A stretch of 47,747 nucleotides of DNA from Bacilli bacterium (lineage in GTDB: Bacteria > Bacillota_I > Bacilli_A > RF39 > UBA660): assembly GCA_017459425.1 (NCBI GenBank), contig JAFUCZ010000030.1, positions 147,651 to 195,397 on the forward strand, read 5' to 3'. Of this stretch, positions 1 through 47,747 are shown piece after piece. Numbering within the stretch: position 1 is the stretch's first letter; every line of letters starts with the position of its first letter. The notes below the pieces were generated by a model that did no database searches, had not been told where the DNA came from, and saw nothing but the letters and a program-made list of their open reading frames with translations. Position numbers and translations under genes: made by a program.

Positions 1-1
1 A

Positions 2-565
2 TTTAAAGGAATTACTGATGAAAACGGTAAAGTAATTATCGATAATCTAAAAATTGGTAAATATTACATCATTGAAACAGAGGCATCTACTGGTTATGTA
101 ATTACTGACGAAATTGTTTATTTTGAAATAAAAGAAAATGGAGAAATTGTAAAAGCTGAAATGAAAAATAAACAAATAACTGGTACAGTTGAAATTACAA
201 AACAAGATATATCTACAAGTGAACCACTACCTAATACATTAATTGAAGTGTATAACGAAAAAGATGAGTTAGTTTATAGTGGTAGAACTGATAATGAAGG
301 TAAAATTACTATTGAAGATTTGAAATATGGAAAATACTATTTTATAGAAAAGGAAGCACCAGAAGGATACACACTTAATAATGAAAAAATGTATTTTGAA
401 ATATTAGAAGATGGAAAGATAGTTAAAGCAACTATGGTAGATGAAAAAGAAGTAATTGAAGTACCCAATACTTTAGCTAATATTGATTCAATTATAATAC
501 CTATTGGAATTATTACTATTGGTGGACTTTTATTTATATTATCAAAAAGAAAGGAAAATAAATAA
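2..565 (+). CDS. Sortase-anchored SpaA/Cna-B surface protein (C-terminal part, 5' end outside window)
   Basis: The reading frame is open from base 2, so this is the C-terminal 187 residues of a larger protein. Two prealbumin-like (SpaA/Cna-B) repeats are visible. The first ends near base 160. The second covers about bases 170-450 and contains the typical EKEAPEGY segment, whose Glu usually catalyses an internal isopeptide bond. The tail has the order of a cell-wall sorting signal: VPNTL, a hydrophobic stretch, then KRKENK. The motif departs from LPXTG. In this family such proteins are pilins or adhesins linked to peptidoglycan by a sortase, and a sortase is encoded at 23050-23661. The stop overlaps the next start (TAATG). 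Role in donor-recipient contact during conjugation is an inference. Confidence 0.85.
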   Translation, partial: FKGITDENGKVIIDNLKIGKYYIIETEASTGYVITDEIVYFEIKENGEIVKAEMKNKQITGTVEITKQDISTSEPLPNTLIEVYNEKDELVYSGRTDNEGKITIEDLKYGKYYFIEKEAPEGYTLNNEKMYFEILEDGKIVKATMVDEKEVIEVPNTLANIDSIIIPIGIITIGGLLFILSKRKENK

Positions 566-1311
566 TGTCTACAAGAGGCGCAATAGGTTTTATAAAAAAT
601 AAACAATATAAAGTTTCATACAATCATTGGGATAGTTATCTTGAAGGCAAAGGAGTAGAAGTTGTAAACTTTATAAAGAATAATAGTGTAGAAAGATTAA
701 ATGAAATATTTGATAATATGATTATGGTAAACCAAACTGATATACCAACAGAAAAAGAAAGAAAAGAAATTCTTAAATTTTGGAAAAACAATAATATTAA
801 AAATGAATGGGATCCAAAACATTTTGGAAGTGGAACAGCAGATTGGTACTATTATTTAAGTGTTACTAATGGTTATCCAGAATATTATAATAAAGGTTTA
901 AGATATATGACCGATGATAAGGAATTTATTAATGATACATTATTTTGTGAGTTTGCATATTTAATTGATTTAGATGAGAATAAATTACATATTCTTAGTA
1001 ATGATAAAGAATGCTCATTTGATTTTGATAAGATACCTGATAATTGGATTGAAATTGGTAAAATACAACTTAGTAATGATTGTAAAGATAAATTCATGAA
1101 CTTAATATATGATAAAAATGAACAAGAACAAAAAGACATATATGAAAGCATGGGTATAACAAAATATATAGATGAAAAATTAAAATTAGATAGATATGAT
1201 TATTATGCTCAAGAAAAAGTTTATAACAGTGTGCTAGAACATATTGATGAAATTGAATTTGAAGACATAATAGATGAATATACTAAAAATCTTGAAATGG
1301 AAGATATATAA
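565..1311 (+). CDS. Conserved mobile-element protein of unknown function (MSTRGAIGF type)
   Basis: This 248-residue soluble protein begins MSTRGAIGFIKNKQYKVSYN. That opening is one I associate with uncharacterised proteins of phages and conjugative elements. No catalytic motif is evident. It is rich in Asp, Glu, Lys and Tyr and has no membrane segment. The start overlaps the stop of the surface-protein gene by one base, which suggests translational coupling. The end of the protein is NLEMEDI. Function unknown. Confidence 0.75.
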   Translation: MSTRGAIGFIKNKQYKVSYNHWDSYLEGKGVEVVNFIKNNSVERLNEIFDNMIMVNQTDIPTEKERKEILKFWKNNNIKNEWDPKHFGSGTADWYYYLSVTNGYPEYYNKGLRYMTDDKEFINDTLFCEFAYLIDLDENKLHILSNDKECSFDFDKIPDNWIEIGKIQLSNDCKDKFMNLIYDKNEQEQKDIYESMGITKYIDEKLKLDRYDYYAQEKVYNSVLEHIDEIEFEDIIDEYTKNLEMEDI

Positions 1312-1332
1312 ATTTAGAAGTGGAGGAAATAT

Positions 1333-2061
1333 ATGAGAAATTTATGTACATTTTGTGGTAAAGTGGTTGAAAAATCAGAATTAAAAGAAGATGAAGAAGG
1401 GAAGAAAGTTGCTTTAGTTAGACTTTCTCTTCCTAGAACAATAAATGGAAAGGAATCAGAGGAATTTATAGAATTTACAGCAAGAAATAAAATGGCAGAA
1501 AATATAGTTCAAATTGTTAATAAAGATGATGTGCTTGCTGTTAGAGGTAATCTTATTACTAATTCAGTTGATATAATGGGAACTAATATAAATAAATTGG
1601 AAGTTGTCCCTAGTCAAATATCTTTTTTGGATAAAGAAAAGGTTACTGATGAATTATATCAATCACAAGCAATATTAATTGGTAGATTGGTTAAAACACC
1701 TGAACTAACTACAACAGAAAGTGGTAAATCAGTTACTAATATAACACTAGCTGTTACTAGGGATGAAAAAAATGAAGAAGGTGTTTATGAAACAGATTTT
1801 ATAAATGTTTCTGCTTGGAATGGTTCTGCTAAAACTGTATCAGAGTATTGTAGAAAAGGTGACTTGATTGCGATAATAGGTTCATTTTATTCTAAGAAAA
1901 ATGAATATAAAGATGTTGAGTATGATACTCTAAATATTAGTGCTAATAAGATTTCATTTTTATCTACAAAAAGATATGATGAAGAACCAGAAAAAGAAGA
2001 AAAAACTACAAAAAACAAAAAAACTAAAGATAAAAAAGAATCAGAAATAGAGGTAGCATGA
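1333..2061 (+). CDS. ssb: Single-stranded DNA-binding protein with two OB folds
   Basis: This 242-residue protein carries two SSB-like OB domains in one chain. The first (about residues 1-95) includes FCGKVVEKSEL and AVRGNL. The second (about 105-210) is much closer to canonical SSB: AILIGRLVKTPELTTTESGK, then TDFINVSAWNGSAKTVSEYC and KGDLIAIIGSFYSKK. A lysine-rich linker follows. The tail ends SEIEVA and lacks the DDDIPF-type tip that docks partner proteins in chromosomal SSB. Bacterial SSB usually has about 110-180 residues and one OB fold. ICE-encoded SSB commonly coats transferred single strands in the recipient. The RBS is AGTGGAGG, 8 bases upstream of the ATG. Confidence 0.88.
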   Translation: MRNLCTFCGKVVEKSELKEDEEGKKVALVRLSLPRTINGKESEEFIEFTARNKMAENIVQIVNKDDVLAVRGNLITNSVDIMGTNINKLEVVPSQISFLDKEKVTDELYQSQAILIGRLVKTPELTTTESGKSVTNITLAVTRDEKNEEGVYETDFINVSAWNGSAKTVSEYCRKGDLIAIIGSFYSKKNEYKDVEYDTLNISANKISFLSTKRYDEEPEKEEKTTKNKKTKDKKESEIEVA

Positions 2062-2645
2062 TGTTTGATAAAAATAAAACATACAAATTAAAAGATTTAT
2101 TAAATAATTATGGTATGCTAAATATCGAGTTTAAATATTATGGTAATAACAATAAAGGTGATTTGATATTATATATGAAAACGGGTACTGACAAAGTATC
2201 CGTTTTTACATCTTTAGATAATAAAGGTAAGTATGACTATCTAAAGTTAAATGAAGAAGAGGCTTTAGAAGTTGATTTTAAATTTGATAAGGAGGTCGAT
2301 GAAGTGGATTTGGATATTGCTGTTTTAGTTTTAAGAACTAGTGATGTTAATATACCTTCTGCAAGATATTCTATAGAAACATTAGATAAACTAACAAAAG
2401 AACAAGATCAGGAATTTAGAAATAATTTGGATGGACTAGAAGATGGTATTTGTTATTCAATAGTTGATAACAATACTGCTATGACTTTATATGATGGTAT
2501 TTATATTTTTGGAACAGGTGGATTTGTAAATGACTTAATTAACAACAAATTACCAAACGAAAAGAATAAACTAAAAAAACAAAATTTGCAACTAATTCTT
2601 GATTACTATAAGAATAACGAAAAGGAGGCATCTTATGGGTTATAG
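2058..2645 (+). CDS. Hypothetical protein in the ICE accessory operon
   Basis: The product has 195 residues, is acidic and is predicted soluble. It overlaps the end of ssb by four bases (ATGA), so it is probably coupled to it. A second in-frame ATG lies at 2061. I recognise no family. The middle of the protein has a DEVDLDIAVLVLRTSDVNIP segment, and the C-terminal half contains a glycine-containing stretch IYIFGTGGFVNDL. Function unknown. Confidence 0.7.
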   Translation: MMFDKNKTYKLKDLLNNYGMLNIEFKYYGNNNKGDLILYMKTGTDKVSVFTSLDNKGKYDYLKLNEEEALEVDFKFDKEVDEVDLDIAVLVLRTSDVNIPSARYSIETLDKLTKEQDQEFRNNLDGLEDGICYSIVDNNTAMTLYDGIYIFGTGGFVNDLINNKLPNEKNKLKKQNLQLILDYYKNNEKEASYGL

Positions 2646-3081
2646 GTCAGATGTTAGAATTGTAACATCGAAAAAAGGTTTTAAGAAATTAAGCAACTAT
2701 GTTAAAAATTATTTAAAAGATAAAAATGAAGATTATAATTTGTTAGAACATTTGGATTTTAAAGTTGAAAATAGTTATGAAAAATACTTTGGTTGGAATG
2801 GTATAAAATGGTATGACGGTTGTGAAGGATATGAAGAAGTTACTGCTATTGTAGAAGGACTTAGCAAATTAGCTGAAGAAGATTATTCATATCGTTTCGC
2901 TCGTATTGGAGAAAGTTATGACGATTATGAAACCTATTCTTATGAATCCGAACAGGAAGAAGAACAAGATTTAGAGTATCCAAGTTTTATAAGAGAATTT
3001 GATGATGAATATACTGCAAGCTTTATAAATCAAATGGATGAAAAAAATAATCTTAATCAGGTTTGTGAGGTGTCTGTATGA
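2635..3081 (+). CDS. Conserved mobile-element protein (MGYRSDVRIV type)
   Basis: I place the start at 2635 because AAAGGAGG lies seven bases upstream. An in-frame ATG at 2599 lies deeper inside the upstream gene and has no such site. The 148-residue protein begins MGYRSDVRIVTSKKGFKKL, which resembles small uncharacterised proteins of phages and ICEs. A short motif YEKYFGWNGIKWYDGCEGYE is followed by a very acidic, Tyr-rich C-terminal half. It overlaps the previous gene by 11 bases and the next by four. Function unknown. Confidence 0.75.
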   Translation: MGYRSDVRIVTSKKGFKKLSNYVKNYLKDKNEDYNLLEHLDFKVENSYEKYFGWNGIKWYDGCEGYEEVTAIVEGLSKLAEEDYSYRFARIGESYDDYETYSYESEQEEEQDLEYPSFIREFDDEYTASFINQMDEKNNLNQVCEVSV

Positions 3082-3641
3082 AATTATTAACGAAAGAAAT
3101 TGAGGAAAAGTTCAAGAAATATCCTCTCGGTTCTCAAGATGGTAAAGGTGGTAATGCTGAAGTATTAGTTAAGTATTTTAATCCTTGTGGTTCTGGTACA
3201 TGGTTAATTACTGAGGCTGAAAAACAAGAAGATGGGGATTACTTACTATATGGATATTGCCATATCTTTGAATGGGAATGGGGAACAGTAATGTTAAGTG
3301 AACTTGAAAATCTTAAATTACCATTTGGGCTTAAAGTAGAAAGAGATTTGTATTCTGCTAATTGTAAATTCATTAAGGATTATGTTGATTATCCTTATGA
3401 TAATAAGAAAATTGCTTTAAGATCTGGTTATTATTTTTTAGATGTTGAAAAGGATAGGATTCCTTTCTTTGATAAATTAGTAAAGACTAATGACAAAATA
3501 AATTATAAAGGTGAAGAATTAGATTTATATGATGCTCATGATTATGAAACATCTAAAATGGTTGATGATCTTTTTGGTAATAGCATGGGTTATTATATTG
3601 ATGATTATATTGTAAAAAATGACGAATGTATTGAAATATAG
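3078..3641 (+). CDS. DUF2958 domain protein
   Basis: The first about 105 residues match the DUF2958 pattern: MKLLTKEIEEKFKKYPLGSQ, FNPCGSGTWLITEAEKQEDG, YGYCHIFEWEWGTVMLSELE. This domain recurs in conjugative elements and plasmids but has no established activity. About 80 further residues form an unrecognised C-terminal part, ending ECIEI. The gene overlaps the preceding one by four bases and ends 11 bases before the pilin gene, at the edge of the secretion block. Confidence 0.8.
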   Translation: MKLLTKEIEEKFKKYPLGSQDGKGGNAEVLVKYFNPCGSGTWLITEAEKQEDGDYLLYGYCHIFEWEWGTVMLSELENLKLPFGLKVERDLYSANCKFIKDYVDYPYDNKKIALRSGYYFLDVEKDRIPFFDKLVKTNDKINYKGEELDLYDAHDYETSKMVDDLFGNSMGYYIDDYIVKNDECIEI

Positions 3642-3652
3642 GAGGAGGTTTT

Positions 3653-4006
3653 ATGTTACATAATATAAAAAATAAAATATTAAATTTGAATGGATTTGCT
3701 ACTGCTTTTATTCTTACATTATTATCTAGTATTAATACTAATGTTTCAGCACTTGATAAATTAGAGGGTGGAGATATTACTATTGAAGCACTGGGAAACA
3801 TCATTAAAAATCTTGGAACGAAGATTCAAGTATTTGGAGTAGTTCTCTCATTTATTGCTTTAGTAATATTTGTAATTCAATTTATTATTGGAGATGATGA
3901 AACAAAACAAAGAAAGAAAAAAACTATTATTTATACAGTAGTTGGACTTGTTCTTTTAATACTTGTACCATCAATCATTAATTTTATAATTGATACAGTA
4001 AAGTAG
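3653..4006 (+). CDS. VirB2/TrbC-like conjugative pilin
   Basis: The product has 117 residues. An N-terminal hydrophobic segment (about 14-30) ending near NVSA looks like a cleavable signal. Two membrane helices follow: about 60-80 (FGVVLSFIALVIFVIQFIIG) and about 92-113. A short basic loop DDETKQRKKKT separates them. This is the usual layout of VirB2/TrbC pilins in Gram-positive conjugation systems, where the small protein forms part of the channel. It sits directly before VirB6, VirB3 and VirB4 homologues, which supports the assignment. The RBS is AGGAGG. Confidence 0.8.
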   Translation: MLHNIKNKILNLNGFATAFILTLLSSINTNVSALDKLEGGDITIEALGNIIKNLGTKIQVFGVVLSFIALVIFVIQFIIGDDETKQRKKKTIIYTVVGLVLLILVPSIINFIIDTVK

Positions 4007-4015
4007 GTGATATAA

Positions 4016-5677
4016 GTGCTACAAGTATTAAGTATTAGTAGTGATATAAAGTATGGTGTTCTAGATATATTAAGAGGTCTAGGAATTGGAGCTATCAATA
4101 TTATATTTAGTACAATTGATGTATTATATGATGTAGCTCATAAGATTAATAGTATTAATTTTATTGAACTATTAAAGGATATGAATAATTCACCATTTAC
4201 AAAAATATTTAATGCCTTTTTTATATTATCATTTGTTGTATTATTCTTATTCTCTGTATGGAAAATATCTTTTAGAATATTGGATGCAGATGTTCAAGAA
4301 CAACCTATGTTTGAAACTGTTAAGGAAATTGTTAAATGTGGTTTTCTTATATTTAGTATCTATTTAATTATGAATACTAGTATTAATTTAGGCATCAGTA
4401 TTTCTGGTGCTATATATAATAATTTTACTGGTGACAATTCTACTATTGGAGATACTATGAAAACAGCATACTTATCTATAAATGAAAATTGTTATAAACA
4501 AGGTAATGGTGATGATAAAAGTGATGCTAATAATGTAAAAGAACTCAAAAAGATATTGACTGGTTATTCTTCTATTGACGATGTATCTACTATGGAAGAC
4601 TTTGAAAAACTAGTTAGGAATGAAGTAATTACTGCTTCAAATGTATCTGATAGTGGAGCATTTTCTTATAGATGTAATATTCATGTACCTGGTATATGGA
4701 ATGATAAAGAGGATTATGCCTTTAATTATAATTTCTTATTTGGAATATTAGTAGGTTGTGTCTTTTTATTATCAATTGGATTTGCTGTTTTAATGCTTGG
4801 CAGAAGACAATTAGAATTAGCATTTTTGATGGTTATATCTCCATTAGTAATTGCAACTAGTGTTGGTAGAAAAGAACAAAGATCAGCCTTATGGCAACAA
4901 TTAGCATCACTTGTCTTACAATCTGGTGCTTTGATGTTATTGATAGGTTTAACTTCTATAATGTTTCCTGCTATTCAAAATAGTAATGTTATTAATAGCT
5001 TACCTTATTTTACTAAAATTGTTTCACAATCTATTCTATATTTAGGTTGTGCTATGATGCTTATGACTGGTTCTACAGCACTTAATAGATTTATTGGTGA
5101 GAATGTATCTGCTAATAGTGGAAGAGATACTCTTATGGCAATGCGTGGTTTAGCAGGAGGATTTGCTACTGCTGGAGCTGTAGGTCTTGGTCTTTTGAAG
5201 ACAGCTCAAGGTATGTCTAAAGGTGGAATGAAGTTTGCAAAAGGTTTAAAAGAATTAGGACAAGGTTCTTTAAAAACTGCTCAAGGTATGTATCATGGCC
5301 TAGCAAGTGTTAATCCTAAAATGAATGAAAGATTAGCAAGTAAGATGAATGATAAAACTGGTAGAGGCATAGCAAATGTTATGAGAGGTATAGACCTACA
5401 AAATAGTAATAATGGTCTTGCTCGTGCTTATGGTAGAATGCTTGAAAGTCGTGGAGAGGCTATGGTAAATGATGTTGGTTCTAAATGGAATTTTGGTGAA
5501 AATAGATATAATCCAGACTATATTAGAAGTGGTGTAGGTCTTGCTAGAAAAGGAATTAATGATATAAGAAATGGTGTTGGAATGGCTTTTGAAAGTGCTA
5601 GAAACATTGGTAATCCTAGAAAGAATTACTTTAAACCAAAATTATATGACTATGGAAATGAAAAAGATAAAATTTAA
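4016..5677 (+). CDS. VirB6/TrbL-type conjugation membrane protein
   Basis: This 553-residue polytopic membrane protein probably uses a GTG start, with AGGTG six bases upstream. Hydrophobic segments lie near residues 10-45, 65-85, 100-130, 235-265, 270-285, 300-325 and 335-355. A long glycine-, lysine- and asparagine-rich cytoplasmic tail (about 365-553) follows, with repeats around KTAQGM (twice). This is the general plan of TrbL/VirB6 proteins, which form the inner-membrane channel of type IV secretion systems. It is the third gene of the block counted from DUF2958 and lies ten bases after the pilin gene. Confidence 0.85.
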   Translation: MLQVLSISSDIKYGVLDILRGLGIGAINIIFSTIDVLYDVAHKINSINFIELLKDMNNSPFTKIFNAFFILSFVVLFLFSVWKISFRILDADVQEQPMFETVKEIVKCGFLIFSIYLIMNTSINLGISISGAIYNNFTGDNSTIGDTMKTAYLSINENCYKQGNGDDKSDANNVKELKKILTGYSSIDDVSTMEDFEKLVRNEVITASNVSDSGAFSYRCNIHVPGIWNDKEDYAFNYNFLFGILVGCVFLLSIGFAVLMLGRRQLELAFLMVISPLVIATSVGRKEQRSALWQQLASLVLQSGALMLLIGLTSIMFPAIQNSNVINSLPYFTKIVSQSILYLGCAMMLMTGSTALNRFIGENVSANSGRDTLMAMRGLAGGFATAGAVGLGLLKTAQGMSKGGMKFAKGLKELGQGSLKTAQGMYHGLASVNPKMNERLASKMNDKTGRGIANVMRGIDLQNSNNGLARAYGRMLESRGEAMVNDVGSKWNFGENRYNPDYIRSGVGLARKGINDIRNGVGMAFESARNIGNPRKNYFKPKLYDYGNEKDKI

Positions 5678-5690
5678 GGAGGCATGATAA

Positions 5691-5972
5691 ATGTATATTA
5701 CTATGCAAACAATCAAAAGAAATCTTGGATTATTTAATTTACAATTGATGGATATTATTATTGGTGGAATAGTAGGTATTATATTTACTATTTTATTTTT
5801 ACTTAAAGCATATACAATAGGATTTGTTATACTATCACTTGGTGCATTAGCACTCGTACCAATGAATTTTAGTAAATGTGATAGATTATATAAATTAGTT
5901 ATTTTATTTTCTAGGTATATGTTTAATACTAAGGAATATGTATATTTTTCTAGTGATAATATAGATGTATAA
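5691..5972 (+). CDS. VirB3/PrgI-family conjugation protein
   Basis: The 93-residue product has two adjacent membrane helices (about residues 22-40 and 42-58). The C-terminus is typical of PrgI/VirB3 proteins, with aromatic residues around YMFNTKEYVYF. Such proteins cooperate with the VirB4 ATPase and sit at the inner membrane. It overlaps the next gene, which encodes VirB4, by eight bases, a common arrangement for this pair. The RBS is AGGAGG. Confidence 0.82.
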   Translation: MYITMQTIKRNLGLFNLQLMDIIIGGIVGIIFTILFLLKAYTIGFVILSLGALALVPMNFSKCDRLYKLVILFSRYMFNTKEYVYFSSDNIDV

Positions 5973-8475
5973 AATAGTTAAATTACCACCAAAAGATAAA
6001 TTAAAAAGTATTCAAGATAAAGAATTTAAGCTTATTAGAAAACTTAAAAGTAAGAAAAAGCAAAACTATATCAAAAAGAATAAATTAAAAAAGAAAATTG
6101 GTAATTCTCAAATATTTACCAATATTAAAAACATTGATGATAATGGTTTAATAACATTAAAAACAGGTCAACTGGCTATATTTTACAGACTACAACCAAT
6201 TGACCTTTCACTCACTAATAAAAGTGAACAAGAATTATTTTATCATACTTTAGCTCGAGTTTATAGACTTCCTATAACAATTAAGGCATATAAGTTTGAT
6301 GAAAAGATAAATCTAAATGCAAATAAAGAAAATTATCAAAAATTGATTGAAAAGTATAGAAATAATAAATCTAGATATGATATACTTTCTAACAATAAGG
6401 AATTCATTGATGTAATTGAACAAGAAAACATTACATCAGCAAGTTCTTATTACTTTTCTTTAATTGCTAAAAACAAAGAAGAATTAGAAAAATATAAGGA
6501 AGAGTTTGAAAGACTTTGTCTATCTACTACTCCTAAACTTGAAATTGCTAACATAACTAATAAAAAACATTTATTAAAAATATTTTGTAATATGTATTTT
6601 TCTAATGTTAATTTGGATCAATTAATATATTATGATTTATTTGATTTAATAGTACCAATGAATTTAAGAGAAACACCATCTCAATTAAAGTTTGATGATA
6701 AGGTTGTTCAAATGGTTACTATTAAAAATTATCCATTGTTTTTAGAAGGTGGATTTTTAGATAGAATCGTTAATATCCCTAATATTAATGTATCTATGAC
6801 AATTAATGAGAGTATTGATTCATCCAAAATACTTAATATTTTAAATGCTAATTTTAAATCAGTTTTGGCAGATTATAATACAAGTAAGAATTTAAGTGAT
6901 GTTACTGAAATGCAATCACTTATGAATAACTATAAATTATTAATTGAGCAAATATCAGCAAATGATGAAAAGATTAAAGAAGTATCAATTGTAATGGCTG
7001 TAACTGGTTCTAAAAAACAAAGAGAAGAAACTATTAAGGAAATTAAAAGAAATGCTGAAATATATCAGATTAAAGTTGATGTTCCTAAGCTAAGACAAAT
7101 GGAATTATGGCAAAGTTATGATTTATCTAATAGAAATGTAAAAGATTATCCTATGTTTGTACCAACTCTAACATTTGCAAGTAGTTTTCCTTTTAGTGAA
7201 ATCTATCATAATGATTCAAATGGTTGGTTAATAGGAGAAGATGCTGGATATGGATTACCTGCATTCTTTGATCCATTTTATTTAAATAATGAAAGAACTA
7301 GCCATAATATTAGTATAGTAGGTTCTACTGGTTGTGGTAAGTCTTATTTAATGAAATTATTAGTATGTAATGAATTTGCTAGAGGTACTAAGATATTCTT
7401 ATTCGATATTGAAAATGAGTATCAAAAATTTGTTGAAAGAAATAATGGAGAATATATCGATTTATCAAGCAAGAGTTTAATTAATCCATTACAAGTTAGG
7501 TTTGTTCAAACTAATGACGAAGATGATGAAAATACACATAATATATTATCTAAACATCTTGGTTTTCTAGAAACATTTTTTACTACTGTATTTCAAAATA
7601 TTACAGAAAAAGAACTTGTTGTTTTGCTTGATATAGTAGAAAAATTCTATAAGACATTTGGAATAACTAAAAATACTACACTAGAACAGTTTGAAAGATT
7701 TAATTCTCGTGATTATCCTATTTTTTCTGAATTATATGATTATCTAATAGAATATAAGAAAAAGGTAACAAACAAAGAAGAATCAAGAATATTAGTTAAT
7801 ATTGAGGTATTACTTAAAAGATTAATTATTGGACAAGACGCCAATTTATTTAATGGATATACAACAATAGATTTGTCTAATGATTTAATTGCTTTTAATT
7901 TACAAGAATTGATGTTTAATTCTAGTAGAAGATTAATTAATACTCAAATGATTAATTTACTAACATTCTTAAATAATGAGATCGTATCTAATAAAAAGAA
8001 TAATGATACAAAAGATGATAAAAAAAGAGGACTAATTGTAGTAGATGAATTTCATAGTTTTATAGATGAAGAAAATCCTACATTATTAAAATACTTTGCA
8101 AGTCTAACTAGAAAATTAAGAAAATATAGTTATGGAATGGTACTTGGTACTCAATCAATACAAGACTTAGTTGGTACTGCTCAGATACTTAGAAATGCAA
8201 CAGCTATTTTTAATAACTGTCAATATCAATTTACTGGTATGCTTAAAGATGATGATTTACAAGCACTTGAGAAAATATATGCTAATAATAAATTAACTGA
8301 AACACAAAAAGCATTTTTGACAAGGTGTAATCAAGGACAATTCTTAATTAATATTACTAATAAGCAAAGACTTAGAATTAATGTATATGCAACACCTTTA
8401 GAAACATATTATATGGGTGAGTCTGAAGATAAGTTTAATTATAAGGAAAATTATGAAAAAGATTCTACTGATTAA
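5965..8475 (+). CDS. VirB4/TraE-type conjugation ATPase
   Basis: This 836-residue ATPase energises the type IV secretion channel. The N-terminal half (about 1-420) is the VirB4 region that contacts the membrane complex. The C-terminal half is a RecA-like motor. Walker A is GSTGCGKS at residues 453-460, followed by FLFDIENEYQKF. Walker B is LIVVDEFHSF near residue 690, followed by the sensor-like LGTQSIQDL. The N-terminal 45 residues are unusually lysine-rich. Length is normal for the family. The M23 hydrolase gene starts inside its 3' end. Confidence 0.95.
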   Translation: MYKIVKLPPKDKLKSIQDKEFKLIRKLKSKKKQNYIKKNKLKKKIGNSQIFTNIKNIDDNGLITLKTGQLAIFYRLQPIDLSLTNKSEQELFYHTLARVYRLPITIKAYKFDEKINLNANKENYQKLIEKYRNNKSRYDILSNNKEFIDVIEQENITSASSYYFSLIAKNKEELEKYKEEFERLCLSTTPKLEIANITNKKHLLKIFCNMYFSNVNLDQLIYYDLFDLIVPMNLRETPSQLKFDDKVVQMVTIKNYPLFLEGGFLDRIVNIPNINVSMTINESIDSSKILNILNANFKSVLADYNTSKNLSDVTEMQSLMNNYKLLIEQISANDEKIKEVSIVMAVTGSKKQREETIKEIKRNAEIYQIKVDVPKLRQMELWQSYDLSNRNVKDYPMFVPTLTFASSFPFSEIYHNDSNGWLIGEDAGYGLPAFFDPFYLNNERTSHNISIVGSTGCGKSYLMKLLVCNEFARGTKIFLFDIENEYQKFVERNNGEYIDLSSKSLINPLQVRFVQTNDEDDENTHNILSKHLGFLETFFTTVFQNITEKELVVLLDIVEKFYKTFGITKNTTLEQFERFNSRDYPIFSELYDYLIEYKKKVTNKEESRILVNIEVLLKRLIIGQDANLFNGYTTIDLSNDLIAFNLQELMFNSSRRLINTQMINLLTFLNNEIVSNKKNNDTKDDKKRGLIVVDEFHSFIDEENPTLLKYFASLTRKLRKYSYGMVLGTQSIQDLVGTAQILRNATAIFNNCQYQFTGMLKDDDLQALEKIYANNKLTETQKAFLTRCNQGQFLINITNKQRLRINVYATPLETYYMGESEDKFNYKENYEKDSTD

Positions 8476-9451
8476 ACTGTCAATTGTGTTTCTAATATTA
8501 GGATTAATTGGTTTTATATTAATCACTATTATTGCTATTGTTGGTTATTCTACGGGTTCAGAATATCAAAAACAATTACTTTCTGAAATGAGAGAGAATT
8601 CTACTGTTATAAATAATCAAATATATGCAGATAGATATAGGGCATTATTAAATAATCATTTAAAGAAAGATGGTTATGTTACTCTTGAAAGAATAGTATA
8701 TTATTTGCAAAGAACTAATAATATACTTGATACATCTAAACTTAGTTATGAAAAATGGGAAAAAGCATATCTAAAAAATGTTGATTCAGAAAAGAAACAA
8801 ATGATTCCTATTAAAACAATTTGTAAAGATTTAAAAAAAGATAATACACTACCTGAATATACTATTAAAAGTGGTAGGAATGATGATGGTGTAGAAATTG
8901 ATAAAATAGATTTATGTTATATTAATGATAAGAGTGTGGCAGATTCTAATGATTATACAGATGTATTCTTAGAACTGCCTTTTTCTTTTCCGTTGAAAAA
9001 ATCACAAGATTTTACTGTAACATCTATTGTTTTTGAATCTAGAGAACTTGATTTTACTAGTGATGGAACAAAGACTGTAGATCAACATTCTGGTTGGGAT
9101 TTTGCTGTTCCTGTTGGAACAAATGTATATAGTATTTGTGATGGAACAGTAACATCTATTATAAATACACAAGATAATGATTTAAATTATTATGAAAGCT
9201 ATAATAAAACGGGTAATTACATAATAGTTGCTTGTGATAATGGATTAAGTGCTAATTACTTTCATTTAAAGTATAAATCTACACCTGATACTATTAAAGT
9301 TGGAACACATATAAAAAAAGGTGAAAAGATTGCTAAAACATCTACCACAGGAACAAGTACAGGTCCTCATTTACATTTAGGATTGAAAGATGCTAATGGT
9401 ACTAATTTAGATGCTTTAGCATATATAAATTTATTTAATTGGGAGGAATGA
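8453..9451 (+). CDS. M23 family cell-wall endopeptidase of the conjugation system
   Basis: The start at 8453 follows AAGGA by six bases. A further in-frame ATG at 8417 lacks such a site. The 332-residue protein has one N-terminal membrane helix (about 5-30) and then a mostly unrecognised region. A LytM/M23 peptidase domain occupies about residues 200-325. Zinc ligands are visible as HSGWDFAVP (H and D) and GTSTGPHLHLGL (HxH). These enzymes cut peptide cross-links in peptidoglycan and open the wall for the conjugation channel. No lytic transglycosylase domain is seen, although many Gram-positive VirB1-like proteins pair one with a peptidase. Confidence 0.9.
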   Translation: MKKILLIKLSIVFLILGLIGFILITIIAIVGYSTGSEYQKQLLSEMRENSTVINNQIYADRYRALLNNHLKKDGYVTLERIVYYLQRTNNILDTSKLSYEKWEKAYLKNVDSEKKQMIPIKTICKDLKKDNTLPEYTIKSGRNDDGVEIDKIDLCYINDKSVADSNDYTDVFLELPFSFPLKKSQDFTVTSIVFESRELDFTSDGTKTVDQHSGWDFAVPVGTNVYSICDGTVTSIINTQDNDLNYYESYNKTGNYIIVACDNGLSANYFHLKYKSTPDTIKVGTHIKKGEKIAKTSTTGTSTGPHLHLGLKDANGTNLDALAYINLFNWEE

Positions 9452-9453
9452 TT

Positions 9454-9810
9454 ATGGAAAATAAAGTTTATATAATACACGATAATTGTATTTGGGATGA
9501 TGAGTCGTGTCCTAAGTTAGTTTGTGCTACTACTAATTTAGAAATAGCAAAAGAATTATTAAAAAAATACATAGTTGAAGTTAAAAATAGTATAGATTTT
9601 GATTCGATGAATTTAGTAAATGAAGACATTGAATCTGACTATGATGATATACAAGAAGAGTGTTGGATTTATTCTGAATCTGACACTCATTTTTCTTTAT
9701 ATCAAAGTGGTAATTATAATTCTAATCATATAAGTATTAATATAGAACAATTACCATTATGTAATGATTTAGAAAATGAATATGAGATTAATAATGAAAA
9801 TAGTTTATAA
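9454..9810 (+). CDS. Small acidic hypothetical protein
   Basis: The 118-residue soluble acidic protein starts at 9454, eight bases after GGGAGG. In-frame ATG 9448 abuts the RBS and is less likely. It begins MENKVYIIHDNCIWDDESCP and has the appearance of the short phage/ICE proteins that carry an ATTNLEIAKELL segment. The C-terminus is NENSL. No function can be assigned. It lies two bases after the M23 gene and starts the run of small accessory genes. Confidence 0.7.
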   Translation: MENKVYIIHDNCIWDDESCPKLVCATTNLEIAKELLKKYIVEVKNSIDFDSMNLVNEDIESDYDDIQEECWIYSESDTHFSLYQSGNYNSNHISINIEQLPLCNDLENEYEINNENSL

Positions 9811-9828
9811 GAATTGGAGGAATGTAAA

Positions 9829-9975
9829 ATGTGGATTTTTTCATTAATTATAGTGATAGTAAATCTAGTAATGCTATTGTTTATTTATTCTGCTTTAAAA
9901 ATATCTAGTATGTGTTATACCGAAGAAGAAATGGAGGAAATAAATGGAGAATTTGAAGAAAACTTTTATGAATAA
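9829..9975 (+). CDS. 48-residue single-pass membrane protein
   Basis: A short gene with a good RBS (TTGGAGG, eight bases before the ATG) encodes one strongly hydrophobic helix (about residues 3-22, SLIIVIVNLVMLLFIYSALK). A very acidic tail follows (EEEMEEINGEFEENFYE). The stop lies inside the next gene, giving a 32-base overlap. Size and layout resemble small membrane regulators or assembly factors, but no family is recognised. Confidence 0.65.
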   Translation: MWIFSLIIVIVNLVMLLFIYSALKISSMCYTEEEMEEINGEFEENFYE

Positions 9976-10669
9976 AAGTATTAGAGAAGATGGCAAGATA
10001 ATTTCTAAATTTATTAAAATGGGTATGGATATTAAGAATGGAACTAATCATAGAGTTAGAGGCATAATAGAGGCTGATAATGGTGATTATTTGTTCTTGG
10101 AGTTTATTTGTGGGAATAGCCCAAGTAAAGATTATTTAAGTACAAAAGTTGCTAAGAAAAATTATGAACAAAAATATCCTTTTAAGCATTATGTGTATTT
10201 AGATTTTTGCTTTAGGGTTGATAATCCAGAAGATTTTTTGTTAAATCATAGTGATAAATATCGTTCTTATTCAGGAAAAGCTTTTTATGATTTAGAATAT
10301 ACGAATGAAAATATTGTTAAGGTGTTACAAGTGTTTAATAAAGATATAGTAGGAATTGAACTTGTTGATGATTATTATATTGATGATTATTGTGATGAAA
10401 TGGGATTTTATACTTTGCATGATCACAGATTAAAACATAATTATGAAGCAATAAAAATAAATTATATGGGTAAACACAGATTAGTTTTAGTAACTAAATA
10501 TAGTTGTGATAATTATAATAATACTATTCATTATGAAGATGAAAGTACGAAAGAATATAAAAATTATAATATATATGATTTATATGAAGAATATGGCAGA
10601 GAAACAATAGATAAACTTATTGAAGATTATAATAATGAGATTAAAAATATTTTTAGCAATGAGATATAA
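9944..10669 (+). CDS. Hypothetical protein in the small-gene series
   Basis: The 241-residue protein starts 6 bases after ATGGAGGA. It is predicted soluble and Tyr/Asp-rich, with a motif ELVDDYYIDDYCDEMGFYTL in the middle. A similar YYIDDYS stretch occurs in the product of 11943-12896. The N-terminal KFIKMGMDIKNGTNHRVRGI may be an OB-like or nucleic-acid-binding start, but this is only an impression. Function unknown. Confidence 0.7.
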   Translation: MENLKKTFMNKSIREDGKIISKFIKMGMDIKNGTNHRVRGIIEADNGDYLFLEFICGNSPSKDYLSTKVAKKNYEQKYPFKHYVYLDFCFRVDNPEDFLLNHSDKYRSYSGKAFYDLEYTNENIVKVLQVFNKDIVGIELVDDYYIDDYCDEMGFYTLHDHRLKHNYEAIKINYMGKHRLVLVTKYSCDNYNNTIHYEDESTKEYKNYNIYDLYEEYGRETIDKLIEDYNNEIKNIFSNEI

Positions 10670-10705
10670 GTTTTATATCTTTTTATTTTGAAGGAGTGTG
10701 ATCTT

Positions 10706-10984
10706 ATGGATTTAAGTAAAGTTGCTAAAGAAATGATGGATTTTCAAACAAAATTAGTTGTATTTGAAAAAAGAAGTAATGAAACAAAAGATTTGCTAAC
10801 TAGATTATTAAAAGAAAACATAAAACTTGAAAAGAAATTAGAAAAAGAAACTGATGAAATAGAAATTCTTTATATGAAATTAAGAATTGAATATAACAAA
10901 AAAATGATTCATCAAATAGAAGAAATATATAAAAATTCAGTTGAAACCTTAGATGAAAAGGAGAAAGCTGAAAATGAAAAATAA
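10706..10984 (+). CDS. Small coiled-coil protein
   Basis: The product has 92 residues and is almost entirely helical, with heptad-like Leu/Ile spacing over about residues 10-85. It is rich in Glu and Lys. The ATG at 10706 follows AAGGAG by ten bases. A TTG further upstream is not needed. It overlaps the next gene by 11 bases. No family is recognised. Such proteins are often structural or regulatory partners in ICE operons. Confidence 0.65.
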   Translation: MDLSKVAKEMMDFQTKLVVFEKRSNETKDLLTRLLKENIKLEKKLEKETDEIEILYMKLRIEYNKKMIHQIEEIYKNSVETLDEKEKAENEK

Positions 10985-11522
10985 TATATTAACTTATAAT
11001 GAATTATGTGATAAAAATCAGAAGTTAAGAGATGCTAAGTACAAGTCTTGGAATAATATAGTAGAAACATTATATACTTCCTATTTAATTGGAATAATAG
11101 AAGGAAGCTCTGATGATTTTGAAAAGACTACAATTGATAAAGATAGCTATAAAAAGTCTCTGCAGTTCTTTTTTAATGATATTGATAATTCTTTAGAAGA
11201 AGCTATTGATTTAATAAATATAAACTATCCTGATGATATTGAGGAAGATATAACTATTGTACCTTCAGAAAAATTAGGAAAAGGTTGGTTTTGGCATAAA
11301 TATAATGATGGTTCAGGACATTTAGTATCTCCAGATGGAAAAGAGTACATGTCATATGATTTACATACTAATGAGTATAAAGAAACAAAAGATTCAGGAT
11401 ATGATTTCTTTCCTTTGAATTATTACTATGCAGATGGGTTAATTCATAAAGATTTTAATCCATTTTCATATATGGAAGAAGAAATGCTAAAAATTTTAGC
11501 AAAAGATGAAATCAACTTATAG
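10974..11522 (+). CDS. Hypothetical protein in the small-gene series
   Basis: The 182-residue protein starts at 10974, ten bases after AAAGGAG. The upstream in-frame ATG at 10953 overlaps the RBS itself. The C-terminal half has an unusual aromatic/glycine segment, KGWFWHKYNDGSGHLVSPDG, followed by KEYMSYDLHTNEY, which looks like a small beta domain. It ends AKDEINL. Function unknown. Confidence 0.7.
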   Translation: MKNNILTYNELCDKNQKLRDAKYKSWNNIVETLYTSYLIGIIEGSSDDFEKTTIDKDSYKKSLQFFFNDIDNSLEEAIDLININYPDDIEEDITIVPSEKLGKGWFWHKYNDGSGHLVSPDGKEYMSYDLHTNEYKETKDSGYDFFPLNYYYADGLIHKDFNPFSYMEEEMLKILAKDEINL

Positions 11523-11536
11523 GAGGTAGTGTATTT

Positions 11537-11929
11537 ATGGATAAATTGTTATTTGAATATCAACTTGATTATAAGAATGCTGAAAAATCATTTTTTAATA
11601 AATTGGATTATTGTAAAGATATGGTATCATCTGGTGATTTAACATTAAAGGAATTTCTAAATTTAGGTTTTAATAATTCATATTTGTTAAAGAAATCAGA
11701 TTCAGAATGGTCTTTTAATATTGGATGGAAAAATTCTGATAAGTGTATTAGTGAATATGGTCAATATTCACAAGATTTATCAGAAGATATGATGAATATT
11801 AAAGTAATTGGTGCAGGTGATCCTTATGAGGATTTAGATGGTTACTATTGTATGGATATATATTGTGTTAATGAAAAAGACTATGAATTATTTGATAAAG
11901 AATTAGAAAAAGATAATTTAGAATTATAA
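11537..11929 (+). CDS. Hypothetical protein with acidic C-terminal tag (NLEL)
   Basis: The 130-residue acidic soluble protein has a strong upstream site (AGGAGGT, 11 bases before the ATG). No family is recognised. The last residues are EKDNLEL. This is the first of seven products in this stretch that end [D/N/S]-[hydrophobic or Tyr]-Glu-[Leu/Met]. Confidence 0.68.
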   Translation: MDKLLFEYQLDYKNAEKSFFNKLDYCKDMVSSGDLTLKEFLNLGFNNSYLLKKSDSEWSFNIGWKNSDKCISEYGQYSQDLSEDMMNIKVIGAGDPYEDLDGYYCMDIYCVNEKDYELFDKELEKDNLEL

Positions 11930-11942
11930 AGGAGGAATTTTT

Positions 11943-12896
11943 TTGAGTATATTACAAGAATATGAAAAAATTAAAAAACATATAGGCAAAGAAAAATGGG
12001 ATAGTATTGAAACATATATTAATAATCATCATCCAGAATTAACATTAGATAGGATTATATATAATGCTGATAATTGGATTGATTTTGAAAAATGGTTTTA
12101 TAGTGAAATGAAATTAATTAGTGTTAATGTTTTAAGTACTTGGAAAAGTGATTATGATGATTTTAGAGCACTTGCAGAAATTAAAAAAGGAAATAATGAT
12201 TTAGGGACAATTATTGCTAGCCATGATGAAAACACTATTAGAAATCTTACAGGCAATATTAAAAATTCTTTATCGGATACAGAGCTTAAAAATGCTTTTG
12301 CTGTATTAATAAGTTCTTCATTTGATTATTACTCAGAATTACCTAAAATATCAAATTGTTCCAAATTACTACAAAGTATTTATGATGATGTATGCCAATC
12401 AGATGCCACTATGTGTCACATTACAGAAGAAGATTGGGAAGATTATTATATTGATGATTATTCTATAGAAGACATAAAAATATTAGAAGAAGAAATCAAG
12501 AAATATAAATTAGAAGAAGTTGTATGTCTTGACGAAGGAGAATACAAAATTATTGGATATGGTGATTTAGAAACTCGCTTTATAGATGATAGAACTGTTA
12601 ATCATGAATATGTTGAAGAACCTTATTATGATACTGTAACCGATTTGAAAGATTTAAATGAAAAAGGTTCTTTTACAGTAGCTCGAGTTGTAAAGAATGA
12701 TAAATGTGTTGAATTACATTATCGTGATGGTAAGGCATTCGTAGAATATGGTGTTAAGGTTGATGAAACAACTTGGGAAAATGAAATAGAGTATGTTGAT
12801 TGGTTTAGACTTGATATGAAAGAAAATGATATATCGAAAAAATTATGGAATTTATATGATGATTATTTCGGAATGGAGGAATCGTATGAAATGTAA
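11943..12896 (+). CDS. Hypothetical protein with acidic C-terminal tag (SYEM)
   Basis: The 317-residue protein uses a TTG start eight bases after AAGGAGG. It begins SILQEYEKIKKHIGKEKWDS. The central part contains EEDWEDYYIDDYSIEDIKIL. A conserved-looking beta-rich C-terminal part includes SFTVARVVKNDKCVELHYRD. It ends EESYEM. The next gene starts inside its last codons. I know similar opening sequences from uncharacterised conjugative-element proteins, but not their role. Confidence 0.72.
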   Translation: MSILQEYEKIKKHIGKEKWDSIETYINNHHPELTLDRIIYNADNWIDFEKWFYSEMKLISVNVLSTWKSDYDDFRALAEIKKGNNDLGTIIASHDENTIRNLTGNIKNSLSDTELKNAFAVLISSSFDYYSELPKISNCSKLLQSIYDDVCQSDATMCHITEEDWEDYYIDDYSIEDIKILEEEIKKYKLEEVVCLDEGEYKIIGYGDLETRFIDDRTVNHEYVEEPYYDTVTDLKDLNEKGSFTVARVVKNDKCVELHYRDGKAFVEYGVKVDETTWENEIEYVDWFRLDMKENDISKKLWNLYDDYFGMEESYEM

Positions 12897-13485
12897 TAAA
12901 GTTTATACTGTTTGTTATGACACCTTAGATGTATTTAATACTAAGAAAGAAGCATCTAATTTCTATCGTACTTGTTATTATATGAGTGAAGGAGCAGAAC
13001 ATGAGAGATATGCTTCTATCTTAATTGATTTGCAGGAACAAAATATAGGTATGGATAATGTTAGTGATAGTTGTAATAAAATAAGTATTAAAACAAAAGA
13101 AGGATATGAGAATTTTATAAAAATAGATTTAGGAGAATATATATCAATACCTGATACTATTAAATTTTATGAAGATATAGTTAATCCAATATTAGAAATT
13201 TCTGAAGAATATGAAATTAAATATAATAATAAAATACCATTTGAGGCTTTTGGCTCAGATATTGATTATAATATGATTAGTTTTTCTGAGTTCTATAAAG
13301 AAGTATTAGATAAATTAAATTATAAAATAAATACTATTAAAACAGATGATTTATCTGATGGTAAGTATAATTTGGTGGTAAATGATACTGAATTAAAGGT
13401 ATGTGCTTGGGACAAGATAGAAGATGTAATTGAAAATGTACAAACATTACTTACTCTATCTAAACAAGAAGATTTAGAAATGTAG
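12886..13485 (+). CDS. Conserved ICE protein of unknown function with C-terminal tag (DLEM)
   Basis: The start at 12886 follows ATGGAGGA by six bases. The 199-residue protein opens with KVYTVCYDTLDVFNTKKEAS and then YYMSEGAEHERYASILIDL. That pattern recurs in uncharacterised proteins of Firmicutes ICEs. It ends QEDLEM. It overlaps the previous gene by 11 bases. No enzymatic motif is visible. Confidence 0.75.
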   Translation: MKCNKVYTVCYDTLDVFNTKKEASNFYRTCYYMSEGAEHERYASILIDLQEQNIGMDNVSDSCNKISIKTKEGYENFIKIDLGEYISIPDTIKFYEDIVNPILEISEEYEIKYNNKIPFEAFGSDIDYNMISFSEFYKEVLDKLNYKINTIKTDDLSDGKYNLVVNDTELKVCAWDKIEDVIENVQTLLTLSKQEDLEM

Positions 13486-13490
13486 GAAGT

Positions 13491-13775
13491 ATGGAAAGTT
13501 ATATAAAAATAAAATCTTCTATATCACAGATGAAGGACAAGTTTAATAATTCAGATTCAAAATATTACTATATTAAATATTATTCCATTTGTAATAATAA
13601 TGTAGAAGATGATAATAGTATTGCTATATTTGATTGTTTAATAAGACATAATGAAATTGGTAATAAAAGTATTGAAAGAACTGCCCCATATACTTTTGAA
13701 TCATTAGAAAAAAATTTAAAAGATAAATATGATGAGTATGAAGTTATGCAACTTGAATCTGATATGGAATTGTAG
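13491..13775 (+). CDS. Small hypothetical protein with C-terminal tag (DMEL)
   Basis: The 94-residue acidic protein starts five bases after the previous stop. Its RBS is weak (TAGGAAG), so translation may depend on the upstream gene. The end is ESDMEL. No family is recognised. Confidence 0.62.
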   Translation: MESYIKIKSSISQMKDKFNNSDSKYYYIKYYSICNNNVEDDNSIAIFDCLIRHNEIGNKSIERTAPYTFESLEKNLKDKYDEYEVMQLESDMEL

Positions 13776-13783
13776 GTGATTAT

Positions 13784-14056
13784 GTGAATAATATAGATAT
13801 AAGAATAAACAACGGACGAACAATGAGAATTGTACAGACTGAATCTGATAAAAATAGAGAAGGCATTGGAATAGAAACACTAGACGAAAATGGTAATTTA
13901 GAAGAAAGAGAATTGATTGATGAAGGTGACTTTGTAATGTTAATCAATTATTATCGTTATATAAAAGATTACGATATAAAAAATAATTTTATAAATCGGA
14001 ATGGTATTAATAACGAAGAAGATTATTCTTATCAATCACAAGATATTGAATTATGA
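13784..14056 (+). CDS. Small hypothetical protein with C-terminal tag (DIEL)
   Basis: The 90-residue protein starts with GTG, preceded by TAGGTGA. An ATG two bases upstream is out of frame and stops at once. It includes the pattern GIGIETLDENGNLEERELI and ends SQDIEL. Its stop codon overlaps the ATG of the following frameshifted gene. Function unknown. Confidence 0.62.
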   Translation: MNNIDIRINNGRTMRIVQTESDKNREGIGIETLDENGNLEERELIDEGDFVMLINYYRYIKDYDIKNNFINRNGINNEEDYSYQSQDIEL

Positions 14057-14416
14057 AATTAAATAAAAAAAGAATATAAATTACTTGAAGAATATTTTGG
14101 TATATATGAAGACGAAAATGGTTATGAACTAGAACAATGGACTGATGGTGGAGTTGATATGCTTATCTATCTAAATAAAGATAGTGATAAAACATTATTA
14201 GAACAATTTAAAGACTATATCGAATATTTTGACATTGACGAGGAAATAGAATTATATAGAGAGAGCAAACAATATAGATCTATATTTACAATTAGGCAAT
14301 CATTAAATGATTTTGAAAAATGGCTTGATTGGTGTGAAGAAATATGCAAGGAATGGGATTTATTATCTAAAAATAAATCAAAGCAAGAAGATAAGGAGGA
14401 AGATATTGAGTTATGA
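14053..14416 (+). pseudogene. Hypothetical gene with a +1 shift at an A7 run near the start (tag DIEL)
   Basis: An ATG at 14053 overlaps the preceding stop (ATGA), the usual spacing here. After MKLNKK the frame hits a run of seven A (14065-14071). With seven A it terminates after eight codons. With six it continues as EYKLLEEYFGIYEDENGYEL through to 14416, giving 120 residues. The open frame itself has no good start codon until 14159, in the middle of the conserved-looking region. So this is either an indel, a sequencing error, or a gene rescued by polymerase slippage on A7. The downstream frame is intact and ends EEDIEL like its neighbours, which argues against old decay. Confidence 0.6.
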
Positions 14417-14685
14417 ATCTAACAGTTAATAAAATTGATTATATAAAATTATTATTTGAATTTTTATGTAAAACAGAGGGTTATGGAACTGAATATCAAT
14501 ATGCTTATATGATTTCAGTTCTCTTTTTTAATGGCGATATTAGATATGCTAATAGATTATGTGAGATAGTTGATTTGGATGAATTGGATGATTTTATATT
14601 GGATAGTGACTTTAATGGATTTATAAAATATGTTACGGAGCATTATTCGAGAATAAGGTTAAATAGAAGAAATGGAAATAAGTAA
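14413..14685 (+). CDS. Small hypothetical protein
   Basis: The 90-residue, helix-rich soluble protein has AAGGAGGA 13 bases upstream of the ATG. The first four bases of the gene (ATGA) overlap the stop of the gene before. It lacks the C-terminal tag of its neighbours and ends RRNGNK, inside the primase start, with a 14-base overlap. Function unknown. Confidence 0.65.
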   Translation: MNLTVNKIDYIKLLFEFLCKTEGYGTEYQYAYMISVLFFNGDIRYANRLCEIVDLDELDDFILDSDFNGFIKYVTEHYSRIRLNRRNGNK

Positions 14686-15634
14686 AGGTTATATTACTGA
14701 TTTAAAAAGTTATTTACCAGATTATTTATTAACTTATCATTCAATAAATTCAAGAAATTTTTTTAGATGTTTAAATCCTGAACATGAAGATAAAAATCCT
14801 AGTATGCACTATTCTGATAAATATAAAATTTGTAAATGTTTTTCTTGTAATGTTAGATATGATATATTTGATTTAATAAGATTAGATTATGGAATAGATA
14901 ATTTTCATGACCAAGTTGTTAAAGTAGCAGAATTATTTGGTAAAAAGAAACCACAGTTTAATTATCCAGAAAAAGATTATGTCATTGTAGATTATAATAG
15001 TTATTATATATTTTGTTTCAATCATAGATTTGAATCTGATTATTTACAATCTAGAGGAATAGATATGGACTTACAAGAAGAATACAATATTGGATATGAT
15101 CCTAAGAATGATAAAATAGTTTTTCCTATCAATGATAATTGTTTTTTTGCCCGTGGTACAAAAGATGATTCAAAAATAAAATCAAAAGGTAAAAGTTATT
15201 TATGGAACGAGAAGATACTAGATGATGTAGATTCTAATGACTTAATATATGTAACAGAAGGGATTATTGATTCATTATCTCTTCTAGCTATTGATAAGAA
15301 TATTAAAACGATAAGTCTAAATAGTTTATCAAATATTAAAAGATTATTTGAACTTTGTGAAGAAAAGAATTTAAATTGTAATTTTGTTTTAGCATTCGAC
15401 AACGATAGTGCTGGACTTAGTTATCAGAAAAAAGCTGAAGAGAAATTTATTGAATTAGGGATAAATAGTTTTCCAATTACTCTTATTTCTAATTTTAAAA
15501 GATCAAAGGATTTAAATGAAGCATTACTTGAAGATAAGGAATTATTAAAAAGAAACTTAGATTTTTTTGATACTCAGTTAAAAATTTTCATAGAAAAAAC
15601 AAATCAGAAAGATGAGGGTGATTATGAGTTATAG
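14672..15634 (+). CDS. CHC2/Toprim DNA primase
   Basis: The 320-residue protein resembles DnaG-type primases reduced to their first two parts. A zinc-ribbon-like start has C33, H38, C54, C56 and C59 (FRCLNPEH and CKCFSC). A Toprim domain has Glu in VTEG (residue 196) and the DxD pair in AFDND (243-245). No helicase-binding domain is present, so it is shorter than chromosomal DnaG (about 600 residues). Conjugative primases start lagging-strand synthesis on the incoming strand, and some (Sog, TraC) are known to be transported to the recipient. It ends GDYEL, matching the tag of the neighbouring small proteins. Confidence 0.88.
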   Translation: MEISKGYITDLKSYLPDYLLTYHSINSRNFFRCLNPEHEDKNPSMHYSDKYKICKCFSCNVRYDIFDLIRLDYGIDNFHDQVVKVAELFGKKKPQFNYPEKDYVIVDYNSYYIFCFNHRFESDYLQSRGIDMDLQEEYNIGYDPKNDKIVFPINDNCFFARGTKDDSKIKSKGKSYLWNEKILDDVDSNDLIYVTEGIIDSLSLLAIDKNIKTISLNSLSNIKRLFELCEEKNLNCNFVLAFDNDSAGLSYQKKAEEKFIELGINSFPITLISNFKRSKDLNEALLEDKELLKRNLDFFDTQLKIFIEKTNQKDEGDYEL

Positions 15635-16082
15635 TAAAACAAAAAATGAATTAACTAATAAAAAAATATCTGAAAAAGATAAAGCAAAAGAAAAATATAA
15701 TAAAAAAATTGGTGATATAAAATTTAATAGAGGTGTGAATTTTTCTATTGAATATTTAAAAACGGATGATATAAATTATATAAAATTTGAGGATATGGAA
15801 TATAAACCAAATGCAAAAAATATTACATTATATTATAGTGAAGAGTATAATAGTTTTAATTCAATTGTTTTTGAAATTGATGATGATACTAAATTTAAAA
15901 CAACAGATTTAACAAAACAACTTACTAAAAAATATAAATTAGATTTAGTTGTTAGGGAAATAGAAATGGCTCATCAAGAATATAAAGAGGAATTAATTAG
16001 TATAGAAAAGAAGTATGAAGACATCGAAAATCAATCTATTATGAAAGAACCAGAACTTGAGTTAAAAAAAGGAAATAATTAA
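15624..16082 (+). CDS. Hypothetical lysine-rich protein
   Basis: I place the start at 15624, after GAGGGTG. In-frame ATG 15612 lies upstream of that site. The 152-residue protein has a charged N-terminus (SKTKNELTNKKISEKDKAKE), a middle part that looks beta-rich, and a helical C-terminus. Near its end is MKEPELEL followed by KKGNN, so an ELEL sequence is present but not terminal. It closes the accessory operon just before the putative oriT. Function unknown. Confidence 0.68.
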   Translation: MSYSKTKNELTNKKISEKDKAKEKYNKKIGDIKFNRGVNFSIEYLKTDDINYIKFEDMEYKPNAKNITLYYSEEYNSFNSIVFEIDDDTKFKTTDLTKQLTKKYKLDLVVREIEMAHQEYKEELISIEKKYEDIENQSIMKEPELELKKGNN

Positions 16083-16304
16083 TACATATATCATGAGTGA
16101 TATTACGACTTTTCTTTAAAAATAAAGGGTTTACAGGTACTTTAATATCATGAAATATATTGAATGATATTATTTTCGCAAGTGCGAAAAGTGTTTTTGC
16201 ACCATTTTAAATACCGATTTACCTTTGTAAAATAAGGCTTTAATTAAAAAAGTGGTGCAAGTATCTTATCCTGTTTTAAAAAATATCGTATAATTTGAGG
16301 TATT
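16083..16304 (+). other. Putative origin of transfer (oriT) with inverted repeats and nic-like motif
   Basis: This gene-free region directly precedes the mobilisation genes. Four inverted repeats are readable. IR1 is ATATCA/TGATAT (16088-16103). IR2 is TAATATCAT/ATGATATTA (16143-16172). IR3 is TTTTCGCA/TGCGAAAA (16173-16190) and abuts IR2. IR4 is TTGCACCA (16197-16204) with TGGTGCAA (16253-16260). Eight bases after IR4 is ATCCTG (16268-16273), matching the nic-site core of MOBP relaxases, where cleavage follows the G. IR1 and IR2 share ATATCA, a possible binding site for the two ribbon-helix-helix proteins. Position and layout support oriT; the nic assignment is inference. A promoter for the mob genes should also lie here. 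Confidence 0.65.
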
Positions 16305-16628
16305 ATGAAAGAATTTCCACTTAGAATAGATGAAAATACTAATAGATTGTTAGATGTATATATGAGAAAAAATAATATTAAATCAAAAAATAAAATCATT
16401 AATAACATTATAGATTTCTATTTAAAAAATACAGATTCTTTTTGTTCTAATAATGACATAGATAGAAAATTAGAACGACTATTAAAGCTTTCAAGTTTAA
16501 ATAATAATCTAATAGAACAGTTATTTGCTAATCATGAATTTCCTATCAATAATGATAGGAAAGAAGACGAAATGTTAAAAGAATTCCATAACGACCTTAG
16601 AAAAAATGTTTATGTTTTTATGGATTAA
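16305..16628 (+). CDS. Ribbon-helix-helix mobilisation accessory protein
   Basis: The 107-residue protein opens with a short beta strand and two helices, FPLRIDENTNRLLDVYMRKN then KSKNKIINNIIDFYL. This is the ribbon-helix-helix plan of MobC/relaxosome proteins. The C-terminal half is a helical tail, probably for oligomerisation or relaxase contact. It lies directly after the putative oriT, which it likely binds. RBS: GAGGT, five bases upstream. Confidence 0.75.
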   Translation: MKEFPLRIDENTNRLLDVYMRKNNIKSKNKIINNIIDFYLKNTDSFCSNNDIDRKLERLLKLSSLNNNLIEQLFANHEFPINNDRKEDEMLKEFHNDLRKNVYVFMD

Positions 16629-16631
16629 TGA

Positions 16632-16850
16632 ATGAAAAAATTAAGAACATCAATAAGACTTAGTGATGAACTGTTTGATAAGGTTGAAGTTTATAGGAAA
16701 GAAAAAATGATAAAATCTAAAAATGATGCGATGGAATCTTTGATTGAATTAGGATTAATAAGAAATAGTGAAGATAAAATTATTGAAGATTATCTTATAC
16801 AAATTATTAAACAAAATAATTTAATATTAAAAAAATTAAGTGGTAAATAA
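16632..16850 (+). CDS. Second ribbon-helix-helix mobilisation protein
   Basis: The 72-residue protein again has the RHH pattern: RTSIRLSDELFDKVEVYRKE then KSKNDAMESLIELGL. A helical end includes IIKQNNLILKKLSG, which resembles the tail of the preceding protein (SSLNNNLIEQLF). The two genes are probably tandem paralogues that together form a relaxosome with the relaxase three bases downstream. No clear RBS is visible, which suggests coupling. Confidence 0.75.
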   Translation: MKKLRTSIRLSDELFDKVEVYRKEKMIKSKNDAMESLIELGLIRNSEDKIIEDYLIQIIKQNNLILKKLSGK

Positions 16851-16852
16851 TT

Positions 16853-18316
16853 ATGGCAAGTCCTAAAATAATATTTAGATCTAATCATAATTTTGCTGTT
16901 AATCATAAAGATAATAGATATAAAATATATTATGGTACTGATAAAAATGGTAAAGCAAGATACAAACAATGTAAGAATAAAGATGAGTATCAAATGGAAT
17001 TAGAAAAATATATTTGTGGTGATAATGGATTTTTTAAATATAGCAGGAATGAACAGAAGGCAAAAATATCTATGTTTGATTATTTTGTTGGTGCTAAAAA
17101 AAATGAAGATGTCATGAGAGAAAATAAAATGAAGAGAGAAGAAATGATGATGATGTCTAATGGTAAATATGCTACTGATGAAGATACTGAAAAAATGAAA
17201 ACTACTTGGAGAAAGTATTTAAAAAATTCTAATGTGCATCAAATGATTGTTTCATTTAATAATGATTATATAGATGAAAATATATCTCTAGATAAATTAC
17301 AATCTGATGTGACAACTAAAATACTACCATTATTTTTTAAGAAGTGTGGGTTTGTTAATCCTGAAAAAAATTTAGATTGGGTAGTTAGTCTTCATTGTGA
17401 TCAAGATAATTATCATTTTCATATTTGTTGTCTTGAAAAAAGAAAAAGTTATTTATCTTATAATAATAAACTAACATATAGAAATAAGTTAGAATTTACT
17501 GAGAAAGAAAATAATTTTTTCAAAAGACAAATTGTTCTAGACATTGAAAGAGAAAAATTATATACTCCTGCGCTTATAAAATTTAATAATGAATTAGATG
17601 AGTTTAGAAAATATTTTAACCCTAAAGAAAAAAATTTTATATTACTTAAATATAAGAATATTGATTTTGAAGAAAAAATATTACGATTAGGTTACCTGGT
17701 AAATAAAGTTAGGACAACCGATAAAAAATATATTAAATATAATTCACTACCTAAAAATGAAATAGGAAATGAAATTAGAAATTTAACTAAAGAAATTAGG
17801 AAGGAATTATTTAAAGAAGATATTTTAAAAGGACAAAAGAAAAATATTCTTAATAGTATAGATGAGATAAATAAAATATTTGAAAAAATTGATGCCGATA
17901 ATAATATATCTAATATTGGTTATGAATCAGCACTAGATAATAAACTTATTAAAGCTAAACTTGAAAAGAATGATAACTATGTTTTGAATGCTATTGTTAA
18001 TCATGCTTTATATAAAACTAGAAATATGTCTGATAAAATAAAAAATGATGAAATAACTTTTAATGATTTATTAAATGAGATTGCTCTTGATAATTTTAGA
18101 AAAGAATTGAATAAAGACATGTCCAATGTTGTTGTTATAAGAAAAACAAGGATCAAAATATTAAAAAATCATTTTAACAATATATATACTTCAAAAGATA
18201 ATGTAAGTAATTCAATTAAAAGATTGGAATATAATCATAGAACAGCAGAGGAACAATTTAGAGAATTATTTATTGATGATAATAACAAGGAAGCAAAAGC
18301 AATACTAGAAAGGTAA
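16853..18316 (+). CDS. MobP-type relaxase
   Basis: The 487-residue protein should nick oriT and lead the strand through the channel. The N-terminus (ASPKIIFRSNHN) and the segment KISMFDYFVGAKK resemble MobP2-type relaxases. The metal-binding histidine triad is present as HCDQDNYHFHICC (H181, H188, H190), with a preceding MIVSFNNDYI strand. I could not single out the catalytic Tyr; Y94, or one of the N-terminal tyrosines, is possible. The C-terminal about 280 residues are lysine-rich and helical. It ends AKAILER and lacks the acidic tag seen in the upstream genes. Confidence 0.85.
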   Translation: MASPKIIFRSNHNFAVNHKDNRYKIYYGTDKNGKARYKQCKNKDEYQMELEKYICGDNGFFKYSRNEQKAKISMFDYFVGAKKNEDVMRENKMKREEMMMMSNGKYATDEDTEKMKTTWRKYLKNSNVHQMIVSFNNDYIDENISLDKLQSDVTTKILPLFFKKCGFVNPEKNLDWVVSLHCDQDNYHFHICCLEKRKSYLSYNNKLTYRNKLEFTEKENNFFKRQIVLDIEREKLYTPALIKFNNELDEFRKYFNPKEKNFILLKYKNIDFEEKILRLGYLVNKVRTTDKKYIKYNSLPKNEIGNEIRNLTKEIRKELFKEDILKGQKKNILNSIDEINKIFEKIDADNNISNIGYESALDNKLIKAKLEKNDNYVLNAIVNHALYKTRNMSDKIKNDEITFNDLLNEIALDNFRKELNKDMSNVVVIRKTRIKILKNHFNNIYTSKDNVSNSIKRLEYNHRTAEEQFRELFIDDNNKEAKAILER

Positions 18317-18354
18317 ATTTTTCAATTTTCATAGTAAAAAAATAAAAAATAATG

Positions 18355-18360
18355 TATAAT
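18355..18360 (+). promoter_or_regulatory. Putative -10 box for the metalloprotease/SUKH cassette
   Basis: A perfect TATAAT lies 34 bases before the start of the HExxH gene, in the 78-base gap after the relaxase gene. No convincing -35 is seen at 17-base spacing, so this is a weak call. Together with the terminator at 20149-20174 it suggests the two-gene cassette has its own transcript. Confidence 0.45.
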
Positions 18361-18394
18361 TATATATAGGTAAACAATTTGTTGGAGGTAGTAT

Positions 18395-19729
18395 ATGCCA
18401 GAAAATAAGGAAATTGAAAATCTATTAAACAATTATAAAACTATGTCTGATGAACAGTTAATTCAATTAATTATTGCTATTATAAAATCAGAGAAAAAAA
18501 GTCTGGGAATTAATTATCCAATTATATATGGTCATGGTTTTGATAGCAAGGGTGATTGTGAAGGAGATTGCACAGTTAATTACAACGAAAAAGAAAAAAG
18601 AGATGAAATAACTATAACACTAGATTATGAAAATATAATTAATAATTTTTTGGTAAATAAAAATAAAGAAAATGTTGCTAGTGATAATGGTTTAGAGGCA
18701 TTGTATACATTAATTGCAACACTGTGCCATGAAATGCGACACGCATATCAAATAAGTCAAATGCTTAAAAAAAATACTACAGATTATGATGCATTGTTAT
18801 GGCTTAAAGAAAAATTTGTTTTAACTTCAATTAGTCAAGATATATATAATAATAATCATGATAACTGGTCGCAAGAAAATGATGCTCATTCATATATGTA
18901 TGATAGGGCATTACAATATTTGAATAGTTATTTTTCGTTTAATAATATATCGCAATTGCAAAGAACTTCCTTAATGAAGATGATTTCTAGTAGAAAAAGT
19001 ATGAAAGTTAAACCATCTAATAGTTTAGTTATAGATGTCGAAGGTAAAAAAGTTAGTTTAGAGGAATTTTTAAATAGTCAATTAGAGCATATTATTCCTG
19101 CATTACCTGATGTTTCTTTAGAAACAATATTACGATATGAATACAACTCAGATAGAACTAAAAAAACTTTTAAACAATTGCTTGATGATAAAAAAAGATT
19201 AATTAGTAGTCTAGATAAGGATGATCCAAATTATGTATTGGAAGTTCAAAAAATTGAAAAATTATATGATTCTATAATCAATAGTGATAAGCGATTAGCA
19301 TTACAACAATCTCAACAAGCAAAAACACCACAAGAACTTTATGATGAAGTTTTAAAAAAGAGAGCTGAATTTGCTAGTTCAATTGAAAGTCTTATGGCAA
19401 TTAAAGATAAATATTCGGAAGTTGAATATAATCAAAGATTAATGAGATTAATGCAAGGAAGAGACGCAGCACAAAAACAAATGGATAAATATTTTAAATT
19501 TGTTCACACGAAAAGTAATTTTGGTTTACAAAATCCTACCCAAGATGAAGATACAATCATTCATCAAAAATCTTCTTCAAAAGTTGAAAGAGGTCATTTT
19601 GATATATCACCAACTTTACAAGAAGAAGTATTGAGAAGAAATAAAGAATTATTTGAAAATGGATTTGATTTATTTGATGTTGAAGAACCGTCTGTCGAAG
19701 AACAAGTTGAAAGAAAAAATATTAGATAA
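18395..19729 (+). CDS. HExxH metalloprotease-like protein, candidate toxin or effector
   Basis: The 444-residue soluble protein contains a zincin signature, LCHEMRHAYQ (H112, E113, H116). A downstream SQENDAHSYMYDRA offers E161 as a third ligand, as in gluzincins. The rest (about 190-444) is helical and charged with Gln/Lys-rich parts. No signal peptide or membrane segment is visible. The gene has a strong RBS (TTGGAGG) and its own -10 box. It is followed by a SUKH-fold protein, which in many bacteria is the immunity protein of a toxin. The toxin assignment rests on this pairing and on the protease motif. An anti-defence or regulatory protease is the main alternative. Confidence 0.6.
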   Translation: MPENKEIENLLNNYKTMSDEQLIQLIIAIIKSEKKSLGINYPIIYGHGFDSKGDCEGDCTVNYNEKEKRDEITITLDYENIINNFLVNKNKENVASDNGLEALYTLIATLCHEMRHAYQISQMLKKNTTDYDALLWLKEKFVLTSISQDIYNNNHDNWSQENDAHSYMYDRALQYLNSYFSFNNISQLQRTSLMKMISSRKSMKVKPSNSLVIDVEGKKVSLEEFLNSQLEHIIPALPDVSLETILRYEYNSDRTKKTFKQLLDDKKRLISSLDKDDPNYVLEVQKIEKLYDSIINSDKRLALQQSQQAKTPQELYDEVLKKRAEFASSIESLMAIKDKYSEVEYNQRLMRLMQGRDAAQKQMDKYFKFVHTKSNFGLQNPTQDEDTIIHQKSSSKVERGHFDISPTLQEEVLRRNKELFENGFDLFDVEEPSVEEQVERKNIR

Positions 19730-19761
19730 GAAAAGTGATTAAAATAGGAAGAGTTGATAAT

Positions 19762-20130
19762 ATGTTAAATTTAATAAAAAACGTAGAAGAAAAAATAAAT
19801 TATTCATTCCCACAAGATTATGCTAGTTATATTAAAAATTCAAAGCCACTAAGATTCGAAAAAAACTTATTTAAGACATCAAATAATGAAGAAAAAGTAT
19901 TGAGATATTTGTATTCGTTTGATGAAAATGAAAGAAACTATATAATTAAATTTCAAAGCTTTGATTCTCAATTCAAGGATAAAATTGTTCCTTTTGCAGA
20001 ATTAGAATTTGGTGATTTACTATGCTTTGATAGAAACAATAATAATATTGTTTTATATAATCACGAACTTGATGAAATAGAAATAGTAGCAAATAGTTTT
20101 ACTGAATTTTTAGGCAAGCTATACAATTAG
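19762..20130 (+). CDS. SMI1/KNR4 (SUKH) family protein, probable immunity protein
   Basis: The 122-residue protein fits the SUKH pattern: EEKINYSFPQDYASYI at the N-terminus, then DKIVPFAELEFGDLLCFD, NNIVLYNHELDEIEIVANSF and TEFLGKLY at the end. SUKH proteins are widespread immunity partners of secreted or contact-delivered toxins. The ATG at 19762 follows AGGAAG by about ten bases. An in-frame GTG at 19735 lacks an RBS. It lies 32 bases after the HExxH gene and is followed by a terminator, so the two genes look like one unit. Confidence 0.85.
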   Translation: MLNLIKNVEEKINYSFPQDYASYIKNSKPLRFEKNLFKTSNNEEKVLRYLYSFDENERNYIIKFQSFDSQFKDKIVPFAELEFGDLLCFDRNNNNIVLYNHELDEIEIVANSFTEFLGKLYN

Positions 20131-20148
20131 ATAATGATATAAATGATA

Positions 20149-20174
20149 CAGACCTTAATTGGTTTGTTTTTTTT
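20149..20174 (+). terminator. Rho-independent terminator after the SUKH gene
   Basis: CAGACC and GGTTTG pair over six positions (one G-U) around a TTAATT loop, followed by eight T. It closes the HExxH/SUKH cassette. Confidence 0.7.
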
Positions 20175-20198
20175 GTTTGTAAAGAGAGGAGTGATATT

Positions 20199-20783
20199 TT
20201 GAGTTATGAAATAGTAAGGAGTTTAAAATTAGATAAGAAAAACAAGAAATTATTTTTGACAACAGCATCCAATAATATATATCCTAAAAGTTTTTCTAAA
20301 TGGGAATATATGCCTAAGTGTGATGATTTTGTAGAAAAACAATTATCATTTTTTCATGGGATAATAGGTGGCTCTTATAAATTAGATTCTTGTAGTAATA
20401 CTAATTGGAGATATGCTTATGAAAAATTTTTGGAATACTGTTATGATAATAATATTAGTACATATGAATTATGGAATAATTCTTGTAGTGTTGATACACT
20501 ATCTAAATTAAAACCATATTATGATATATTTAATAATTTTGTTGAAGAAAAACATTCTGGTAAATATTATTTGGATTCAAATGTAGGTAATATAATAAAT
20601 ATAACAAGAAAAGGTTTTACATATTCTCCTTTTATAAGAAATGAAAATAAAAGAACTTATGATTATAAAAAGGCTTATATTAAAATAAAAAATTTAAGTG
20701 ATAAAACAATTAACGAATATAATATACGAATGGAGAAATTTGATAAAGTTAAAGATAATACAATGGAGGATCTAGTGTTATGA
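20199..20783 (+). CDS. Hypothetical protein upstream of the coupling protein
   Basis: The 194-residue soluble protein starts with TTG, ten bases after AGAGAGGAG. It has many Asn, Lys and Tyr residues and the segment FFHGIIGGSYKLDSCSNTNW. Its last residues, NTMEDLVL, overlap the coupling-protein start by four bases. No family is recognised. Position suggests an accessory of the VirD4 step. Confidence 0.65.
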   Translation: MSYEIVRSLKLDKKNKKLFLTTASNNIYPKSFSKWEYMPKCDDFVEKQLSFFHGIIGGSYKLDSCSNTNWRYAYEKFLEYCYDNNISTYELWNNSCSVDTLSKLKPYYDIFNNFVEEKHSGKYYLDSNVGNIINITRKGFTYSPFIRNENKRTYDYKKAYIKIKNLSDKTINEYNIRMEKFDKVKDNTMEDLVL

Positions 20784-23062
20784 ATAATGTAACATTGGAA
20801 ACTCCTTTTTATTTTTACATATTATTGGTTTTTTTACTTGCTTTTATAGTATTTATTATATATATAGAACCTAAAATAAATAAACATAAGATTAGTAATA
20901 AAAATGAGCATGGTAGCAGTAAATTTGCAGATTTTAAGGAAATTTCAAAGACTTTTGATAAGGAAGATTTACATAATATAAATAATGCTGGATTTCCTGT
21001 ATGGTTTGTTAAAAAGAATAAGGAATTTCAATCAGTTTATTTTGATAATAAAAGTCCTCATCATTTATTGGTTGGTTCTACTGGTAGTGGTAAATCAGTA
21101 ACTGTTGTTATACCTGAATGTTTAATGTTTGCTACAGCTAAAGAAAAAAAATCGGTTATTGTTACAGATCCAAAAGGTGAAATTTTTAGAGCAACTAGTA
21201 AAGTATTCAAAGATAATGGTTATGATGTTATAACTATTGATTTTAGAAACCCTAGACAATCTGTAAAAATAAACATTATGCAACCAATAATAGATGAATG
21301 GAAAAATCATTGCAGAAATTATAGTAATGCGATTTTCTATATTGCGTATTTATTTAAAAGGACCAAAATTGATTTTGATAAATATTTAGATGATAAGGAT
21401 TATAATAACGAAAACTATAAGATAATTAAACTTGAAAGTCATATAATGAATTTTATTGATGAAAATAGAATTAATATTAATAAAAGAATTAATTCAAGTA
21501 ATTTCTTTAGAAGTTCATTATTAAAACAAGAAAGAGGAGATAAGCCATTAAGAAGATTTTTGGATTCACTATCTTATAATCAAATAAGAGATAGGATTAA
21601 GAAATGCCTTAATCAAGCGTCAATACATGAGGCTGAGGCAAATAGATTAACAATATCATTAGCAGATTTAATATTTGCAGAAAAAGAAACTAAAGATCCA
21701 TTTTGGATTACTAGTAGCAAGAATTTGTTTATTGGAATTGTAGGAATATTTTTAGAGGACTTTAGAGATGGAAAAATTAAGGAAGGACAAATTAATATAG
21801 CAAGTGTGAAAAAATTTCAAAATTCATCATTAATAAAGGCTAATCAAACATATCTACAAAAGAATATCAATGATAGAAAATATGGCTGTTTATCAAAAGA
21901 TTATTTAACATCAATTTTATCATCTGCTGAAAATACATATAAGTCTGTTACTGCTGTATTTGGTTCTAAAACAAATATATTTGATGATTTAAATGTAGAA
22001 AATATAACAAGTGTAAGTGAATTTGAATTTACTCAATTAGGTAGGAAACCTACAGCACTTTTTATTATAGTACCAGATGAGGATAGGTCGTATTTTCAAC
22101 TTGTTACAATTATTATTGGTATATTATATAAAGATTTAGTAAAGTTTGCTAATATGCCTGAAAATAAAGGAACTCTGCCAGTAAAAATTGAATGGATACT
22201 TGATGAGTTTGCTAACTGTCCACCTTTAGATTCTATAGAGGCAATTGTATCAGTAGCTCGTAGTAGAGGTATGCAATTTCAATTCTTTATTCAAAGCTTT
22301 TCCCAATTAGAGCAGGTTTATGGAAAAGAAACTTCATCTATAATACAAGATAACTGTAGTCTAACATATCTTAAAACAAATAGTTATGATTGCGCATTAG
22401 CAATAAGTAATAAACTAGGAAAAGCAACAATAGAAACAAATTCTATTAGTGCTAGTACAGATCCATTTAAGATTGGTGCTAATCAAACTGTATCTTTATT
22501 GGGTAGAGAATTACTAACAGCAAACGAAATAATTAATTTGAAATATAAAACAATTATTTTTCCTACTGTATCTAATCCTATTTTTAGAGATACATATTTA
22601 TATAGTGATTTATTTCCTATGTATAAAGATTTAAAGCCTATTCGTAGAAAAGAAAATTTATTAAAAAAACTAACTGATAATTATTATACAGTTGACTTAA
22701 TGCGAAAAAATGAAGAAGACGAATTTAAAAGTAAAAATGAATCTGAATTTGAAAAGATAAATGATAATTTTGATCAAATTGTTACAAGTAAATCTAGGAA
22801 GAATGTTTATAGCAATAACAATGTATTAAAAATGGGGCAATTATTACTTAATAAAATGTCTTTTTCTAAACAAATTTCATTTCATAGTATGATTAATAAT
22901 AATGTATTTCAATTAAAAGTTGATAAATTATTAAATGGTAATGAAAAAAGAAAAATAATTAATGAATTAGATGAAAATACTACAGTTGAAATTATTCTTA
23001 ATATTCCTAAAAAGGAAACAATTATAAATATAAGAGAGAGTGACAAAATATGCGAAAAATAG
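20780..23062 (+). CDS. VirD4/TraG type IV coupling protein
   Basis: The 760-residue ATPase links the relaxosome to the secretion channel. There is one clear N-terminal membrane helix (about residues 8-30), fewer than the usual two. Walker A is GSTGSGKS at residues 99-106, followed by VVIPE. Then come TDPKGEIFR and a Walker B, EWILDEFANCPPLDS (about 470). The downstream SRGMQFQFFIQSFSQLEQVYG matches TraG/TraD proteins. The C-terminal about 120 residues are a charged specificity tail. It ends 13 bases inside the sortase gene. Confidence 0.93.
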   Translation: MNNVTLETPFYFYILLVFLLAFIVFIIYIEPKINKHKISNKNEHGSSKFADFKEISKTFDKEDLHNINNAGFPVWFVKKNKEFQSVYFDNKSPHHLLVGSTGSGKSVTVVIPECLMFATAKEKKSVIVTDPKGEIFRATSKVFKDNGYDVITIDFRNPRQSVKINIMQPIIDEWKNHCRNYSNAIFYIAYLFKRTKIDFDKYLDDKDYNNENYKIIKLESHIMNFIDENRININKRINSSNFFRSSLLKQERGDKPLRRFLDSLSYNQIRDRIKKCLNQASIHEAEANRLTISLADLIFAEKETKDPFWITSSKNLFIGIVGIFLEDFRDGKIKEGQINIASVKKFQNSSLIKANQTYLQKNINDRKYGCLSKDYLTSILSSAENTYKSVTAVFGSKTNIFDDLNVENITSVSEFEFTQLGRKPTALFIIVPDEDRSYFQLVTIIIGILYKDLVKFANMPENKGTLPVKIEWILDEFANCPPLDSIEAIVSVARSRGMQFQFFIQSFSQLEQVYGKETSSIIQDNCSLTYLKTNSYDCALAISNKLGKATIETNSISASTDPFKIGANQTVSLLGRELLTANEIINLKYKTIIFPTVSNPIFRDTYLYSDLFPMYKDLKPIRRKENLLKKLTDNYYTVDLMRKNEEDEFKSKNESEFEKINDNFDQIVTSKSRKNVYSNNNVLKMGQLLLNKMSFSKQISFHSMINNNVFQLKVDKLLNGNEKRKIINELDENTTVEIILNIPKKETIINIRESDKICEK

Positions 23063-23661
23063 GAATGTTTTTAATTATTCTTGGTATAGCATCATTAAGT
23101 TTCTATATTTCATATAGATATATAAATGAAAAGCAAAATATTGAAAGTATTGAAGAATATTTAGAAGAAACCAAAATAACTGATTTTGAACAACCTACAA
23201 TTGAAGATGAATCAGTAAAAGTAGAAGAACCTAAAAAAGAAGAGAAACAAGTTGTACTTGATTATAAAGCAATACTTGAAATACCTTCTATTAATTTAAA
23301 ACGAGGGTTAGTTGAATCTACAAAAGATTTTAAATCAATTAATTATGCCATTTGTATTGATAATTCAAGTAATTATCCTAATACTAATGGCAATTTTATT
23401 TTATATGCTCATTCTGGAAATGCTTATTATTCTTATTTTAAAAATCTTGGATATGTAAATATAAATGATGATATATATGTTTATTATCAGGGTATAAAGT
23501 ATTTTTATAGGATATATAAAATATATGAAATAGATAAGACTGGTACTATGGATATTATTAGACCAAATGATGAAAAAATAATAACATTATTAACTTGTAA
23601 AAACGGTACTGAAAAACAAATTGTTGTTCTTGGAAAACAGTATGCTACAAGCTTTTATTAG
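23050..23661 (+). CDS. Sortase carried by the element
   Basis: The 203-residue protein has an N-terminal membrane anchor (about 4-22) and an acidic linker. The sortase domain carries the catalytic His in FILYAHSGNAYY (H121) and the catalytic Cys in LLTCK (C183). The Arg that normally follows the Cys strand is not obvious; the equivalent KQIVVLGK stretch has lysines. It resembles the class A/D branch more than class B, but I cannot fix the class. It likely attaches the surface protein at the left of the window, whose sorting motif is VPNTL. It overlaps the coupling-protein gene by 13 bases. Confidence 0.85.
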   Translation: MRKIGMFLIILGIASLSFYISYRYINEKQNIESIEEYLEETKITDFEQPTIEDESVKVEEPKKEEKQVVLDYKAILEIPSINLKRGLVESTKDFKSINYAICIDNSSNYPNTNGNFILYAHSGNAYYSYFKNLGYVNINDDIYVYYQGIKYFYRIYKIYEIDKTGTMDIIRPNDEKIITLLTCKNGTEKQIVVLGKQYATSFY

Positions 23662-23675
23662 AAGGAGGGATTTTT

Positions 23676-24146
23676 ATTAAAGATGAAAATGATATTTATA
23701 GATTTTTAACGGAAAATGAGATTAAAAATATTATAGAGAAGATTGATAATTTACCTGATTGTGATGAAAAAGTAAGATTTTATTTAGTATCACTAGGATA
23801 TAGATCTATTGAAGTACAAAATTATACATTAGATGAGGCACAGCAAATGATAAATGATTCTGAAATTCCTATTAGAATAAGAAATTCAATAAAGAAATCT
23901 TTTGATAGACGAGTATTATCTATTAAGGCAAATAATCTTGAAGGTAATGATAATAAATATTTATTTGTAACTAAAGAATTGAAACATATACATGATAGTA
24001 TTTTATTAAGGGATTGGAGAAAATTTATGAAGGATAATAATTTTGAAGATATTAATATTCAGGTATTTAGACAATCTATTAATCATTTGAATACTATGAA
24101 TAGATATTATAAAGAAATTATTAATGAAATGGAGGTTGTAAAATGA
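23676..24146 (+). CDS. Hypothetical protein with probable ATT start codon
   Basis: A perfect AAGGAGGG (23662-23669) is followed six bases later by ATT AAA GAT GAA, which opens a 156-residue frame. No ATG, GTG or TTG occurs in this frame until ATG 23847, 171 bases later and without an RBS. The nearby ATG codons in another frame (23683) stop after eight codons. So initiation at ATT is the best reading. The protein is helical and charged, with LDEAQQMINDSEIPIRIRNS and a C-terminal HLNTMNRYYKEIINEME. No family is recognised. It is coupled by four bases to the next gene. Confidence 0.65.
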   Translation: MKDENDIYRFLTENEIKNIIEKIDNLPDCDEKVRFYLVSLGYRSIEVQNYTLDEAQQMINDSEIPIRIRNSIKKSFDRRVLSIKANNLEGNDNKYLFVTKELKHIHDSILLRDWRKFMKDNNFEDINIQVFRQSINHLNTMNRYYKEIINEMEVVK

Positions 24147-24745
24147 TAAATAAACATGAAATTGAATGCATGATTAATTATTATTATGGTAATAGTGAAT
24201 TAAATGAAATAGATTATTCTTCTTTAAAAGAGCTTACTGAAAATGATAATTTAAAAAGAATATATGGTATTTTTGATAATAATGAGAACGACGCATGGTA
24301 TCTAATTTGTTCTAAACATGGTAAGTCAAGAATTGTTCCAAAAAGGTATGGTAATTTCTTAGGTTGTGAAATAGTAGAAAACTTTAAAGATAAATGTGAA
24401 TTTATTCATATTAGACCAACTTTAATAAAAAGATATGCTCGTGGTATTTTTCCTATCATTTATAAAAATGAGGATATTAGTACAAAAAGAAAACCTATTT
24501 TTGATAAATATATGGCAAAACATTATTATCCACTTATCTATGCTAAATATGGAAGGAATTATATTACTTTTTCTAATTATAAAGGAATCAAAATGATGAA
24601 TAAGTTTAATTCAGAGGCAGAGGCTATTCTTTCATTAATTACAGCATGTGATACGACAGAAGAAATATGTTTTGATAATTTGTTTTTGTATGTTGTCGAT
24701 AACAGAAAACATGAATTAGAATTGAATGGAGAATTTATATTGTGA
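24143..24745 (+). CDS. Hypothetical protein upstream of the excisionase
   Basis: The 200-residue basic protein overlaps the genes on both sides by four bases. It contains AWYLICSKHGKSRIVPKRYG and a HYYPLIYAKYGRNYITFSNY stretch that looks like a beta-rich core. RBS: GGAGGT, eight bases upstream. No family is recognised. Position between sortase and xis/int leaves its role open. Confidence 0.68.
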   Translation: MINKHEIECMINYYYGNSELNEIDYSSLKELTENDNLKRIYGIFDNNENDAWYLICSKHGKSRIVPKRYGNFLGCEIVENFKDKCEFIHIRPTLIKRYARGIFPIIYKNEDISTKRKPIFDKYMAKHYYPLIYAKYGRNYITFSNYKGIKMMNKFNSEAEAILSLITACDTTEEICFDNLFLYVVDNRKHELELNGEFIL

Positions 24746-25005
24746 TTGATAATGATAAATATGAGCAAATTAAAAATATGACATTGGAAGAACTAGTTTT
24801 ATGTGTTATGAATAAGCATAGTAATAATGATAATGATGAACAAGTTTATTCTATTGATCAAGTAATATCCAAATATAGTTTCTTTACTAGATATAGTTTA
24901 AATAAAGCAATATTAGAGGATAATCTTCCTTATTTTAAAATAGGTAGCAAGAAATATTTTAAAAAAGATGATATTGAATTATGGATAAAAAAACAACAAA
25001 AGTAG
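24742..25005 (+). CDS. Excisionase-like helix-turn-helix protein
   Basis: The 87-residue protein probably starts at GTG 24742, overlapping the upstream stop. The C-terminal 50 residues have a MerR/Xis-type winged helix: YSIDQVISKYSFFTRYSLNK, then LPYFKIGSKKYFKKDDIELW. This is the layout of Tn916-type Xis proteins. It directly precedes the integrase, so it likely directs excision of the element. An in-frame ATG at 24778 would give a shorter 75-residue form without losing the domain. Confidence 0.78.
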   Translation: MIDNDKYEQIKNMTLEELVLCVMNKHSNNDNDEQVYSIDQVISKYSFFTRYSLNKAILEDNLPYFKIGSKKYFKKDDIELWIKKQQK

Positions 25006-25014
25006 GTATTAAAT

Positions 25015-26790
25015 ATGTACGAAAAAGTTGATACTTATATTTATAAAGTAGGTGAAACAAATTATAGAATAAAAATTCAAAAGGCTGATAAGAAAACAGG
25101 TATTAAATTAAATGTTTCACAAAACTGTAAATTACCTATAGAAGAAGTAATAAAGATAAGAGATAAATTGCTTAATGAATATGAAGATGCTGTCAAGCTG
25201 AAGTCTGCTGATTTACAAAAATCAGAAGTTGAAAGTGTTCCTATTGAAACTGTAAAAAAAGAAAAAAAGAAAAAGATTGCAAAATGGAAAAAGGTTGATA
25301 AATACATATATCAATCTGATAGAAATAAGTTTAAGATTTTAATTAAGAGAGGTACTAAAGGTGAACCGGCATTTTTTTATTTTTCTAAAGTTATTACTGG
25401 TACGATTGCAAATGCTCGTCATCTAAGAGATGTTAAATTAGCAGAATTAAAATTAGGTGAGGTTTTAACTGGGGATAAAGGTGCTATTAAATTTGAAGAT
25501 TTTATTAAAATATTTTTAAAGGAACATTATGCTACTAAAAGTCCTACTACTAAAGCAAGTGTTGTTTCTAAATTAAACCATCATGTATTGCCATTTTTGG
25601 GCAAGTATAAGTTAAAACAGATAGATGCTTTACTTCTAACTAAATTACTTAATAAGGTTTCTGATAGTAATAAATATGTAGGTGGAAAAGCAAGAGTACA
25701 AACTAATGAAAAAATATCATCTACTACAGCAAATTGTGTTTATAGAGTATTAAGAAATGTATTTAATCGTGCTATTGCATGGGGATTTATTAGAGATAAT
25801 CCTATTTTAAGAGTTCCAGCTCCATCTATTGATAAGGTTAAAAAAGTAATATTTACATTAGAAGATTTTACTGAGGTTATTAATTTAATAAAGAAAGAAC
25901 CTATCGAGGATCAATGCCTTTATGCAATTATTATTTGTACTGGTTTTAGAAGAGGAGAATTAGTAGCACTTCATCTTGATGATATAAACTTTGAAAATAA
26001 AGAATTATCTGTTAATAGAGATATTGTTAGAGATGAATTAAATCATACAATAATTGAAAAGAAACCTAAAACTTCTGATAGTATAAGAGATGTTCCTATT
26101 CCTGATTTTTGTATTCAAATAATAAGAGATTATCTTGATTGGAGAAGCAGAAAGATTGAGGGATTAAAATTAAAAAATCCTAATTATGAGGAAAAGGAAA
26201 ATTTATTTTTAAGTCGTAATGGTGATTTGATGCGACCAGAGTATCCTGCTAATCATTGGAAAGATTTTGTTAAAAAGAATAATTTAAAAAATGTTACTCT
26301 ACATGGATTAAGACATAGTTACTGTACATTGCAAATAAATGAAAATTCTGGATTAGGACTTAATGAAGTACAAGAATTAATGGGACATTCTCAAACAACT
26401 ACAACTTTTCATTATAGTCATTCTAATAAGAATAAAATTAAAAATGCTGTTTCGGTATTTGAAAAAATACAAGATGGTAAAAGTTTTGGTTTAAAAGAAG
26501 TTTTATCTGTATGTACTGGAAGAAAATATGCTTCTAAAACAGCAATAATGGATATATTAGATTATGTTGTTCCTAGTAGTAATTTATCTATTACTGAAAA
26601 AATGGATAAATGTAGAGATATTATATATAACAAATATCCTAAATTAGCAGATATAAGCGATAATGGTATTAATATAAATAATGTATTTGATTGGTTAGAT
26701 GAATTAGAACAACAATATGGATCTTCTTTTTTTATCGAACAATCTAATGAATTAGAAATTCAATCTGCAATTGAAATTGAAAAAATCTAA
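25015..26790 (+). CDS. Tyrosine recombinase (integrase) of the element
   Basis: The 591-residue integrase has two similar N-terminal arm-binding-like domains (KVDTYIYKVGETNYRIKIQK and KVDKYIYQSDRNKFKILIKR, about 1-60 and 92-155). A SAM-like core-binding domain (about 165-270) follows. The catalytic domain has R312 (TGFRRGEL), a Lys in KPKTSDSIRD, H430 and R433 (HGLRHS), H458 (LMGHSQ) and the nucleophile Y467 (HYSHSN). About 120 further residues follow the active Tyr, longer than usual for Tn916-like integrases (about 400 in total). It should catalyse integration into and excision from a tRNA-Glu site. A tRNA gene lies 82 bases downstream. Confidence 0.95.
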   Translation: MYEKVDTYIYKVGETNYRIKIQKADKKTGIKLNVSQNCKLPIEEVIKIRDKLLNEYEDAVKLKSADLQKSEVESVPIETVKKEKKKKIAKWKKVDKYIYQSDRNKFKILIKRGTKGEPAFFYFSKVITGTIANARHLRDVKLAELKLGEVLTGDKGAIKFEDFIKIFLKEHYATKSPTTKASVVSKLNHHVLPFLGKYKLKQIDALLLTKLLNKVSDSNKYVGGKARVQTNEKISSTTANCVYRVLRNVFNRAIAWGFIRDNPILRVPAPSIDKVKKVIFTLEDFTEVINLIKKEPIEDQCLYAIIICTGFRRGELVALHLDDINFENKELSVNRDIVRDELNHTIIEKKPKTSDSIRDVPIPDFCIQIIRDYLDWRSRKIEGLKLKNPNYEEKENLFLSRNGDLMRPEYPANHWKDFVKKNNLKNVTLHGLRHSYCTLQINENSGLGLNEVQELMGHSQTTTTFHYSHSNKNKIKNAVSVFEKIQDGKSFGLKEVLSVCTGRKYASKTAIMDILDYVVPSSNLSITEKMDKCRDIIYNKYPKLADISDNGININNVFDWLDELEQQYGSSFFIEQSNELEIQSAIEIEKI

Positions 26791-26809
26791 ATATTTTTAA
26801 CAAAACATG

Positions 26810-26838
26810 TTGTTTAAATATAAATTTTATGATAGAAT
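26810..26838 (+). promoter_or_regulatory. Promoter of the tRNA-Glu gene
   Basis: TTGTTT (26810-26815) and TAGAAT (26833-26838) are separated by 17 bases, a good sigma-A arrangement. It starts 19 bases after the integrase stop and lies 34 bases before the tRNA, so the tRNA does not depend on the int transcript. Confidence 0.6.
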
Positions 26839-26839
26839 G

Positions 26840-26868
26840 GTAATGTCCTTTGATGAAAGGCATTACTT
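26840..26868 (+). promoter_or_regulatory. Hairpin between int and tRNA-Glu
   Basis: GTAATGTCCTTT and AAAGGCATTAC form a long stem with one bulged base around a GATG loop. It sits at the expected transcription start of the tRNA. No T-run follows, so it is not a classical terminator. It may shape the precursor leader or be an integrase-related site. Confidence 0.45.
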
Positions 26869-26872
26869 AAAT

Positions 26873-26949
26873 GGCCTGTTGGTGAAGGGGTTTAACACAC
26901 AAGATTCTCAATCTTGGATTCATGGGTTCGAAACCCATACAGGTCACCA
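26873..26949 (+). tRNA. tRNA-Glu (anticodon CTC)
   Basis: A complete cloverleaf can be folded by eye. The acceptor GGCCTGT pairs with ACAGGTC (one G-U). The anticodon stem CAAGA/TCTTG surrounds the loop TTCTCAA with anticodon CTC, which reads GAG. The T-arm is ATGGG-TTCGAAA-CCCAT, and CCA is encoded. All stems match internally, so this is not a hybrid with the fragment at 38271-38315, whose acceptor and anticodon halves would not pair with it. It lies between the integrase and the cargo genes and has its own promoter. Confidence 0.93.
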
Positions 26950-27001
26950 TTTAGAAATGAATCGATTTGTTCGATTTAATATAAAAAAATATGATAATAT
27001 A

Positions 27002-27029
27002 AGCACTGGATTCGTCTAGTGCTATTTTT
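27002..27029 (+). terminator. Rho-independent terminator after tRNA-Glu
   Basis: AGCACT and AGTGCT pair around a ten-base loop, followed by ATTTTT. It separates the int/tRNA unit from the DHH operon. Confidence 0.7.
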
Positions 27030-27076
27030 ATAAATTAATTTATATTCTACTTGTTATAATAAGTTAAAATATATGG

Positions 27077-27082
27077 TATAAT
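27077..27082 (+). promoter_or_regulatory. Extended -10 promoter of the DHH operon
   Basis: TGGTATAAT is an extended -10 (TGnTATAAT) 37 bases before the DHH gene start. The -35 region is weak (TTGTTA at 27051 is 20 bases away). Confidence 0.55.
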
Positions 27083-27118
27083 CTTTTCATAGTTGTTTTT
27101 GCTTTTTGGAGGTTATGT

Positions 27119-28036
27119 ATGAGAAAAGTTATAACTAGTTATATTAATCCTGATATGGATGGTATAGCATTAATGTATTCTTACTGTGAATATTTACGAA
27201 AAAATGGAGAAGATGCTTATTATTATTTTGAGGGAACATATAAAAAAGAAGTCGGAATAATATTAGATAAGTTTAATATAACATTAAATCCAACCGATAA
27301 AATACTTGCTGATGATGAAATTATTTTAGTTGATACAAATTATCTAGAAGAAATACCAAAGAGTATTATTAAAGATAATATTGTAGAAGTAATTGATCAT
27401 CATAATAGAGAAAAATGGATAGATGAATGTGGTGTAAAAGCACAAATTGATCCTATAGGAGCTGCTTCTACTATTGTTGCTGAAAGATTTAAGAAGAATA
27501 ATTTTGATATTTCAAGAGAATCTGCAATATTACTATATTATGGTGTTATATCTAACACAATGAATCTAAAAATAAAACTAACAAACCAAAGAGATATTGA
27601 TATGGCTAATTGGTTAAAAGATTTAGTACCTGAAATAACTGATGAAATTACAACCGAAATTTTTGTAAAGAAATCTGAAATTGGAGATAACCTAAGAGAA
27701 GAAATGGAAGTCGAATTTAAAGACCAATTTATGTCTATTTCATGGTCTATGGGACAGCTAGAAGTTGCTAATGTAGAAGAATTTTTGAATAAATATGAAT
27801 GTGATATAAGGAATATATTAGATACTGTAAGCAAGGAAAAAAATGTTGAATATATGTCTGTTAATTGTATGGATATTATTAATGGTTATAGCAGTATAGT
27901 TGCTTTAAATGATAAAACAGCAGAATTGATTTCTAAATCAATTGGAATTGAATTTACTGATTTAAAAGCAAAAACTAATGAACTTGTAAGTAGAAAAGAA
28001 ATTGTTAAAATAATAAGAAATTTATATCCACTATAA
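27119..28036 (+). CDS. DHH family phosphoesterase
   Basis: The 305-residue protein has the DHH superfamily motifs in order: NPDMDG (10-15, metal ligands D12 and D14), VDTNYL (about 72-77), IDHHNR (D93-H94-H95), and IDPIGAASTIV (about 110-120). A DHHA2-like C-terminal domain follows. Length and motifs are closest to family II (Mn-dependent) inorganic pyrophosphatases and related exopolyphosphatases. The opening is SYINPDMDG, not the standard GHxNPDTDS, so the substrate could also be a dinucleotide or short RNA. It has its own promoter and is followed 28 bases later by an HEPN protein gene, with which it is probably co-transcribed. Confidence 0.82.
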   Translation: MRKVITSYINPDMDGIALMYSYCEYLRKNGEDAYYYFEGTYKKEVGIILDKFNITLNPTDKILADDEIILVDTNYLEEIPKSIIKDNIVEVIDHHNREKWIDECGVKAQIDPIGAASTIVAERFKKNNFDISRESAILLYYGVISNTMNLKIKLTNQRDIDMANWLKDLVPEITDEITTEIFVKKSEIGDNLREEMEVEFKDQFMSISWSMGQLEVANVEEFLNKYECDIRNILDTVSKEKNVEYMSVNCMDIINGYSSIVALNDKTAELISKSIGIEFTDLKAKTNELVSRKEIVKIIRNLYPL

Positions 28037-28064
28037 TATTAAATGATATTTTATGGAGGGTTAT

Positions 28065-29369
28065 ATGCTTAAAAAAATAAAAGTAAAATCAATAATACTA
28101 AATGATAAAAAAGAAATACCTGTTGAACAATTTTATGATGATGATGATGGAATTAAACTTTATTTAACTGATGAATTACATGGTGCATTAGATTTGCTTA
28201 CAGCATACAGAGAATTTGTACATTTAGATAAGATTAAAATTAGAACTGATACTGATGAGATATGGACATTATTTGATTGTTGCTACATTTTAAGGAAAAA
28301 GGATAGGCAATATATTCACTTGTATTATTATAGTTTTGTTGAAAATGATGTTGATTCTAGAAATTTTTTGTGTAATAAGTTGAGTGCTGAATTTGAAATA
28401 TCAAAATCATTAATTAATAGAATTTTTTCTGAAAATATAGATTTTATTGTTGATGATATTAGAATCAAACATGATGTGAATGATGATAATTGTACAATTA
28501 TTATTTCTTCTACTTCTGTAAAAACATATGATGAACTTTTTGGATATTTTATTATATATTTAGAATTATTAAATTTTATATTTGGTTATTTTCCGAAAAT
28601 AAAAGCAATAACATATTTTTTAGATGATAATAAGATTATTCTTAATGAAGAATTAGCAGATAAATATATTAGTGCTGATAAGTATACGCATAGAGATGAG
28701 TGCTTTGTTTGTAATATAGACAATAATACATTTAAAAATGCTTTCATTAAATATAAATTATTTTCTAAAAAAGTGGAATTACAAATTAATATGTATTTTA
28801 TTGCTACTATGAGAAAAAATTCATATATTGAAATTGATATTGTTAATATATTACAAATATTAGATGGAATATATGATCAATTATCGATATTTGAAAATCA
28901 AACTGAAGATTATTGTGTAGAAATGAATATTGATATTATAAATAAAATTAAGGATATGGATTTTTCTGTAATAAATGAAAAATATGGTTCTGATATTAAT
29001 ATTAATGAAAGAATAGTTAAATCTATTGAACGAATGTATAAAATAAATTATGGAAAAAAATTAAAGAATATGTTTAAATTTGATTCTTATTTTGTGTTTA
29101 AAGAAGAGAAAAAAGGACAAAAACCGTTTATAAAATATGGCAAGTTAATAGGAAAATGCGTAAATTCTAGAAATAAAATTTCTCATGTTGTTTCTATAGA
29201 TGAATGTTTTAATGCAATGGAAAATGCTGTTTACATTTATAAATTTATCTTGATTTTCAGACTTCTAATTTTACAAGAAATTGATTTATCTAATAATATT
29301 AATAAAAGTATTTTAAATGGTCATATACTGTTAATTAATAATTATATTAAATCATATTTGTCAAAATAA
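28065..29369 (+). CDS. ApeA-like HEPN protein, candidate anti-phage RNase
   Basis: The ATG at 28065 follows TGGAGGG by five bases. An in-frame ATG at 28053 overlaps that site. The 434-residue protein has an N-terminal beta-rich region (about 1-210) and a helical C-terminal half. The HEPN active-site pattern RNxxxH appears as SRNKISHVV (R369, N370, H374), and the conserved preceding helix segment GKLIGKCVNSR is also seen. This layout matches ApeA-type abortive-infection proteins, where the C-terminal HEPN domain cuts RNA. I did not confirm the family by search. Position in an ICE cargo region next to a DHH enzyme fits a defence role. Confidence 0.65.
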   Translation: MLKKIKVKSIILNDKKEIPVEQFYDDDDGIKLYLTDELHGALDLLTAYREFVHLDKIKIRTDTDEIWTLFDCCYILRKKDRQYIHLYYYSFVENDVDSRNFLCNKLSAEFEISKSLINRIFSENIDFIVDDIRIKHDVNDDNCTIIISSTSVKTYDELFGYFIIYLELLNFIFGYFPKIKAITYFLDDNKIILNEELADKYISADKYTHRDECFVCNIDNNTFKNAFIKYKLFSKKVELQINMYFIATMRKNSYIEIDIVNILQILDGIYDQLSIFENQTEDYCVEMNIDIINKIKDMDFSVINEKYGSDININERIVKSIERMYKINYGKKLKNMFKFDSYFVFKEEKKGQKPFIKYGKLIGKCVNSRNKISHVVSIDECFNAMENAVYIYKFILIFRLLILQEIDLSNNINKSILNGHILLINNYIKSYLSK

Positions 29370-29426
29370 TTTTTATAATAGTAATTTTGCTTAGTGTTAT
29401 ACTTTTAGTAGTTAGGGGATGTGTGT

Positions 29427-30215
29427 ATGGAAATGTTAATTTGTGTTATAGGTTTATTATTTTTCTTTGGTGTTATATATTCGTTAGGAGCATCTAATGG
29501 AAAAGATGAACAAAAAAGTTTTGAAGAAATAGAAGAAAAGAAAAATGAAAGAAATCTAATAAAAAAAGAAATATCAAAACTTTATAAAAATATGACAAAG
29601 AAACAGATTGAAAATGAGTTAAAAAATATTGCTGATGATTATAAAAAGTTGGTTAAATTGGCAAGGGATAAATATGAGAATGAAAATAATGGTCAAGAAC
29701 CACTAACAGTTGATTTACATAATAATATAATAGACATGAGTGAAGATTATAGATATTCAATAAACTATACTTTAGCTATTAAATATGACATTTTGAATCA
29801 AATATTAGCTGATGAACTATATGTTATGGATTTAGAACCATCTGAATATACAGTATTTAGTTATTTATATTGTTTAAATAAAAACGGAGAAACAGTTAAA
29901 ACCAAATACTCTGCTAAAGTTAAATTTGATGTTGATGATGGAGCAAGAATAGGTTTTATATATAGTGACACTATTAAAAAGAAAAATAAAAATATTGGTA
30001 AAATTGCTGTGTTGTTATATGATTATATTGATAAAGTTGAATCAACTGAAAATGAAATTGTGCTTTCAATAAAACATGCCAAAACAATGGAAAAATATGT
30101 AAAAAATTCTTTATCTGTTGATTATAAAATAGAGAATGATTTAATCAGATTAAAACTTGAAACTGAATCTCCAAAGGAAATTGAAAAAAATATAAAAAAG
30201 AAATTAAAAAAATAG
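29427..30215 (+). CDS. Membrane-anchored coiled-coil protein
   Basis: The 262-residue protein has one N-terminal membrane helix (about 2-20). A coiled coil (about 28-80, ERNLIKKEISKLYKNMTKKQ) and a compact alpha/beta domain (about 120-245) follow, ending in lysines. I start it at ATG 29427; a GTG six bases upstream is an alternative. The gap of 57 bases after the HEPN gene has no terminator, so this may be the third gene of the DHH-HEPN operon. A strong terminator follows at 30223. Function unknown. Confidence 0.65.
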   Translation: MEMLICVIGLLFFFGVIYSLGASNGKDEQKSFEEIEEKKNERNLIKKEISKLYKNMTKKQIENELKNIADDYKKLVKLARDKYENENNGQEPLTVDLHNNIIDMSEDYRYSINYTLAIKYDILNQILADELYVMDLEPSEYTVFSYLYCLNKNGETVKTKYSAKVKFDVDDGARIGFIYSDTIKKKNKNIGKIAVLLYDYIDKVESTENEIVLSIKHAKTMEKYVKNSLSVDYKIENDLIRLKLETESPKEIEKNIKKKLKK

Positions 30216-30222
30216 TTTTTAT

Positions 30223-30246
30223 AAGAATCTTTGGATTCTTTTTTTC
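30223..30246 (+). terminator. Terminator closing the DHH-HEPN-membrane protein operon
   Basis: AAGAATC and GATTCTT form a perfect seven-base stem around TTTG, followed by a T-rich run. Confidence 0.8.
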
Positions 30247-30290
30247 TTTGAAAATAACGTTCATTATCAATAACAAAATAGACATAATTG

Positions 30291-30299
30291 TGGTATAAT
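30291..30299 (+). promoter_or_regulatory. Extended -10 promoter of the phosphatase/NUDIX operon
   Basis: TGGTATAAT (TGnTATAAT) lies 25 bases before the start of the histidine phosphatase gene. A weak -35, TAACAA, is 17 bases upstream of the -10 hexamer. Confidence 0.6.
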
Positions 30300-30324
30300 A
30301 GTAGCATATTATTAGGAGGTTGTT

Positions 30325-30897
30325 ATGATTTATTTGATAAGACATGGACAGACTGATTGGAACTTAGAAAAAAAGACACAAGGACATACTGATATTTCAT
30401 TAAATCAAAATGGAAAAGAACAAGCAAAGTTAGTTTCAAAGATTATTAGCAATTACAAAATAGATAGAATTTATTCATCTGATTTATTACGCGCAAAAGA
30501 AACAACAGAAATAATAAATGAGAATTTTGGATTGGAGATTATTTTAGATAATAGATTAAGAGAAATTAATTATGGTGATTTAGAAGGTATTCCTAGACCT
30601 ACATTAACTCAAGATGTTTGGGATATTTTTAATAATAATCCTGAAAAATTGAATGCAGAACCTATAATAAATGTATATAACAGGATTAAAAGTTTTTTTG
30701 ATGAGTTGGATTATGATAAGAATATAATAATTGTTACTCATGGAGGGGCATTAAGAACAATAATGTATTATATAAGTAATAGAGATAATTTTGATAAAAA
30801 AATATATGATGAAAAATATCGTGATACTAAAATTAATAATGGAGCATTTTTTGAATGTGATATTTTAAATAATTCGATAAAAGAAATTGAGTTTTAA
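30325..30897 (+). CDS. Histidine phosphatase (phosphoglycerate mutase-like)
   Basis: The 190-residue protein has the RHG signature in YLIRHGQTDWN (H8), GHTDISLNQNGKEQAK, the conserved YSSDLLRAKETTEII, REINYGDLEG, and the second His in IVTHGGALRTI. This is the full histidine-phosphatase superfamily set, similar in size to CobC/GpmB-type enzymes. These dephosphorylate small metabolites and sometimes nucleotides. It shares a transcript with a NUDIX hydrolase. The substrate cannot be told from sequence. Confidence 0.9.
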   Translation: MIYLIRHGQTDWNLEKKTQGHTDISLNQNGKEQAKLVSKIISNYKIDRIYSSDLLRAKETTEIINENFGLEIILDNRLREINYGDLEGIPRPTLTQDVWDIFNNNPEKLNAEPIINVYNRIKSFFDELDYDKNIIIVTHGGALRTIMYYISNRDNFDKKIYDEKYRDTKINNGAFFECDILNNSIKEIEF

Positions 30898-30916
30898 TAT
30901 AAAGGGAGGGTTTTTA

Positions 30917-31414
30917 ATGGATATAAAGTTTGAAAAAGATGATTTTAAATTTAATGTAAGGAGTTCTTGTATAGTTAAAGATAAATGTCATGAACATGTT
31001 CTTTTGACAAATATGAGAGCAGTAGAAGACCATGAGGCTTTTCTGTTACCTGGAGGAAGATTAGAAATTTTAGAAAATTCAGCTGAAGCAATATCTAGAG
31101 AAATGCAAGAAGAATTAGGAATAACTTTAGATTATAAATTAATATCGATTGAAGAAAATATTGTTAAAGACACTAAATTTCATATGATTGAATTTGTGTT
31201 TTATGGAGAAATAGATTCTTTTGATCAAATAAAAAGTTTAGATGATGGATGGGATAAATTTAAGATTGTAGAAATTAAAAATATTGCTGATGTTGATATT
31301 AGACCACAAACGGTAAAAAAATTAATACAGCAAGATAACTATGTTGGAATTACTCATAATATAAATTATGACTGGGCTGAATGCAATGAAGAAATAAGGA
31401 AAATGAATAGATAA
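30917..31414 (+). CDS. NUDIX hydrolase
   Basis: The ATG at 30917 follows AAAGGGAGGG by seven bases. The 165-residue protein has a complete NUDIX box: LLPGGRLEILENSAEAIS, then REMQEELGI, with all catalytic Glu/Arg positions filled. These enzymes hydrolyse nucleoside diphosphates linked to another group. Pairing with a histidine phosphatase on one transcript suggests nucleotide or sugar-nucleotide clean-up, but the substrate is open. A terminator follows. Confidence 0.9.
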   Translation: MDIKFEKDDFKFNVRSSCIVKDKCHEHVLLTNMRAVEDHEAFLLPGGRLEILENSAEAISREMQEELGITLDYKLISIEENIVKDTKFHMIEFVFYGEIDSFDQIKSLDDGWDKFKIVEIKNIADVDIRPQTVKKLIQQDNYVGITHNINYDWAECNEEIRKMNR

Positions 31415-31428
31415 TACGATTGTTTATA

Positions 31429-31463
31429 AAATGAATTTGTGATTATTACAGATTCATTTTTTT
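31429..31463 (+). terminator. Terminator after the NUDIX gene (copy A)
   Basis: AATGAAT and ATTCATT pair around a loop of about 15 bases, followed by a T-run. The same module, with compensating base changes, recurs at 32588-32624. Confidence 0.7.
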
Positions 31464-31513
31464 GTTTGTATTAGAATTATCACTTATCTATATGAATTTT
31501 ATAAATATTATTG

Positions 31514-31519
31514 TATAAT
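31514..31519 (+). promoter_or_regulatory. -10 box of the first membrane-protein pair (copy A)
   Basis: TATAAT 37 bases before the gene start. About 40 surrounding bases are nearly identical to those around 32676-32681. Confidence 0.55.
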
Positions 31520-31555
31520 AAAATTGTAATAATTGCGAGAGTGAGTTTGATACGT

Positions 31556-32125
31556 ATGAACGGAGATTTGAATGAAATAGTTAAACCTTTTAAAATATTA
31601 TTTGTAGTTTTAATTATTGAATTTATATTATCTATTGCTTTTTTTACTGCTTTATATAGTAGCTATGATAAAAATTTATTTGATGTTAAACTTAATGATA
31701 ATGTTATGAATTGTTATTATTCAGAAAAATATACTAATGGATTTCTTATTAATTCCGGAAGTGGTGGATATAATACAACGGAAAATCAAATAAATGAAAT
31801 TGATTTAACTAAACCTATAAAATTAGAAGTAAATGAATATGAAGTATATTATAAAAATGGTTATCGAAAAGGTGATAATTATGGCTGGGTAAAAACAGAT
31901 GGTTTAAAATATTTGTTAGTTGAAGATTCTAAATTAAAACTTGTGATAAAAAGAAAAAACAATGTATTATATGAAGGGGATTATATTAGCAATATAAGTG
32001 ATATTGTAAACGAAAAAGGAAGATATTATATACATGTATATTCTACTAGAAAAGATGGATTATTTACCTCTGTACGAACACATATAAGTTTTAATGTTAT
32101 AGTTGGGGGTGGTAATCGTGAATAA
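31556..32125 (+). CDS. Single-pass membrane protein with extracytoplasmic domain
   Basis: The 189-residue protein has a membrane helix at about 14-36 (ILFVVLIIEFILSIAFFTAL). A Tyr-rich, beta-looking outer part follows, with YYKNGYRKGDNYGWVKTDGL. I choose ATG 31556 because earlier in-frame codons run into the promoter; GTG 31541 remains possible. The next gene starts eight bases before its end. No family is recognised. Confidence 0.62.
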   Translation: MNGDLNEIVKPFKILFVVLIIEFILSIAFFTALYSSYDKNLFDVKLNDNVMNCYYSEKYTNGFLINSGSGGYNTTENQINEIDLTKPIKLEVNEYEVYYKNGYRKGDNYGWVKTDGLKYLLVEDSKLKLVIKRKNNVLYEGDYISNISDIVNEKGRYYIHVYSTRKDGLFTSVRTHISFNVIVGGGNRE

Positions 32126-32510
32126 TATTAAATTACATTTACATAAGTATTTTTTCTATGATTTACTTGCCATATTTCTGTTTATTGTATTAAGTTGGTT
32201 GGGTATTAAATTGTATAATGATTACCAAATTAACAAAAAATTAGAAAATGATTTTTCTTATTTTGATAGATCTATGATACAAATATATAATGTTAATCCC
32301 TCTTTATTTAAGTTTGATGATAATGGTGTTGCAAAAGTAGAAATGAAAGATTTGTTAAAACCTATAACAAACGGAAAAGACACTGTGTATTTTGGTGTGG
32401 TTCCATTAACGTCAGAACAGGATCAATGTGTTGGATACATTATTGCTGAAAAAAATAACGACGATTTAAAATTCGATTATAGTCATTTATGTGATATGAT
32501 AGACTATTAG
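32118..32510 (+). CDS. Single-pass membrane protein, partner of the preceding gene
   Basis: The 130-residue protein starts with GTG after a GGGGGTGG site. A membrane helix covers about 12-32. The outer domain has a single-domain look, with YFGVVPLTSEQDQCVGYIIA and two Cys that could pair. It overlaps the preceding gene by eight bases, so the two are likely produced together. Function unknown. Confidence 0.6.
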   Translation: MNNIKLHLHKYFFYDLLAIFLFIVLSWLGIKLYNDYQINKKLENDFSYFDRSMIQIYNVNPSLFKFDDNGVAKVEMKDLLKPITNGKDTVYFGVVPLTSEQDQCVGYIIAEKNNDDLKFDYSHLCDMIDY

Positions 32511-32587
32511 ATAGAAATATTTTGTTAAAATGGGAAAGTTATATATTTTATTGTAATAGCAACTCAATTTTTATTAGATTATTTATA

Positions 32588-32624
32588 AAATGGATTTATG
32601 ATTATTATTGTAGATCCATTTTTT
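32588..32624 (+). terminator. Terminator (copy B)
   Basis: AATGGAT and ATCCATT pair, followed by a T-run. The stem differs from copy A (31429) by a compensating A-T to G-C pair exchange. Confidence 0.7.
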
Positions 32625-32675
32625 GTTTGCACTAAGAATTATTACATATGTATATGAATTTTATAAATATTATTG

Positions 32676-32681
32676 TATAAT
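32676..32681 (+). promoter_or_regulatory. -10 box (copy B) of the 32.7-38.1 kb gene run
   Basis: TATAAT 33 bases before the 32714 gene. The context repeats copy A at 31514. Confidence 0.55.
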
Positions 32682-32713
32682 AAAATTGTAATAATGTGAG
32701 AGTGATGTTAGTA

Positions 32714-33034
32714 ATGATTTATTTTGAAAGTTTTAAAAAATTATATAATAGTATTTCAGGAGAACATGAGTTTGAAGTTTGTTTTAATAATACTATGGAT
32801 ACATATATGATTATAAAATATCCAAATGATGTTTCTTTTCAAAAATGTTGTGATAAAGAACATAGAGGAGAAATAATTTGTCATTCATTAGATGAATTAT
32901 ATAATTCTACATTACAAGATAATATTTGCCTAAAAAGAGATTGGAATAACATAAGCGATATAATTATTGATGCTACTTGGAGTATTGTAGATGATAAGAA
33001 TGAAATAAAAAGAATATTTAATATAACATTATAG
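32714..33034 (+). CDS. Small hypothetical protein
   Basis: The 106-residue soluble protein has the start placed at ATG 32714 after GAGAGTG. ATG 32705 is a close alternative. It has four Cys (CFNN, CCDK, CHSL, CLKR) spread over the middle. No family is recognised. It heads a run of genes with short gaps and no internal terminator up to 38069. Confidence 0.55.
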   Translation: MIYFESFKKLYNSISGEHEFEVCFNNTMDTYMIIKYPNDVSFQKCCDKEHRGEIICHSLDELYNSTLQDNICLKRDWNNISDIIIDATWSIVDDKNEIKRIFNITL

Positions 33035-33048
33035 GTAAGAGGTGTAAT

Positions 33049-33588
33049 ATGAAAAAAAGAACAATTTTAATAATTATATTGGCATTTATACTACTATTAG
33101 TTGCTTTGCTTTTTATTCGTAGATTTGATTTTAATAACTCTACATTTGTAATAACATCAGGTCGAATAACAAAGGAACTACATTATTATGAAGTAAATAA
33201 TTGGAAATATAAAAGGAAAGTAAATGAATTTGATAGTGATGAAATAGAAATATTTAAAGCAGATTATGAGTGCTATAAAGAAATACCATTAGAACAATAT
33301 TCTGCTCGTGAATATTATACTGATGATTGCACTATTAAAGATAACAAAGAAATAAATATTGAACCAGATGAAAATATTAAAAATATAATAAAATTAGTAA
33401 ATAAGAAAAATAGTTGGATACATGGAATTACAATAATAAAGCATAATGATGAATATTATGCTGGTGTTTTATTAAATGTTAATCTATGGGATCCATATGA
33501 ACTATACAAATATGATAAAAAAAGAAATAAATTAAAATTAATTTATACATTTGACGGTGAAGAAGTTATTGGAATAAAAAATAAATAA
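33049..33588 (+). CDS. Membrane-anchored protein of unknown function
   Basis: The 179-residue protein has one N-terminal helix (about 5-24, TILIIILAFILLLVALLFI). The extracytoplasmic part is beta-rich and has two Cys (about 73 and 93) that could form a disulfide. No lipobox is evident. It lies 14 bases after the previous gene. Function unknown. Confidence 0.62.
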   Translation: MKKRTILIIILAFILLLVALLFIRRFDFNNSTFVITSGRITKELHYYEVNNWKYKRKVNEFDSDEIEIFKADYECYKEIPLEQYSAREYYTDDCTIKDNKEINIEPDENIKNIIKLVNKKNSWIHGITIIKHNDEYYAGVLLNVNLWDPYELYKYDKKRNKLKLIYTFDGEEVIGIKNK

Positions 33589-33603
33589 TATAGAAGGTGT
33601 AGT

Positions 33604-34098
33604 ATGAAGAAGAAAATAGTGATTAGTTTTTTTATAATTTTTTTAATAATGATTGTTGGACTTTTATTATTAAAAATAACTCTTAATAGTTTCTATAATA
33701 AAGAATTTAATAAATTTGACTATGATAAAGCAAAAAAAATAACAATAAAATATTTAAATAAGAATGAAGAACAACTTAAAAAAATAGCTGAAGAATTATA
33801 CGAAAATAAATCTTCTATTGAAAATCCATTGGAAAATGCAAGATATGTTGGATATTATTATGATGACCGCTTAAATTATGAGAGTAAAGAAGAATATGTT
33901 AAATTTGATATTGATGCACAAGGAATGTTAGGTGGACAATACTATGGGTTAATATATTCTAAAAATAATCATGATGGATTGATAAAAAATAAAGAAATTA
34001 GTGGTAATAACATATTTATTAGACAAAAAATAAAAGATAACTGGTACTTTTACTATGATGACTATGATGGGAAAGTGGATGTTAAAAAAATAAAATAA
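33604..34098 (+). CDS. Membrane-anchored protein of unknown function
   Basis: The 164-residue protein has one N-terminal helix (about 4-24, VISFFIIFLIMIVGLLLL). The outer domain contains FDYDKAKKITIKYLNKNEEQ and a Tyr/Asp-rich end, DNWYFYYDDYDGKVD. Similar short anchored proteins occur in Firmicutes cargo regions, but I cannot name a family. RBS: AGAAGGTG. Confidence 0.62.
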   Translation: MKKKIVISFFIIFLIMIVGLLLLKITLNSFYNKEFNKFDYDKAKKITIKYLNKNEEQLKKIAEELYENKSSIENPLENARYVGYYYDDRLNYESKEEYVKFDIDAQGMLGGQYYGLIYSKNNHDGLIKNKEISGNNIFIRQKIKDNWYFYYDDYDGKVDVKKIK

Positions 34099-34123
34099 TG
34101 TATTGAAAGTGAGAGATTTGATT

Positions 34124-34819
34124 ATGTCAAAATTATTAAATTTTATATCAACTATAAGTTGTATTATTGCGATAGTTCTATTATATAGTTTTATAACTAT
34201 TACTGAAGGATTTTATTTTAATGGTTCTATTGTCTTACTATTTTTATTGATGTTATTAAATCCTATTGCAAATATATTTAGATTAAACAAAAAAATTATA
34301 AGTAATCCTATATTTCATATTTTTGTTATAGGTTCTACTACATATACATCATATCTATTAATAAATAGTATTATGTCATACATAAATAATTCAAAGGGTG
34401 TGGTTGATAAAACAATTGCACTTAATACATCAAGATTGTTTTTTTATGATAAACTTATATATATTTTGATTGTGATATTTATATCATTAATAATACCATT
34501 TTTGTTTAAAAAAGAAAAAGTTAAATCAGATAAAGATAATTCTATAATGATGCTATTAATAATACTAATAACATCTATTGTTCCTTTAATAAGCAATGAA
34601 ATAGGAACGATGGGCATAATATCTGCTGGTTTTAATATAACTCAAGTTATATTTACTATAATAATATTATTTAAATTAAGAAGTTTAAATACTGCAAGTG
34701 AATTGCAAAAGTATTATTTCATATTAATGCTAACATCTTTAGTATCCTTGAATCCAATTTCGCTTGTTTTATCAGCATATATATTTGTTCAATTAGATAC
34801 TTTTGGTTTACATATATAA
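34124..34819 (+). CDS. Polytopic membrane protein
   Basis: The 231-residue protein has about six or seven hydrophobic helices and almost no soluble domain. A lysine-rich loop, LFKKEKVKSDKDNS, lies near residues 123-137. The start at 34124 follows AAAGTGAGAG. No transporter motif is recognised. Function unknown. Confidence 0.62.
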   Translation: MSKLLNFISTISCIIAIVLLYSFITITEGFYFNGSIVLLFLLMLLNPIANIFRLNKKIISNPIFHIFVIGSTTYTSYLLINSIMSYINNSKGVVDKTIALNTSRLFFYDKLIYILIVIFISLIIPFLFKKEKVKSDKDNSIMMLLIILITSIVPLISNEIGTMGIISAGFNITQVIFTIIILFKLRSLNTASELQKYYFILMLTSLVSLNPISLVLSAYIFVQLDTFGLHI

Positions 34820-34842
34820 GGTTAATAATTAAGAGGTAAAAT

Positions 34843-35304
34843 ATGAAAGAGATTAATACATATATGAATTTATTAAATAAAACTAATATAATCAGAGTAC
34901 CCGTAAATATAAGTATAAATAAAACAGAAGGAAAAGAAATTATTGAAATATCGTTGATATATAATAATGTGGAATATATTGGTGTTGGTTCAGAATGGTT
35001 ATGGGAAGATGCTTTTACAGATTTACAAAGGAAACTTCCTAAAGATGTAAAACTATTATGCTGTATGACATGCAGGTATGGTAATATGTGTCCTTTTGGA
35101 AATGAACCAAGAGAATTGTATTGTACAAAAAAGAGAAATGTAAGTAATAAAAATCAATTGGCAGAATTATTTAATGAAGATAAAATAAATCAAGATAATA
35201 AAGTATATTGTGATTATTATTGCGACGATTATGAAGAACAAGATATCAGTAATTATACATATAATGATTATTTATATTATTTAAATAGGAGAGAAGAAAA
35301 ATGA
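34843..35304 (+). CDS. Cysteine-rich protein (DUF6304-like)
   Basis: The 153-residue protein has an N-terminal beta part (RVPVNISINKTEGKEIIEIS). A Cys cluster, LLCCMTCRYGNMCPFGNEP then LYCTKKRN, looks metal-binding and resembles what I recall of DUF6304 proteins. The acidic tail has two more Cys (CDYYCDDY). It overlaps the next gene by four bases. Function unknown. Confidence 0.6.
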   Translation: MKEINTYMNLLNKTNIIRVPVNISINKTEGKEIIEISLIYNNVEYIGVGSEWLWEDAFTDLQRKLPKDVKLLCCMTCRYGNMCPFGNEPRELYCTKKRNVSNKNQLAELFNEDKINQDNKVYCDYYCDDYEEQDISNYTYNDYLYYLNRREEK

Positions 35305-36593
35305 ATGAGAAATCAGAAAATGAAGAAATCAATTTTAAAGTTCTAAAAAATAAATATATACAAACTTTTTTTAATGACCTAACAGAAGGGGATAAAAAGA
35401 GAATATATTTTAACGATTACATTTGGCATGCTTTTACATATGGTATAATTCCTTGTACTGAGGGATATGATGCTGTAAAAGAATTTGAAAAAAGAAATCA
35501 AAATGATGTATATGTTATTTCAATGTATAGTGGAATAGTTGAAGAAAGAAAAAATCTTACATATGAAGAATTATTAAGAATGAGATATATGAATTCAACA
35601 TATAATGACTGCTTTGTAGTTGATAAGAATTTCAGATGGACTTTTATTTTTACTCATGAAACTTTACCAGATGAAGATATTGCAAAACAAATTATGCAAA
35701 ATAAAATAGAAGGAAACGAAGTACCATATTATATTGGACCATTCTTTAAGTCTTTAGATAATGATTTCATTGAAAAAGCAATAGATAATACATTAAATAA
35801 TGAAAAATTTATAGTAAATAAGTTTAGACCAGATAAATATAATGAACTTATTGAATATTGTTTCAAAAACAGCGATTATTTTTCATTGACGAAATATAAT
35901 GATCAATATTATATTTCAACAGAAAATATAATTAGATATATTTTGGATGATAAAAAAATCACGAATGATGAAATTCTAAATGATAATATAGACGAATTGA
36001 GTCGTAAATTAGATAAACTATATAAAGAAAATATAACAATCTATAAGATAAAACTGCTACAACAACTTCATATTTTTGAAAGCAATCTAAAGTATTACAA
36101 CAAATTCAAATCTCGTAATGGTATTAATTACTCTGAAAAGAATATAAAAAAAATAAAGGATGTTCTTGTATTAATACAAAATGGTGAGTTTAAAGAAACA
36201 ATAGATAATTCAAATTGGCTTTTTTATACAATAAGAAATTATAAATACAATAAAATTATTTCTAAATTTATAGAGAAAACTAAAAATTTAATATATTCTA
36301 TTGAAGAAAAAAAAGGTTTATGGAATGATGAAAATGAAGTATATATTACAATATATAAGTTTAAAAAATGTGATGAAACAAAAAAATTACTTTTACAAGA
36401 TTTTGATAATATATATTGTTGGGCTTTTCCCGATACTTTAGAGGATCTATGCTTTTATAGAAATGATGAATTTTGGTTTAGTTCAATTTCTCACGAACAA
36501 GAATGTTATATAAAACCAAAAGATGAAATTGAAGAAGAATATATAAAATCTTTAGCAATTGATACTACTGATAATGATTCAGATATGCAATAA
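35301..36593 (+). CDS. DUF4275 domain protein with helical C-terminal extension
   Basis: The first about 125 residues resemble DUF4275: IYFNDYIWHAFTYG, then NDVYVISMYSG and CFVVDKNFRWTFIFTHE. This domain is found in small uncharacterised Bacillota proteins. Here it is followed by about 300 more residues (430 in all), helical and Lys/Asn-rich, so this is a longer architecture than a lone DUF4275 protein. It is coupled to the preceding gene by four bases. Function unknown. Confidence 0.65.
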   Translation: MNEKSENEEINFKVLKNKYIQTFFNDLTEGDKKRIYFNDYIWHAFTYGIIPCTEGYDAVKEFEKRNQNDVYVISMYSGIVEERKNLTYEELLRMRYMNSTYNDCFVVDKNFRWTFIFTHETLPDEDIAKQIMQNKIEGNEVPYYIGPFFKSLDNDFIEKAIDNTLNNEKFIVNKFRPDKYNELIEYCFKNSDYFSLTKYNDQYYISTENIIRYILDDKKITNDEILNDNIDELSRKLDKLYKENITIYKIKLLQQLHIFESNLKYYNKFKSRNGINYSEKNIKKIKDVLVLIQNGEFKETIDNSNWLFYTIRNYKYNKIISKFIEKTKNLIYSIEEKKGLWNDENEVYITIYKFKKCDETKKLLLQDFDNIYCWAFPDTLEDLCFYRNDEFWFSSISHEQECYIKPKDEIEEEYIKSLAIDTTDNDSDMQ

Positions 36594-36617
36594 TTAAAGG
36601 TTTAGGTGGTGAAATAT

Positions 36618-37193
36618 ATGAGAACTATTATTGGATATATAATAAATATGCTTCCTTATATGATATTAGCAATACCAATTTATTTAATTGTAAGAGGCAT
36701 TATTATTAAAAAACATAATAAGAAAATAAATCTATATCATGAATTAACATTATTTATTTTTGTACTATTTATAGTTGGATTGTTTTCACAAACTATAATT
36801 CCAAAATTTGAATTTGGAGTTAATGGTTTTGGCATTGTAAAAAATGGCGTACATAAAACAAATTTAATTCCTTTTAGAGTATTATTTGAAACATATAGAG
36901 AAGTATTTATAAATGGTTATATTGAATATTTTTTAATTAATTTTTTAGGTAATATAATTTTATTTATTCCATTTGGATTTGTTATTCCATTGTTATGGAA
37001 TGTCTCTAATAGAAAGGTAATAGTAATTGGAGCTTGCATATCATTTTTTATAGAAATAAGTCAATTACTATTGGCAAGGGGAACAGATGTGGATGATTTG
37101 ATTTTAAATACTTCAGGAGTTATACTTGGATTATTATTATATAAACTACTATATAAAAAAAATTATAAAATTATGGATAAGTTTAAAATATAA
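36618..37193 (+). CDS. VanZ-like membrane protein
   Basis: The 191-residue protein has about five membrane helices and the VanZ signature: INFLGNIILFIPFGFVIPLL, then FFIEISQLLLARGTDVDDLI and LNTSGVILG. VanZ-family proteins are linked to low-level teicoplanin resistance in one case, but most have unknown roles. ATG 36618 follows TTTAGGTGG. It sits inside the cargo run. Confidence 0.85.
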   Translation: MRTIIGYIINMLPYMILAIPIYLIVRGIIIKKHNKKINLYHELTLFIFVLFIVGLFSQTIIPKFEFGVNGFGIVKNGVHKTNLIPFRVLFETYREVFINGYIEYFLINFLGNIILFIPFGFVIPLLWNVSNRKVIVIGACISFFIEISQLLLARGTDVDDLILNTSGVILGLLLYKLLYKKNYKIMDKFKI

Positions 37194-37216
37194 TATTTTA
37201 AGAAAGTAGGATGGCT

Positions 37217-38074
37217 ATGAAAAAGAAAGTATTAATATATTCTATTATTGGTTTATTAGTTATTGTAGGAATAGTATTTTGTAATTATCTATCAAAGCAT
37301 AAATCAAATGATAGTAAAAATGAAATTATACAAACTATAAAAAAATATGAAAAATCAATAGATAATACAATGTTTAAACTTGATATTCCAAATGATTGGA
37401 ATTATGAAGAACTAGAGAAAAATGAAGAAAATGATTTTTATAAATTTGCCTTAAAAATCTATAAGTCTAATAAAGATAAATATGCTGTTTTATATTTATA
37501 TCGTCAATCATTTGGTGTTTGTGGAACAGGTAGAACAGATGAACAAATTAAATTGAATAATGGTAATAAAGCTACTATTGGATATTATAATGATAATGAA
37601 GTATGGCAAGATATATCTTTTTATGAACAAAACGATAATATTGCAATTATAAATTATGGATTAGATATTAATGAGTCAAAAGAACTTTTGAACTTTATAA
37701 AGACTATAGATATTAATGAAGAAAAAGAGATTTCTTTATCACTTAAAGAAGAAACATTAACTTCAATGGGTGCAACATTCATTTTAAAAAATAATTCTAA
37801 TAAAGAATATGATTATGGTTCAGATTATTATATAGAATATAAGCATAATGATAATTGGAACGAAATACAATTAGATGAACCATTATCTTGGAATTCTATA
37901 GCTTATGTAATTAAGCCAGGTGATGAACAAGAAATTAATATTAATTGGTCTTATGGCTATGGTGAATTAAAAACTGGTATATACAGATTAGTAAAAAAGG
38001 TATCTAAAGTTGATGATAAACCAATTGATGAATCAAAAATTATATATTTATATTCAGAATTTGAAATAAGATAA
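37217..38074 (+). CDS. Membrane-anchored protein with C-terminal Ig-like domain
   Basis: The 285-residue protein has one N-terminal helix (about 4-24) without a clear lipobox. A middle region contains one Cys (FGVCGTGRTD). The C-terminal about 100 residues look like a Big_14-type Ig fold: ISLSLKEETLTSMGATFILK, WNSIAYVIKPGDEQEININ, GELKTGIYRLVKKV. It is the last gene before the right end of the element and ends within a terminator. Confidence 0.68.
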   Translation: MKKKVLIYSIIGLLVIVGIVFCNYLSKHKSNDSKNEIIQTIKKYEKSIDNTMFKLDIPNDWNYEELEKNEENDFYKFALKIYKSNKDKYAVLYLYRQSFGVCGTGRTDEQIKLNNGNKATIGYYNDNEVWQDISFYEQNDNIAIINYGLDINESKELLNFIKTIDINEEKEISLSLKEETLTSMGATFILKNNSNKEYDYGSDYYIEYKHNDNWNEIQLDEPLSWNSIAYVIKPGDEQEININWSYGYGELKTGIYRLVKKVSKVDDKPIDESKIIYLYSEFEIR

Positions 38075-38098
38075 GTTTATATAATTTATCTTTTTTTT
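38069..38098 (+). terminator. Terminator at the end of the cargo genes
   Basis: AGATAA and TTATCT pair around an 11-base loop and are followed by eight T. It overlaps the stop of the preceding gene. Confidence 0.65.
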
Positions 38099-38130
38099 CA
38101 TGGTAAAATAGCTTTTTTTCTATTAAATAA

Positions 38131-38214
38131 TTTTGGACAACTAATTTTTAATAAAGTTGGCGGAAAAGTTGGCGAAAAATTCAAAAAAACCCAAAAAAAT
38201 GCACTTTTGGACAA
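38131..38214 (+). repeat. Direct repeats near the right element end (possible integrase arm sites)
   Basis: AAAGTTGGCG occurs at 38153-38162 and again at 38165-38174, a 12-base tandem period. TTTTGGACAA occurs at 38131-38140 and 38205-38214, flanking them. Such short direct repeats beside an attachment core are typical arm-type sites for tyrosine integrases. This stretch, 38099-38270, contains no gene. Confidence 0.5.
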
Positions 38215-38270
38215 AAAAATAACCCTTATTTTTAAAGGATTTTAAATACTTTTATAAAAATGTTAGAGTT

Positions 38271-38315
38271 CTCTCAAGGCAACATTCACGAGTTCGAATC
38301 TCGTACGGATCACCA
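38271..38315 (+). pseudogene. 3' half of a tRNA-Glu(CTC): probable attachment-site remnant
   Basis: From the anticodon loop onward the sequence is tRNA: loop CTCTCAA (anticodon CTC), stem GGCAA, variable CATTC, T-arm ACGAG-TTCGAAT-CTCGT, acceptor ACGGATC, then ACCA. Upstream of the loop the bases (TTAGAGTT) do not pair with GGCAA, and there is no 5' half. So tRNA similarity begins exactly at the anticodon loop, where tRNA-targeting integrases often cross over. It does not fit the 5' half of the tRNA at 26873. It is best read as the right attachment site of an element whose left end is outside the window. Confidence 0.75.
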
Positions 38316-38325
38316 TTATGTATTT

Positions 38326-38347
38326 AACTAGATTAATCTAGTTTTTT
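38326..38347 (+). terminator. Terminator of the original tRNA-Glu
   Basis: AACTAGA-TTAA-TCTAGTT plus T-run, ten bases after the tRNA fragment. It likely belongs to the disrupted tRNA gene and marks chromosomal DNA. Confidence 0.75.
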
Positions 38348-38374
38348 AAAAATATGTATATTTTTGAATAGTAT

Positions 38375-38397
38375 AAAACAGCTAATTGCTGTTTTTA
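38375..38397 (+). terminator. Second terminator upstream of gpmI
   Basis: AAACAGC and GCTGTTT pair around TAATT, followed by T residues. It isolates gpmI from upstream transcription. Confidence 0.65.
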
Positions 38398-38446
38398 ATT
38401 TTCATAAAATGTGTTAAAATGATAATATAGTAATATTGGAGGTCAT

Positions 38447-39946
38447 ATGAAAAAAACAATTTTATTATGTATTATGGATGGTTGTGGAATAAGAAAAGAA
38501 GATAAAGGGAATGCTTTTGAAATGGCTGACAAGCCTAATTTTAATTATTTGTTAAATAAATATCCTAATTGTACAATTGAAGCTAGTGGTGAGGCAGTTG
38601 GACTTCCTAAAGGTGTTATGGGAAATAGTGAAGTAGGTCATTTAAATATGGGCGCTGGACGTGTAGTATATCAACCACTTGAATTAATTAATAGAAGTAT
38701 TGAAGATGAATCATTTTATCAAAAACCCGAATTATTAAAAGTAATAAATCATGTTAAAGAAAACAAATCAAATTTACATATAATGGGACTTCTTAGTGAT
38801 GGTGGAGTTCATTCGCATATTAATCACTTAATGGCTATACTTGATATGTGTAAAAAACAACAACTTAAAAATGTTTACTTACATGTATTTACTGATGGTA
38901 GAGATGTTTCGCCAACGAGTTCTTATTCATATATAAAACAAGTACAAAAGAAATTAGATGAAATTGGGTTTGGTAAAATAGCTAGTATATCAGGTAGATA
39001 TTATGCGATGGATAGAGATAATAATTATGACAGATTAAAAAAAGCTTATGATGTTATTGTTAATGGAATAGGGCAAATATATAATAATATTGAACAGTAT
39101 ATTAGTGATAACTATAAAAATAATATTACTGATGAATTTTTATTACCAGCACGATTTGAAAATATAAGTGTTAATGATAATGATGGTGTAATTGGTTTTA
39201 ATTTTAGAAAAGATAGATTTAGAGAACTTTTTACAGCATTAACTAATAAAGATTTTAATGATATGGACGTTAAAAGATTAAATAATTTAAGTGTCGTTAC
39301 TATGATGCCTGTGGTAGGGTCTGTGAAATGTCCACATATTTTTGATGATTTAGATTTAAATAATATTTTAGGCAAAGTTTTAAATGATTATAATTTGTCA
39401 CAACTTAGAATTGCTGAAACAGAAAAATATGCTCATGTTACTTTCTTTTTCGATGGTGGTAAAGAAATTGACTATAATCATGAAAAGAAAATATTGATAC
39501 CTAGTCCTAAAGTCGCTACATATGATTTAAAGCCAGAAATGAGTGCTGATTTAATAACTGAAAAGTTAATTCCAGAAATTGGTAAATTTGATGTTATTAT
39601 ATTAAATTTTGCTAATGGCGATATGGTAGGACACACTGGAGTAATTGATGCTTGTGTTAAAGCAGTTGAAGTTATTGATAATAATTTGGGTAAAATATAT
39701 AAGAAAATTAAAGAAGTTAATGGTATTATGTTGATAACTGCAGATCATGGTAATTGTGAAGAAATGTTAACAAAAGATAATAAACCAATGACAGCTCATA
39801 CTACTAATTTAGTTAGGTTGATAGTAACTAAAGAAGGTTTAAATTTAAATAATGGAAAACTAGCAGATATTGCACCAACTATTTTAGATTTGTTAAATGT
39901 AAAAAAACCTGATGAAATGACAGGTAATAGTTTAATTGTTAAATAA
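38447..39946 (+). CDS. gpmI: 2,3-bisphosphoglycerate-independent phosphoglycerate mutase
   Basis: The 499-residue enzyme interconverts 3- and 2-phosphoglycerate in glycolysis using two Mn ions. The metal ligand Asp is in CIMDGCG (D11), the catalytic Ser in GNSEVGHLNMGAG (S61), and HVFTDGRDVSP and SGRYYAMDRDNN are conserved. The C-terminal metal sites are in ANGDMVGHTG and ITADHGNCE. Length is normal (about 510). It is the first clear housekeeping gene and so fixes the chromosomal side of the element boundary. RBS: TGGAGGT. Confidence 0.97.
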   Translation: MKKTILLCIMDGCGIRKEDKGNAFEMADKPNFNYLLNKYPNCTIEASGEAVGLPKGVMGNSEVGHLNMGAGRVVYQPLELINRSIEDESFYQKPELLKVINHVKENKSNLHIMGLLSDGGVHSHINHLMAILDMCKKQQLKNVYLHVFTDGRDVSPTSSYSYIKQVQKKLDEIGFGKIASISGRYYAMDRDNNYDRLKKAYDVIVNGIGQIYNNIEQYISDNYKNNITDEFLLPARFENISVNDNDGVIGFNFRKDRFRELFTALTNKDFNDMDVKRLNNLSVVTMMPVVGSVKCPHIFDDLDLNNILGKVLNDYNLSQLRIAETEKYAHVTFFFDGGKEIDYNHEKKILIPSPKVATYDLKPEMSADLITEKLIPEIGKFDVIILNFANGDMVGHTGVIDACVKAVEVIDNNLGKIYKKIKEVNGIMLITADHGNCEEMLTKDNKPMTAHTTNLVRLIVTKEGLNLNNGKLADIAPTILDLLNVKKPDEMTGNSLIVK

Positions 39947-40001
39947 TAAGTAATATAAAAATTTTCAACAAAATTTCACATTATTTTTGATATTGTCATG
40001 A

Positions 40002-40007
40002 TATAAT
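40002..40007 (+). promoter_or_regulatory. Extended -10 promoter of the beta-helix surface protein
   Basis: TGATATAAT (TGnTATAAT) lies 21 bases before the start codon. No good -35 is seen. Confidence 0.5.
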
Positions 40008-40027
40008 AAAAAAAATAAGGAGGGAAT

Positions 40028-41464
40028 ATGAAAAGGAATAAATTAATTATTTCATTAATAATTTTTACAATTGTACCTAGTTTAGTTTTAGCAGAACCAC
40101 CTGCACCACCAAGTGGGGGCATGGGAGGTAATATACCAGGTGGTAAAAGTTCATCTTCAGTTTCATATAAAGGAAATACTGAATTAAGTAGTAATACTGA
40201 AGAATCTAATAAAACATATTCTAGTACTACAGGCGGAGAAAATGCACTACTTGTATCTAGTGGAACTAGTACTATTAATAGTTGTACTGTTACTAAATCA
40301 GGTGATGAATCAGATGAAAATTCAGATTTTTATGGAACTAATGCTGGTATTTTTGTATATAATGGAGCAACTTTAAATATAAAGGGTGGTACTGTTACAA
40401 CAAATGGCAGTCATGCTAATGGAGTATTTTCATATGATACAGGTATTATTAATATAAGCGATGTTACCATAAATACTACTGGTAATAATTCAGGTGGTGT
40501 TATGGTTACAGGTGGAGGTACTTTAAATGCTACTAATTTAAAAGTAAAAACAACCGGTAATTCGTCTGCTGCTATTAGAAGTGATAGAGGTGGCGGAAAT
40601 TTAACTGTAACTGGTGGTAATTATGAAACTAGTGGAGTTGGATCTCCTAGCATATATTCAACTGCTAATATTGTTGTAAATAATGCAACGCTTACTTCAA
40701 CTTCATCAGAAGGTGTTGTAGTAGAAGGTAAAAATAGTGTAACACTTAATAATGTAAGTTTAACTGATACAAATAATACTTTAAATGGAAATTCTGAAAC
40801 TTATAAAAATATATTTTTATATCAATCTATGAGTGGAGATGCAGATGAAGGTGAAGCGGTTTTTACAGCTACTAATTCAAATATTACTACAAATAAAGGC
40901 GATACAATATTTGTAACTAATACTACAGCAACTATTAATTTAGAAAATAATACTATTGTAAATAATGATGGTGATTTTTTAAGGATTCAAACAGGTAAAT
41001 GGGGTAATAGTGGATCTAATGGTGGAGATGTTACACTTAATTTAACTAATCAAAAAGTAAATGGTAATATTATTGTTGATAGTATCTCAACACTTAATAT
41101 GAATTTAACAAATGGTAGTGTATTTATTGGTTCTATTGATTTTGATAATCAAGCTAAAAATATTAAATTAACTTTATCTAGTGATTCGGTTATTTCTTTA
41201 ACAAAAGATTCATATATTGATTCACTTGAAAATGAAGTAAGTGATAATTCAAATATTTATTTAAATGGGTATAAATTATATGTAAATGGTAAAGAAACTA
41301 ATGGTAATACCGGTACTTATCAAGAAAAAACTGAGCAAAATTTGATTAGTACTAATGAAGAATCTGAAACTACTCAAAAAAATTATAATTATATATATAT
41401 AATTGAAATTTCTGTAATTGTTGTAGGAAGTGCACTTATTTTGATATTAAAAAAGAGAAAATAA
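40028..41464 (+). CDS. Secreted beta-helix surface protein with C-terminal membrane anchor
   Basis: The 478-residue protein has a signal peptide (about 1-22, ending LVLAEPP) and a Pro/Gly-rich segment (PPAPPSGGMGGNIPGG). A long Asn/Thr/Ser/Gly-rich region of short irregular repeats (LNIKGGTVTTNG, INISDVTINTTG, LNATNLKVKTTG) then indicates a right-handed parallel beta-helix. One C-terminal hydrophobic helix and KKRK anchor it in the membrane; there is no LPXTG. Such proteins are often adhesins. RBS: AGGAGGG. Confidence 0.8.
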   Translation: MKRNKLIISLIIFTIVPSLVLAEPPAPPSGGMGGNIPGGKSSSSVSYKGNTELSSNTEESNKTYSSTTGGENALLVSSGTSTINSCTVTKSGDESDENSDFYGTNAGIFVYNGATLNIKGGTVTTNGSHANGVFSYDTGIINISDVTINTTGNNSGGVMVTGGGTLNATNLKVKTTGNSSAAIRSDRGGGNLTVTGGNYETSGVGSPSIYSTANIVVNNATLTSTSSEGVVVEGKNSVTLNNVSLTDTNNTLNGNSETYKNIFLYQSMSGDADEGEAVFTATNSNITTNKGDTIFVTNTTATINLENNTIVNNDGDFLRIQTGKWGNSGSNGGDVTLNLTNQKVNGNIIVDSISTLNMNLTNGSVFIGSIDFDNQAKNIKLTLSSDSVISLTKDSYIDSLENEVSDNSNIYLNGYKLYVNGKETNGNTGTYQEKTEQNLISTNEESETTQKNYNYIYIIEISVIVVGSALILILKKRK

Positions 41465-41487
41465 ACTTGTTGTATCAAGTTTTTTTC
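41464..41487 (+). terminator. Terminator after the beta-helix gene
   Basis: AACTTG and CAAGTT pair around TTGTAT, followed by a T-run. Confidence 0.75.
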
Positions 41488-41537
41488 TTGTGTTTTTATT
41501 TATATAATGGTATTATAATTTAGGTTTTGGTGATAGT

Positions 41538-42281
41538 ATGTTTTTTGATAGTAAAGAAAAATTGATGGATTTTTTAAAATATAATTTGACTTTTATTGGA
41601 AGTGGAAGTCAAGGTGAATGTTATCTTAATGTAAAAAACAATACTGTGTATAAAATATTTCTTTCTTATATTGAGGATAGTATTTGTTATAATAAAAAAG
41701 AGGATATATTAAAATTTAGTAACATTAATAATAAAACATTTTTATTTGCAAATGATGTAGTTATGGTAAATGATGATGTTGTTGGATATATATCTAAATA
41801 TGTGAATGCAACAAATTTATATAAAATAAATCCTTTGAATGTCAATTTGAATAATTTTGAAAAATTAGTAAGTAGTTCATTAAATGATGTTGATAATATT
41901 TCAGAAAAATCAATTAGATTGTATGATATTCCATACAATATTCTTTTAGGAAGAAAATTATATGTGACTGATTTTGATGAATTTAATTATGTAGATATTG
42001 ATACTCAAAAATTAAAAAATTTTAACTATCATGCATTTAATATAGAACTTTTTTGGTTTTTAGTAGATGGTTATTTTGATGAATTAGTAAATGATAATAA
42101 TGAATTAAAAGAAATGTATAAAAATAAAGAAAATATAATTTTATTTTTAAAAATGTATAGAAAAGTATTAAGTGAATATGTTGGATTTGATATAGATAAA
42201 TTAAATAAATGTAAAAAGTATTTAAATAAAAGAGTATCTTTAAAAGAACCTATTTATCAAAGAATAATAAAAAGTAGATGA
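41538..42281 (+). CDS. Kinase-fold-like protein
   Basis: The 247-residue protein shows traces of the protein-kinase fold. There is a glycine loop, FIGSGSQGECYL (about 19-30), a strand with Lys, NTVYKIFL (K39), and a DFDEFNYVD segment in the place of the metal-binding DFG. The HRD catalytic loop is not recognised. Either it is a divergent or inactive kinase, or an aminoglycoside-phosphotransferase relative. A promoter TATAAT (41514-41519) and terminators on both sides show it is monocistronic. Confidence 0.6.
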   Translation: MFFDSKEKLMDFLKYNLTFIGSGSQGECYLNVKNNTVYKIFLSYIEDSICYNKKEDILKFSNINNKTFLFANDVVMVNDDVVGYISKYVNATNLYKINPLNVNLNNFEKLVSSSLNDVDNISEKSIRLYDIPYNILLGRKLYVTDFDEFNYVDIDTQKLKNFNYHAFNIELFWFLVDGYFDELVNDNNELKEMYKNKENIILFLKMYRKVLSEYVGFDIDKLNKCKKYLNKRVSLKEPIYQRIIKSR

Positions 42282-42284
42282 AAT

Positions 42285-42309
42285 ATCAAAATAGTTTTGA
42301 TGTTTTTTT
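42285..42309 (+). terminator. Terminator after the kinase-like gene
   Basis: ATCAAAA and TTTTGAT form a perfect seven-base stem with TAG loop, followed by GTTTTTTT. Confidence 0.8.
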
Positions 42310-42354
42310 CTTGAATAAAAAAAATAAATATGCTAAACTTTTTTTAGTGATATT

Positions 42355-43122
42355 ATGTTTAGTAAAAAGGTAAAAATTAATTTAAATGATATTATGTTTC
42401 CACTTGATTTAAATGCTGTAGAAGTACCACAAGGTATATGTAAAGTAAAAAACTACGTGCTTATATCATGTTATAAAACTGACAATAGCAAGTCATGTAT
42501 AATAATATATAAAAATGGTATTAGAACAAAAGAGGTAGTTTTAAAAAATAAATCTCATGTTGGTGGTATAGGATATGATAAAAAAACTAATTTATTATTT
42601 ATATGTGATGTAAATGGTAAAGTTAGTTCATATAATTTTTTTGAATTTATAAAAGGTAATTTAGATAGTAGAAAAAAAATAAAAACTGAAAATAAAGTAT
42701 GCTCATTTTTAACTGTAAATGATAATAAATTATTTGTTGGTAGTTTTAATAAGATAAAAAGGGGAAAAGTAAATGTTTTTGAAATTGGAAAAAACAAAAT
42801 AAAATATAATTATAGTTTCAAAGTTCCAAACAAAATACAGGGATTAACTTTTTATAATAAAGATAGCGTTAATTATTTATTGTTAAGTAAATCTTTTGGA
42901 AGAAAACGAAATAGTAAATTGCTTATATATAGATTTGATTTAAAAAGAAAAAATTATATTATAACTAAAATAAGATATAAACTTCCTCCAATGTTAGAAC
43001 AAATAGTAGTAGATGGTAATAAATTATTACTTTTATTTGAAAGCAGTGCTTGTATTTATAAAGATAGTTGTAGATGTGTAACAAGTGATGTTATTTCGTT
43101 AGATATAAATAATTTGATTTAA
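42355..43122 (+). CDS. Beta-propeller-like protein of unknown function
   Basis: The 255-residue basic protein has repeated beta-strand segments separated by about 40 residues: VKNYVLISCYK, GGIGYDKKTNLLFICDVNGK, LTVNDNKLFVGSFNK, GLTFYNKDSVNYLLLSKS. That suggests a propeller or TolB-like fold. No signal peptide is visible. It ends 31 bases before the aminopeptidase gene. No specific family is recognised. Confidence 0.62.
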   Translation: MFSKKVKINLNDIMFPLDLNAVEVPQGICKVKNYVLISCYKTDNSKSCIIIYKNGIRTKEVVLKNKSHVGGIGYDKKTNLLFICDVNGKVSSYNFFEFIKGNLDSRKKIKTENKVCSFLTVNDNKLFVGSFNKIKRGKVNVFEIGKNKIKYNYSFKVPNKIQGLTFYNKDSVNYLLLSKSFGRKRNSKLLIYRFDLKRKNYIITKIRYKLPPMLEQIVVDGNKLLLLFESSACIYKDSCRCVTSDVISLDINNLI

Positions 43123-43153
43123 AATAGATATAATAAATATAGGAGAGTGAGTT

Positions 43154-44368
43154 ATGAATAATATAGAAGATAAATATATTGAATTGCTTTTAAAAAGGTG
43201 TCTTAATTTTGATAAAAGTAAATCACTATTTATAAATTATGATTTAGTGAATATTGAATTTGTAAATAAAGTGGTTGAATTTGCTAAAAAAATGGGAATT
43301 AATGATATATATTTAGATGAAGAAGACATAAATAAAGAACATGAAATATTAAGTAAAATTGATTTAGATGAAATTGAAAATCATGATTATTTTAATAATA
43401 GTATTTGGGATACATATGCTAGTAAAGATGCAAGTTTTTTACTTTTAGAAACTGAGTTTCCAGGTGTAATGGATGATATTGATTCAAACAAATTGGCACG
43501 TGCGAATTTTATAAAGAGAAAAACAAAACCTTTATATAAAGAAAAACAAGCAAAAGAAATAATTCCTTGGTGCATAGCGGCTTTGCCAAATAAAGTTTGG
43601 GCAGATAGTATTTTTCCAAATGATGTTCATTCATATAATAAATTAGCACATGCGATAGCAAAAATGTGTATGTTAGATGAAGATAATCCAATAGAAGCAT
43701 GGAATAATTTTTTAGATAAGTCTAGAAAACTAGCTGATAAAATGAATAGTTTAGAAATAAAATCACTTCGTTATACAAATTCTATTGGAACAGATTTAAC
43801 TGTTGAATATCCAGAAGGTTCAATTTGGTGTAGTGCTGCTACTAGTGATTCAAAGGTAATTTGTAATATGCCAAGTTATGAAATATTTACAAGTCCTTCA
43901 TATATGAAGACAAACGGTATTGTTTATAATTCAAAACCTTTAGTTCACAATGGTGCATTAATAGATGATTTTTATATTAGGTTTAAAGATGGTAGAGTAG
44001 TTGAGTATGATGCAAAAGTTGGACTTGATGTATTAAAAGGTATAATTGAGAGTGATTCTAATTCATGTTTTTTAGGTGAAACAGCTCTTGTAGAATATGA
44101 TTCTCCAATTTCAAATACTCGTTTAGTATTTGGAACGACTTTAATTGATGAAAATGCTTCTTGCCATTTAGCGCTTGGAGATGGGTTTCCAGAGTGTATA
44201 CGTGATGGTTTAAATAAGAGTAGGGATGAATTAAAAAGTCTTGGTATAAATCATTCAAACACTCATGTTGATTTTATGATTGGAACTAAAGATTTAAATA
44301 TAGTTGCAAATACTAATAAAGGTTATATTAATATATTTACAAATGGTAATTTTGACAAAAATATTTAA
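43154..44368 (+). CDS. M29 family aminopeptidase
   Basis: The 404-residue metallopeptidase removes N-terminal residues from peptides in the cytoplasm. It matches the AmpS/thermophilic aminopeptidase family: WCIAALPNKVWADSIFP, SIGTDLTVEYPEGSIW, CNMPSYEIFTSPSYMKTNGI (metal-ligand Glu), EYDSPISNTRLVFGTTLIDE, CHLALGDGFPECI and NTHVDFMIGT. Length is normal for the family. RBS: AGGAGAGTG. Confidence 0.93.
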   Translation: MNNIEDKYIELLLKRCLNFDKSKSLFINYDLVNIEFVNKVVEFAKKMGINDIYLDEEDINKEHEILSKIDLDEIENHDYFNNSIWDTYASKDASFLLLETEFPGVMDDIDSNKLARANFIKRKTKPLYKEKQAKEIIPWCIAALPNKVWADSIFPNDVHSYNKLAHAIAKMCMLDEDNPIEAWNNFLDKSRKLADKMNSLEIKSLRYTNSIGTDLTVEYPEGSIWCSAATSDSKVICNMPSYEIFTSPSYMKTNGIVYNSKPLVHNGALIDDFYIRFKDGRVVEYDAKVGLDVLKGIIESDSNSCFLGETALVEYDSPISNTRLVFGTTLIDENASCHLALGDGFPECIRDGLNKSRDELKSLGINHSNTHVDFMIGTKDLNIVANTNKGYINIFTNGNFDKNI

Positions 44369-44413
44369 AGATGTTATAATTGGTGAAGTCTTATTTAAAG
44401 ATTGGTGGTTATA

Positions 44414-44995
44414 ATGAAAATTAATAGTGTCAATATGTGTATTAGTGCGGTTAGACGTAGTCAATACCCAACTGATGAGTTACCTGAGTTTTTACTTGTA
44501 GGTAGGTCAAATGTTGGAAAAAGTAGTTTTATAAATTCTTTAATTAATAGAAAAAACTATGCTAGAACCTCTTCTAAACCTGGTAAAACACAAACGATTA
44601 ACTTTTATAATGTAAATGATGCTTTTTATTTAGTGGATGCTCCTGGTTATGGATTCGCAACACTAAGTAAAAAACAACAAAAGAAATTTGGTTTAATGAT
44701 GGAAGATTATTTAACTAATAGAGGACCTTTAAAACAGGTATTTATGTTAATTGATTTTAGACATAAGCCTTCAAAAGATGATATTATGATGTATAATTTT
44801 TTGAAGTATTATAATATTCCTGTTACTATTGTTGCAACTAAGAGTGATAAAATAGGTATAACAGGACATCAAAAACAAAGGAATTTGATATTAAATGAAC
44901 TTGATTTAGTAGTAGGAGATGATTTTATAGTATTTTCAAATATTACTAAAGAAGGTAGAGATCAAATATATGAAAAAATTGAAAGAACTCTTTGA
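44414..44995 (+). CDS. engB: Ribosome biogenesis GTPase EngB (YsxC/YihA)
   Basis: The 193-residue GTPase has P-loop GRSNVGKSSF, switch segment TSSKPGKTQTINFYNV, DAPGYGFA (G3) and ATKSDK (G4), the standard EngB set. It assists large-subunit assembly. ATG 44414 is preferred, with GGTGG upstream; TTG 44402 is less likely. A terminator overlaps its 3' end. Confidence 0.96.
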   Translation: MKINSVNMCISAVRRSQYPTDELPEFLLVGRSNVGKSSFINSLINRKNYARTSSKPGKTQTINFYNVNDAFYLVDAPGYGFATLSKKQQKKFGLMMEDYLTNRGPLKQVFMLIDFRHKPSKDDIMMYNFLKYYNIPVTIVATKSDKIGITGHQKQRNLILNELDLVVGDDFIVFSNITKEGRDQIYEKIERTL

Positions 44996-45015
44996 TACCA
45001 AAAAGTTCTTTTTTC
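44982..45015 (+). terminator. Terminator overlapping the end of engB
   Basis: AAAGAACT and AGTTCTTT pair around a 14-base loop that contains the engB stop, followed by T residues. Confidence 0.7.
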
Positions 45016-45037
45016 ATACAATATTTTAGGTGGTAAT

Positions 45038-45520
45038 GTGAAATTTAATATAGTCAGTGATACTCAAATTATAATATTTTTAAATAAAAATTATGTTTCG
45101 GATATTAATTTTAAAGATAAAGATGAGTTAGAAGATTACTTTAGATTTTTGTTTTTGAATTTAAAGAAAAATTATAATATAAATTTTAGTGGATATTATA
45201 TTATAAATGTATATTTGGATAAATATTATGGAAGTGTAATAGAGCTTGAAAAAGAAGAATTTGAATATTATGATTCATTTACTAATCAAGTTGATATGAG
45301 GATAAGTGTTATTGATTCAAATTTTTTATATGAGATAGAAGATCCTTATTTTTTGGACAATTTAGATAATTTTAAAATATATACATATAAGAATAAGTTT
45401 TATTTACAAATAGAAAAAGATATAAGTAATATTCAAATATCAAATATTGTAGAACACTCTAATATTGTATATTCTGATACTGAAGATATAATATATAAAT
45501 CAGAGTTAGTAACAATTTGA
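45038..45520 (+). CDS. Small conserved-looking protein of unknown function
   Basis: The 160-residue acidic soluble protein starts with GTG after AGGTGG. It is Asp/Tyr/Phe-rich, with alternating beta strands and FKDKDELEDYFRFLFLNLKK as the main helix. The position between engB and der suggests a lineage-conserved cytoplasmic protein. No family is recognised. Confidence 0.65.
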   Translation: MKFNIVSDTQIIIFLNKNYVSDINFKDKDELEDYFRFLFLNLKKNYNINFSGYYIINVYLDKYYGSVIELEKEEFEYYDSFTNQVDMRISVIDSNFLYEIEDPYFLDNLDNFKIYTYKNKFYLQIEKDISNIQISNIVEHSNIVYSDTEDIIYKSELVTI

Positions 45521-45539
45521 TTTTTTAGTGTTTTTAGTA

Positions 45540-45545
45540 TATAAT
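45540..45545 (+). promoter_or_regulatory. -10 box upstream of der
   Basis: TATAAT 21 bases before the der start codon. The -35 element is not clear. Confidence 0.45.
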
Positions 45546-45566
45546 TTACTGTATTGAGGTGAGTTC

Positions 45567-46883
45567 ATGAAAAAAGTTGTAGCACTTGTTGGAAGACCAA
45601 ATGTAGGAAAAAGTACATTATTTAATAAAATGGTTGGTAAAAAAATTTCTATAATAGAAGATACACCAGGAGTTACTCGTGATAGAATTTATAGTAATTG
45701 TACTTTTAATGATAAAGAATTTATATTAATTGATACTGGAGGAATTGATTTAGAAAAATCCTCATTTAATGAAGAAATAAAAGTTCAAGCATCAATTGCT
45801 ATAAAAGAAGCAGATAAGGTTATTTTTGTAGTTGATGGTAAAGAAGGAATTACAACAAATGATTTAGTAGTAAGGGATATTTTAAAAAAATCAAAAAAAG
45901 ATATAATTGTAGCAATTAATAAATGTGACAGTAAGCAATTTCTAGAACATGAATTTGATTTTTATGAACTTGGATTTGATAAATATGCTAACATATCTGG
46001 TGAACAAAATATAGGTATATATGAGTTATTGTCAGATGTGACTAAAGATTTTAGTGTAACAAAAAATGATTATTCAGAAGATGTAGTAAAGTTTTCAATA
46101 ATTGGAAGACCAAATGTAGGAAAAAGTACATTAGTAAATGCATTATTGAATGAGGAAAGGGTAGTTGCTTCTAATGTGGCTGGAACAACTAGGGATGCGA
46201 TTGATACACCTTTTAGATATCATGAAAAAGACTATGTTGTTATTGATACAGCTGGTATGAGGAAAAAAGGTAAAATATTTGAAAGCATTGAAAAATATAG
46301 TTTAATTAGGACATTACGTGCAATAGATAGAAGCGATGTGTGTGTTATTGTAATTGATGCAAGTAGTGGAATAATAGAACACGATAAACATATTGCTGGT
46401 TATGCAATAGATGCTGGTAAAGCTGTAGTATTAGTTGTAAATAAATGGGATTTAGTAGAGGATAAGGAAGCATCCATGAAAAAATGGAAAGAACTTATTA
46501 AATATGAATTTCAATTTATGCCATATGTTAAACCAGTATTTTTATCATCTCTTACTAAGGCTAGAATACATACTCTTATGCCAGAAATATTAAAATGTTT
46601 TGAAAACAGTAAAAAAGAAATTAAAACAAGTGTTTTAAATGATGTCATAATGGAAGCTTATAGACTTAATTTGCCTCCATCTTATAAAGGTAAACGAATG
46701 AAAATATATTATTCTACTCAAGCTGCTACTAATCCTCCAACATTTAATATACAAGTTAATAATAAAGGTTTATTACATTTTTCATATAAAAGGTATTTGG
46801 AAAATAAAATTAGAGAATCATTTGATTTTGATGGAACTCCTATTGTATTAAATTTTAAAAATAAAGGTGAAATAGAACAATAA
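45567..46883 (+). CDS. der: Ribosome biogenesis GTPase Der (EngA)
   Basis: The 438-residue protein has two GTPase domains and a C-terminal KH-like domain, the Der layout. G1 motifs are GRPNVGKSTL at about 8-17 and again near residue 178. G3 motifs are DTGGID and DTAGMRKK; G4 motifs are NKCD and NKWD. The C-terminal part has PPSYKGKRMKIYYSTQ and NPPTFNIQVN. It acts in 50S maturation. Length and motifs are normal. RBS: GAGGTGAG. Confidence 0.97.
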   Translation: MKKVVALVGRPNVGKSTLFNKMVGKKISIIEDTPGVTRDRIYSNCTFNDKEFILIDTGGIDLEKSSFNEEIKVQASIAIKEADKVIFVVDGKEGITTNDLVVRDILKKSKKDIIVAINKCDSKQFLEHEFDFYELGFDKYANISGEQNIGIYELLSDVTKDFSVTKNDYSEDVVKFSIIGRPNVGKSTLVNALLNEERVVASNVAGTTRDAIDTPFRYHEKDYVVIDTAGMRKKGKIFESIEKYSLIRTLRAIDRSDVCVIVIDASSGIIEHDKHIAGYAIDAGKAVVLVVNKWDLVEDKEASMKKWKELIKYEFQFMPYVKPVFLSSLTKARIHTLMPEILKCFENSKKEIKTSVLNDVIMEAYRLNLPPSYKGKRMKIYYSTQAATNPPTFNIQVNNKGLLHFSYKRYLENKIRESFDFDGTPIVLNFKNKGEIEQ

Positions 46884-46919
46884 ATAACTTCTAACATATA
46901 TTAATGTAGGAGGTAATAT

Positions 46920-47159
46920 ATGTTTTCAGATAGTTTTTTTAATAGAGTTGAGAAAAAAACAAATGTAGGTAAAGAAACTATATTAGAACTTGCTAAAAAA
47001 TTACAAGAAAATGATTTAAAAAATGAAGATACTTTACGTGAAATTATTGGGGAACTTGGGAGTTTAACTGGCAAAGAAGTAAGTGAAGAAAAAAAACAAA
47101 AAATTATTGATGCGGTTGTTAATGATAAGGTTCCTAAGGATATAGATAAATTAATATAA
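46920..47159 (+). CDS. spoVIF: Stage VI sporulation protein F
   Basis: The 79-residue protein matches SpoVIF: SDSFFNRVEKKTNVGKETIL, then a helical region with NEDTLREIIGELGSLTGKEV and a Lys-rich end. SpoVIF is a small spore-coat assembly factor found in spore-forming Bacilli. It is followed by a terminator and then by spoIVA, another coat-assembly gene. RBS: TAGGAGGT. Confidence 0.85.
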   Translation: MFSDSFFNRVEKKTNVGKETILELAKKLQENDLKNEDTLREIIGELGSLTGKEVSEEKKQKIIDAVVNDKVPKDIDKLI

Positions 47160-47181
47160 ACGTTATTTTTAACGTTTTTTT
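47158..47181 (+). terminator. Terminator after spoVIF
   Basis: AAACGTTA and TAACGTTT form an eight-base perfect stem around TTTT, followed by T residues. Confidence 0.85.
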
Positions 47182-47238
47182 CATATTTATTTACATTCAT
47201 TCATATATTTAATTGAATTAATGGAAAGTAGGGATTAA

Positions 47239-47619
47239 ATGGAAAAATCAGAAATAATTAAAAGTATTGCTGAAAGAACTGGTGGAGATATTTATTTAGG
47301 TGTAGTTGGAGCTGTTAGAACTGGTAAATCAACATTTATAAAAAAAGTAATTGAAAACTTAGTTGTTCCAAATATTGAGGATGAATATGAAAAAAAACGC
47401 GCAATGGATGAAATACCACAAAGTGCTCAAGGTAAAACTATTATGACTACAGAGCCGAAATTTGTTCCAAGTAATGCTGCTAAAATTCAAATAGATGATT
47501 TTACTTCTAATATTAGATTAGTTGATTGTGTTGGATATATTGTTCCAGGATCTAAAGGGTACGAAGATGAAAATGGTCCTAGAATGGTTAAGACACCTTG
47601 GGTGATGTTGAATAAGTGA
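47239..47619 (+). pseudogene. spoIVA: spoIVA, interrupted after about 117 codons
   Basis: The first 122 residues match SpoIVA very closely: AERTGGDIYLGVVGAVRTGK with the Walker A motif of its ATPase, PQSAQGKTIMTTEPKFVPSN, RLVDCVGYIVPGSKGYEDEN and GPRMVKTPW. SpoIVA (normally about 492 residues) polymerises on the forespore to found the spore coat basement layer. In other species TPW is followed by YEEPIPFHEAAEIGT. Here it is followed by VMLNK and a stop, then unrelated sequence. The break is abrupt within a highly conserved block, so an insertion is more likely than gradual decay. Whether the second half of the gene resumes beyond the window cannot be seen. Confidence 0.85.
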
Positions 47620-47669
47620 TACCCAAATATAAAAATAAATAAATGCCGATAAAATAAGGGCTAAAGACA

Positions 47670-47716
47670 ATATTTCACTTTATTAGTTAAAGACTAATTT
47701 ATAGAAAGTGAGATAT
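47670..47716 (+). promoter_or_regulatory. Hairpin in the sequence interrupting spoIVA, covering a possible RBS
   Basis: TCACTTT and AAAGTGA pair, extended by an outer ATAT/ATAT. An inner stem ATTAGT/ACTAAT gives a second pairing level. The 3' arm contains AAAGTGAG, the best RBS for the ATG at 47723, so the hairpin could control that start. Confidence 0.5.
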
Positions 47717-47722
47717 TTTTTT

Positions 47723-47747
47723 ATGAAAAATGAGCAAATTTTAGAAA
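47723..47747 (+). CDS. Start of an open reading frame running off the window
   Basis: ATG with an AAAGTGAG site 12 bases upstream opens a frame reading MKNEQILE at the window edge. It lies inside the sequence that interrupts spoIVA. It may be the gene of that insertion, such as a recombinase, transposase or intron-encoded protein, but eight residues cannot tell. Confidence 0.3.

Follow-up and report, generated by a model that had tools for sequence, protein, structure and literature searches.

What could make unrelated, neighbouring proteins end alike? The question is raised by an integrative conjugative element (ICE), one of a family from gut bacteria, lying in a 47,747-nucleotide stretch of DNA from a Bacilli bacterium (the window), for which an earlier note had claimed that seven of the eight consecutive proteins encoded between 11537 and 15634 share the C-terminal motif [DNS]-[LIMY]-E-[LM]. 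All seven endings were found just ahead of the corresponding stops (Table 1), and the seven proteins belong to seven different sequence families, in agreement with the claim that they have no other mutual similarity, which rules out a common ancestor as the source of the tails. Since even the broader Φ-[E/D]-[L/I/M/R] ending was present on only 4/513 background proteins, the probability of seven such tails among eight proteins by chance is 1.4e-14, and in the organism's own chromosome the strict motif ended 0/161 ORFs and ΦE[LIM] ended 1/161. The identity and ending of a DUF2958 protein, mentioned as a possible eighth case, were borne out, as was the absence of the motif from VirB4, VirD4 and the relaxase. 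The original observation is thus confirmed, and its extent is larger than had been claimed.

Table 1. Features of the window, with coordinates in window positions and the C-terminal residues of each product.
Feature	Coordinates	Strand	C-terminus	Details
SSB, two matched OB-fold stretches	1333..2061	+	ESEIEVA	tag-like, with extra residues
DUF2958 protein	3078..3641	+	ECIEI (tag CIEI)	PF11171, E 1.5e-15
VirB4-type ATPase	5965..8475	+	STD	untagged
M23 peptidase (channel-associated wall hydrolase)	8417..9451	+		untagged
Cargo protein, 130 aa	11537..11929	+	NLEL	no Pfam match
Cargo protein, 317 aa	11943..12896	+	SYEM	
ORF as listed, 219 aa	12826..13485	+	DLEM	start with good Shine-Dalgarno is ATG 12886, within the tail of the upstream gene
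Cargo protein, 94 aa	13491..13775	+	DMEL	
Cargo protein, 90 aa	13784..14056	+	DIEL	DMEL in L046
Cargo protein	14159..14416	+	DIEL	gene start ATG 14053
Protein within the tagged operon, 90 aa	14413..14685	+	NGNK	untagged
ICE primase (CHC2 zinc finger and Toprim)	14672..15634	+	DYEL	
Relaxase	16853..18316	+	AILER	no -ΦE[LIM] tag; weak PF03432
Cargo protein, 194 aa	20199..20783	+	MEDLVL	
VirD4-type coupling protein, 760 aa	20780..23062	+	CEK	untagged; proposed tag receptor; PF02534, 6e-55
VirD4 residues R289, K314, N315	21644..21724	+		between Walker A and Walker B
Tyrosine integrase, right-side marker of the ICE	25015..26790	+	EIEKI	untagged

A search of the named genome contigs gave a single near-identical copy of the element, L046 (96% DNA identity), which retains all seven tails through changes that are silent or conservative, the least conservative one being SYEM to SCEM. 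A longer gene, intact in L046 (9383-9745, 120 aa), carries a frameshift within a poly-A run in the window copy; the ORF at 14159 corresponds to its 3' portion, and the tail is unaffected.

Across related ICEs, the Φ[E/D][LIM] ending was found on 93/1028 ORFs compared to 3/513 background ORFs (p 7e-14), and Φ[E/D]R on 30/1028 compared to 1/513. Counting families with a tagged member, with the window excluded, gave 45/320 for ICEs and 4/456 for the background (p 2e-14), so that chance is ruled out as a source of the tails by background and enrichment counts alike. The ending is locked to the very last residues of proteins that have nothing else in common: among non-core ORFs of ICEs with the -EL ending, motif counts by offset from the end were 90, 26 and 17, then 2-7, and for ICEs with an -ER ending they were 26, 1, 0, 1 and 0. 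Upstream of it, at positions -4 to -10, D and E made up 38% of residues in tagged proteins and 14% in the background. Only 4/246 genes for channel proteins, T4CP, relaxase and primase were tagged, compared to 119/782 other ICE genes. Among non-core ICE ORFs, only ~14-19% end in the strict motif, and tagged proteins are scarce or missing in some related loci, such as G220 and G186. Neither of the two outcomes that the earlier note had named as refuting was observed, the ending being kept across ICEs by homologues and rare on chromosomal proteins.

The tails could in principle be a by-product of the Shine-Dalgarno sequence and start codon of the next gene overlapping the 3' end of the tagged one. 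By eye, this is partly true of the window tails at 12896, 14416 and 15634, where the tail DNA includes a Shine-Dalgarno or start codon belonging to the following gene, and 42/118 tagged genes overlap their downstream neighbour. For the tails at 11929, 13485, 13775 and 14056, however, the next Shine-Dalgarno was seen outside the tail itself, and across the ICEs 37/118 tagged genes sit >40 nt from the next gene; a 2100-aa protein ending DNMER even has 302 nt before its neighbour. The codons are mixed as well (GAA or GAG for E; GAT for D; TTA, TTG, CTA, CTT or CTC for L), and related elements show two exclusive peptide types. Since codons are mixed, many next genes are distant and the ending is locked in position, selection appears to act on the peptide rather than on a DNA signal, as the earlier note had proposed, and an overlap artefact is refuted as the sole cause and barely credible as a general one. 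The tag is real, terminal, encoded at the peptide level and confined to these ICEs.

It is also element-specific. Seven related ICEs carry a second ending, -[M/L/I/F]-E-R, and lack -ΦE[LIM]: tagged proteins in these -ER ICEs were 26 with R and 0 with L, I or M, and those in the other ICEs 4 and 93, respectively (p 9e-23). Both types occur in one genome bin in G073 (contigs C13 and C25) and in G534 (C69 and C61), and the second element of G093 (C3) encodes proteins ending SWER and DMER. Bodies are conserved while tails switch with the type of ICE in the SSB, DUF4313 and window-11943 cargo families, the homologues of the last ending DELER, DEFER, EQYER or DNYER in -ER ICEs. Homologues of the SSB in related ICEs end DLDM, ELEM, EMER or NELER, those of the primase SEIEL, GIEIG or DFEIG and those of DUF2958 EEIEI, KEYEL or KDFEI. 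A homologue of the 13491..13775 protein in G355 ends SKLEL, members of the 20199..20783 family end NMEL and GFEL, and those of the tyrosine integrase family in G368 and G409 end DGLEL. Homologous bodies have gained the tag, as seen in the SSB and macrodomain proteins of the ICEs, and the channel proteins lack it. The known tagged proteins, namely SSB, primase, ParB, a DnaD-like protein, an SNF2 helicase and perhaps ArdC, work on the incoming DNA or serve its establishment; an AbiEii-like protein, a macrodomain protein and the integrases of G368 and G409 are tagged too.

A relaxase search through 296 genomes of the class found the tag only in this ICE family. Searching the phylum for DUF4313 gave one hit, in a locus without such a common tail, and no common tail was seen in the CD1115-type VirD4 plasmids of Clostridioides and Terrisporobacter or in one Mycoplasmatota plasmid. 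Of 160 ORFs in six stretches that are prophage-like or otherwise not ICEs, 0 were tagged, and a primase search of viral contigs found no relative.

As to which component may read the tag, the VirD4s of -ER type form one clade with 100% support. At VirD4 residues 289, 314 and 315, -EL type ICEs have a basic residue, a basic residue and N, Q or S, and four -ER type ICEs have Q, S and D. The match between tag type and VirD4 clade held in two independent IMG/VR metagenome contigs, L206 (VirD4 of -EL type, cargo ending DIEI and NEL) and L208 (VirD4 of -ER type, cargo ending EELER), which show the same pattern at 314-315. Many VirB4 columns differ between the types as well, and a charge switch in VirD4 as the only determinant, which several VirD4 columns fit, is not decisive because VirB4 shows more such columns. 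Since the components of an ICE are co-inherited, the VirD4 match is a correlation, carried largely by one -ER clade. Because the different endings match the DNA pump of their element, they probably act as address tags for the transfer machinery that the element itself encodes.

It is fairly likely that this address is a C-terminal sorting signal marking ICE cargo for the element's own conjugation machine, most likely read by VirD4, and leading to delivery into the recipient. The signal would consist of acidic residues, a hydrophobic or aromatic residue (Φ), E or D, and then L, I or M at the free carboxyl end, replaced by R in one type of ICE. Such a tail would mark cytosolic cargo, the all-alpha domain region of VirD4 being the most likely binding site, and VirD4 would feed the tagged protein through the type IV channel alongside the relaxase-DNA complex. 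Once in the recipient, SSB, primase, ParB and the large helicase, as well as the small proteins with putative anti-defence or establishment roles, could act at once. The translocation signal suggested by the earlier note has gained support from the element-specific types that track the coupling-protein clade and from the report that F-type pED208 translocates SSB, ParB and PsiB via TraD (PMC8406263), which include plasmid counterparts of tagged families; VirD4 as the receptor, and translocation rather than mere docking as the outcome, are what we infer. Against this reading stand the low share of non-core ORFs with the strict motif and the related loci with few or no tagged proteins, as well as the relaxases, which across the ICEs mostly lack the tag though they must couple to VirD4. 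In addition, ArdC of R388 is reported to need expression in the recipient, whereas donor expression was not required (PMC7213743), so a homologue of a tagged family is not necessarily delivered. Whether the tails also form a private address system, a lineage-specific code (-EL, -ER and variants) on establishment and anti-defence proteins that is read only by the element's own coupling protein, we judge to be evenly balanced; with such a code, each of two ICEs sharing a cell would send out no proteins but its own along with its DNA, and delivered proteins without a known function could be recognised from sequence alone.

A docking tag without export, by which the tails would gather element proteins at a hub in the donor (VirD4, VirB4 or the relaxosome) and couple DNA processing to transfer while the proteins remain there, accounts equally well for element specificity and for the exclusion of channel proteins, and SSB, primase, ParB and the DnaD-like protein all act on DNA. 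We nevertheless hold it to be rather unlikely, since macrodomain, AbiEii-like and possibly ArdC proteins and the integrases of G368 and G409 are tagged too, some of which would be more useful in the recipient than at the relaxosome of the donor. The other option named earlier, a degradation tag, in which the tails would be C-degrons keeping cargo levels low until transfer, has become improbable. Protease recognition typically involves free C-terminal hydrophobic residues, but with a host protease as reader each host would have a single code, and -EL and -ER elements share genome bins (G073 and G534). Moreover, the -ER form places an arginine after glutamate, unlike known C-degrons, and the tails differ in sequence from the non-polar, AA-type end of ssrA-like tags.

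The ICE tag resembles the acidic SSB C-terminus (DDIPF) in its acidic residues and terminal hydrophobic residue, ICE SSBs bear it at the very position of that tail, and one of them ends NDMPF (G073C25). Mimicry that would recruit host SSB-binding proteins or compete for them is still very improbable, given that the tails lack the terminal P-F, that free-standing enzymes and many other non-SSB proteins carry them, that they are element-specific, and that hosts with DDLPF and hosts with DNFLD each carry -EL and -ER elements.

Compared to known secretion signals, those of VirB/D4 substrates (VirE2, VirF and VirD2) are likewise short and C-terminal, but they are positively charged and arginine-rich, and the tagged proteins do not have such a net positive C-terminus, their tag being acidic with a fixed terminal residue; this difference is a point against the sorting-signal reading. 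Legionella Dot/Icm effectors have a glutamate-rich stretch and a hydrophobic residue near the C-terminus, and the ICE tails are acidic at -4 to -10 and hydrophobic at -3. However, the Dot/Icm E-block is loose and lies further upstream, its system depends on DotM and IcmSW and delivers into eukaryotes, and no Dot/Icm genes were identified. VirD4 all-alpha domains recruit substrates and are proposed to read the XVIPCD of Xanthomonadales T4SSs, which is also a shared module on unrelated cargo (PMC12624023); XVIPCD is nonetheless a conserved folded domain on toxins, whereas only the last ~4 residues are common to the establishment proteins of these Gram-positive-type ICEs. Closest in cargo is pED208, with its SSB and ParB families, element-encoded substrates and a coupling-protein gate. 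The accessible parts of the two reports describe its signals as C-terminal or internal (PMC11288057), heterogeneous and promiscuous between systems, and report no shared short C-terminal motif (PMC8406263, PMC11288057), whereas each ICE uses one form of the tag throughout and the forms vary from element to element. SNF2 helicases and ArdC/MPTase proteins also occur among the polyvalent proteins of conjugative elements, which are thought to accompany the DNA, with no shared transport tag reported in the excerpt available (PMC5512222).

To our knowledge, there is hardly any documentation of proteins being delivered by Gram-positive-type conjugation, and our literature search found no defined signal for it. 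If the sorting-signal reading is true, the many unknown small ICE proteins would become a ranked set of delivered candidates for overcoming recipient defences. It would also explain why ICE and chromosomal copies of the same proteins differ at their ends: in the same genomes, chromosomal SSBs end DDLPF or DNFLD and ICE SSBs DLDM or EMER, and ICE macrodomain proteins end VFEL, while chromosomal relatives are untagged and 57-60% identical relatives stop before the tag.

The left 27 kb of the window correspond to an integrative conjugative element (ICE) that encodes a VirD4-type coupling protein (PF02534, 6e-55), VirB4, an M23 peptidase, a relaxase and a tyrosine integrase. Seven of eight neighboring proteins had been described as sharing a C-terminal tag, [D/N/S]-[L/I/M/Y]-E-[L/M]; these endings were found exactly as described (table), and the proteins were indeed mutually unrelated, falling into seven separate sequence families, among which only the primase had a Pfam match above cut-off (Toprim_2, 2.2e-12, plus a CHC2 zinc finger). 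At the measured background rate, the chance of seven tagged proteins out of eight is 1.4e-14. The DUF2958 protein, which the earlier note had suggested as an eighth case, has a similar end and is therefore a further case.

Coordinates of the features discussed
Locus	Positions	Feature	C-terminal end
Window	1333-2061	ICE SSB, 242 aa; two SSB (OB-fold) stretches by Pfam, two matches	
Window	3078-3641	DUF2958	ECIEI
Window	11537-15634	seven tagged proteins, the last being the primase	NLEL, SYEM, DLEM, DMEL, DIEL, DIEL, DYEL
Window	14053-14416	gene with ATG at 14053 and a frameshift in a poly-A run; the ORF called from 14159 covers its 3' part	
L046 (sister element)	9383-9745	intact copy of the 14053-14416 gene, 120 aa	
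Window	14413-14685	small protein immediately upstream of the primase	untagged
L030 (window's own genome)	C25:40000-59000	further locus encoding VirB4-like and VirD4-like ATPases	
L207	12667-19641	giant protein adjoining VirD4, 2324 aa	YEIDM
L208	1715-8104	giant protein adjoining VirD4, 2129 aa	EELER
L212 (G093:C3:135000-154999)	16952-19337	second mobile element of genome bin G093	DREER, SWER, DMER

Searching 385 genomes of the order brought up the ICE primase in seven more genomes, all from the same family and one with two copies; among 386 family genomes, 33 had the relaxase, at 41 loci in total. Gene ends were read around these loci from ORFs of at least 60 aa kept by a simple overlap filter. 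Many cargo proteins of these related ICEs had comparable endings (NLEI, SMEL, GFEL, VIEL, EIEI, DYEL, DFEL, DLDM, DIEL). Even with the window excluded, 85 of 986 ICE ORFs had Phi-[E/D]-[L/I/M] endings, which were rarer in the background check, at 3 of 513 ORFs (p 5e-13). A tagged member was present in 45 of 320 ICE families versus 4 of 456 background families (p 2e-14). Motif counts by offset from the C-terminus were 90, 26, 17 and then 2-7, a profile that ties the motif to the C-terminal end, and the acidic share at positions -4 to -10 was 38% in tagged proteins versus 14% in the background. No tag was found on proteins of L030.

Since the Shine-Dalgarno sequence or start codon of the next gene lies within three window tails (12896, 14416 and 15634), a by-product of translational coupling was suspected first. 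As a general cause, this was ruled out by codons varying at each position across tagged genes; moreover, the next gene was more than 40 nt away for 37 of 118 tagged genes, so that selection does appear to act on the peptide and not on a DNA signal, as initially proposed. All seven tails were kept in L046 (96% DNA identity), where they differ only by silent or conservative substitutions; of these, SYEM to SCEM is the most marked.

Seven ICEs (G534C69, G124C10, G480C24, G352C13, G495C2, G073C13 and G521C10) carried -Phi-E-R endings instead (-ER type; EEMER, DELER, EIER or DFER, for example), as opposed to the Phi-E-[L/I/M] ends of -EL elements. Tagged proteins ended with R in 26 cases and never with L/I/M in -ER ICEs, versus 4 R and 93 L/I/M in all other ICEs. 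Both types were found within the G073 (C13 -ER, C25 -EL) and G534 (C69 -ER, C61 -EL) bins, and in G093 the L212 element, with SWER and DMER ends, stands beside an ICE that has -EL ends; these three are metagenome bins with rated contamination of 6% (G534) or 1% (G073 and G093). Since G073 and G534 each combine both types, a host factor reading a single code cannot explain the tags.

The same protein bodies carried different tails: DLDM/ELEM (one ICE group), EMER (-ER elements), ELEK (G368 group) or NDMPF (one case) for ICE SSBs, DIEL/NDMEL versus DELER/QEMER/NEMDR for DUF4313 proteins, and SYEM/VIEL versus DELER/DEFER/EQYER for the family of the window protein at 11943. ICE macrodomain proteins end with VFEL, while 57-60% identical relatives elsewhere stop before it. 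The ICE cargo tag is thus real, terminal, peptide-level and element-specific. Chromosomal SSBs of the same genomes end with DDLPF or an odd DNFLD: SIDDNFLD or -LE replaces the near-universal DDxPF in the window's own genome (L185) and several relatives (L187, L178, L186, L180, L182, L188), DDLPF being retained in others.

Known families among the tagged proteins are SSB, ParB N-terminal domain, DnaD-like/HTH_36, primase, DUF4313, DUF2958, AbiEii-like and macrodomain, together with a 2100-aa SNF2 helicase, an integrase in two elements and perhaps an ArdC antirestriction/MPTase protein, whose FEYER end is off-type for its -EL element; the largest cargo is tagged too, as seen from the two giant proteins. 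The earlier claim that channel proteins and the relaxase lack the tag held in large part: channel, coupling, relaxase and primase genes were jointly tagged in 4 of 246 cases, versus 119 of 782 other ICE genes, relaxases being mostly, but not all, untagged. The tagged set resembles the cargo delivered by F-type T4SS (SSB, ParB1, ParB2, PsiB; PMC8406263). It also shares members with the polyvalent proteins that conjugative elements encode and that are believed to accompany the DNA (PMC5512222).

Considering that the code is element-specific, its reader would be expected to be encoded by the elements themselves, whatever their type, which makes VirD4 the natural candidate. The VirD4s of -ER elements group in a single clade (100% support). 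Between Walker A and Walker B, in a region that aligns with Cag5, -EL elements have basic residues at R289 and K314 and N/Q/S at N315 (window numbering). The four -ER elements instead have Q, S and D at these positions, as though to make room for an arginine. This rule also holds in two metagenome viral-collection contigs outside the data from which it was derived: in L208, an -ER type VirD4 (ASDLLYG at 314-315) lies beside the EELER protein, and in L206 an -EL type VirD4 adjoins proteins ending with DIEI and NEL. Since VirB4 likewise differs between types, the assignment to VirD4 is not proven; according to reviews, it is the all-alpha domain of VirD4 that recruits substrates (PMC12624023).

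We favor translocation as the probable function, whereby the tag would be recognized by VirD4 and tagged proteins delivered to the recipient. Against this reading, most relaxases are untagged, tagged proteins are few or absent at several related loci and strict motifs catch just 14-19% of non-core ICE ORFs. A docking tag that acts without export seems rather unlikely, and the remaining explanations have very little probability. The small untagged protein encoded just before the primase could be an adaptor; at that position, several related ICEs encode a mostly untagged 74-83 aa protein, the correspondence being by position.
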